Below, in pieces: positions 1-40,022 of a stretch of 40,022 bases of DNA. The stretch's first letter is position 1. Each line of letters opens with the position of its first letter. Location: positions 1-40,022 of the forward strand of contig JAQXDR010000062.1 of NCBI GenBank assembly GCA_029251265.1. The letters are read 5' to 3'. The stretch is from Pseudoprimorskyibacter sp. (lineage in GTDB: Bacteria; Pseudomonadota; Alphaproteobacteria; Rhodobacterales; Rhodobacteraceae). Both the position numbers and the translations under genes were made by a program. The notes under the pieces were generated by a model that saw nothing but the letters and a program-made list of their open reading frames with translations, was not told the DNA's origin and did no database searches.

Positions 1-64
1 GGGCAGGGCGCGCTTTGCGCGCCCTGCCCCCAGCCCCGGATCGGACGCCTTAAGGCGTCCGATC
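1..64. repeat. Doublet of perfect inverted repeats (REP-like)
   Basis: Positions 1-29 form a perfect 13-bp hairpin with a TTT loop (arm gggcagggcgcgc). After the spacer cccagcccc-g, positions 39-64 form a perfect 26-bp palindrome (half-site gatcggacgcctt). Two strong G+C-rich hairpins in tandem before an operon could be the terminator of a gene outside the window or a REP-like intergenic repeat. There is no T-tract after the second arm, so a plain intrinsic terminator is not the best reading. The upstream boundary is cut by the window edge. Confidence 0.75.
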
Positions 65-135
65 TTGCTTCGATACACAATGCGATGTCATGTAAATGAA
101 AATCCAACAATGAGTTTCCTGTTATGCCACTTACT

Positions 136-1032
136 ATGAACAAGGACGTCTTTATAACTGCGGCCATTACGGGATCTGGAGGCACACAAAACCGTAGCCC
201 TCATGTTCCACGTTCGCCAAAACAAATCGCCGAAAGTGCTATTGCTGCCGCAAAAGCAGGTGCAGCCGTGGTGCACTGCCATGTACGCGATCCTGAAACT
301 GGCGTGCCATCCCGGCGCTTGCAGTATTATCGCGAGGTTACAGATCGCGTTAGGGGTGCTGATGTGGATGTGGTTTTGAACCTAACCGCTGGAATGGGGG
401 GCGATATGGTGTTCGGTGGTGTCGAAAAGCCTCTGCCAACAGCCGCGGGAACGGATATGATTGGTGCCAGTGAGCGGGTGGCTCATATAGCAGAGTGTCT
501 TCCTGAAATCTGCACTCTTGATTGTGGGACCATGAACTTTGCGGAGGCCGACTATGTTATGACCAATACCCCGGGTACATTGCAGGCTATGGGACGAATG
601 ATGACCGAACTTGGGGTAAAACCCGAAATTGAAGCCTTTGACACCGGGCACCTTTGGTATGCAAAGCAACTGGTGACCGATGGTATCCTAAAAAGCCCGG
701 CATTGGTCCAACTTTGCATGGGTGTCCCCTGGGGGGCTCCTGATGATCTTAATACGTTTATGGCAATGGTGAATAATGTCCCGCAAGACTGGACGTTCAG
801 CGCCTTTGGTCTTGGCAGACACCAGATGCCTTATGTTGCTGCGTCGGTTCTTGCCGGGGGTCATGTTCGGGTCGGCCTTGAAGACAACCTTTGGCTGGAA
901 AAGGGAGTCTTGGCAACAAATGCACAATTGGTCGAAAAAGCATGTGGTATTATCGAAGGGCTGGGAGCACGGGTTATTGGCCCGCAAGAGGTGCGGGATA
1001 AACTGGGATTAATCAAACGCGCTCCAAAATGA
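136..1032 (+). CDS. Beta-keto acid cleavage enzyme (BKACE, DUF849), probably 3-dehydrocarnitine cleavage
   Basis: The protein belongs to the BKACE family of zinc enzymes, which condense a beta-keto acid with acetyl-CoA to give acetoacetate and a new CoA ester. The N-terminal TGSGGTQNRSPHVPRSP segment, the metal-binding VHCHVRDPETG motif (two His about residues 47-49) and the late GLEDNLWLEKG motif (a Glu likely to be a metal ligand) are all present, and the length is normal. Next to a carnitine dehydrogenase fused to a thioesterase, the inferred reaction is 3-dehydrocarnitine plus acetyl-CoA to betainyl-CoA plus acetoacetate. ATG 136 fits the usual family start (MNKDVFIT); an in-frame ATG at 124 would add four residues, and neither has a clear Shine-Dalgarno. 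It is the first gene of a three-gene operon in this window. Confidence 0.88.
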   Translation: MNKDVFITAAITGSGGTQNRSPHVPRSPKQIAESAIAAAKAGAAVVHCHVRDPETGVPSRRLQYYREVTDRVRGADVDVVLNLTAGMGGDMVFGGVEKPLPTAAGTDMIGASERVAHIAECLPEICTLDCGTMNFAEADYVMTNTPGTLQAMGRMMTELGVKPEIEAFDTGHLWYAKQLVTDGILKSPALVQLCMGVPWGAPDDLNTFMAMVNNVPQDWTFSAFGLGRHQMPYVAASVLAGGHVRVGLEDNLWLEKGVLATNAQLVEKACGIIEGLGARVIGPQEVRDKLGLIKRAPK

Positions 1033-1104
1033 TGCCTGTTGTTGCACGAAAAACCGACTTACTCGGCCAGACTACGGACCTCGTAACAGGTAGTGGATAA
1101 GATT

Positions 1105-1911
1105 ATGTCAGATGTATCCAATGACACGTGGACAGGACCGGCTTGTCTGACGGGCAAAAGAGTATTTATCACAGGTGGTGCGGCTGGCATCGGCGCGGCC
1201 TTGGTACGTCGATTTGCCAAGATCGGAGCACGGGTGGCGTTCTGTGATATCGACGAGAGGGCCGTTGTTGCCATGCAAGCTGACGTATCATCTGCCAGAG
1301 GGTGGGTGGCAAACGTCACCGATGAAGCCCAGATGGAGACGTGCCTGTCTGCGGTGTTGGACCATCTTGGCGGGATCGATATAGTATGTGCAAATGCTGG
1401 CACTGGTGGCCCTACCGGTCTTATCGAAGACCTTGCATATTCGGATTGGATGGACTGTGTTCAGGTGAACCTGGGTGGTGCCTTCTTGGCATGCAGGTGG
1501 GCGGCGAAATTAATGCGTGCGCAACAAGGCGGAGTGATTTTGCTGACATCATCGACAGCGGCGCTTGGCGGGTTTCCAAATCGGACACCTTATGCATCCG
1601 CCAAGTGGGGCGTTGTCGGCCTGGCCAAAACCTTGGCGTCCGAGCTTGGAGCCTCAGGCGTGCGCGTCAATGCTATCCTTCCCGGATCTGTGTCGGGCGA
1701 TCGTATTGAGGCAGTCATGCAGCGCACCGCTGCATCACGTGGTGTGTCAGTGGATGTCCTGCGCGCAGAGTTCACAGAAGGCACTGCCATGAAAACTTTT
1801 GTTGAAGGCCAAGATATTGCCGATCTTGCGGTGTTTCTGGCATCGTCACAGGCCCGCTATATTTCGGGACAGGCAATCGCAGTCGATGGATTTACGGAGT
1901 CTTTGGTATGA
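1105..1911 (+). CDS. SDR-family NAD(P)-dependent oxidoreductase in the carnitine operon
   Basis: This is a classical short-chain dehydrogenase/reductase of about 268 residues. It has the TGGAAGIG nucleotide-binding motif near residues 23-30, a CANAG motif, a TSSTAA segment carrying the catalytic Ser, and YASAK with catalytic Tyr and Lys about residues 163-167. It sits between the BKACE gene and the carnitine dehydrogenase and overlaps the latter by 4 bp. Candidate substrates are therefore D-carnitine or another hydroxy acid of the pathway, or the acetoacetate/3-hydroxybutyrate couple released by BKACE; the sequence does not decide. ATG 1105 is preferred because the alternative GTG at 1093 only adds MDKI and has its purine run too close. 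Confidence 0.85.
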   Translation: MSDVSNDTWTGPACLTGKRVFITGGAAGIGAALVRRFAKIGARVAFCDIDERAVVAMQADVSSARGWVANVTDEAQMETCLSAVLDHLGGIDIVCANAGTGGPTGLIEDLAYSDWMDCVQVNLGGAFLACRWAAKLMRAQQGGVILLTSSTAALGGFPNRTPYASAKWGVVGLAKTLASELGASGVRVNAILPGSVSGDRIEAVMQRTAASRGVSVDVLRAEFTEGTAMKTFVEGQDIADLAVFLASSQARYISGQAIAVDGFTESLV

Positions 1912-3329
1912 AAGTTCAAAAAGCTGCCATTATCGGTGGGGGAGTCATTGGTGGTGGTTGGGCTGCCAGATTTTTACTGAACGGTTGGGATGTGGATATC
2001 TTTGATCCCGATCCCGAAGCCGGACGCAAGATTGACGATGTATTGGCCAATGCTCGGCGCGCGTTGCCGGGACTGTACAATCGGGCGCTGCCGAATGAGG
2101 GTCGATTGAGATTTGCCACTTCGATGGAGGAGGCTGTCAAAAATGCTTTATGGATTCAGGAAAGTGTTCCCGAGCGGCTGGACGTAAAACATAGAGTTTT
2201 AGAGATCTTGTCTGCAGAAAAGGCCAATAATGCGATTTTGGCCAGCTCAACATCGGGCTTTAAGCCGTCGCAATTAAACGAAAAAGGGGCGAACTGTATT
2301 GTCGCACACCCGTTTAATCCCGTGTACTTGCTGCCTTTGATTGAGCTTGTCGGTGATCCACAGATTTGCGCGGATGCAGCGGATATATTGCACGAAATCG
2401 GCATGTACCCCCTTCGCGTCCGCAAGGAAATTGATGCCCATATCGCGGATCGTTTTCTTGAGGCTGTCTGGCGCGAAGCCCTTTGGTTGGTCAAAGATGG
2501 CGTTGCCACCACAGAAGAGATCGACGAAGCGATCCGATTGGGTTTCGGTCTTAGATGGGCGCAGATGGGCCTGTTTGAAACGTACCGCGTTGCCGGTGGC
2601 GAGGCGGGTATGAAACATTTCATGGCACAGTTCGGCCCCGCTTTAAAATGGCCATGGACGAAATTGATGGATGTGCCCGACTTTGATGACACGCTGGTCA
2701 ATTTGATCTCCGGACAGTCCGATACGCAGTCTGGACATATGTCCATCCGCGAATTGGAACGTTTGCGAGATGACAATCTGGTTGGGATTCTGCGTGCGCT
2801 GAAACATCGTGGGTCTGCGGCGGGGGCGGTTATTGCCGCCCACGAAGCGGGCCTAGATTGGCCCGAAGGCGATGGTTTGCCTGTCACAGGTGACAGAACC
2901 GTCCCGCAAAGCTGGACTGACTATAACGGTCACATGAACGAGACGCATTATCTTGAGGTCGGCAGTCAGGCTACGGACCGTTTTATGGAAATGGTAGGCG
3001 CGGACACAGCTTATATTGCAAGCGGTAAAAGTTTCTTTACGGCGGAAAATCACGTGCGTTATTTGGCCGAGGTTCACGCCGGAGATCGGCTGCGGATCAC
3101 AACCCAAGTGCTGGCAGGCGGTGGCAAGAAGATGCAGCTGTTTCAATTTATCCACCGTGGTGATGGAGAGTTGGCGGCAACCATGGAAACACTTTTATTA
3201 CATGTGAACCTTGAAACACGACGTACAGAGGTACCCGGGCCAGTGGTTGCAGAACCACTTGCTAAGTGGGTCGAAGCACACGCAGGGCTTGATTGGCCTG
3301 AAGGCGCAGGGCGCGTTGGAACGCGTTAA
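1908..3329 (+). CDS. lcdH: L-carnitine dehydrogenase fused to a betainyl-CoA thioesterase
   Basis: The N-terminal part (about residues 1-320) is a 3-hydroxyacyl-CoA dehydrogenase-type enzyme. It has the NAD-binding GGGVIGGGWAARF motif near residue 10 and the catalytic AHPFNP motif (His 134). The C-terminal part (about 325-465) is a hotdog thioesterase with the WTDYNGHMNETHYLEV motif. Carnitine dehydrogenases oxidise L-carnitine to 3-dehydrocarnitine, and the fused thioesterase is known in some bacteria, where it releases glycine betaine from betainyl-CoA. Together with the BKACE gene upstream, all three steps from carnitine to glycine betaine are encoded. The gene starts inside the stop of the SDR gene (ATGA), indicating translational coupling. 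The fusion is intact at 473 residues. Confidence 0.9.
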   Translation: MKVQKAAIIGGGVIGGGWAARFLLNGWDVDIFDPDPEAGRKIDDVLANARRALPGLYNRALPNEGRLRFATSMEEAVKNALWIQESVPERLDVKHRVLEILSAEKANNAILASSTSGFKPSQLNEKGANCIVAHPFNPVYLLPLIELVGDPQICADAADILHEIGMYPLRVRKEIDAHIADRFLEAVWREALWLVKDGVATTEEIDEAIRLGFGLRWAQMGLFETYRVAGGEAGMKHFMAQFGPALKWPWTKLMDVPDFDDTLVNLISGQSDTQSGHMSIRELERLRDDNLVGILRALKHRGSAAGAVIAAHEAGLDWPEGDGLPVTGDRTVPQSWTDYNGHMNETHYLEVGSQATDRFMEMVGADTAYIASGKSFFTAENHVRYLAEVHAGDRLRITTQVLAGGGKKMQLFQFIHRGDGELAATMETLLLHVNLETRRTEVPGPVVAEPLAKWVEAHAGLDWPEGAGRVGTR

Positions 3330-3346
3330 ACAAACCGTTTATTTTT
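3327..3346 (+). terminator. Possible weak terminator after the carnitine operon
   Basis: A short inverted repeat (taaac, loop aaacc, gttta) begins at the stop codon of the carnitine dehydrogenase gene and is followed by a run of five T. The 5-bp A/T-rich stem is weak, so this is only a candidate. Confidence 0.25.
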
Positions 3347-3424
3347 GTCGGCGCTGAGGCTTTGGACATGAAACATTCGTAGCGTGCGTCTTTGCCGCGC
3401 ATCATTTGTGACAGTTTCGCCCCT

Positions 3425-3439
3425 GTTCGTGTAATGTTC
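3425..3439. promoter_or_regulatory. LexA-type SOS box upstream of uvrA
   Basis: The sequence gttc-gtgtaat-gttc is an exact match to the alphaproteobacterial LexA box, a direct repeat GTTC-N7-GTTC. It lies 68 bases before the uvrA start, where repression of an SOS promoter would be expected. The direct-repeat form differs from the palindromic box of enterobacteria and supports assignment of the host to the Alphaproteobacteria. Confidence 0.85.
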
Positions 3440-3507
3440 TCTTTTTTTTATTGGATGCGGCCCACGTCTCGATTACTTCTTAACCAAACGGGTCAAGGGG
3501 TCACGAT

Positions 3508-6366
3508 ATGCCGGAAATGAAGCACATCGAAGTGCGTGGTGCGAGAGAGCATAACCTCAAGGGCATTGACGTCGATATACCGCGCGACCAACTGGTCGTG
3601 GTGACGGGGCTGTCTGGGTCGGGAAAATCCTCATTAGCATTTGATACCATCTACGCTGAAGGCCAGCGCCGATATGTTGAGAGTTTATCGGCCTATGCGC
3701 GGCAATTCCTCGATATGATGGAAAAGCCCGACGTTGATCATATATCCGGCCTAAGTCCTGCGATTTCGATCGAGCAGAAAACGACATCAAAAAATCCACG
3801 CTCAACTGTCGGAACCGTGACCGAAATCTACGACTACATGCGACTTTTGTTTGCGCGGGTGGGCGTGCCATATAGTCCCGCAACTGGGCTACCAATCGAA
3901 GCCCAGCAAGTCCAGGACATGGTTGATCGCGTGATGGAAATCGAAGAAGGCACACGCGCCTATCTGCTTGCCCCGATTATCCGTGATCGGAAAGGCGAAT
4001 ACCGCAAAGAATTCTTGGAACTGCGCAAGCAAGGATTTCAGCGTGTCAAAGTGGACGGAGAGTTTTATGATCTAGATGAACCGCCGACCTTGGACAAAAA
4101 GTTTCGCCATGACATTGACGTGGTCGTTGACCGGATCATCGTAAAAGAAGGTCTGCAAACGCGTTTGGCGGATTCCTTGCGCACTGCTTTGGATTTGGCT
4201 GATGGCATTGCCATTCTTGAAACAGCGCCGCAGGCCGGTGACCCTGAGCGAAAAACGTTTAGTGAAAAATTCGCATGCCCCGTTAGCGGGTTTACTATTC
4301 CAGAGATAGAGCCTCGCCTGTTTTCTTTTAATGCTCCATTTGGTGCGTGTCCGGACTGCGACGGGTTGGGTGTTGAACTTTTCTTTGACGAACGTTTGGT
4401 CGTGCCGGACGTCACTTTAAAAGTGTCGGATGGTGCGCTAGCGCCATGGCGAAAAGGCAAATCACCGTATTTTCTTCAAACAATCGAAGCCATCGCCAAG
4501 CACTACGAGTTCAATAAAAACGCGCGTTGGAAAGATTTGCCTGCGCATGTGAAGCAGGTCTTTCTTTACGGATCTGGTAATGAAGAGATTAAGTTTCGGT
4601 ATGACGAAGGGGGCCGAGTCTATCAGGTGACACGTGCTTTTGAAGGCGTTATTCCAAATATGGAACGCAGATATCGTGAGACTGATAGCGCATGGGTGCG
4701 CGAAGAGTTCGAGAGATATCAGAATAATAGATCATGTGGTTCATGTGATGGATATAGATTGCGTCCCGAAGCGCTGGCTGTGAAAATCGCAGGATTGCAT
4801 GCGGGTGAAGTGGTGCAGATGTCGATCCGGCACGCGTTGGCATGGGTTGAAAACGTGATGGAAACATTAACCCCACAGCGACAGGAAATCGCCCGTGTTA
4901 TCGTCAAGGAAATCCGTGAACGTCTTGGGTTTCTTAACAATGTCGGGCTTGAATACCTGACATTGTCACGTGCAGCTGGGACGCTTTCTGGTGGGGAAAG
5001 CCAACGTATCCGCCTTGCCAGTCAGATTGGCTCGGGATTGACCGGGGTGCTCTATGTTTTGGACGAGCCGTCCATCGGGCTGCATCAACGTGATAATGAT
5101 CGCCTTTTGGGTACCCTGAAAAACCTGCGAGATCAGGGCAATACTGTGTTGGTTGTCGAACACGACGAAGAAGCGATCCGCGAGGCTGACTATGTGTTCG
5201 ATATCGGTCCCGGAGCAGGTGTTCATGGAGGCCATGTTGTGAGCCACGGAACACCTCAGGCAGTTGCTGCCGATCAAGCAAGCTTAACTGGTCAGTATCT
5301 GAGTGGCTCGAGAGAGATCTCTGTGCCCTTAGTTCGCCGAAAGGGCAATAAGAAAAAGCTAAGGGTTATCAAGGCATCAGGAAACAATCTTCAGAGTATT
5401 TCTGTTGATTTTCCCTTGGGTAAGTTTGTGTGTGTGACGGGCGTTTCCGGAGGCGGGAAATCCACTTTGACGATTGAAACCCTCTACAAAAACGCAGCGA
5501 TGAAGTTGAACGGCGCACGCGAAACGCCCGCACCTTGCGAAACGATCAAAGGATTTGAGCACTTAGACAAAGTTATCGACATTGACCAACGGGCTATCGG
5601 GCGCACCCCGAGGTCTAACCCAGCGACTTACACTGGTGCCTTTACGCCGATCCGGGATTGGTTTGCCGGCCTGCCAGAGGCGAAGGCCCGTGGATACAAG
5701 CCCGGACGCTTCAGTTTTAACGTCAAAGGCGGTCGCTGCGAGGCCTGTCAGGGCGATGGCGTTATCAAGATTGAGATGCACTTTCTACCCGATGTTTACG
5801 TCACCTGCGAAACCTGTAAAGGCGCACGGTATAATCGGGAAACTCTTGAAATAAAATTCAAAAACAAAAACATAGCCGATATACTTGATATGACGGTTGA
5901 AGATGCAAAGGATTTTTTCAAGGCTGTGCCGTCAATCCGCGATAAAATGGTCGCCTTGGATCGTGTTGGTCTGGGCTACATTAAGGTTGGTCAACAGGCG
6001 ACAACGCTGTCAGGTGGCGAGGCACAGCGGGTGAAGCTTTCCAAAGAGCTTGCCAAACGGTCCACTGGCCGCACGTTGTACATCCTTGACGAGCCGACCA
6101 CAGGCCTGCACTTCGAAGACGTTCGCAAGCTCTTGGAAGTGCTGCACGAGTTGGTCGAGCAGGGAAATACCGTCATCGTGATTGAGCATAACCTAGATGT
6201 CGTCAAAACCGCAGATTGGATCATTGATATCGGACCCGAAGGGGGTGATGGCGGGGGGCAAGTCGTCGCCGAAGGGACCCCTGAAGCCGTGGCTGATATA
6301 ACAAGCTCTTACACTGGGCGTTATTTGAAACCCATGCTGGAACCGCGCCGGACAGCTGCCGAATAG
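3508..6366 (+). CDS. uvrA: Excinuclease ABC subunit A (UvrA)
   Basis: UvrA is the damage-recognition ATPase of nucleotide excision repair, acting with UvrB and UvrC. The protein has 952 residues, the usual length. It carries two ABC cassettes: Walker [10 protein letters not shown] at residues 34-42 and GVSGGGKST near 643, with signatures LSGGESQRI near 493 and LSGGEAQRV near 834, each followed by a DEPSIGLH or DEPTTGLH Walker B. Zinc-module cysteines are visible as CPDCDG (about 280) with CGSCDG (about 409), and CEACQGDG (about 743) with CETCKG (about 766). Start ATG 3508 has AAGGGG at 3495-3500 at good spacing. An SOS box lies upstream, so damage induction through LexA is expected. It is monocistronic and convergent with the next gene. 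Confidence 0.98.
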
Positions 6367-6406
6367 GCCGCCACCTTCACAGCCTTCCGATTTACGTTCT
6401 GCGCGG

Positions 6407-7285
6407 TCAGGATCCGTTGCGCGATCGTTTTTCAAACCGGGGCAGCATCGCGCTAAAGTCGCGGCCGGAGCCGTCTTCGTGTTCTACAAACGTTTGATAG
6501 AGCGTTTTCGCGGCAGCTCCCATGGGTGTATCTGCGTTGACACTTTCTGCGGCCTGCTGGCTTAGGCGCAGATCCTTGAGCATGAGATCGGCGGCGAAGC
6601 CGGGTTGGTAGTCACTATCAGACGGCGAGCGTGGACCGATACCGGGGGCGGGGCAGTAGGCGTTCATGGACCAGCTATATCCCGACGATGTCGATACGAC
6701 ATCAAACATAGCATCGCGGGCCAAGCCCAGTTTATCGGCCAAAGCAAAAGCCTCGCAGGTTGCAATCATTGTGACGCCTAAAATCATGTTGTTGCAGATC
6801 TTGGCCGCCTGGCCATTACCGGCAGGTCCGCAATGAACCGCCTTTTGTCCCATGATGTCAAAAAGCGGTTTCGCCCGCGCAAAGGCATCATCAGGACCAC
6901 CAACCATAAAAGTCAAGGTCCCGGCCTCGGCTCCGCCGACCCCGCCAGATACCGGCGCATCGAGGGCAGATAGGCCGCTTTCCGCCGCCATGCCAGCCAC
7001 TGTGCGCGCGCTGTCGACATCTACTGTTGAACAATCCAACAACACGGCATGGTCTGCCATCTCAGGCAGGATTGTCTGTGCCACGTCGCGCAAGATGGCC
7101 CCATTCGGCAACATTGTAATGACGATTTCGGCGTCCAAAACCGCCTCTTTTGCCGATTTAGCGGTTCGGCCACCGTCAAGTTCGGTATGGGTCACATCAA
7201 AGCCGGTAACGTCGTGGCCCGCAGCGACAAGATTTGCCGCCATTGGCGCCCCCATGTTTCCCAGTCCGATAAATGCTATCTGCAT
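6407..7285 (-). CDS. mmsB: 3-hydroxyisobutyrate dehydrogenase
   Basis: The enzyme oxidises 3-hydroxyisobutyrate to methylmalonate semialdehyde in valine catabolism. At 292 residues it has the normal family length, with the NAD-binding motif FIGLGNMGAPMA at residues 5-16, the substrate-binding DAPVSGGVGGAEAGTL segment near 109-124 and the catalytic Lys 162 in GNGQAAKICNN. It is the last gene of the minus-strand valine operon, 12 bases after the hydrolase gene, and converges on uvrA with a 40-base gap that shows no clear hairpin. A paralogous beta-hydroxyacid dehydrogenase cannot be excluded from sequence alone, but the neighbours fix the role well. Confidence 0.92.
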   Translation of the reverse strand: MQIAFIGLGNMGAPMAANLVAAGHDVTGFDVTHTELDGGRTAKSAKEAVLDAEIVITMLPNGAILRDVAQTILPEMADHAVLLDCSTVDVDSARTVAGMAAESGLSALDAPVSGGVGGAEAGTLTFMVGGPDDAFARAKPLFDIMGQKAVHCGPAGNGQAAKICNNMILGVTMIATCEAFALADKLGLARDAMFDVVSTSSGYSWSMNAYCPAPGIGPRSPSDSDYQPGFAADLMLKDLRLSQQAAESVNADTPMGAAAKTLYQTFVEHEDGSGRDFSAMLPRFEKRSRNGS

Positions 7286-7297
7286 CTTGATGTCCTT

Positions 7298-8320
7298 TCA
7301 GTAAAAATCCAGCTCTGTATCAAGAGGTGCCAGCATCGCTGTGACGTCTTGGGACGTGACATCCTCTGGTTTGCTGTGGCGCCACTTGGGGGTGCGATCC
7401 TTGTCAATAATTTGCGCGCGAATACCCTCTAGAAAATCGCCATGTTCCATGCAGCGCGATACAAACCGGTATTCTTGGGCCAGCGCTTGGGTCAATGTCA
7501 GGTCTTTGGCCGCGCGAATGGCGACCAGCCCGCAAGCGACGGCCAAGGGAGATTGCCTGCGCAAGACTTCCTCGTGTTTGCGGGCAGTGTCGCTGCCATC
7601 GTTTGATAGTGTCTGACAGATACCGGTCAATGTTTGTGGCATGAACCAGCGGGATACGTCTGGGGCCCATTCCTGCAAAACGCCGTCGGGCGCTGGCTCG
7701 CAGACGTCATTGATAATGGCGACTGATCCCGTTTGGGACAGGGTCCGGATCAGATCAGGCCATTTGACTTTTGGTACATATGTATCTGCAAATTTCGTAA
7801 AAATTGCATCTGCTGGCCCCATGCGAAACCCGGTAAGCCCAACAAAAGGTCCAACTGGGCTTTGTGCCAGCAACCATGTCCCACCCACATCCGGGATCAG
7901 CCCGATCCCGCACTCCGGCATCGCGACCTGTGTCGTTTCGCAAACGATGCGATGTGATCCGTGACAGGATACACCGACACCTCCTCCCATAACGAAGCCA
8001 TGCATCAAGGCAACGAACGGTTTTGGATACGTTGCGATGCGCGCGTTGAGACGATATTCTTCGGCCCAGAATGTTTGGCCAAAACGATAATCGCCGGCCA
8101 TACCGGTTTGATATAGCTCAACGATGTCGCCACCGGCAGCAAAGGCGCGATCCCCTGCGGCGTCGATAATCACGAGGGACACGGCGTCATTGTCGGCCCA
8201 ATCGACCAAGGCCGTGTCAATTGCGCGTATCATTTTCCAGGTCAAAGCATTTAACGCTTTGGGCCTGTTTAGTGTGATCCGCCCTGCCTGACCTTCGATC
8301 CGGATCAAAACATCGTTCAT
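7298..8320 (-). CDS. 3-hydroxyisobutyryl-CoA hydrolase (enoyl-CoA hydratase/isomerase fold)
   Basis: This 340-residue crotonase-fold protein matches the length and motifs of 3-hydroxyisobutyryl-CoA hydrolase rather than those of the shorter (about 260) enoyl-CoA hydratases. GRITLNRPKALNAL lies at residues 13-26, the oxyanion segment AFAAGGDI at 59-66 and MGGGVG at 111-116. MPECGIGLIPDVGG supplies the Glu 136 and Asp 144 characteristic of this subfamily. It removes CoA from 3-hydroxyisobutyryl-CoA before the dehydrogenase encoded downstream acts. Its start overlaps the acyl-CoA dehydrogenase stop by 4 bp (ATGA), so the two are co-translated. Confidence 0.88.
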   Translation of the reverse strand: MNDVLIRIEGQAGRITLNRPKALNALTWKMIRAIDTALVDWADNDAVSLVIIDAAGDRAFAAGGDIVELYQTGMAGDYRFGQTFWAEEYRLNARIATYPKPFVALMHGFVMGGGVGVSCHGSHRIVCETTQVAMPECGIGLIPDVGGTWLLAQSPVGPFVGLTGFRMGPADAIFTKFADTYVPKVKWPDLIRTLSQTGSVAIINDVCEPAPDGVLQEWAPDVSRWFMPQTLTGICQTLSNDGSDTARKHEEVLRRQSPLAVACGLVAIRAAKDLTLTQALAQEYRFVSRCMEHGDFLEGIRAQIIDKDRTPKWRHSKPEDVTSQDVTAMLAPLDTELDFY

Positions 8321-9459
8321 GTGCGCCCCACCATTGATCTTGCCACGATCAGGCGCATGATTTCATTGGTGCCCTCGAGAATTTGATGGACGCGCAGGTC
8401 ACGCACCAGTTTTTCAATTCCGTAGTCAGCCAGATAGCCGTAACCGCCGTGCAGTTGCAGACACTGATCGACAATGCGCGATCCGGCTTCGGTCACGAAT
8501 TTTTTTGCCATCGCGCAATGGATGCTTGCATCGGGTGCGCCTGTATCCAGTTTCCATGCTGCCTGACGCAGAAAGACCCGTGCGGCCTCCAACTCGATTT
8601 CCATATCTGCTAGCCGGAATTGCAGGGCCTGAAACTGGTTTATGGATTTGCCGAATGCTTGTCTGTCAGCCATATAGGCGAGGGTCATCTGGATCGCCTG
8701 CGCCGCTGCGCCCAAAGAACATGCGGCAATATTCAGCCGCCCGCCATCCAGCCCTGCCATGGCATATTTGAAACCCTGACCTTCTTCTCCGACCAGATTT
8801 TGCGCGGGCACAGGGCAATCATCCATCTGGACTTGGCGTGTTGGTTGAGATCGCCAGCCCATTTTATCCTCTAGCCCACCAAAACTAAGTCCCGGACTGC
8901 CATCTTCGATATAAAGGGTTGAGATTCCTTTCGGTCCTGCCTCGCCCGTGCGCACCATGACCAGATAGGCATCAGAATACCCTCCGCCAGAGATAAACGC
9001 CTTGGTTCCGGTTACGCGGTAGCCCTCGTTGGTGCGCTCGGCCCTGGTTTTCAATGCCGCTGCATCCGACCCGCTGCCGGGCTCTGTCAGTGCATAGCTC
9101 AGCACTTTTTGCAATGTCAGGGCGTCTGGTAGAACCCGCGCTTTGAGGTCGCTAGAGCCGTAGGTTTCAATCATTCTGGCGCACATGTTGTGAATGGACA
9201 GAAATGCCGCGACCGATGGACAGGCGCGGCTTAGGGCCTCAAAGACCAACGTCGCATCCAGTCGGCCTAATCCTGTTCCGCCTGCATCTTCCGAGACATA
9301 TAAACCGCCAAATCCCAAGTCGCCGACGCGCGGCCATAGTTCTTTGGGTATCGTTCCCTGCGCTTCCCAGTCGCGCGCAAACGGCGCGATTTCGGCCTGT
9401 CCAAAGTCAAAGGCCATATCGTAAATTGCCCTGCTTTCTTCGCTTAGACCAAAATCCAT
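8317..9459 (-). CDS. Acyl-CoA dehydrogenase, probably isobutyryl-CoA dehydrogenase
   Basis: This FAD-dependent acyl-CoA dehydrogenase (380 residues) shows the family signatures ALTEPGSGSDAAALKTRA and the C-terminal QLHGGYGYLADYGIEKLVRD, followed by ILEGTNEIMRL, where the catalytic Glu is expected. As the first gene of an operon with the hydrolase and 3-hydroxyisobutyrate dehydrogenase, the likely substrate is isobutyryl-CoA. ATG at 9459 (MDFGLSEESR) is chosen because an AGGGAGC Shine-Dalgarno precedes it and family members start there; an upstream in-frame ATG at 9522 would add 21 poorly conserved residues. Neither an enoyl-CoA hydratase for the intervening step nor mmsA is present here, so they must be encoded elsewhere. 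Confidence 0.88.
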   Translation of the reverse strand: MDFGLSEESRAIYDMAFDFGQAEIAPFARDWEAQGTIPKELWPRVGDLGFGGLYVSEDAGGTGLGRLDATLVFEALSRACPSVAAFLSIHNMCARMIETYGSSDLKARVLPDALTLQKVLSYALTEPGSGSDAAALKTRAERTNEGYRVTGTKAFISGGGYSDAYLVMVRTGEAGPKGISTLYIEDGSPGLSFGGLEDKMGWRSQPTRQVQMDDCPVPAQNLVGEEGQGFKYAMAGLDGGRLNIAACSLGAAAQAIQMTLAYMADRQAFGKSINQFQALQFRLADMEIELEAARVFLRQAAWKLDTGAPDASIHCAMAKKFVTEAGSRIVDQCLQLHGGYGYLADYGIEKLVRDLRVHQILEGTNEIMRLIVARSMVGRT

Positions 9460-9698
9460 GTTCAGCTCCCTGCTCACATATGAACGCGCGTTTAATTGTC
9501 GTGCCTTGACCGGGTTTTGCAAGCCAGAACCGCACCGCGTGACACATTGCGGCAGAAATTCGTTGGTAAATTATATCAAGTCAGGGTTGGCACACGGCAA
9601 AGACCAAAACCCATGACACGTGAGAAGACGTGTAAATCCCTCTTTACCTTTACCCCGAACCCAGACCATCCTGTCAGCAGGCAACGCAGGACGGACGC
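9460..9698. promoter_or_regulatory. Divergent promoter region between the valine operon and soxBDAG
   Basis: This 239-base gap separates two divergent operons, so it must hold both promoters. The only strong symmetry I see is acacgt-gagaag-acgtgt at 9616-9633, an inverted repeat about 65 bases before the soxB start, which could be an operator. I cannot assign -35/-10 elements with confidence. Confidence 0.4.
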
Positions 9699-10958
9699 AT
9701 GCAGCGCTATTCAGCATTTCAACTTTTCAAGCAGGCTTTGACCGGGAATACGGGTTGGCAAAGGGCATGGCGTGATCCTGCCCCCAAACCACGGTATGAT
9801 GCGATCATTATAGGTGGGGGAGGCCACGGGCTTGCCACGGCATACTACATGGCCAAAAACCATGGCATGGCAAATGTTGCGGTCTTGGAAAAAGGCTGGC
9901 TGGGTGGTGGGAATACCGGGCGAAACACTACTTTGATCCGTTCAAATTACATCACGCCCGGCAATACCGAGTTTTTTGACCATTCAATGACGCTGTGGCA
10001 GGGGCTATCGCGTGACCTGAATTACAATTGCATGATTTCACACAGGGGACAGTTCGTGTTGGCACACAGTCCCGAGCAGATGGACATTTATCGTCACCGC
10101 GCCAATGTCATGAAAGGGCAGGGAATTGATGTTGAATTGGTTGGGCTGGCCGACTTATCGCGCCGTATTCCCGAACTCGATACCAGCCCGTCGGCACGTT
10201 TTCCGGTGTATGGCGCGATTTTCCAGCCTTTGGCGGGATCTGTGCGGCATGATGCTGTGGCGTGGGGATATGCGCGGGCAGCAGATGCGCGCGGTGTCGA
10301 TATCATTCAACAATGTGAAGTCACGGGCATCACCCGCGCCGTTGACGGGCGTGTCACCGGGGTTGAGACCACGCGCGGCCCGATAAAGTCCGACCGGGTT
10401 GGTATCGCCGTAGCCGGCAACACATCCGAGGTCTGCAGACTGGCTGGTCTGCGCCTGCCGCTGGAAAGTCATTGTCTGACAGCATATGTCAGCGAGCCGC
10501 TGAAACCCGTTCTGGACCATGTTGTAACGTTTGGGGCAGGCCTGATGTATGTCAGCCAATCCAACAAAGGTGGTTTGGTGTTTGGTGGCGCGATTGAGGG
10601 GTACAATTCCTATGCTCAGCGTGGAAATCTGCCGAGGGTTCAGAATGTCGTGACGGATCTGCTGGCCATGTTTCCAAATCTGCCACGGGTAAAATTATTG
10701 CGATCGTGGGGCGGAATACAGGATATGACCATGGATGGCAGCCCGCTGATGGGAACAACGCCGATCCCGGGTCTGTTTCTGAATGGGGGGTGGTGCTATC
10801 AGGGTTTCAAGGCGACGCCGGCCGCGGGATGGTGTTTTGCCCATACGCTGGCCACCGGCACCCCCCATCCTTTGATCGAATGTTTTGGTCTGAACCGGTT
10901 TGAAACGGGTCATATCCTTGAGGAATATCCTCAGGGGCCTGAACCGATGTTGCATTGA
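9699..10958 (+). CDS. soxB: Sarcosine oxidase subunit beta
   Basis: SoxB carries the catalytic flavins of heterotetrameric sarcosine oxidase, which demethylates sarcosine oxidatively to glycine with transfer of the methyl carbon to tetrahydrofolate. The protein has 419 residues and the typical N-terminus, followed by the dinucleotide-binding IIIGGGGHGLATAYYM at residues 36-51 and the GWLGGGNTGRNTTLIRSNY segment. His 184 in SVRHDAVAWGYARA is the likely covalent FMN-attachment histidine known for the family; that equivalence is inferred from context, not alignment. RBS AGGA lies 7 bases before ATG 9699. It is the first gene of soxBDAG, with the stop 13 bases before soxD. Confidence 0.95.
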   Translation: MQRYSAFQLFKQALTGNTGWQRAWRDPAPKPRYDAIIIGGGGHGLATAYYMAKNHGMANVAVLEKGWLGGGNTGRNTTLIRSNYITPGNTEFFDHSMTLWQGLSRDLNYNCMISHRGQFVLAHSPEQMDIYRHRANVMKGQGIDVELVGLADLSRRIPELDTSPSARFPVYGAIFQPLAGSVRHDAVAWGYARAADARGVDIIQQCEVTGITRAVDGRVTGVETTRGPIKSDRVGIAVAGNTSEVCRLAGLRLPLESHCLTAYVSEPLKPVLDHVVTFGAGLMYVSQSNKGGLVFGGAIEGYNSYAQRGNLPRVQNVVTDLLAMFPNLPRVKLLRSWGGIQDMTMDGSPLMGTTPIPGLFLNGGWCYQGFKATPAAGWCFAHTLATGTPHPLIECFGLNRFETGHILEEYPQGPEPMLH

Positions 10959-10971
10959 AAGGCGATCAGCT

Positions 10972-11235
10972 ATGCGCATCAGATGTCCTTTTTGTGGTGA
11001 ACGCGGGCTTGAGGAATTCAGCCCTAAAGGTGACGCCGCCCCAACACGGCCTGCCTTGTCAAACAAAGATCCGGAGGCTTGGCACAGCTTTGTTCACTTG
11101 CGTGAAAACCCCAAAGGCCAGCACCGCGAATACTTTCAACACTCTGGCGGCTGTCGGGCGTGGCTGATCGTGACCAGAGACACGCGTACCCACAATATAT
11201 TGGACGTCACATTGGCGCGGCAGGAAAAAAGATGA
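10972..11235 (+). CDS. soxD: Sarcosine oxidase subunit delta
   Basis: SoxD is the small zinc-binding subunit of heterotetrameric sarcosine oxidase. The 87-residue product shows all four expected ligands: Cys 5 and Cys 8 in RCPFCGERG, and His 57 and Cys 61 in FQHSGGC. ATG 10972 gives the normal N-terminus MRIRCPFCG and has AAAGG ahead of it; upstream in-frame starts would run into soxB. The stop overlaps the soxA start (ATGA at 11232-11235), so it is translationally coupled to soxA. Confidence 0.95.
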   Translation: MRIRCPFCGERGLEEFSPKGDAAPTRPALSNKDPEAWHSFVHLRENPKGQHREYFQHSGGCRAWLIVTRDTRTHNILDVTLARQEKR

Positions 11236-14150
11236 GTGGGTTTCGCCTGCCCAGTGGTGGTCAAATTGATCGCAGCCGTCCCATGCGAATGACTTTTGAT
11301 GGTCAAGAGGTGACGGGTTTTGCCGGAGATACCGTCGCCTCTGCTTTGATGGCATCCGGGCGCAGGGTTTTAGCGCGCAGTTTCAAATACCATCGTCCTA
11401 GGGGTCTTGTCGGTGTGGGAGTGGATGAGCCAAATGCGCTGTTCGAGGTCGTGAATGGGGCCACAGTCGATCCCAATACGCGCGCGACCACGCTCGAGTT
11501 ATGCGACGGGCTGACGGTACGCAGTCAAAACAGATGGCCGTCGCTGGGCTTTGACCTGATGTCACTTAATGATTGGGTTCCCGGTATCTTTTCGGCTGGT
11601 TTTTATTACAAGACCTTTATGTCGCTGCCTGGTGGCTGGATGTTTTATGAACGCATCATCCGGCGGGCGGCGGGTATGGGGCAGGCCGGACGGCTTCCTG
11701 ATCCGGCGCGCTATGATCGGGCACATCTGTATTGCGATGTTCTGGTGGTGGGCGGGGGGCCAGCTGGTCTGACAGCAGCATTGAAAGCTGCTGATGACGG
11801 GCGTGACGTGGTTTTGGTTGAACAGGATATGGCGTTGGGAGGACAGGCGCAGTCTGAACCCAATGCGGCGCCCTGGTTACGGGACATGATCGCGCGCATT
11901 ATGGCGCATACAGGGATCACCGTGTTGACCCGCTGCACGGCGGCCGGGGATTATGATGACCGGACCCTCATGCTTTTAGAGCGGCTATCATATACGCCAG
12001 ACAAGGGGCTTCCGGATCTGGATGCGCCACAGGCGCGTCTGTGGATCACCCGTGCTGATCAGGTTATTTTGGCGACGGGTGCCATGGAGCGGTCGATCGT
12101 CTTCGCCGGAAATGATGCACCCGGAGTTATGCTGGCATCAGCAGCGGCGGGCTACATTCAACGGTATGGCGTTGCGCCCGGGCGACGTGCAGTGCTTTTT
12201 ACCAACAACGATAGCGCTTATGACCAGATTTCCGTGTTGCAATCGGCCGGTATTGAGATTGCCGCCGTTGTCGATTGCCGTCCTGTGGTGTCAGGCAACT
12301 GCGCAGAAAAAGCACGCGGGCTTTGGCTGCGGACAGGACATGCCGTCACTCAGGCGATTGGACGGCATGCTTTGCAGGGGGTGCGTATAGGCCGTATTTC
12401 TGGTGGCGTTGTGCAAGGACCGGCGGGCTACGAGGCCTGCGACATCTGTTTGGTGTCAGGTGGCTGGACGCCGACCATACATCTGAGCAGTCACCGCGGC
12501 ACGCGGCCCGCGTATGCGCGCGATCTTCAGGCCTTTCTACCTGGGGATATGGATCCAGCTTACCGGGCGTGCGGGGCCGTGCTTGGGCACTGGCGGCGTC
12601 AGGAGGCAATCAACAACGCTTTGGAAATGGCACCGACACCTGCGCAAAGCTGTAGTATCGACCATATGCCGTTGTGGGAGGTCCCCGCAGCCAAAGGTGC
12701 TGGTAAGGCCTTTGTCGATTTTCAACATGATGTCACAGCAAGCGATATCAGGCTTGCTCACCGCGAGGGGTTTGTCTCGGTCGAGCATATGAAACGCTAT
12801 ACTACGCTTGGAATGGCTGGCGATCAGGGAAAGACATCAAACCTGACGGGCTTGGCGATGATGTCTGCCTGTTTGGGTCAGGACTTGCCGCAGACGGGGA
12901 CAACGACCTTTCGTCCGCCCTTTACACCAGTGCCGATTGGGGCGCTGGCGGGGCCCGATCGGGGCGGCGCGCATACTTTGCTCCGCCGTACACCGTTCAG
13001 GGCGCTTGATAAGGCTGCCGGCGCTGTTTTCGTCAATTTGGGGCATTGGCAGCGCGCGTGGTACTACCCGCGTGAAAACGAAGATATCGAGGACGCCTAC
13101 AAACGTGAAGCGCGCGACGTGCGCGCTGGCGTGGGTCTGTGTGATGTGTCCACGTTGGGAAAGATCGCGCTCAAGGGACCAGATACGGCCGAGTTTTTGA
13201 ACCGGGTATATACGAATGGCTGGAAGACCCTGCGCGTGGGATATGTTCGCTATGGTTTGATGCTGCGTGAGGACGGCATTGTCATGGATGACGGCACGAC
13301 TGCGCGATTGGGGCCGGATGAGTATCTGATGACCACAACGTCTGGCGGTGCAGGCAAGGTTATGACCCATCTTGAATATCTTTTGGATACGCAATGGCCT
13401 GATTTGCGCGTTCATGTTACCAGTGTCACAGATCAATGGGGGGGCGTGTCTCTGGCAGGTCCAAAGTCCAGAGAACTGCTCCAGTGTATTGTCACGGGGT
13501 CTGCCTTGGACGGTACGGCGCTGCCACATATGGCACTAACACACGCAGAGATCGCAGATACGCCCGTGCGGATATACCGGCTGAGTTTTTCAGGTGAGCT
13601 TGCCTATGAAATTTTCGTCCCAGCAGGCTACGCAGAGCATGTCTATAAAGTTATTTGGGCAGCGGGAAAGAAGTTTAATATCACGCGATATGGTGTTGAA
13701 TCCCTTGGAACAATGCGTATTGAAAAAGGTCATGTTGCGGGTGGAGAGCTGGATGGTCGAACAACCATTTTCGATCTTGGGCTCGGGGCGATGGCCTCAT
13801 CAAAAAAAGGGTACATCGGGTCGGTGTTACAACATAGGCCCGGTCTGCGCTCGGTGGATCGTCCAACATTGGTCGGCCTGATGCCAGTGGACCCAATGCA
13901 GCGCCTGACCGGGGGGACTTTGCTCTATAGTGAAGGCGCAGCTGTTCTTGGCCCTGGTGAGGGCCGTGTGAGCTCTGCCACATGGAGCCCCGCCCTCAAC
14001 CGTCACATTGCCCTGGGGCTTTTGGCTAACGGGCCATCGCGATACGGTGAAACCGTCGTTGCGATCAGTGCCGTAGACGGGACCCGGATCGATGTCACCG
14101 TGACCAGTCCGCATTTCTTTGATCCGGAAGGAGAGCGACAGTATGCCTGA
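11232..14150 (+). CDS. soxA: Sarcosine oxidase subunit alpha
   Basis: SoxA (972 residues) is the large subunit that binds NAD and accepts the one-carbon unit on tetrahydrofolate. Three parts are visible: an N-terminal ferredoxin-like region (about 1-100, FDGQEVTGFAGDTVASALMASG), a Rossmann domain with VVGGGPAGLTAA at 172-183 and a second NAD motif region near ATGAMERSIVF, and a C-terminal GcvT/aminomethyltransferase-like domain from about residue 607 (RAWYYPREN) to the end. Length and domain order are those of a full-size SoxA. ATG 11232 overlaps the soxD stop; longer reading into soxD is spurious. The 3' end overlaps soxG by 8 bases. Confidence 0.95.
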   Translation: MSGFRLPSGGQIDRSRPMRMTFDGQEVTGFAGDTVASALMASGRRVLARSFKYHRPRGLVGVGVDEPNALFEVVNGATVDPNTRATTLELCDGLTVRSQNRWPSLGFDLMSLNDWVPGIFSAGFYYKTFMSLPGGWMFYERIIRRAAGMGQAGRLPDPARYDRAHLYCDVLVVGGGPAGLTAALKAADDGRDVVLVEQDMALGGQAQSEPNAAPWLRDMIARIMAHTGITVLTRCTAAGDYDDRTLMLLERLSYTPDKGLPDLDAPQARLWITRADQVILATGAMERSIVFAGNDAPGVMLASAAAGYIQRYGVAPGRRAVLFTNNDSAYDQISVLQSAGIEIAAVVDCRPVVSGNCAEKARGLWLRTGHAVTQAIGRHALQGVRIGRISGGVVQGPAGYEACDICLVSGGWTPTIHLSSHRGTRPAYARDLQAFLPGDMDPAYRACGAVLGHWRRQEAINNALEMAPTPAQSCSIDHMPLWEVPAAKGAGKAFVDFQHDVTASDIRLAHREGFVSVEHMKRYTTLGMAGDQGKTSNLTGLAMMSACLGQDLPQTGTTTFRPPFTPVPIGALAGPDRGGAHTLLRRTPFRALDKAAGAVFVNLGHWQRAWYYPRENEDIEDAYKREARDVRAGVGLCDVSTLGKIALKGPDTAEFLNRVYTNGWKTLRVGYVRYGLMLREDGIVMDDGTTARLGPDEYLMTTTSGGAGKVMTHLEYLLDTQWPDLRVHVTSVTDQWGGVSLAGPKSRELLQCIVTGSALDGTALPHMALTHAEIADTPVRIYRLSFSGELAYEIFVPAGYAEHVYKVIWAAGKKFNITRYGVESLGTMRIEKGHVAGGELDGRTTIFDLGLGAMASSKKGYIGSVLQHRPGLRSVDRPTLVGLMPVDPMQRLTGGTLLYSEGAAVLGPGEGRVSSATWSPALNRHIALGLLANGPSRYGETVVAISAVDGTRIDVTVTSPHFFDPEGERQYA

Positions 14151-14682
14151 CCGTCAAAGTCCGCTTGAAGGCGTTTTGCCAGTGTCTTTTTGCCAAGGGA
14201 CCGTTTGCATCGCTGAGGCGACACCATCCATGATGGCAGAAGCTCAGGCGTGGGATGGGCATCAAGCAGAGCTGGAACGGACACTGTCGCACTGGTCTGG
14301 TGCCGCGACGGTATCGTCGGAGGCGTTCGCGGAAAAGGGCATGGGCTTTGCACAAATAGGTCCGTCGCGGTATTTCCTGTGGGGCGCTTTACCGACGGAA
14401 CTTGATATGGGGGTTGGTACCTGCGTGGATCTGTCCCATGCTCGGGTTGTCTTGGTGTTGACGGGGGACCATGTACGGGATCTGCTGGTTCGGGCGGTGC
14501 CGTTGGATCTTCGTGATTGCGCTTTTGATGTAGGGCATATGGTGTCCACGCCATTGCATCACATACCGGTTTTGCTGGCACGTCCAACCTTGACGCAATG
14601 GGTGCTTATCGTGCCGCGCAGCTATGCGCGCAGCATGGTCGATCACTTGCAGCACGTATCCGACGTCTTTTCGACTGCTTAG
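14143..14682 (+). CDS. soxG: Sarcosine oxidase subunit gamma
   Basis: The 179-residue product is the least conserved subunit of heterotetrameric sarcosine oxidase. The C-terminal part resembles the SoxG/GcvT-like fold: LTGDHVRDLLVRAVPLDL, then FDVGHMVSTPLHHIPVLL and a YARSMVDHL end. ATG 14143 lies within the end of soxA and is preceded by GGAAGGAGAG. It completes the soxB-D-A-G order. The usual one-carbon partner genes (glyA, folD, purU) do not follow; instead the next gene is convergent and unrelated. Confidence 0.88.
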   Translation: MPDRQSPLEGVLPVSFCQGTVCIAEATPSMMAEAQAWDGHQAELERTLSHWSGAATVSSEAFAEKGMGFAQIGPSRYFLWGALPTELDMGVGTCVDLSHARVVLVLTGDHVRDLLVRAVPLDLRDCAFDVGHMVSTPLHHIPVLLARPTLTQWVLIVPRSYARSMVDHLQHVSDVFSTA

Positions 14683-14742
14683 AGCGTTTGGGTGATTTAT
14701 ATAGCACTGTCAGTTTCTTACAATCGAAACTTAGTCTTATTT

Positions 14743-15741
14743 CTAACCGCCTTGTACTGATCTCAGCCGCTCCAGAATGTCTACACCTTGAGATTTCCAA
14801 AAGTGTAGCAGATCGATAAAAACCCAGTTTTCGGCCAGCTTATCGCCGGAGCGTCGGTAGATATCAATCACGCGAAACTCGCCCGGCGTGTTGGTCGCTG
14901 GCATCCCCATAAAGCCGCCCGTTGGCCGCGCGATAAAGTTTGGCCAGCCAAAAAAACCACCATAATGGCCTTCGGCCAATCGGGCGATATGTCCGGTGCC
15001 GGAGCGGTCGGTAAAACCTGCACGAAATGGTCCGGAGTGCTGTTTTGCATATCTGGGGATCGTATACGTAGCACCAATCCCGGCCGGTCCCCACCAGATC
15101 ATGTTTTCATGCCAGGTACGGCGCAGTTCCTCTTCGAGTGGTATGCCCAGTTGCCATGTTCCAAGATCGTTGATCATGGCATTGATTGTTGCCAGTGTTT
15201 TGTCTGTTTCTGATTGGGACTGCGGCGTGGTCAATATTCCATCATGGGTCTGCGGTCCGGGTTGTACCAAATGGGCGGCCGTCTGCGGTGGAAACGGCTG
15301 CAAACCAGCCTGCATCATCACATGTGGGATATCGAAATACATGGCCGTTTCGGCAATTTTTCCGTCGTTTATGCGGTAGAACGCACAGTATCGCAGAAAG
15401 ATCATTTTGCCTGTTGGTGCAAGTCCCAACCAAGGCGCATCGAACAGCCCCATCAAGTGACCCATTGAGACAACCCAACGGCTGGCTTTATTATCTATTT
15501 CATTTTCTCCAGCAAAGAAAATATCCTCGCGACGTTGCAGGTGCGAAAAGCTCTGACGCAAATCCCCCCAGAATCGTTTTCCTGCCTCTGCGGCAGTTAA
15601 AAGGCCGTAGGGGTGGTAACCGCGCCAAATTGCGTCGCTTTGAGAATACGACGTCATGACCTTTATCAGGTCAGAGTCAGGAGCGTCGAGCGCAGAATGG
15701 AAATCTTGAATTAGTCGTTTTTCTGATGATAAATCAGTCAT
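14743..15741 (-). CDS. Two-domain SnoaL/NTF2-like protein (paralogue A)
   Basis: This 332-residue protein consists of two SnoaL-like (NTF2-fold) domains of about 150 residues. They are joined by a linker containing PGPQTHDGIL (161-170), which recurs in the two-domain paralogues at 20887 and 23248. The second domain holds the shared WWGPAGIG motif (216-223) and the C-terminal KLAENWVFIDLLHF signature. SnoaL-fold proteins include polyketide cyclases, ester cyclases, hydratases and isomerases, so the reaction is unknown. No polyketide synthase is present, and a catabolic role with the importer is more likely. It is transcribed divergently from the ABC importer operon across a 135-base region with a LacI-type palindrome, suggesting shared control. 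Confidence 0.82.
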   Translation of the reverse strand: MTDLSSEKRLIQDFHSALDAPDSDLIKVMTSYSQSDAIWRGYHPYGLLTAAEAGKRFWGDLRQSFSHLQRREDIFFAGENEIDNKASRWVVSMGHLMGLFDAPWLGLAPTGKMIFLRYCAFYRINDGKIAETAMYFDIPHVMMQAGLQPFPPQTAAHLVQPGPQTHDGILTTPQSQSETDKTLATINAMINDLGTWQLGIPLEEELRRTWHENMIWWGPAGIGATYTIPRYAKQHSGPFRAGFTDRSGTGHIARLAEGHYGGFFGWPNFIARPTGGFMGMPATNTPGEFRVIDIYRRSGDKLAENWVFIDLLHFWKSQGVDILERLRSVQGG

Positions 15742-15776
15742 TTGGAGATGTCCTTACCTATCGGATCAAGGCTTAA

Positions 15777-15790
15777 TGCATACGCTTGCA
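15777..15790. promoter_or_regulatory. Candidate LacI-family operator
   Basis: The 14-base sequence tgcatacgcttgca is symmetric at 10 of 14 positions (TGCA..CG..TGCA) around a central CG, the architecture typical of LacI/GalR-family operators. It sits in the 135-base gap between the divergent SnoaL gene and the ABC importer operon, 36 bases before the former and about 86 before the latter. A LacI-family regulator is encoded at 25583-26608 in the same gene block. Its assignment to that regulator is inference. Confidence 0.5.
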
Positions 15791-15876
15791 AAAAAAGCTT
15801 GCCAATCCAGCCGCGAAAAGTCCAGTATTTGTGTAAGAGTTGATCACAAGGGACCGGGCATTGCACGGTTAGGCAC

Positions 15877-16923
15877 ATGGCTGAAATACAATTGCGTAAC
15901 CTAAGCAAGCGGTGGGGCAACTTTGTTGGGGTTGAGAAATTCGACCTGACAATTGCTGACAAAGAGTTCTTGGTTCTGCTTGGTCCATCTGGCTGTGGCA
16001 AGACCACCACTATGCGTATGATCGCAGGCTTAGAGGACGTCACTGATGGTGAGGTTTTGATTGATGGCCGCGTCGTGAATGATCTTGAACCCAAGGATCG
16101 AGATATTGCCATGGTGTTTCAAAGCTACGCCTTGTATCCGAATATGAACGTCTACGAGAACATTCGTTTCCCGCTTAAGGTGCGGGGCGTCGACGCTTCA
16201 ACCCATGATGAGAAAGTCATGCGCGCGGCCCGCATGGTCGAGTTGGAGCCTTTTTTGCACCGCAAGCCGGCAGAACTGTCGGGGGGGCAACGGCAGCGGG
16301 TTGCTCTGGCACGCGCGATCGTGCGCGAACCGAACGTGTTTTTGATGGACGAACCGCTTAGCAACCTTGATGCCAAGCTGCGGGTCAGCACACGCGCGCA
16401 GATCAAAAACCTCAGTCACGAACTGGCGGTGACGACCATTTACGTCACACACGACCAAATCGAAGCAATGACCCTCGCAGATCGTGTCGTTGTGATGAAA
16501 GAGGGGGTCGTTCAGCAAGTTGGCTCGCCTACCGAAATTTATGATCGGCCTGCAAACGCTTTTGTTGCCAGTTTTATAGGCAATCCGGCAATGAACCTTG
16601 TTGACGGCACAATGCTAAATGGAAATTTTTCAGCCGATGGCGTCGCTGTCGAAGGGCTCGGTGCTTTAGACGGGGCCGTAACGCTCGGGTTCCGCGCTGA
16701 AGATGCAGCTGTGGTTTTGGACGGTGGCCAGATATCGGCGCCGATCTATACACTTGAACTTTTGGGTGATGCGACGATGATCACGGTACGCATTGCGGGC
16801 GCGCTGGTATCGGTCAAAGCGGACAAAAGCTTTCGGGCTCAAATCGGGGATCCTATCCAGATATCCATTCCTAAAAACCATTGTCACCTGTTTGATGGCA
16901 AGATGGGACGCCGGATTGACTAA
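15877..16923 (+). CDS. ABC importer ATP-binding protein (MalK/UgpC type)
   Basis: This 348-residue ATPase energises a CUT1-like importer. It shows Walker [10 protein letters not shown] (36-44), Q-loop [10 protein letters not shown] (81-90), signature [14 protein letters not shown] (134-147), Walker B FLMDEP (155-160), D-loop SNLDAKLR and H-loop YVTHDQIEA. The C-terminal region (about 240-348) is the TOBE regulatory domain of MalK-type ATPases. It is followed by a binding protein and two permeases, so a complete importer is encoded. The family is annotated for sugars, but members in roseobacters also carry glycerol phosphates, polyols and other solutes, so the substrate is open. No strong Shine-Dalgarno is visible before ATG 15877. 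Confidence 0.93.
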
Positions 16924-17003
16924 AATCATTTCCCCGTGGCGCAATTTACGGGGGCAAAACCGGGCACCAGGCAATGTGTCCTCACTAACGGGAGAAAAAC
17001 AAA

Positions 17004-18233
17004 ATGAAACTCAAGCATTTGTTCTTGACCAGCGCGGTCGCCGTAGCATCTGCGGGCACGGCTTGGTCGTGTGAAATTGGCGCGCGTGTCAGCATCGTTG
17101 GCAATGAATTTCCCGCGATTCAAACAGTTGGCGCCGAGGCCGCAGCCTGCAACGGGGCCGAGGTCTCAACAAACCTGACTGCGGATCACCAAAAGATAAA
17201 CCTACCAGGCATGCAGGGCAATCCCGCGGAATATACGTCTGCGATCGTGGCTAATTCGTCTATCGTGGCTTTGATGAATGAAGACGTCATTCGTCCGCTG
17301 GACGATCTTGTTGCCAAGCATGGGAGCGACCTTTCCAAAAGCCAACTTATTACCGTTGGTGGCAACGTAATGGCTGTGGCCTTCATGGCCAATGCACAGC
17401 ACCTTGTGTATCGGTCTGACGTTCTGGAACAGATCGGTGTCGAGCCACCCAAAACCTACGAAGAGCTACTCGCTGCCGCTAAGATGATCCGTGATCAAGG
17501 CATTTTGGAAAACCCTGTTGGTGGCGCATATGCAGCGGGATGGAACCTTGCACAGGAATTCAACAACATGTTCCTTGGGATGGGAGGTAGCCATTTCGAG
17601 GCCGGCTCAGCCGAGCCCAATGTGAATTCCGAGGCCGGCGTCAACACATTGATGATGATGAAAGAGTTGTCGGAATACATGAACCCCGACTTCCTGACCC
17701 ATGACAGCAACGCGACCAATGCAGAATTCCGCGCAGGCAACGTTGCGTTGATGAATATGTGGGGGTCGCGCGCAGCCACGCTGGTGGCAGCTGAAGGTAT
17801 CCCGCAAGAGGTTGTTGACGGTTTTGCCATTGCAGGTCCAATGACTGTGGGCGGCGGTGACACTCCAGCTTCGACACTGTGGTGGGACGGTTGGACTGTC
17901 GCGAAAAACATCAGTGACGAAGAAGCCGAGGCAACATTCGTTGCCATGATGAACGGGATCCGTCCTGAACTGATGGAAAATGAAGATGTGCGTCGTCAGG
18001 CTGTCTGGCTCATTGATGGCTACACGCCGACATCGGCTGCAATTGGCGTCTTTGCGGCGGCACAAGCGGGTACAATTCCCTATCCAATGCTGCCCTATAA
18101 TGGTCTGATGCATACCGCTCTTGGCGCCGAGCTTGCTGACTTCATGCAAGGCAAAGAGAGTGCCGAGCAGGCCCTTGCTGATGTCGAAGCAGCCTATCGC
18201 GCGGCCGCCAAAGAAAAAGGCTTCCTGAACTAA
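17004..18233 (+). CDS. ABC importer periplasmic solute-binding protein (family 1)
   Basis: The 409-residue protein starts with a Sec signal peptide (MKLKHLFLTSAVAVASAGTA, cleavage about residues 20-22) and continues as an extracellular solute-binding protein of the sugar-binding family 1. Typical segments are visible: YRSDVLEQIGVEPPKTYEELLAAAKMI near residue 135, GNVALMNMWGS near 248, a glycine-rich WWDGWTVAKN segment and a C-terminal helix ending AAKEKGFLN. GGGAG precedes ATG 17004. It lies between the ATPase and the permeases of the same importer and would set its substrate specificity. A Cys directly after the signal sequence is not in a canonical lipobox. Confidence 0.92.
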   Translation: MKLKHLFLTSAVAVASAGTAWSCEIGARVSIVGNEFPAIQTVGAEAAACNGAEVSTNLTADHQKINLPGMQGNPAEYTSAIVANSSIVALMNEDVIRPLDDLVAKHGSDLSKSQLITVGGNVMAVAFMANAQHLVYRSDVLEQIGVEPPKTYEELLAAAKMIRDQGILENPVGGAYAAGWNLAQEFNNMFLGMGGSHFEAGSAEPNVNSEAGVNTLMMMKELSEYMNPDFLTHDSNATNAEFRAGNVALMNMWGSRAATLVAAEGIPQEVVDGFAIAGPMTVGGGDTPASTLWWDGWTVAKNISDEEAEATFVAMMNGIRPELMENEDVRRQAVWLIDGYTPTSAAIGVFAAAQAGTIPYPMLPYNGLMHTALGAELADFMQGKESAEQALADVEAAYRAAAKEKGFLN

Positions 18234-18246
18234 ATATTCAGGATGG

Positions 18247-18271
18247 GGCCGAAGCATTTTACGCTTCGGCC
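18247..18271 (+). promoter_or_regulatory. mRNA stem-loop between binding-protein and permease genes
   Basis: A perfect 9-bp stem (ggccgaagc / gcttcggcc) with loop attttac lies just after the binding-protein stop and is not followed by a T-tract. Such intercistronic hairpins commonly stabilise the upstream binding-protein message or reduce read-through, giving more binding protein than permease. The function here is inferred from position. Confidence 0.7.
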
Positions 18272-18328
18272 ACCTTATCCCAGCTGCATTTTCATCCATC
18301 ACAAACCGGCCTTTAGCGGAGCGTCCCC

Positions 18329-19354
18329 ATGCGCCATAGAACCTTTTTCTGGTTTTTCCTGCCCACCGGGTTGGCAATGCTGCTGTTCATTGCCTTTCCC
18401 ATCGTGTCGGTGTTGGTTCAGTCGGTCTTTACCACGCACGAGGCAGTACTGGTTGAGGTCGAAAATTGTGGACCGTTTGGGTGCACTGTTGAAACGGCAG
18501 TGGATCATGATGCGACCGCGGCGAAACGAGCTGCTGAACCTTTGGGCCGCTTTGTTGGTCTGTCGGTCTACCTCGATCGCGGACATCTGGCAGTGACAGA
18601 AATAGCCGAACAATGGCACGCGTCCTCTGGGCTGGGTGATTTTATATCGCGCACTCAGAACCTGCCGTTCTATCGGGCGATCACTTTTACCTTAACGTTT
18701 ACATTTCTCGTGACACCTTTGTTGATCGCTTTGGGTCTGGTCGTGGCCCTTTCGGTCAATTCCTTGCACCGACGTCTCAAAGGGCTGGCGATCTTCTTTT
18801 CGCTCCTGCCGATGATTGTGACGCCGCTGATCGGATCGCTGATCCTGTTCTGGATGGTCGACAGCCGAGGTATTTTGGGTAGTTTCATTCAGTATATGGC
18901 GGACGATCCGTCGCTGAGCCTCAAGGCGTCAACGTCGCTGACATGGATCATGCTGATTGTATATGGTGTCTGGCATTCTGCGCCGTTTGCCTTCGTTGTG
19001 TTCTACGCCGGACTGCAAACCGTCCCGTCGGACCAGATCGAGGCCGCGCGTATCGACGGGGCAAACCGCTTATTGGTTGTACGCCATGTGATTGTACCGC
19101 ACCTCATGCCTCTGGTCACATTCGTGGCTTTAATCCAGTTGATGGATAACTTTCGCGTGTTAGAGCCATTGGTCGGCTTTAATGCGCAGGCACATGCTCA
19201 GTCCATCAGCTTGCTGATCCTGAATGATCTGAGCGGCGAAACCCAACAATTGTCCTCCGCCTCGGCCACCTCGGTTCTTACGATCCTTGGAGTGGCCATT
19301 CTGCTGTTACCCGTGCTGGTGCGCACGTGGCAAGATTTCAAGGGGAAAAAGTGA
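18329..19354 (+). CDS. ABC importer permease, MalF type
   Basis: This 341-residue inner-membrane permease has one N-terminal membrane segment (FWFFLPTGLAMLLFIAFPIV, residues about 6-26) followed by a periplasmic stretch with a Cys pair (NCGPFGC). About five further membrane segments follow from residue 110. The EAA loop that contacts the ATPase is seen as EAARIDGANRLLVVRHVIVP near residue 235. It pairs with the MalG-type permease, whose ATG overlaps its stop by one base (TGATG). Confidence 0.92.
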   Translation: MRHRTFFWFFLPTGLAMLLFIAFPIVSVLVQSVFTTHEAVLVEVENCGPFGCTVETAVDHDATAAKRAAEPLGRFVGLSVYLDRGHLAVTEIAEQWHASSGLGDFISRTQNLPFYRAITFTLTFTFLVTPLLIALGLVVALSVNSLHRRLKGLAIFFSLLPMIVTPLIGSLILFWMVDSRGILGSFIQYMADDPSLSLKASTSLTWIMLIVYGVWHSAPFAFVVFYAGLQTVPSDQIEAARIDGANRLLVVRHVIVPHLMPLVTFVALIQLMDNFRVLEPLVGFNAQAHAQSISLLILNDLSGETQQLSSASATSVLTILGVAILLLPVLVRTWQDFKGKK

Positions 19355-20235
19355 TGTCGTCAAAAGCGCTCCGTCCTCCTATGCCTTTGCGTTTGACCAT
19401 ATATGGTTTTGTGTCGATCTGGCTTTTCATGGCGGCGTTTCCGTTCATCTGGACGCTTTGGGGGTCGTTCAAGGTTGAACTCGATTTCTTTTCGATTGCC
19501 GATTGGACCAATGCGATCTTTGGCAGAAATACCCAAGATACGTATGGCACCGCCTTTACCGGGGCGGGATATCATGGCGCTTGGGTGCAAGAGGAGTTCT
19601 GGCGGGCCGTCATTAACACGGCGATTGTCTGTGTCTGCGTTGTGCTGACATCTTTGACGATTGGCACACTCGGCGGGTATGCGTTGTCGCGGTCTGGCTA
19701 TCGCTATACCTTTTGGCTGTTGATCCTTGCTCTGATTTTCAGGGCAATGCCACCGGTGACGTTGGTGGCGGGATATATGCTGCCCTTTTTTGAATGGAAT
19801 GTGTGGGGGATTTTGCCAACCACGATCGTCGTTTTGGTGGCGATCAATCAGCCATTCACACTTTGGATGCTGCACTCGTTTTTTCAAAATATCCCGAAAG
19901 AGCTTGATGAAAGTGCCAAGGTGGATGGTTGCACGCAATTTCAGGCGTTTCGCCATGTGATCATCCCAGTAATGTGGCCGGGTGTGATCACCACCGGATT
20001 GTTCAGTTTTCTGCTGGCGTATAACGATTTTGTCGTAACCTCGATGTTGCTGAGCGAACAGAACCGCACAATGGTGCCAGAGATCGCCGCGTTTTTGGGA
20101 ACCACATACACCGAAGGAAATGTCATGTTTGCGGTCGCGGCTGTGGTGTCCGCCACAGCGCCTCTGTTTGTCTTGGTCTTGTTTTTCCAACGGCAAATTG
20201 TGAGCGGGTTGACCGCCGGGGCTGTAAAAGGATGA
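19354..20235 (+). CDS. ABC importer permease, MalG type
   Basis: The second permease (293 residues) shows six predicted membrane segments, the first at IYGFVSIWLFMAAFPFIWTL. The EAA-type loop ESAKVDGCTQFQAFRHVIIP lies near residue 187. ATG 19354 is chosen because AGGGGAAA at 19341-19348 precedes it and it overlaps the upstream stop; a GTG at 19327 would add nine residues reading through the end of the previous gene. Its stop overlaps the start of a 45-residue small ORF (ATGA, 20232-20235), beginning a chain of coupled genes. Confidence 0.92.
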   Translation: MSSKALRPPMPLRLTIYGFVSIWLFMAAFPFIWTLWGSFKVELDFFSIADWTNAIFGRNTQDTYGTAFTGAGYHGAWVQEEFWRAVINTAIVCVCVVLTSLTIGTLGGYALSRSGYRYTFWLLILALIFRAMPPVTLVAGYMLPFFEWNVWGILPTTIVVLVAINQPFTLWMLHSFFQNIPKELDESAKVDGCTQFQAFRHVIIPVMWPGVITTGLFSFLLAYNDFVVTSMLLSEQNRTMVPEIAAFLGTTYTEGNVMFAVAAVVSATAPLFVLVLFFQRQIVSGLTAGAVKG

Positions 20236-20369
20236 CACCGTTGCAAGAGATGTTCACAAAGCCGCAGTTCTATATTTCGGTGTCGTCAAAACCCGGTCTG
20301 CACACACGGTCTTATTCCTATCCGATGGCCGGAGTAACCAGCCATACTTTTGAAAAGGACGTGTCATGA
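20232..20369 (+). CDS. Small 45-residue ORF coupled on both sides, unknown function
   Basis: This ORF fills the gap between the MalG-type permease and the next SnoaL gene exactly. Its ATG overlaps the permease stop (ATGA) and its TGA overlaps the next start (ATGA at 20366-20369). The product starts MTPLQEMFTKPQFYISVSS and ends HTFEKDVS, with no membrane segment or Cys motif and no family I recognise. The match at both borders supports a translated gene, or at least a coupling leader that carries ribosomes to the next gene. Chance cannot be excluded, since 46 open codons are not rare. No good Shine-Dalgarno of its own is seen, consistent with coupling. Confidence 0.45.
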   Translation: MTPLQEMFTKPQFYISVSSKPGLHTRSYSYPMAGVTSHTFEKDVS

Positions 20370-20890
20370 AGGGATCGCGCCCAACACAGGCCGCACTGAG
20401 CCGTGATACGGATATGACAAAAACCGATCAGACACGCGCAGTAATTGAGGGAATGGTTGATGGGCTGAATGACCATCGTATTGACGATATCGGAGATTTT
20501 TTCGCCCAAGGTTTTCGTTGGATGGGCAATACCGGATGTGGCACGAAACGCGGATTGCAAGAATTTCAGGATAACTGGCAACGCCCCTTTCAGGCAGCTT
20601 TTTCCGACAAGGTCTGCGTGGACGAAGCCCGCCTGTTCATGGGGGAATGGGCTGCAGCCTTTGGGCGGCAAGAGGCAACTCACTCAGGCACCTTTATGGG
20701 GGTCGCGCCGACAGGCAAGCGTATTCAAATCCGGTATATGGATTTTTGGAAAGTAGAAGAGGGCAAGATCTCCGACAATTGGGTCATGGTGGATTTTCCG
20801 CATGTTTTGGCGCAACTGGGCGTTGATGTCTTTAACGGCGAAGGCTGGGAAGCCTTTGATAAAGGCGAAAGGGTTGCGCCTGCGCCATGA
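20366..20890 (+). CDS. Single-domain SnoaL/NTF2-like protein (paralogue B)
   Basis: The 174-residue product is one SnoaL-like domain corresponding to the second domain of its longer neighbours. The motif RWMGNTGCG (51-59) occupies the place of W-Y-G-P-x-G-x-G, then RPFQAAF (73-79), TGKRIQIRYMDFWKVEEGKI and the closing NWVMVDFPHVLAQLGVDVF. AAAGGA lies before ATG 20366, and MTKTDQ at residue 17 is a possible internal start. The stop overlaps the start of the next SnoaL gene (ATGA). The tight pairing of single- and two-domain paralogues suggests they form hetero-oligomers or act in sequence; that is inference. Catalytic function is unknown. Confidence 0.85.
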   Translation: MKGSRPTQAALSRDTDMTKTDQTRAVIEGMVDGLNDHRIDDIGDFFAQGFRWMGNTGCGTKRGLQEFQDNWQRPFQAAFSDKVCVDEARLFMGEWAAAFGRQEATHSGTFMGVAPTGKRIQIRYMDFWKVEEGKISDNWVMVDFPHVLAQLGVDVFNGEGWEAFDKGERVAPAP

Positions 20891-21939
20891 CCCTTTTGAC
20901 TGCAAAATCGAAAGCGCATCGCTTTTTGGCTGCCCAATCCAGGCCGGGAATTGATCGGGCGCGTTCTGCTGCACAAGCGTTTATAGCATCAGATGCAAAG
21001 ATCCAGATCGTGCATCCTTTTAACGATTTGTCGGGTGTTGACGGCTACGTCGATGGGTTTCTGTCCAGCCTTCACGCCAGCTTCTCAAATCTGACACGTC
21101 GCACGGATATTCTGATCGGGGGCAATTTTGACGATAGTGCTTGGGTCTCGTGTCACGGGTATTTCACGGGAAATTTTACGGCTGATTGGTTGGGGCTGAC
21201 GCATTCGAACCGGTTGGAATTTATGCGCTATGGGGAATTTTTTCGGATTGAGGATGGTCAAGCGGTTGAGGTTACCGGCTTTCTGGACATTCCACAGCTG
21301 ATGTGTGCGACTGGCCAATGGCCCATCCATGACAGCCCGGGTACGACGCGTGGATACGTGGGTGTCATGCCAGGGCCCGCCACGCAAGACGGATTGGTTC
21401 TGACCGATCAAGCCGACGACATCACAAACCGCACGCTGGATATTGTTGAAACAATGCTGCGCGGCTTGGGACATGATGATGAAACGTGGCGTGCGGATTG
21501 GCACGACGATATGATGTGGTATGGACCTGCCGGTTTTGGTGCGTTTTCTGGTCTGGCCGACTTCAGTAGTTTTCAGGTTCCGTTTGAGCAGGCGTTCGAT
21601 ACATGGTCTGGGGGATTGTCAGGAAATGGGATCACGCGACATTTCACGCGTTTTGCGGATGGTCACTATGCCTGCATCGCAGGATGGCCATCGCTCATGT
21701 GCAAGCGTCGCCACAGCTTTCTGGATCAACCTTCTGATGATCAGACAGTCTACATGCGGGTTTGTGACTGGTGGCGTCGCGACACCGATAAGTTGGCTGA
21801 AAACTGGGTGCTGGTAGATCTGCCAGATGTTCTTTTGCAGATGGGGTGTGACCTGTTTGAAGGATTTCATGACCAGCCCTCTGGCCCACGGAAAATGATA
21901 CCAGCCGCGCGGGCGGTAGACGACATGAAAGGATCTTAA
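20887..21939 (+). CDS. Two-domain SnoaL/NTF2-like protein (paralogue C)
   Basis: This 350-residue protein has the same two-domain layout as paralogue A: domain 1 to about residue 145 (ending [16 protein letters not shown]), linker with PGPATQDGL (162-170), and domain 2 with WYGPAGFG (211-218) and the C-terminal [23 protein letters not shown]. Conservation of the W-Y-G-P motif and of an acidic His/Asp stretch just before it ([13 protein letters not shown]) suggests a retained active site. It overlaps paralogue B by 4 bp and ends 1 base before the hisD-like gene, so it belongs to the coupled chain. The substrate is unknown. Confidence 0.85.
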
Positions 21940-21940
21940 G

Positions 21941-23251
21941 ATGCCGGTTGAATACCTGAAGTCCTCAAAATCGCAACAAGACCGGGCAGAGGAAGATGCC
22001 AAGGTTGCTGATATTGTGAAGTCTGCGCTGGCCGATATCGAGGCGAGAGGCGATGTCGCTGTCCGCGAGATGTCGGTTGGGTTCGACAAGTACGACCGTG
22101 CCAGTTACCGATTGACGCAACCTGAAATCGACGCCCTGATGGAGCAGGTGTCTGACCGCGACATGCAGGATATCAAATTCGCACAGGAACAGGTCCGCAA
22201 TTTCGCGCAGGCGCAGCGCGACAGTATGCGTGATATAGAGGTGGAGACATTGCCCGGTGTGATTTTGGGTCACAAAAACATACCTGTTCAATCAGTGGGA
22301 TGCTATGTCCCGGGTGGCAAATTTCCAATGGTCGCATCAGCGCATATGTCGGTGGCAACTGCTGCGGTCGCAGGCGTGCCACGCATTATTGCCTGCACGC
22401 CGCCCTTTAAGGGTCAACCCAATCCTGCCGTGATCGCAGCCATGCAACTGGGTGGCGCGCATGAAATCTACGTGCTGGGCGGAATTCAGGCTGTTGGTGC
22501 CATGGCCATTGGCACTGCCAGTATCGACCCGGTGCATTTATTGGTCGGTCCCGGAAATGCCTTTGTTGCAGAAGCCAAACGGCAGCTTTTTGGACGGGTG
22601 GGTATTGATCTGTTCGCTGGACCCACCGAAACCATGGTTATTGCCGACGATACGGTAGATGCAGAGCTTTGCGCGACGGATTTGCTGGGGCAGGCGGAAC
22701 ACGGCTACAACAGCCCCGCGGTTTTGTTGACCAACAGTCGTAAACTGGCGACTGAAACACTTGCCGAAATAGACCGGTTGCTTGAAATTCTCCCAACATC
22801 GGAAACTGCGGGTGCGTCATGGCGTGACTACGGCGAAGTCATCCTGTGCGATACTTACGAAGAGATGCTGACCGTCGCAGATGACATTGCCTCTGAACAT
22901 GTGCAGGTGATGACGGATCGCGATGATTGGTTTTTGGAGAATATGACCTGCTACGGAGCCCTGTTTCTGGGCGCACGCACCAATGTCGCAAACGGGGACA
23001 AGGTCATTGGCACCAATCACACGTTGCCCACAAAAAAAGCGGGCCGCTACACTGGTGGTCTTTGGGTTGGTAAATACCTGAAAACACATAGCTACCAAAA
23101 GATTCTGACCGATGAAGCTGCGGCCATGATCGGGGAATACGGATCGCGATTGTGTATGCTAGAGGGGTTCGTCGGCCACGCCGAACAATGCAATATTCGC
23201 GTGCGTCGCTACAGTGGCAAAAACGTTCCGTATGGAGCCGCCGCAGAATGA
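21941..23251 (+). CDS. HisD-family dehydrogenase (histidinol / sulfopropanediol dehydrogenase-like)
   Basis: The 436-residue enzyme belongs to the zinc-dependent, NAD-linked histidinol dehydrogenase family, which oxidises an alcohol to an acid in two steps. The catalytic and metal residues all appear intact: Gln 251 and His 254 (GQAEHGYNS), Glu 319-His 320 (SEHVQVM), Asp 353 ([14 protein letters not shown]) and His 413 (EGFVGHAEQ). No histidine-biosynthesis gene is nearby. Paralogues used in catabolism, such as sulfopropanediol dehydrogenase HpsN, have this length, and the SnoaL/ABC/LacI context points to a catabolic role. No sulfolactate-degradation genes (suyAB) are seen, so dihydroxypropanesulfonate is not implied. 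Its start follows the SnoaL stop by one base, and its end overlaps the next SnoaL gene (ATGA). Confidence 0.88.
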
Positions 23252-24276
23252 GTGACGCAAACCAACGCAACAAAGCCCGGGCGGCTGCATGGTGGGCAGA
23301 AATAGATGGCGCTCGCCCTCACGAAATGGGGCAGCTTTCGCGTGCGCACCTTGCCGATGCTGTGGTCTGGCAGGGATTTCAGCCGGTGGGTGACCTGATC
23401 GGCGGTCAGGCGATATCACAATCGGTTCTTGCACCATTGAAACGTGCCTTCGATGGCTTGCAACGACAGGTGCATATCCTGATGGGGGGTGCATCGGATG
23501 GACGGGCAAACGGTTCCACAGATGGGGCCATGTGGGTTGGGGCAACCGGTTATTTATGCGGTGTGCAGACGGGTGATATTTGGGGCATTCCGGCACGCAA
23601 CACGCGTGTGCGCCTGAGATGGAGCGAATTTCTCGAATTCGACGAACAGGGGCGGATTATCCGGATCCAGTGTCTGATTGATGTGATTGACTGGTTGGAA
23701 CAAATTGGTTTGTCGCCTTTGCCGGTCGCGCGCGGGGCCCCTTTCGTCTATCCGGCACCGACGGGGATTGATGGGATCCTGACACTGGCTCAGGACCCCG
23801 GGCGGAGTGCAGACACCTTGCGATTTGCACGTCGTTTTATCTTTGACGGTTTGAACGGATTTGATCGCGAACAGCTCAATAGCATGAATATGGCCGGATT
23901 TTTTCATCAAAACCTGAAATGGTACGGACCGGGTGGCATTGGGGCATGTCTGAGTTTTGCCGAGTTCGAAGACCTTCATCAGCGGCCATGGCTGGCTGCA
24001 TTTCCAGACCGTCAGGTTGGTGATCTGGATAACCTTATTGCCGAGGGCGATTTTGTCGGGGCCTCCAGCCTGCCAGGAGTGTGGTTGACCCATAGCGGCC
24101 CCTATCTTGGTCAGTCTGCAAGCAATAAACGCGCCAGTGTGAACGGGATCGATTTTTGGCTGCGAAAGGGTGATGAATTCGTCGAAAATTGGGTCTTCGT
24201 GGATATGGTCCACCTGTTCCAGCAATTCGGTGTAGATTTGATGGCGCGGGTTGCACATATGTCGGGGCTACGATGA
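23248..24276 (+). CDS. Two-domain SnoaL/NTF2-like protein (paralogue D)
   Basis: This 342-residue protein repeats the architecture of paralogues A and C: domain 1 to about residue 155, a linker [10 protein letters not shown] (169-178), then domain 2 with WYGPGGIG (225-232) and the closing [20 protein letters not shown]. Domain 1 departs most from the others ([28 protein letters not shown]), so it may have specialised. ATG 23248 overlaps the hisD-like stop (ATGA); upstream in-frame GTG codons run into that gene and are not credible. Its stop overlaps a 94-residue ORF of unknown function. Confidence 0.83.
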
Positions 24277-24557
24277 CCGACCAAAATAGTGCAACAGGCG
24301 TTCTGGAAATCTGTTCATTCAGGCCGCTGACAGGGCGGTTCCGGAAAGCATGCGTGAACATGTCTTGGAAGTGGCATAAGGTATCGAGACCGACAGGTGT
24401 TTGCACAGGGGGTCCGTATCAAGACACGGCGCACCCAGAAGGAAATCTTAATCCGGACACGTCGACACATGCCCATGCGCCAACGACGAGGTGCTGCGTT
24501 GGGATATCGCACGGGATGCAGGGCAAAGGTGACTTGATCGAAAGGTTTGTGCAATGA
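24273..24557 (+). CDS. Hypothetical 94-residue ORF bridging SnoaL and SDR genes
   Basis: The ORF begins at the ATGA that ends paralogue D and ends at the ATGA that begins the SDR gene, so it fits exactly into the coupled chain. The product ([19 protein letters not shown]..., ending DLIERFVQ) is rich in Arg, Cys, His and Thr, has no membrane segment and matches no family I recognise. A CC pair and a THAHAP stretch could bind metal, but that is speculation. The composition is less typical of a soluble enzyme, so a degenerated gene remains possible. A 79-residue reading frame on the opposite strand over the same bases is taken as a shadow. Confidence 0.4.
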   Translation: MTDQNSATGVLEICSFRPLTGRFRKACVNMSWKWHKVSRPTGVCTGGPYQDTAHPEGNLNPDTSTHAHAPTTRCCVGISHGMQGKGDLIERFVQ

Positions 24558-25321
24558 CCCAACTCCCCTCTACCCCGTCATTTCGACTAGAGGGCCGCCG
24601 TGCTTTGGTTGCGGGCGCGTCTTCTGGGATTGGCGAAGCCTGCGCAGTTGCTCTTGCAGAGGCTGGGGCGAATGTCACGGTGGCAGCGCGCAGAACTGAC
24701 AAACTGGACCAATTGGTTCGCGCAATGGCCGATCGTGGATGGCGGTCCGATGCGCTGACCATGGATGTGACCGATGTGGCCTCTACGCAGGCAAAAGTTG
24801 CCCAGTCAGGGCCATATGATATCCTCGTCAACTCTGCCGGTTTGGCCCGGCATGCGCCTGCGTTGGACACCCGGCCAGATGACTATGACGCTGTGACCGA
24901 TCTGAATGTCCGCGGAGCCTATTTTTTGACACGCGCAGTTGCTGCCGGGTTGGTCGAGGCCGGAAAGCCGGGGTCATTGATAAATATCTCAAGCCAGATG
25001 GCCCATGTGGGGGGGATCGACCGTGCCGTCTATTGCGCGTCAAAACACGCCGTTGAGGGGTTCACAAAATCCATGGCGATTGAATGGGGCCGCATGGGCA
25101 TTCGTGTCAATACGATATGCCCGACCTTTATTCGCACGGCCCTCGCTGCTGTCACATTGGAAAACCCGGATCGCCGCGCTTGGATCGAAGATAAGATCAA
25201 GCTGGGCCGCGTGGGTGAAGTCGAAGATATCATGGGCGCAGTTGTCTTTCTTAGTTCGGATGCGAGTGCGTTGATCACGGGGTCTTCGTTGATGATTGAT
25301 GGTGGGTGGACCGCAGAATGA
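24554..25321 (+). CDS. SDR-family oxidoreductase of the SnoaL cluster
   Basis: This is a 255-residue classical SDR with the GASSGIG cofactor motif at 21-27, NSAG near residue 94, catalytic Ser in NISSQM near 146, Tyr 160 and Lys 164 in YCASK, and the C-terminal ITGSSLMIDGGW. The Arg in VAARRTDKLD after the second strand suggests NADP preference, but this is only indicative. It would oxidise a hydroxyl or reduce a carbonyl in the unknown pathway. ATG 24554 overlaps the previous ORF, and its stop overlaps the next small ORF (ATGA 25318-25321). Confidence 0.9.
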   Translation: MTQLPSTPSFRLEGRRALVAGASSGIGEACAVALAEAGANVTVAARRTDKLDQLVRAMADRGWRSDALTMDVTDVASTQAKVAQSGPYDILVNSAGLARHAPALDTRPDDYDAVTDLNVRGAYFLTRAVAAGLVEAGKPGSLINISSQMAHVGGIDRAVYCASKHAVEGFTKSMAIEWGRMGIRVNTICPTFIRTALAAVTLENPDRRAWIEDKIKLGRVGEVEDIMGAVVFLSSDASALITGSSLMIDGGWTAE

Positions 25322-25590
25322 TATCTTTGGCCGATCGCGTTCTTGATCTGTACGCCTTGGATACGCCACAAGAGGCTCTTGTTCTTTGGCAGATCATGCC
25401 ATCTGACGTGCGTATGGTGTTACGTCGGCTTTATTGGTGTGAAGGCGCTGCAGCCTTGCTCAATAAGATCGGATTTTATCTGTGCAACGAGCGGTGGTCC
25501 ATTACCCCATACCCACCGGAATTGCGCCAAGATTTAGATCTACATGTGCGCGCGCAGCTGACCGTATTTGTGAAGAACAATCATGTCTGA
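25318..25590 (+). CDS. Small 90-residue protein of unknown function
   Basis: The ORF starts inside the SDR stop (ATGA) and ends 8 bases into the LacI gene, so it occupies the gap exactly. The product (MISLADRVLDLYALDTPQEAL...) looks like a normal, mostly helical soluble protein with amphipathic Leu/Ala-rich stretches and single Cys residues at CEG and LCNE. I do not recognise the family. Its composition is more protein-like than that of the 94-residue ORF, which makes it the best supported of the three small ORFs. Its place next to the regulator could mean a regulatory or accessory role. Confidence 0.6.
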   Translation: MISLADRVLDLYALDTPQEALVLWQIMPSDVRMVLRRLYWCEGAAALLNKIGFYLCNERWSITPYPPELRQDLDLHVRAQLTVFVKNNHV

Positions 25591-26608
25591 GGGGCGCAGT
25601 ATCACATCTTTGGATGTCGCAAAGCGTGCCGGGGTCAGTCAATCGGCGGTAAGCCGGGTGTTTACACCCGGGGCCTCTGCCTCGGCGAAGACTGCGGAAA
25701 AAGTAAAAGCGGCGGCTGCCGAACTTGGCTATCGTCCCAATGTACTTGCCCGCGCCATGGTTTCAGGAAAAAGCCGGATTATCGGCTTGGTGGTCGCCTA
25801 TCTGGATAACTATTTCTACCCCGAGGCGATGGAGCTTTTGTCGAATGCGCTGCAAGAGCGCGGCTACCACGTGTTGATTTTCATGGCCACTCAGACAGCC
25901 GGTAATATCGATGATGTTGTCGAGGAAATACTGGACTATCAGGTTGATGGCATTGTGGCTGCCAGCGTGGCATTATCATCAAACTTATCCGCACGGTGCC
26001 GGGCCGCCGACGTACCGATCGTTCTGTTTAACCGCCGTCAGGATGACAGCGACATGTGGTCGGTTACGTCAGATAATTTTGGCGGCGGTCGCAAGGCTGC
26101 GCAGCATTTTCTTGAATGTGGCTACGATCGGATCGGCTATATCGCTGGCTGGGAGGGGGCATCGACCCAGCGGGATCGAGAAGCAGGGTTTCGTGCCGGA
26201 TTAGAAGCCGCTAATCGAACCCTTCATTGTCGCGATGTTGGTAATTTTCGCATGGACGAGGCCGCGAACGCGGCTCGGCGCCTGCTGCGGCAGGACGAGC
26301 CGCCAGATGCAATTTTTGTTGCGAACGACCATATGGCTTTTGCCGTCATGGACGTTGCCCGCAGTGAATTTGACCTGAAGGTGCCGGAGGATCTGGGAAT
26401 TATGGGCTACGACGATGTGCCAGTCGCCTCTTGGCCTGCATATGATCTGACAACCATACGACAACGCGCGCGACGGATGGTCAGCCGGACAGTGGATATC
26501 TTGTTGAATGAAATTGAAGGGTATCCTGGTGACCCAATGCAGGAAACGATCTGCGGCCCGCTGATCACACGCGGGTCTACCCGTTTGCAAAAAGGAAGGC
26601 GTTCATGA
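25583..26608 (+). CDS. LacI-family transcriptional regulator
   Basis: The 341-residue regulator has an N-terminal LacI helix-turn-helix (about residues 7-55: SLDVAKRAGVSQSAVSRVF followed by the hinge helix ELGYRPNVLARAM) and a periplasmic-binding-protein-like effector domain (IIGLVVAYLDNYFY to GPLITRGSTRL). It probably senses the imported substrate or an intermediate. The target is likely the cluster it sits in; a symmetric 14-mer with central CG at 15777-15790 is the best operator candidate. It lies within the coupled gene chain: start overlapping the small ORF by 8 bases, stop overlapping the next SnoaL gene (ATGA), so it may control its own operon. Confidence 0.93.
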   Translation: MSEGRSITSLDVAKRAGVSQSAVSRVFTPGASASAKTAEKVKAAAAELGYRPNVLARAMVSGKSRIIGLVVAYLDNYFYPEAMELLSNALQERGYHVLIFMATQTAGNIDDVVEEILDYQVDGIVAASVALSSNLSARCRAADVPIVLFNRRQDDSDMWSVTSDNFGGGRKAAQHFLECGYDRIGYIAGWEGASTQRDREAGFRAGLEAANRTLHCRDVGNFRMDEAANAARRLLRQDEPPDAIFVANDHMAFAVMDVARSEFDLKVPEDLGIMGYDDVPVASWPAYDLTTIRQRARRMVSRTVDILLNEIEGYPGDPMQETICGPLITRGSTRLQKGRRS

Positions 26609-27573
26609 AGGGGTTCTCTGACAAGTTCAAAGATCTGCCAGACTATATTATTGGCATTACAAAAGAAATCTGGGAAGATCGCGGGATTGCCACACTGCAT
26701 GATTATTATGCTGCCGACATAATTGTGCGATCACCAGATGCGATTGTTCAAGGCAATCAGGGGGTCATTGCGGCCACAATGGCAACTTTGGCTGAATTTC
26801 CTGATCGCACGCTGTTTGGTGAAGATGTGATTTGGTCAGGCACACCGGAACAAGGAATGTTGTCGTCGCACAGGTTGCATTCTACGGCGACCCATGTCGG
26901 CTCAGGCGTTTACGGAGAGCCTTCGGGAAAACGTCTGACCTATCGGATTATCGCGGATTGTCATGCGATCAACAACCAGATCAATGATGAGTGGCTGATC
27001 CGGGATCAGGGCGCAATTGTGCGTCAGTTGGGATGGGATCCCAAGGCCTTTGCGGCAGATATGATCGAGCGACAAGGCGGGGCGGATCGCTGCCAGCATC
27101 CTTTTGTCCCATCTGATGACATCAATGGTCCCTACACAGGTCGGGGAAACGACAATGAATGGGGCATGCGATATGCGTCCATTCTGGGTAGGATCATGGG
27201 GGCGGAGTTCTCAGTCATTGCTGACGAATATGATCGTGCCGTTAATTTGGAACTGCCGGGTGGGTTTTCGGCCATCGGACACGATCAAGCAGACCGTTTC
27301 TGGATGGGTTTGCGTGCAAGCTTTCCCAATGCCGTGTTCAAGGTTCATCACCAGATCGGTCGCGAGGACCCGATGATGCCGCCTCGTGCTGCGTTAAGGT
27401 GGTCCTTGCAGGGAGCGCATGACGGTTGGGGTCGATTTGGGGCCCCATCGGGTGCGCAAGTCCATGTGATGGGGATTTCCCATGCTGAATTCGGGCCATG
27501 GGGTCTGCGCCGCGAATATACATTGTTTGATGAAACCGCGATTTGGAAACAGATCCTACTTCATACAGGATGA
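26605..27573 (+). CDS. Two-domain SnoaL/NTF2-like protein (paralogue E, divergent)
   Basis: The 322-residue protein is again two SnoaL-like domains, but closer to the ester-cyclase/hydratase-type branch. Domain 1 (about 1-155) contains TLHDYYAADIIVRSPDA and SGKRLTYRIIADCHAINNQINDEWLIRDQ. Domain 2 (about 165-322) contains LHT-like ends and GAQVHVMGISHAEFGPWGLRREYTLFDE. The W-Y-G-P motif and the PxPxTxDG linker of paralogues A, C and D are not seen, so it is a separate lineage rather than a recent copy. It is the last gene of the chain and overlaps the LacI stop (ATGA). About 150 bases then separate it from the cupin operon. Confidence 0.8.
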   Translation: MKGFSDKFKDLPDYIIGITKEIWEDRGIATLHDYYAADIIVRSPDAIVQGNQGVIAATMATLAEFPDRTLFGEDVIWSGTPEQGMLSSHRLHSTATHVGSGVYGEPSGKRLTYRIIADCHAINNQINDEWLIRDQGAIVRQLGWDPKAFAADMIERQGGADRCQHPFVPSDDINGPYTGRGNDNEWGMRYASILGRIMGAEFSVIADEYDRAVNLELPGGFSAIGHDQADRFWMGLRASFPNAVFKVHHQIGREDPMMPPRAALRWSLQGAHDGWGRFGAPSGAQVHVMGISHAEFGPWGLRREYTLFDETAIWKQILLHTG

Positions 27574-27693
27574 TCGGGAATGTGCGACAGGGCCTGTTTG
27601 CTGAGCACTGGCCAAAGAGCAGCTGAGCAGATTTTGGCGTCTACGGGAAGTTGGACGGTCCATAGGCTCTGCACGGCAGGAAATGTTTAAAAA

Positions 27694-27707
27694 AGTTCGT
27701 ATGAACT
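27694..27707. promoter_or_regulatory. Perfect inverted repeat before the cupin operon
   Basis: agttc-gtat-gaact is a perfect inverted repeat with a 4-base spacer, ending 17 bases before the cupin start and just upstream of its GGAGGA ribosome-binding site. It may be an operator or a short leader hairpin. It differs from the 15777 palindrome, so it is not clearly a site for the same regulator. Confidence 0.4.
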
Positions 27708-27724
27708 CTGGAGGATAACGACTG

Positions 27725-28693
27725 ATGACACAGACTGAAATGGACGCTCGTATCGTCCGCTATGGAGACCTTCGTCCCTGTCGCACAGCCTTTATTGACG
27801 CCCACACCCCCGGCAGTGATCAGAAAGAAAACTTTACGATCATCGGTGGCGGAGTCAGCGAAAGTGTTGATCAACACGTGCACATCACTGACGCTTTGGG
27901 GTTTAACATTGGCGCTGCGGGTCAGCCGCCGAAATGCCGCAACAGCTTGCACAGTCATCGCACAGCCGAGGTGTTTTTTGTACTCAAGGGACGCTGGCGG
28001 TTTTTCTGGGGCCGATGGGGTGCCGCAGGAGAAGTGGTTTTGGAAGAAGGTGACATTATCAACATTCCAACAGGCATCTTCAGAGGCTTTGAAAATATCG
28101 GCACCGATTACGGAATGATCATGGCGATCCTTGGTGGCGATGATGCAGGAGGCGGTGTGATATGGGCGCCGCAGGTGATTGCTGATGCGGCGGAGCATGG
28201 TCTGGTTCTTGCCGAGACCGGCCGGCTGTATGACACGAAAAAAGGGGAGCACCTGCCTGATGGTGTATCGCCCATGCCGATGCTGACGACGGACGCGCTG
28301 GATAAATTTCCCGAGCTGTCGGGCGCCGACGTTGTGCCAAACCATGTGGCCCGCTACTGGGATCTGATGGCCTTGGCTGCAAACAGCCCAGCCAAGGTGA
28401 TTGGCGAAACGGGCAAATTGGTAGATAGACCTGGCTTTGAGGTAGACTTTCTAACCCGTGGATCGCTGGTGGACGATGCTGTCCAAAGCTCCGATCAACA
28501 TACCGTTTTGATGATAATGCGAGGCCATTGGCGTCTGAATCGGTCTGGCGGATCTACCGTTTTGAACCCTGGCGATACGGCCGCAATTCCCCGTGCAGAG
28601 GAATACAGTCTAAAACCCGCCATGACTGGTGAGGCAAGCCTTTATCGCGTAGTGTCGACAGATGATCCTGCAGGAGAAACCTGGAAGAAATGA
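27725..28693 (+). CDS. Two-domain cupin protein
   Basis: The 322-residue protein holds two cupin (beta-barrel) domains. The first has the canonical motif H-x-H-x3-E-x6-G at His 76, His 78, Glu 82 and Gly 89 (SLHSHRTAEVFFVLKG), but the second motif GDIINIPTGIFRGFEN has Arg where the fourth ligand (His) is expected. The second domain (HTVLMIMRGHWRLN..., near 265-300) lacks obvious metal ligands. Such bicupins include dioxygenases, isomerases and non-enzymatic ligand binders; the missing His makes a typical dioxygenase less certain. GGAGGA precedes ATG 27725. The stop overlaps the membrane-protein gene (ATGA), so this begins a second operon of the cluster. Confidence 0.82.
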   Translation: MTQTEMDARIVRYGDLRPCRTAFIDAHTPGSDQKENFTIIGGGVSESVDQHVHITDALGFNIGAAGQPPKCRNSLHSHRTAEVFFVLKGRWRFFWGRWGAAGEVVLEEGDIINIPTGIFRGFENIGTDYGMIMAILGGDDAGGGVIWAPQVIADAAEHGLVLAETGRLYDTKKGEHLPDGVSPMPMLTTDALDKFPELSGADVVPNHVARYWDLMALAANSPAKVIGETGKLVDRPGFEVDFLTRGSLVDDAVQSSDQHTVLMIMRGHWRLNRSGGSTVLNPGDTAAIPRAEEYSLKPAMTGEASLYRVVSTDDPAGETWKK

Positions 28694-29889
28694 CAATCGT
28701 CGTCAACGTCGACAAACTGGAACAAGAAGGCCATATCAACCGTGATTTGGCAAATCTCATGCGTGACAGGGCACGAGAGGCGATGATCGCTTTGGTTGTT
28801 AATTTATTGCTCAGTATGGGCATTTTGGCAGCAACTGGCGGTCTACTTTTGTGGCTGGCTGACGCTGCATTGGTGGCTTTGGCGGGATTGGCGTTCTTGC
28901 TTGTCGGTGCTTTGGTATTGGTAAGGTTTCAAAGCGATCTACGCTTCTTTGGCCGTGCGGCCGTTTTGATTGGCGCGGCAACGCTTTTGGGCGGCGCGGG
29001 TTTTGAATTTATAGACAAGCTGCCCGATGATGCTGCCATTTTGCTGGCTTTGGTTGGTGCAATAGCAGCCGTTGGGGCTGCTGCCGCCTTTTGGCGGTGG
29101 GGGGATCAGGAACGGTTTGTTTTGGGCTGTGTGATGCTCATGGGGCTGGGTATGCATCTGTTCGGATTGGGCTACGGGTTGGAGGATATGCAATCTCATC
29201 CAGCGCTTATTCGTGCCACGTTGATGTATGCAGCGGTGCTGTGGGCCTTTGCCGGATGGTATCTTGATCTGCGGTTTATCACGGCTCTTGCGATATTGCC
29301 TTTTGCCGAGATCTTGGGTGCACGAACCTATTATTTTTTCGGCGGATACGCGGTTTCATCGCCCGAAAGCACACTGACCATTGTACAGATGTCCTTGGCA
29401 GTGGTGTTCTGCGTCTGGTGGGCAGGACGGGTCAACCAACGCCATGCGCGCCATTTCATGATCTTGGCTTTGCTGGCGTTTGTGGTGGCCAACCTGGCCG
29501 CGCTGATTGGGTCAATCGTCGGAGACGAGGTCGGTCTGTATGTCTGGGGTCCGCGTTACGAAGATTTCCAATCTCAGGATGACGCGTGGGCACGCTTTCG
29601 TTACGCAAAAGAGGCATTCAGCGAGACCGCTGTGATCATTTCAGAGCGCGTCTACTCAGTGGTTTGGGCCATTGCTTTGGCGGGCTTGGTGCTTTGGGCT
29701 GCAGTGACGTCTCGGCGGGGCCTGTTCAATGCAGGCATCACCTTTGCCTGTATTCATGGCTACACCCAATTGTTTGAAACATTCTATGACGAACCTCTGG
29801 CCTATGTTGTGGGCGGGCTTTTTACGATCCCATTGGCGTGGGGCGCGCGACGACTGAACCAACGCCTGAAAGCCATGGAAACCGAATAA
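28690..29889 (+). CDS. Polytopic membrane protein (DUF2157-like)
   Basis: The 399-residue protein has a short N-terminal cytoplasmic helix (VDKLEQEGHINRDLANLMRDRARE) followed by about ten hydrophobic segments from residue 32 to 390 and a basic C-terminus (RRLNQRLKAMETE). The N-terminal helix followed by paired membrane segments resembles the poorly characterised DUF2157 family. There is no transporter or enzyme signature I can name. It overlaps the cupin gene by 4 bp and is 18 bases upstream of the MetE-like gene, so co-expression is likely; a link to the substrate pathway is only contextual. Confidence 0.75.
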   Translation: MTIVVNVDKLEQEGHINRDLANLMRDRAREAMIALVVNLLLSMGILAATGGLLLWLADAALVALAGLAFLLVGALVLVRFQSDLRFFGRAAVLIGAATLLGGAGFEFIDKLPDDAAILLALVGAIAAVGAAAAFWRWGDQERFVLGCVMLMGLGMHLFGLGYGLEDMQSHPALIRATLMYAAVLWAFAGWYLDLRFITALAILPFAEILGARTYYFFGGYAVSSPESTLTIVQMSLAVVFCVWWAGRVNQRHARHFMILALLAFVVANLAALIGSIVGDEVGLYVWGPRYEDFQSQDDAWARFRYAKEAFSETAVIISERVYSVVWAIALAGLVLWAAVTSRRGLFNAGITFACIHGYTQLFETFYDEPLAYVVGGLFTIPLAWGARRLNQRLKAMETE

Positions 29890-29907
29890 CCGAAAAGGAT
29901 CTATCAC

Positions 29908-31023
29908 ATGGTCAAAACGACCCATGTTGGCAGCTTGCCACGCACTCAGAACATTGTCGATTTTATCTTCGCTCGCGAGAATGACGAGCCGTATGATCAG
30001 ACCGCCTTTGATGCTGCTATGTCATCTGGTGTGGATGAGACCGTGCGAAAACAGGTCGATGCCGGGATAGGTATCGTATGTGATGGCGAGACATCCAAGA
30101 TTTCTTATGCCACCTATGTCAAAGATCGCTATACTGGCTTTTCGGGCGACAGTCCGCGGAATGCGCCGGCCGATCTCAAGATGTTTCCCGGTTTTTTGAA
30201 ACGTCTGGCGAATGATGGTGGAACACCGCAATATGCGCGGCCGATGTGCACCGGTGAGGTGGTCAGCAAAGGGCAGGGCGAATTAGAAAAAGACATCTCT
30301 AATCTGACCGCAGCCATGGCCAAGCATGGGGCAGATCATGGGTTCATGAATGCCGCATCCCCAGGGGTGATATCGTTGTTTTTACAAAATGATTTTTATG
30401 CCACCCGCGACGCGTATCTCGCGGCCTTGGCTGATGCGATGAAGGCGGAATATGAAACCATCGTTGGCGCGGGATTGGACTTGCAACTTGATTGCCCGGA
30501 TCTGGCGCTTTCGCGACATATGCTGTTCAATGATCTCAGCGATGCGGAGTTTATAAAGATCGCAGATATGCACGTCGAAGTGCTAAATTATGCCCTTAAA
30601 AACGTGCCGCAAGACAAGGTGCGCGTGCATATATGTTGGGGCAATTACGAGGGTCCGCATTGTTGCGACATTGCGATGGACAAGGTCTTTACGACGCTGA
30701 TGAAAACCAAGTCGCGCTATGTTTTGTTCGAAACTTCGAACCCACGGCATGCCCATGAATGGACTGTATTTCGCGACCGAAAAAGTGAAATTCCAGATGA
30801 CAAGGTGTTGGTGCCGGGCGTGGTTGATACAACGACCAACTTCGTGGAACATCCAGACGTTGTGACGCAACGCATTGAACGGTTCACCGATATTGTTGGG
30901 AAAGAGCGTGTGATCGCTGGCAGTGACTGTGGTTTTGGAACCTTTGCGGGCTTTGGGGCGGTGGATCCTGACATTGCCTATGCAAAATTGCGCGCCTTGT
31001 CAGACGGTGCCGCCCAAGTATGA
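29908..31023 (+). CDS. Stand-alone MetE C-terminal-type (cobalamin-independent) methyltransferase or thiol transferase
   Basis: The 371-residue protein is a single MetE C-terminal-like barrel (UROD/MetE fold) with no N-terminal MetE domain, about half the length of full MetE. The zinc ligands expected for thiol activation are intact: His 241 and Cys 243 (VRVHICWGNYEG), Glu 275 (VLFETSNPRH) and Cys 341 (AGSDCGFGTF). Relatives are short core-MetE methyltransferases and epoxyalkane:coenzyme M transferases, so it may move a methyl or another alkyl group between the pathway substrate and a thiol. Methionine synthesis is possible but unexpected here. AAAAGGA precedes ATG 29908; its stop overlaps the hydrolase start (ATGA). 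A demethylase role next to THF-dependent SoxBDAG is inference. Confidence 0.85.
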   Translation: MVKTTHVGSLPRTQNIVDFIFARENDEPYDQTAFDAAMSSGVDETVRKQVDAGIGIVCDGETSKISYATYVKDRYTGFSGDSPRNAPADLKMFPGFLKRLANDGGTPQYARPMCTGEVVSKGQGELEKDISNLTAAMAKHGADHGFMNAASPGVISLFLQNDFYATRDAYLAALADAMKAEYETIVGAGLDLQLDCPDLALSRHMLFNDLSDAEFIKIADMHVEVLNYALKNVPQDKVRVHICWGNYEGPHCCDIAMDKVFTTLMKTKSRYVLFETSNPRHAHEWTVFRDRKSEIPDDKVLVPGVVDTTTNFVEHPDVVTQRIERFTDIVGKERVIAGSDCGFGTFAGFGAVDPDIAYAKLRALSDGAAQV

Positions 31024-31712
31024 CGCCATTGGTTCTTTTGCCCGGCATGATGTGCGATGCGCGGCTTTTCACGCCCCAGATAGAGGCGATTTCGTCCGAT
31101 TGTGCGGTGATGACTGCCCCCATCCATGGGCATGACAGGATCGAGGCGCTGGCTGCTGATGTCTTGGCATGGGCCCCGCCGCGGTTTGCACTTGCCGGGC
31201 TGTCCATGGGCGGCATTGTCGCCATGGAGGTATTGCGTCAGGCACCAGACAGGATTGATCGCATCGCGCTTTTGGACACAAACCCAAGAGCCGAAGACCA
31301 ATCCGTTCAGGCGTCCCGAAAGCCGCAAATTGAAAAGGTTCTTGCGGGCGGTCTTTGGGATGTCATGCGCAATGAGCTTAAACCAAACTATCTGACCGAT
31401 GGTCTGAACAGGGGCGCCATTCTGGATTTGTGCATGAAAATGGCCGACGCCTTGGGACCAGAGGTCTTTGTCCGGCAGTCTCTGGCCTTGATGCACCGGC
31501 CCGATCAAACAAAAACGTTAGAGGCCGCGAAGCTGCCGGCTTTGGTCCTGTGTGGACGTGACGACGCGCTGTGTCCTGTTCACAGGCATGAATCCATGCA
31601 TGCATTGCTTGCCGGATCCAGCCTGACGATACTGGAGGGGGCAGGGCATTTGCCGACGCTGGAGCAGCCCGAGGCAACGACCGATGCGTTGCGGGGCTGG
31701 CTGGCACAGTGA
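31020..31712 (+). CDS. Alpha/beta-fold hydrolase
   Basis: This compact 230-residue alpha/beta hydrolase has the nucleophile elbow GLSMGG (Ser 62), an acid at Asp 181 or 182 (LCGRDDALCP) and a catalytic His 210 (GAGHLPTLEQPE). The oxyanion region is LLPGMMCD near the N-terminus. The small size, with only a modest cap (about 95-165), is typical of esterase- or lactonase-like members. It overlaps the MetE-like gene by 4 bp and is the last gene of that operon, so it may hydrolyse an ester or lactone intermediate produced by the SnoaL or dehydrogenase enzymes; the specific substrate cannot be told. Confidence 0.85.
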   Translation: MTPLVLLPGMMCDARLFTPQIEAISSDCAVMTAPIHGHDRIEALAADVLAWAPPRFALAGLSMGGIVAMEVLRQAPDRIDRIALLDTNPRAEDQSVQASRKPQIEKVLAGGLWDVMRNELKPNYLTDGLNRGAILDLCMKMADALGPEVFVRQSLALMHRPDQTKTLEAAKLPALVLCGRDDALCPVHRHESMHALLAGSSLTILEGAGHLPTLEQPEATTDALRGWLAQ

Positions 31713-31829
31713 CCTGTGTTTGCATAACGGCAAAAAAATTACTGGCTATGACCACTGAACGCCAGTGCGTACTGAGTTGAATCATTTTGGAAAGACGCGG
31801 CGACTGCTTAATAATGATATGGAGCGTTT

Positions 31830-32882
31830 ATGAAACCTGTACTAATTCTCGATTCTCATTGGCGGCGCGTGGATGAATTGTTTGATGCGAACACCCTTTT
31901 GGCGCTTCGCAAGACGTTCGACGTCGTCTGGGCACTCGATTCCCCAATTCCTGATGATGTGTTGTACGGCGCGTTGCCGCGCGCTTCGGTGCTTGTTACA
32001 GCGACGCCCAACATCGACAGCAATTTTCTGGACAAAGCACCCCAGCTAAAAGTGATAATCGAGGTGTCCGGGGCCTTTCCGGATACAATCGATTACGCGG
32101 CCTGCGCGTCCCGCGGGATTGAGGTTTTGTCTTGCGCGGCAGGGTTTCAGGACTCCGTTGCGGAAATGGCGCTTGCTATGACGCTTGCGGGCGGACGCGG
32201 ATTGGTGCGTGAGCACGAATTGTTCAGACGCGGCGAAGAGTTCTGGCTTGATGATAGGGACGGCCGCGATTTCACAGTGTTTGGGGCCAAGATCGGCTTT
32301 GTCGGCTTTGGCGCAATTGCACGTGCAACCCATAAGTTGCTGGTCCCTTTTGCGCCTGATGTTTGTGTCTACGATCCTTGGCTACCTGCCGAAGCGGCTG
32401 ACGCAGCGGGGGTAACACAAATGTCTTTGGTTGACGTTATGTCGCAATCTCAAGTGGTCTATCTGGCTGCGGCCCCAACGCGTGAAAATCAAGCGATGAT
32501 TGGGGCTGATTTGTTGAATGCGATGGCTCCCGGAGCGCTTTTGGTTTTGATCAGCCGGGCGCATTTGATTGATTTTGATGCGCTGACATCTGTATTGGCG
32601 ACGGGACGAATTAGCGCTGCAGTGGATGTCTTTCCACAAGAGCCGTTGGCGTCTGAGCATCCCATCCGCAAAATGCCCAACGTGATCTTATCGCCCCATC
32701 GTGCGGCAGCTGTGCCTGGTGGGCGACAATTGATAGGCCGAATGATCTTGGCTGATTTGATGCGCATACGGGATGGCGGCACTGCGCATAATTTGCAGCG
32801 GGCTAGTGAAACAAATATTGCGCAACTGGGCGGTGTCGATGATGCAGCGCAAGTCGCCAGTATGGCTGGACAACGCGCTTAA
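31830..32882 (+). CDS. D-2-hydroxyacid dehydrogenase
   Basis: This 350-residue enzyme belongs to the D-isomer-specific 2-hydroxyacid dehydrogenase family, which interconverts 2-keto acids and D-2-hydroxyacids with NAD(P)H. The Rossmann motif is GFVGFGAIA at 156-164 (G-x-V-G-x-G-x-I). The catalytic residues are visible as Arg 243 (LISRAHL), Glu 271 (PQEPL) and His 290 (LSPHRAA). GGAG lies before ATG 31830. A 117-base gap separates it from the hydrolase, so it may have its own promoter; whether it belongs to the SnoaL/ABC pathway or is independent is not clear. Glyoxylate, hydroxypyruvate or phosphoglycerate are common substrates in the family. Confidence 0.9.
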   Translation: MKPVLILDSHWRRVDELFDANTLLALRKTFDVVWALDSPIPDDVLYGALPRASVLVTATPNIDSNFLDKAPQLKVIIEVSGAFPDTIDYAACASRGIEVLSCAAGFQDSVAEMALAMTLAGGRGLVREHELFRRGEEFWLDDRDGRDFTVFGAKIGFVGFGAIARATHKLLVPFAPDVCVYDPWLPAEAADAAGVTQMSLVDVMSQSQVVYLAAAPTRENQAMIGADLLNAMAPGALLVLISRAHLIDFDALTSVLATGRISAAVDVFPQEPLASEHPIRKMPNVILSPHRAAAVPGGRQLIGRMILADLMRIRDGGTAHNLQRASETNIAQLGGVDDAAQVASMAGQRA

Positions 32883-34039
32883 AGTGCGTGCCGCTACATC
32901 GCAATTTTTGCGCGCAAAAATATGACCTGAACGACTGAAAGATCTTGATCCTGCTCAAAGGTGTATGCTGATAATTGGAAACAGCTGTGTCTGATGCGCG
33001 GCGATTCATAAGATGTTCGGTGAACATAAGCTTGCACTGAGGGTGCATAGACAGCCTTGGGATCACACCTACAAACACTATGGGAACTGGTGGCATAGAA
33101 ACGCATCTTGTCTGGTTGGTAGACCGCTATTGGATGCTCAGGCGTATGATTGGGCACCACCTATATTGTCTGTTCGCGGTTTGCTCCCTTAAGGTTTGTC
33201 GAATACAGACGATTATGCGGCAGCTGTCCATCTCGTCTGGCGAATGTTGGCCTTGGATCGTTGGCAGAGGTCGGCCTAATGTGTTCTGTTAGTGGACAAA
33301 TATATAGCCAAAAACACGTCTAATCCAACACCTGGCTGTTTTTGCGTGTCGTGGCTGGCGACTTAGATGGTACGTTTTCAGCTCATGGCATGAATACATG
33401 CCTGCGTGTTCGCGCGTTTTGCAGGTGTTTTGGCGTTAGACTTGGGTTTGCCGATCTTATTTTGGATCGACTAATTGCCGCAGGCAAAAGACGCCAAATG
33501 AAGTCATCGGTTGGGATTATATTGCTGGTTAATCTTAATTTAGCGTCCGCACCACAGTGATGGGTCCGAGCGCACAGCGACAGTCAGAAAATGGTGGTCT
33601 TAATAAAGACGCTACGGGTTACATTAAAAAGCGCACAGCCCACTAACACAAAGAGATAGTGATACGATGCCTTCATATATGTAGATATCTGTTTTTATTT
33701 TATAAATATGACTCGTGTCATAATTTTAGAACATGTTGAGCGAGGCGCGTTTAAAATGGCCAACTCATGCGATTTAAGATGGGTTTCAGTGATTGCGTTT
33801 ATCAAATCGCGAATCGTATTTTGTCCAATCGTATAACTTCGGGTTCGGTTTCTGTGCGAGATTTGATTTTTTTTGTCTCACGCGTCCAGTCAATGCTGGA
33901 TGGATGCACTGGATACCTGTTTTGCAGTCAAGCAGGGGTTGACCCGTCCTGTATCTCTGCCATCTTGCTAAGGGACTGAACAATGGCCAACGATCTAATC
34001 GTTGCGTGATGCGATCGACAGACAAAGGACAATGCACTC
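32883..34039. other. 1.16-kb region without a convincing gene
   Basis: No reading frame here looks like a real protein: the short frames near 33080, 33342 and 33767 (about 70 residues each) have atypical composition and no family signature. Shortly after the dehydrogenase stop, positions 32904-32921 form a perfect 18-bp palindrome (half-site atttttgcg) that could act as a bidirectional terminator. Around 33600-33760 the sequence is strikingly A+T-rich compared with its surroundings. The last part must contain the promoter of the cox operon. The region could be a decayed insertion, a long regulatory leader or an unrecognised RNA gene; I cannot say which. Confidence 0.6.
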
Positions 34040-34492
34040 ATGGAGATGTCGGACAGCAAGGAAATCGCAGCAACGCCCGAGCAGGTATTTGCCGCGCTAC
34101 TTGATCCAGCTGTGCTTAAGGATGCGGTTCCGGGGTGTACCGAAATGTTGGGAACTTTGGAAGACGGTTTTGAGGCGACAGTGGTTCAGAAAGTCGGTCC
34201 TGTGAAAGCAACCTTTCGGGGGCGCGTGGCTGTGTCTGATCTTGATGCACCTCACAGGGTTACTCTATCAGGTGAAGGTAAAGGTGGGGCTGCTGGCTTT
34301 GCCAAGGGCGGTGCAGTCGTTCGGTTGGAACCGTCTGAAGCGGGCACAACGCTACACTACGAAGTGGATGCCAAGGTGGGGGGGAAGTTGGCCCAGCTTG
34401 GTAACCGGATTATCGGTGGTTTTGCCAAAAAGATGGCAGACCAATTTTTTGTAAATTTCAAGAGCCGGGTAGAGGCGTCCGGCGCAAACTAA
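34040..34492 (+). CDS. coxG: CoxG-type protein (SRPBCC fold), CO dehydrogenase accessory
   Basis: The 150-residue protein has the CoxG fold of the START/SRPBCC superfamily: MSDSKEIAATPEQVFAALLDPAVLKDAVPGC at the start, GPVKATFRGRV in the middle and GGKLAQLGNRIIGGFAKKMADQFF near the end. CoxG proteins are linked to membrane anchoring or quinone delivery for molybdenum CO dehydrogenase; several family members act with form II enzymes of unknown substrate. It lacks the C-terminal membrane tail of longer CoxG proteins. It is the first gene of the cox cluster, 99 bases before coxS. An alternative start at 34046 (MSDSKE) would lose two residues. Confidence 0.88.
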   Translation: MEMSDSKEIAATPEQVFAALLDPAVLKDAVPGCTEMLGTLEDGFEATVVQKVGPVKATFRGRVAVSDLDAPHRVTLSGEGKGGAAGFAKGGAVVRLEPSEAGTTLHYEVDAKVGGKLAQLGNRIIGGFAKKMADQFFVNFKSRVEASGAN

Positions 34493-34500
34493 TCCGATCG

Positions 34501-34561
34501 CCCTGAACACATGTTTAGGGGAAGGCCCGACCAAAAGACAGCAAACTGTCTTCTATCGGCC
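34501..34561 (+). promoter_or_regulatory. Structured intercistronic segment between coxG and coxS
   Basis: Two adjacent hairpins can be drawn. The first, at 34501-34520, pairs ccct with aggg and continues inward through a G-T wobble. The second, at 34535-34552, is a perfect 7-bp stem (aagacag, loop caaa, ctgtctt) nested in an outer ggcc-cga / tcggcc pairing at 34524-34561. No T-tract follows. They may stabilise the message or adjust the coxG to coxS ratio. Confidence 0.45.
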
Positions 34562-34591
34562 ATGTTGAAAAGAACCTAGGGAGGACTTTTT

Positions 34592-35077
34592 ATGACCAAG
34601 GTGACAATGACCGTAAACGGAGCGTCCGTCAGCGGTGAAGCAGCAGGTAATACGCTGCTTGTGGAATTTTTAAGAGAAGAGTTGCGCCTAACAGGGACGC
34701 ATGTGGGCTGTGATACCAGCCAGTGTGGTGCTTGCAGCGTTCACGTCGATGGCAAGCTTGTCAAATCCTGCACAATGTTTGCAGCCGAAGCAGACGGCAC
34801 AGATGTGATCACCATCGAAGGGGAAGCCGCCGAAGATGGCACGCTCAGCACTGTCCAGCAAGCTTTTCAGGATCACCACGGGCTTCAGTGCGGGTTTTGC
34901 ACGCCCGGGATGGTAATGGCGGCAACCGCGCTGCTTAAGGAAAATCCAAAACCCTCTGAGGCGGAAGTCCGTCATTATCTTGAGGGAAATATCTGCCGGT
35001 GCACAGGATACCACAACATCGTGAAATCCATTATGGCTGCAAGCGGTCAAAATGTGGAGCCAATGGCAGCAGAATAA
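34592..35077 (+). CDS. coxS: Molybdenum hydroxylase small subunit (2Fe-2S), CoxS
   Basis: The 161-residue subunit carries two [2Fe-2S] clusters of the xanthine oxidase family. The plant-type cluster ligands are Cys 40, 45, 48 and 60 ([13 protein letters not shown] ... SC), and the proximal cluster ligands are Cys 100, 103, 135 and 137 ([11 protein letters not shown] and [12 protein letters not shown]). All eight are present. It passes electrons from the molybdenum centre of CoxL to the FAD of CoxM. AGGGAGGA lies 6 bases before ATG 34592. An unusually long gap of 234 bases follows before coxL, although the gene order S-L-M is that of form II operons. Confidence 0.95.
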
Positions 35078-35311
35078 TACGGTACTCTTGTGGTGCACGA
35101 AAAGATCCGGACATCTGCGATAAATACGTTGCAATGGCCACGCTCGAGGTGGTCGCACACGTACACGTCTCTTAAGGGGCGCCAAAATTCGCTAACCGGT
35201 AGCTTTTTCAGGCAATGACATTTTGGGGTGATCACTATCACACCAATCGAATGGCCCGCACAACTCAGGTACCTGAAAGACTGATAACGTATATCAACAG
35301 AGAGGAACATC
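35078..35311. other. Unusual 234-base gap between coxS and coxL
   Basis: coxS and coxL are normally adjacent or overlapping. Here the gap holds no convincing reading frame and no clear terminator; I see no insertion-sequence signature or target duplication. It may contain an extra promoter or represent a small insertion. Confidence 0.5.
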
Positions 35312-37675
35312 ATGCCCAAGGATAATGGCATCGGCGCCAGCCTGAAGCGGCGCGAAGACGTCCGCTTTTTGACGGGAACTGGTAACTACACAGACGACAT
35401 TTCAGTACATCGCCAGCTTTATGTACACTTCTTGCGCTCTGACGTGGCGAATGGAACGATCAATGGGATAGACACCGCTGCTGCGTCGGCGATGTCCGGC
35501 GTGGTCCGGATCTTTACGGGCGCAGACTTTGAAGGAGTTGGGTCTATCCCCTGCGGTTGGCAGGTCACGGATCGTCACGGCGAAGTCATGAAAGAGCCTG
35601 CACATCCGGTGCTAGCACAGGGCAAAGTGCGCCATGTCGGCGACCCAATCGCTGCAGTTGTCGCAAACAGCCTTGAGGAGGCGCGCAATGCGGCCGAGGC
35701 GATCGACCTTGATATTCATGAATTGCCAGCGGCTGTGGATATGCGCAAAGCGTTGGAAGAGGGCGCCCCCCTCGTGCACGACGAGCTTGGCGATAATCTT
35801 TGCTACGACTGGGGCTTTGTCGAGGAAAACCGCGAAGCCGTGGATGAGGCAATCAAAAACGCCGCCCATGTCACAACGCTGGAGCTGGTGAATAACCGGC
35901 TGGTTGCTAACCCCATGGAACCACGCGTGGCGGTGGGTGATTTTAACCGGGCAACCGGGGATAGCACGCTGTACACCACGTCTCAGAATCCGCATGTCAT
36001 TCGTCTGTTGATGGGGGCATTTGTTCTGGGCATTCCCGAACATAAGCTCCGGGTTGTTGCACCTGACGTGGGCGGTGGTTTTGGCACCAAAATATTCCAT
36101 TACGCAGAAGAGGCGTTCTGTACTTTCGCTGCCAAAGCGTTGAACCGTCCGGTCAAATGGACCGCAAGCCGTTCAGAGGCATTCATGTCCGACGCGCATG
36201 GACGCGATCATGTGACCAAGATAGAATTGGCTTTGGATGCGGATAACAACTTTGTTGCACTGCGGACCGCGACCCTTGCAAATATGGGGGCTTATTTGTC
36301 CACTTTTGCACCTTCGGTTCCGACATGGCTGCATGGAACATTGATGGCGGGAAATTACAAAACTCCGCTGATCTATGTGAATGTTAAGGCTGTCTTTACC
36401 AACACTGTGCCAGTGGACGCCTATCGTGGGGCCGGCCGGCCCGAAGCGACCTATCAGCTTGAACGCGTTGTAGACAAAGCCGCAAGAGAGTTGGGTGTAG
36501 ATCCGGTTGCGTTGCGACGTCAGAACTTTATCACTGAGTTCCCATATGCAACGCCTGTTGCGGTTGAATATGACACAGGTGATTACAACGCGACCATGGA
36601 TACGCTGGAGACCATGATTGACCGTGATGGCTTTGCCGCGCGACGTGCAGCGTCGGAAGCGAAAGGCAAACTGCGTGGCCTTGGCATCAACTGCTATATT
36701 GAAGCCTGCGGGATTGCACCATCGAACCTTGTCGGGCAGCTTGGTGCACGCGCTGGTTTGTACGAATCTGCAACGGTTCGTGTAAACGCAACCGGGGGCT
36801 TGGTCGTTATGACAGGCAGCCACAGTCATGGGCAGGGGCATGAAACAGTGTTCCCGCAGGTCATCGCCGAAATGATCGGTTTAGATGAGAGCATGGTTGA
36901 GATCGTTCATGGAGATACAGCAAACTCTCCGATGGGGATGGGCACCTACGGGTCACGTTCCTTGGCTGTTGGTGGATCAGCGATGGTGCGCGCGACCGAA
37001 AAGATCATCAACAAGACCAAAAAAATCGCCGCCCATCTGATGGAAGCCGCCGAGGCGGACATTGAATTGAAAGACGGTCAGTTTAGTGTCGCTGGGACGG
37101 ATAAATCGGTTGCATGGGGGGACGTGTGTCTTGCTGCTTATGTTCCGCACAACTATCCACTAGAGGATATCGAACCAGGCTTGGAGGAAACCGCGTTCTA
37201 CGATCCGTCCAACTTTACTTATCCTGCAGGCGCGTATTCCTGTGAGGTTGAGGTCGATCCTGAAACTGGTAAGGTCACAATCGAAAGCTTTGCTGCGGCT
37301 GATGACTTTGGCAACGTGGTGAATCCGATGATTGTCGAGGGCCAGGTTCATGGTGGTCTGGGGCAGGGGATCGGGCAAGCTTTGCTTGAAAACTGCGCCT
37401 ACGACGAGAATGGCCAACTCTTGAGTGCCTCCTACATGGATTACGCCATGCCGCGCGCAAGTGATTTGCCGCTTTTCAAAGTAGATCACAGCAACGGCAC
37501 ACCGTGCACGCACAACCCACTTGGGGTCAAAGGCTGCGGTGAAGCAGGGGCAATCGGTTCGCCACCTGCTGTTGTGAATGCCGTTGTGGATGCGCTGCAA
37601 TCAGCGGGCAAGAATGTGCTTCATATTGATATGCCATTGACGCCGGCGCGTGTTTGGGACGCCATGAACGGGTAA
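35312..37675 (+). CDS. coxL: Molybdenum hydroxylase large subunit, form II CoxL
   Basis: The 787-residue protein binds the molybdopterin cytosine dinucleotide cofactor. Motifs include GGGFGTK near residues 254-260, the active-site loop AYRGAGR at 370-376, [10 protein letters not shown] near 507, and the C-terminal [17 protein letters not shown] with the catalytic Glu. AYRGAGR marks form II (BMS-type) enzymes; authentic aerobic CO dehydrogenases (form I) have AYxCSFR. CO oxidation is therefore uncertain and the true substrate may be another small aldehyde or heterocycle. GAGAGGAAC precedes ATG 35312. It is 113 bases upstream of coxM, with a hairpin doublet between. The protein appears intact. 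Confidence 0.95.
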
Positions 37676-37688
37676 CAACAGGGACTAC

Positions 37689-37726
37689 GGGGGGCACTTG
37701 CCCCCCACGCCTGCAGCCAACAGGCG
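37689..37726. repeat. REP-like hairpin doublet between coxL and coxM
   Basis: Two hairpins follow each other: 37689-37706 pairs ggggggca with tgcccccc, and 37708-37726 pairs cgcctg with caggcg around a 7-base loop. The trailing segment taaaagatatttttgcc resembles the tail of a palindromic intergenic repeat common in Rhodobacteraceae genomes (G-run/C-run hairpin followed by GATATTTTT). That resemblance is from memory of the group and not from a search. It may modulate the coxL to coxM ratio or stabilise the mRNA. Confidence 0.65.
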
Positions 37727-37788
37727 ACCCTAAAAGATATTTTTGCCAAACGACGCTTAAGACGGCTTTTGGCAGTGGAGGACAAGAT

Positions 37789-38577
37789 ATGTACGCTTTT
37801 GATTTGGAACGGCCTGCAACAGTAGCAGATGCTGTCACAGCTTTAGGGGCTGACGAGGCGCAAGCTTTAGGTGGTGGGCAGACTTTGATCCCAACACTAA
37901 AGCAGCGCCTGGCAAGCCCTTCGGTTCTTGTGAGCCTTAGTGGCATCGCCGAGATGACAGGAATTTGCACGCGTGATGATGGGTCACTGGCTATTGGCGG
38001 CGGAACAACGCATGCTGCCGTAGCCGTAGGCGCAGATGTTTTCCCTGGGCTTGCTGGACTTGCGGCCGGGATTGGGGATCCTGCAGTCCGAAATCGTGGA
38101 ACTGTCGGAGGATCTTTGGCAAACAATGACCCATCGGCATGTTATCCTGCCGGGGCGTTGGCGTCTGGCGCGACCATCGTCACCAACGCACGCGAAATTC
38201 CAGCTGATGATTATTTTCAGGGTTTGTTTACCACGGCTTTGGAGGAAGGTGAGGTGGTTACTGAAGTCCGCTTTCCAGTGCCAGAGGCTTCGGCATACAT
38301 GAAGTTCGAACAACCCGCATCAAGGTTCGCTTTAGTTGGCGTTTTTGTCGCCAAGCATGCTGACGGCGTCCGGGTTGCTGTTACCGGCGCATCGGAAAAT
38401 GGGGTTTTTCGTTGGTCCGAGGCAGAAGCAGCCTTGAACGACAGCTTCACTGCAGATGCTTTGAACGGTCTAAGTTTACCTGCTGAAGGCATGATTAACG
38501 ATTTGCATGGTTCTGATGCTTATCGCGCACATATTACGGCTGTTATGACCAAGCGCGCCGTGACAGCCGCCTGCTAA
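37789..38577 (+). CDS. coxM: Molybdenum hydroxylase medium subunit (FAD-binding), CoxM
   Basis: The 262-residue subunit binds FAD and passes electrons to the quinone pool. Motifs are MYAFDLERPATVADAV at the start, the FAD-binding ALGGGQTLIPTLKQR near residues 27-40 and the second flavin motif TVGGSLANNDPSACYPA near 105-121. ATG 37789 has GTGGAGGA ahead of it and gives the family N-terminus; an in-frame ATG at 37654 would start inside coxL and across the hairpin doublet and is rejected. The order S-L-M confirms a form II operon. No accessory genes coxD, coxE or coxF follow within the window. Confidence 0.94.
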   Translation: MYAFDLERPATVADAVTALGADEAQALGGGQTLIPTLKQRLASPSVLVSLSGIAEMTGICTRDDGSLAIGGGTTHAAVAVGADVFPGLAGLAAGIGDPAVRNRGTVGGSLANNDPSACYPAGALASGATIVTNAREIPADDYFQGLFTTALEEGEVVTEVRFPVPEASAYMKFEQPASRFALVGVFVAKHADGVRVAVTGASENGVFRWSEAEAALNDSFTADALNGLSLPAEGMINDLHGSDAYRAHITAVMTKRAVTAAC

Positions 38578-38590
38578 GGCAAATACAAGA

Positions 38591-38621
38591 CCGTCCTCCA
38601 ATTTTAGGAATTGGGGGACGG
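38591..38621. terminator. Inverted repeat after coxM, probable terminator
   Basis: A 13-bp stem with one mismatch (arms ccgtcctccaatt and aattgggggacgg, 5-base loop) lies 13 bases after the coxM stop. There is no T-tract after it, so factor-dependent termination or mRNA 3'-end protection is as likely as intrinsic termination. Confidence 0.55.
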
Positions 38622-38959
38622 ATAGCCTAAGTTCCAAATATGGCACTGAATGAGTGTTCGCTAATCCACGTGCGTGCTTGGATTTGATAGGGTTGATGTT
38701 GATGGTTCTTGCAGACGTCGGCATTGCCCCATTGAAATAGCGTTTTGGACCGGTGCCTCTATAAGGTCCTTTGCCAGATAGCCTAGGCCAATGGCGTTGA
38801 TCGCGGAGGATCGCACTGGGCAGGCAAAGCCGACCGTGATCCCGAATGCGCACGGCGTGACACCTGCGCCGATTACGAACCAGTGGATTGATGCTTCATC
38901 GGCTCTCGTGACAGCACTTTCAGGTCGCCGGCTGCGACGTGCCGAAGTAGCCCGGCACC
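38622..38959. other. Non-coding stretch between coxM and the IS6 remnant
   Basis: Only short unrecognised frames occur here. One of 61 residues at 38791-38976 (ITNQWIDASSALVTALSGRRLRR...) runs into the transposase start and may be a gene fragment cut off by the insertion. I could not find a clear inverted-repeat end of the IS element. Confidence 0.4.
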
Positions 38960-39670
38960 ATGTTGAATGTTTCTGATCCTACTCGTCTCAAAGGTTGCCG
39001 CTTTCCGCGCTTAGGCATCAGCTATGAGGTCTGGGCGTACCACCGCTTTGCTCTGAGCCTTCGTGATGTTAAAGATCTGCTGGCAGCGTGGGGCCTCTCG
39101 GTTTCCTATGAAACCGTTAGGGTCTGGGTAGCACGTTTCGGTGTCCAATTTGCTGCAAAGGTTCGACAGGATCGTCCAAGCTCGGCCGACAAATGGCACC
39201 TCGATGAGGTTATGGTCCCAATCAAAGGGTGCAGACACTGGCTTTGGCGAATGGTCGATGCCAACAGCGTCGTCTTGGACATTTTGGTACAGTCCCGCCG
39301 CAACAAGCTGGCGGCGGTGCGCTTTTTCAGTAAACGTTTTAAGGCCTTGGGCCAACCGCGTGTGATTACCACAGACAAGTTGCGATCGTACGGTGCTGCC
39401 AAGGCGGACCTGGCTCCTGGGATCGAGCATCGCCAGCACAAAGGACTGAGCAATCGAGCCGAGGCCTCACACCGACATACCCGGCGGTGAAAGAAAGTAA
39501 TGGGGCGTTTCAAGTCACCAGGCCAAGTGCAAGGGTTCTTATCGGTCCACGATCAAACTGCTGTTCTGTCTCGCCCCAAACGCTATCTTCTCTCAGCCCT
39601 TTCCTATCGCCACGCCAGAGCCGATGCCTTCGCGCTTTGGACAGAATATGAACGCGAGCTTCACGCATAG
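38960..39670 (+). pseudogene. IS6-family transposase interrupted by an in-frame stop
   Basis: The reading frame encodes a typical IS6/IS26-like DDE transposase: RFALSLRDVKDLL and SYETVRVWVARFG (helix-turn-helix), then the catalytic Asp 82 (WHLDEV), Asp 139 (TTDKLRSY) and Glu 168 (NRAEASH). After HTRR at residue 176 a TGA stop (39488-39490) occurs where family members continue with Arg, consistent with a CGA to TGA change. In the same frame the conserved tail then continues (VMGRFKSPGQVQGFLSVHDQ ... YRHARADAF) to TAG at 39668-39670, giving the expected total of about 236 codons. The element is therefore recently inactivated, without frameshift. Flanking inverted repeats were not clearly recognised. 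Confidence 0.88.
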
Positions 39671-40022
39671 AACTGACGAACAGCTTCGAACTCATGGGCC
39701 GTAGCTACAACCTGACAAAGCCCGCCTGTGAGCTGCTAGAGGCTGGCTGCGAAGACGATCTGATTGCCGCTGTAACAGTGCAAAGCCCGGCTATGGTTTT
39801 GCACTGCACAAAGAAGGTTCGACTGAAATTCAGGGCGGTTCAAGCACAGCAAAAGCGAACAGAACAAAAACAGAATGTTTGGACGGTTGAGGGGCGTTTA
39901 GAGCGCACCCTATAAGCCATTGATTTTATTGAAGGCGAGTGCCAGACACGAAAAATTAATTCCATGTAGATATGCCGTTACTTGCGAGACATTTCCTTTA
40001 ACCTCCCAGATTTGGGAAGAAG
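39671..40022. other. Terminal stretch without a recognised gene
   Basis: A frame of 73 residues at 39694-39915 (MGRSYNLTKPACELL..., Gln/Lys/Arg-rich C-terminal part) is open but matches nothing I know, and its start lies only 24 bases after the transposase tail. It may be a remnant or chance. No IS end could be identified here. Confidence 0.35.

Follow-up and report, generated by a model that had tools for sequence, protein, structure and literature searches.

Zinc-dependent homocysteine methyltransferases with the MetE fold are already known as a kind of enzyme. In the betaine-homocysteine methyltransferase/Bmt/MmuM family (PF02574), the methyl group of a small metabolite is transferred to zinc-bound homocysteine; the MetE-like protein described here would work alike, but it belongs to PF01717 and has no PF02574 match. 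The core methionine synthases (Mes) MesA to MesD, as presented in the available part of their description (PMC7857596), consist like the MetE-like protein of a single catalytic MetE domain with zinc and homocysteine residues. The MetE-like protein differs from them in forming its own clade among the rows sampled, in its N-x-[R/C]-H-x-H-[E/D] motif and in its location in a putative catabolic operon. The aromatic O-demethylases LigM and DesA may share with it the catabolic removal of O-methyl groups, but according to the available text of PMC8091115 they belong to the unrelated aminomethyltransferase family and use folate as the acceptor.

Proteins of the MetE-like family are annotated as cobalamin-independent methionine synthases, and the role that core-MetE homologues have in aerobic marine bacteria has been called questionable (PMC12478193, available part). 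The orthologue by synteny in Phaeobacter inhibens, PGA1_c27430, has been studied in a paper whose available text does not discuss its operon or substrate (PMC12366255), and apart from that mutant no description of the family in a catabolic operon was found among the matches listed in the open-licence literature. Our analysis sets the family apart as a distinct clade marked by a motif of its own and links its Roseobacter members to one operon of predicted catabolic function, and the role of these proteins is testable because a published P. inhibens deletion strain exists.

Domain composition and active-site residues

Within the window (the whole stretch of DNA that was analysed, 40,022 nucleotides from Pseudoprimorskyibacter sp.), the MetE-like protein (Table 1) has Meth_synt_2 (PF01717; 40.1 bits against a cut-off of 21) as its sole Pfam match, and it is the only PF01717 match in this genome. 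The preliminary description had read it as the C-terminal half of MetE with intact zinc ligands, and this reading is confirmed: the Pfam search found no N-terminal folate domain of MetE in its 371 residues, and the His, Cys, Glu and Cys read from the translation at positions 241, 243, 275 and 341 align with H641, C643, E665 and C726 of E. coli MetE. S9, E61 and D195 align with Ser433, Glu484 and Asp599, the homocysteine-binding side chains of E. coli MetE (PMC7857596, available part), and with the zinc ligands they make up the residue set of core methionine synthases. Orthologues with at least 67% identity occur in 49 of 149 genomes taken as a sample of the bacterial family (below, the family genomes), the window's own among them, so the open reading frame is real, far beyond chance.

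Conservation was followed in an alignment of 115 sequences, made up of the window protein and 114 relatives, several of them near-identical; relatives aligned over fewer than 300 residues, shorter than 340 aa or containing stops had been excluded before this count. H241, C243 and C341 are present in all 115 sequences and E275 in 114, while E61 and D195 are present in 115 and S9 in 114, and all seven functional MetE residues are retained in relatives ranging from Roseobacters to haloarchaea. In a 32-row alignment, H6, R74, R239, P250, N278, H281 and H283 are invariant. An AlphaFold model, computed with the window protein and 33 rows taken from the loci of relatives as input, has a mean pLDDT of 81 and a pTM of 0.85, with low confidence at residues 84-98, 104-107, 248-250 and 345-350. 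Its best matches in the PDB are Thermotoga maritima MetE, the Shewanella structure 3RPD and further MetE structures.

The zinc and homocysteine residues are as in MetE and MesA to MesD, and the core-MetE proteins characterised so far make methionine (PMC7857596, available part), which would suit an ordinary core methionine synthase, that is, a further Mes family that receives its methyl group from a corrinoid protein, methylcobalamin or a general donor and merely accompanies the operon. We consider this unlikely, although it deserves attention. The protein scores below the cut-offs of all NCBIfam methionine synthase models, with PRK04326 as the best (78.6 bits against 406), and reaches 24.4 bits against a cut-off of 541 with PRK05222. 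Furthermore, its gene is carried by only 49 of the 149 family genomes, 45 of them with the cupin gene of the same operon (the MetE-like gene occurs without the cupin gene in 4, the cupin gene alone in 5, and neither in 95).

The acceptor thiol

The preliminary description had also proposed alkyl transfer of the kind catalysed by epoxyalkane:CoM transferases (EaCoMT), in which a methyl or alkyl group would pass to a thiol other than homocysteine. For comparison we used a plasmid-encoded protein of Nocardioides JS614, which we take to be the epoxyalkane:CoM transferase EtnE, as its position between a monooxygenase gene and ligase/CoA-transferase genes also suggests. The MetE-like protein is 29% identical to this candidate against 18% to E. 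coli MetE, and both contain a WGNYxG stretch after the zinc Cys; the candidate also keeps the zinc ligands and the Asp of the homocysteine site. However, at the positions of MetE Ser433 and Glu484 the candidate, the one EaCoMT row aligned, has Asn and Lys, whereas in the MetE-like family the first is Ser in 114 and the second Glu in all of 115 sequences. The gene context is different as well: the genes annotated in the operons of four Roseobacter plasmids include neither a monooxygenase nor a ligase or CoA-transferase. The Asn and Lys of the candidate, set against the conserved Ser and Glu, disfavour CoM-type transfer, which we regard as very improbable, and make homocysteine the likely acceptor thiol. 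No PF01717 match was found on plasmid pMYCCH.01.

Gene neighbourhood of the MetE-like gene

Table 1. Features of the window around the MetE-like gene; homologue counts refer to the 65 well-flanked loci
Feature	Coordinates	Strand	Remarks
Carnitine-type genes	124-3329		beta-keto acid cleavage enzyme, SDR, 3-hydroxyacyl-CoA dehydrogenase fused to thioesterase domain
Divergent protein	14743..15741	-	two SnoaL-type stretches
ABC importer ATPase, MalK/UgpC type	15877..16923	+	TOBE domain; homologues annotated UgpC
ABC importer solute-binding protein	17004..18233	+	SBP_bac_1
ABC importer permease 1	18329..19354	+	54/65
ABC importer permease 2	19327..20235	+	59/65
SnoaLa, single SnoaL-domain protein	20366..20890	+	174 aa; Pfam; 61/65
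SnoaL-domain protein	20887..21939	+	350 aa; Pfam
HDH, histidinol-dehydrogenase-like protein	21941..23251	+	GKFPM replaces HpsN GRY[AS]H; 64/65
SnoaL-domain protein	23248..24276	+	ATG at 23248 (start predicted from sequence) overlaps HDH stop; longest ORF from 23152
SDR, short-chain dehydrogenase	24554..25321	+	64/65
LacI-family regulator	25583..26608	+	65/65
SnoaLd	26605..27573	+	two SnoaL-type stretches; Pfam; 65/65
Cupin protein	27725..28693	+	322 aa; Pfam; 65/65
Hydrophobic protein	28690..29889	+	between cupin and MetE-like gene; no Pfam match; 0/65 (40% identity, 60% coverage)
Core-MetE-like protein	29908..31023	+	371 aa; ATG start; zinc ligands H241, C243, E275, C341; homocysteine-site S9, E61, D195; family motif ETSNPRHAHE at 275-284
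Alpha/beta hydrolase	31020..31712	+	start overlaps MetE-like stop (ATGA); 58/65
CoxG, CoxS, CoxL, CoxM-type molybdenum hydroxylase genes	34040-38577		downstream, outside conserved operon

A scan of one genome per species (84,980 species) gave 414 places encoding relatives. The best 80 of the 414 were kept, and 65 of these 80 had at least 9.5 kb upstream and at least 2.5 kb downstream, loci with shorter flanks being set aside. Homologues in the loci were counted at thresholds of 40% identity and 60% coverage. The HDH, SDR, LacI, SnoaLd and cupin genes occur all together in 63 of the 65 loci, which come from the closest relatives, conservation further out being lower. An RraA-type gene is present in 58 loci, a gene for a SAM-dependent methyltransferase in 21 and a GMC oxidoreductase gene in 6. 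Among the 49 family genomes with the MetE-like gene, 36 have the cupin gene within 3 kb on the same contig. The MetE-like gene of Roseobacters lies in one conserved operon, and this operon appears from its gene content to be catabolic. The view expressed earlier that the enzyme acts outside methionine synthesis is supported by this context, short of biochemical proof. In the window, the RraA gene does not adjoin the operon, and the closest homologue in the genome (59%) is found on another contig beside a SnoaLd paralogue.

A plasmid of Roseibium aggregatum (L164:1349-15669) carries homologues of the importer, HDH (81% identity), SDR (67%), LacI (56%), cupin (76%), hydrolase (60%) and RraA (73%) genes in the same order. 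The MetE-like gene is absent from this operon stretch and from the plasmid, to which the search was confined. The gene therefore looks optional, an extra step joined to a core pathway, which is what one would expect of a demethylase.

Several loci contain additional genes. In L082 (13382-13984), a gene for a SAM-dependent methyltransferase, with homologues in 23 of the 80 loci, is situated between the cupin and MetE-like genes. Such an enzyme is an odd partner for a demethylase, and the demethylase reading leaves it unexplained. Divergent ester cyclase genes precede the importer in L082, L090 and L091 as they do in the window. In L048 (12859-21063), the first cluster is followed by a second importer/SnoaL/LacI cluster, which has no MetE-like gene in the fetched stretch and possibly serves a related substrate.

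Clade, family motif and distant relatives

The comparison with MetE, core-MetE and EaCoMT sequences called for in the preliminary description was made in a maximum-likelihood tree with 11 outgroup rows: E. coli MetE, the EaCoMT candidate, four PRK09121-like, three PRK04326-like and two PRK06520 rows (9 of 12 outgroup-candidate stretches were used, and ten rows of an earlier tree were left out). A branch with support of 100/99 has all 23 family rows on one side, which makes them a clade apart from the rows sampled in a tree that covers no named MesA to MesD sequence and has long outgroup branches with some joins flagged as unsure. This position, too, argues against an ordinary methionine synthase. 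The same branch keeps the family apart from the four PRK09121-like rows and thus speaks against a place in the MesD clade, as far as these rows, which at 250-268 bits against a cut-off of 392 are loose stand-ins for MesD, can represent it.

The family motif N-x-[R/C]-H-x-H-[E/D] lies just behind the zinc-Glu position in 23 of 23 family rows and in none of the 11 outgroup rows. Among the family rows, Arg is replaced by Cys in L084, the zinc Glu by Pro in L154 and S9 by Asn in L157. We infer that R280, H281 and H283, which are close in sequence to the zinc ligand Glu275, may bind the methyl donor.

A sphingomonad clade is sister to the Roseobacter clade (93/91), and its context is methoxy-group metabolism. 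A gene of the aminomethyltransferase family, named LigM/DesA-type here after its family and neighbours, is found near the MetE-like gene in seven of the eight sphingomonad rows (all but L144). These neighbourhoods often include MTHFR, purU or folD, and some contain LigAB or LigK genes. In Croceicoccus, genes annotated as ligA, ligK and 4-oxalomesaconate tautomerase lie near the MetE-like gene, and dihydroneopterin aldolase genes do so in some rows of the clade.

These neighbours, the LigM-type, MTHFR, purU, folD and dihydroneopterin aldolase genes, would also be compatible with a donor methyl group carried on folate or a pterin, which a LigM-type O-demethylase elsewhere would have supplied, the MetE-like protein then recycling folate during growth on methoxy compounds. 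But the protein has no folate-binding N-terminal domain, and none of the 65 well-flanked Roseobacter-type loci contains a LigM-type or MTHFR homologue in the fetched stretches, which leaves folate recycling with little probability.

Outside these clades, parts of the operon persist in G155, a proteobacterium from a different class (73%), and in G428, an alphaproteobacterium from a different family (60%). In the haloarchaeon Halobellus, the MetE-like gene is preceded by an ABC importer and by five SnoaL-type ester cyclase genes. Around the MetE-like genes of the haloarchaeal loci L093 and L094 and of Rhodococcus L089 the operon was not found, and the function of such distant members may therefore vary. 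On plasmids of Rhodococcus and Dietzia (L085:9686-16348 and L086:9699-16335), the MetE-like gene is adjacent to 2-oxoglutarate oxygenase, PhyH and HD-domain genes, and these oxygenase/HD-domain pairs presumably resemble phosphonate oxygenase pairs.

A proposed homocysteine-dependent demethylase and its possible pathway

The explanation we favour, with about even chances of being right, is that the MetE-like protein is a zinc methyltransferase which uses homocysteine as the acceptor; the methyl group would come directly from whatever compound the operon breaks down, or from an intermediate early in its degradation. The family-specific residues would hold the donor, and its methyl group would be attacked by zinc-bound homocysteine thiolate; the products would be methionine, as a by-product, and a demethylated alcohol or enol, which would enter the pathway. 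We infer that the operon substrate is the methyl donor, that the methyl group is on oxygen and that the transfer is direct; the substrate is perhaps an O-methyl cyclic enol. A substrate with an O-methyl group is suggested by the methoxy context in sphingomonads and by the fact that the operon can occur without the gene. Demethylation of the pathway substrate had been proposed before, and it is plausible for a zinc-competent core-MetE protein encoded in a putative catabolic operon. Against a demethylase, none of the Roseobacter operon genes is proven to encode an enzyme acting on methoxy compounds, and methyl-folate could be the donor in sphingomonads. If the demethylase reading is true, the methyl group of the substrate would pass to homocysteine and enter the methionine cycle directly, with neither folate nor B12 involved.

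Clues to the pathway come from other genes of the operon. The closest PDB match of the HDH protein is HpsN (397 bits), and its E319, H320, D353, Q251, H254 and H413, aligned with the catalytic and zinc residues of HpsN, are conserved in 71 of 71 rows. The HpsN motif GRY[A/S]H contains the sulfonate-binding His126 (PMC11382572, available part). All 71 HDH rows have GKFPM instead, with Met at this diagnostic His, and GKFPM appears to be a third HDH motif beside those of HisD and HpsN. With the catalytic residues kept and GKFPM in place of the sulfonate motif, HDH probably acts on a non-sulfonated compound, oxidising a CH2OH group that adjoins a carbinol. A dihydroxypropanesulfonate pathway was considered because of the likeness to HpsN and is not supported: every one of the 71 rows has Met for the HpsN His, and sulfolactate lyase is not annotated in four plasmid operons. 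HDH homologues are also found on plasmids of Rhizobium, Sinorhizobium, Sulfitobacter and others (37 records with 80-90% and 85 records with 60-80% identity), and an SDR gene follows HDH in four of the five plasmid stretches viewed.

The cupin protein matches Cupin_2, Cupin_1 and, weakly, other Pfam families. Its H76, H78 and E82 are invariant in 78 of 78 rows, and the usual fourth His is replaced by an invariant R120. It has no Pfam match to the acireductone dioxygenase family, membership of which was rejected; any likeness would be in action only. The RraA-type proteins share a GE...RDxxD stretch in 13 of 13 operon rows aligned, which we take to be the motif of RraA-type proteins. The RraA family also includes non-aldolases, and the PDB sequence matches of the operon protein are weak, with none named aldolase; it is a putative aldolase.

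One substrate class that would bring these enzymes together is that of mycosporine-type sunscreens or gadusols, from which the MetE-like enzyme would remove the ring methoxy group. The mycosporine core, 4-deoxygadusol, is a ring with an O-methyl group on a reductone enediol and a tertiary alcohol bearing CH2OH. Demethylation would unmask a cyclic acireductone, the cupin would split the ring as acireductone dioxygenase does, and HDH would take CH2OH to COOH. The product would be 4-carboxy-4-hydroxy-2-oxoadipate, which a LigK/RraA-type aldolase would cleave to pyruvate and oxaloacetate; this compound is a substrate of LigK/RraA-type aldolases. We regard this assignment as a rather long shot, and no report of a mycosporine-degrading gene set of this kind was found among the matches listed in the open-licence literature. 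Should the substrate prove to be a mycosporine, the genes responsible for the loss of marine sunscreens would be named.

Methionine supply and the Phaeobacter mutants

Published deletion primers place PGA1_c27430, by matching in related loci, between the cupin and hydrolase genes. One primer encodes AFIDAH, as in the cupin; 20 of its bases match exactly in 8 of the 149 family genomes, and in seven of these eight the site precedes a MetE-like gene by 0.9 to 2 kb. Three of the six primers match in Phaeobacter italicus, with 4, 2 and 3 mismatches, at sites approximately 1 kb ahead of the MetE-like gene, immediately behind it and approximately 1 kb behind it; for the remaining three there is no match at up to 5 mismatches. 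In the window, only the AFIDAH primer matches in place, with 2 mismatches. On this primer synteny, PGA1_c27430 is taken as the orthologue of the MetE-like gene of the window.

According to the available text of PMC12366255, deletion of PGA1_c27430 (called 'Mes-like') gave a mutant that still showed DMSP-dependent lag shortening, and a bmt mutant with the mes-like gene intact needs methionine, with low residual growth. An mtgCDE mutant of P. inhibens is likewise a methionine auxotroph despite its core-MetE homologue (PMC12478193, available part). That both mutants need methionine although the gene is present speaks against an ordinary synthase, whereas the leaky growth of the bmt mutant, ascribed by its authors to a possible second synthase (PMC12366255, available part), speaks for one and could come from the MetE-like gene, which would count against the demethylase. 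The genome of the window has two PF02574 matches, one of them beside a B12-binding match on contig C90, and this homocysteine methyltransferase and B12-binding protein fit a split B12-dependent methionine synthase. The auxotrophy of the bmt mutant with PGA1_c27430 intact, together with this candidate, suggests a demethylase.

Sarcosine-oxidase-like and carnitine-type genes upstream

The preliminary description had placed the enzyme in a marine osmolyte pathway, presumably because of genes upstream of the MetE-like gene: a sarcosine-oxidase-like pair at a distance of 16 to 20 kb and carnitine-type genes at 26 to 30 kb. This assignment (carnitine, sarcosine) is not supported: such genes are not conserved at four plasmid loci with flanks of 14 to 20 kb, which show only weak family matches of 21 to 29% identity. 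The sarcosine-oxidase-like pair was found in 1 of the 65 loci, a count of little weight since most flanks are 10 kb and stop short of the gene positions. The alpha-subunit family occurs in 137 of the 149 family genomes, and its best match outside the window is 50% identical, against at least 67% for the 48 MetE-like orthologues, among the matches listed. On the six contigs carrying both, the alpha subunit and the MetE-like gene are 33 to 115 kb apart, again among the matches listed. In favour of an osmolyte link, both sarcosine-oxidase-like subunits are encoded downstream in L036, at no more than 10 kb. In the genome of the window, another locus (L186:6030-16674) combines SnoaLd and RraA paralogues with a glycine-betaine-type importer and paralogues of the two sarcosine-oxidase-like subunits.
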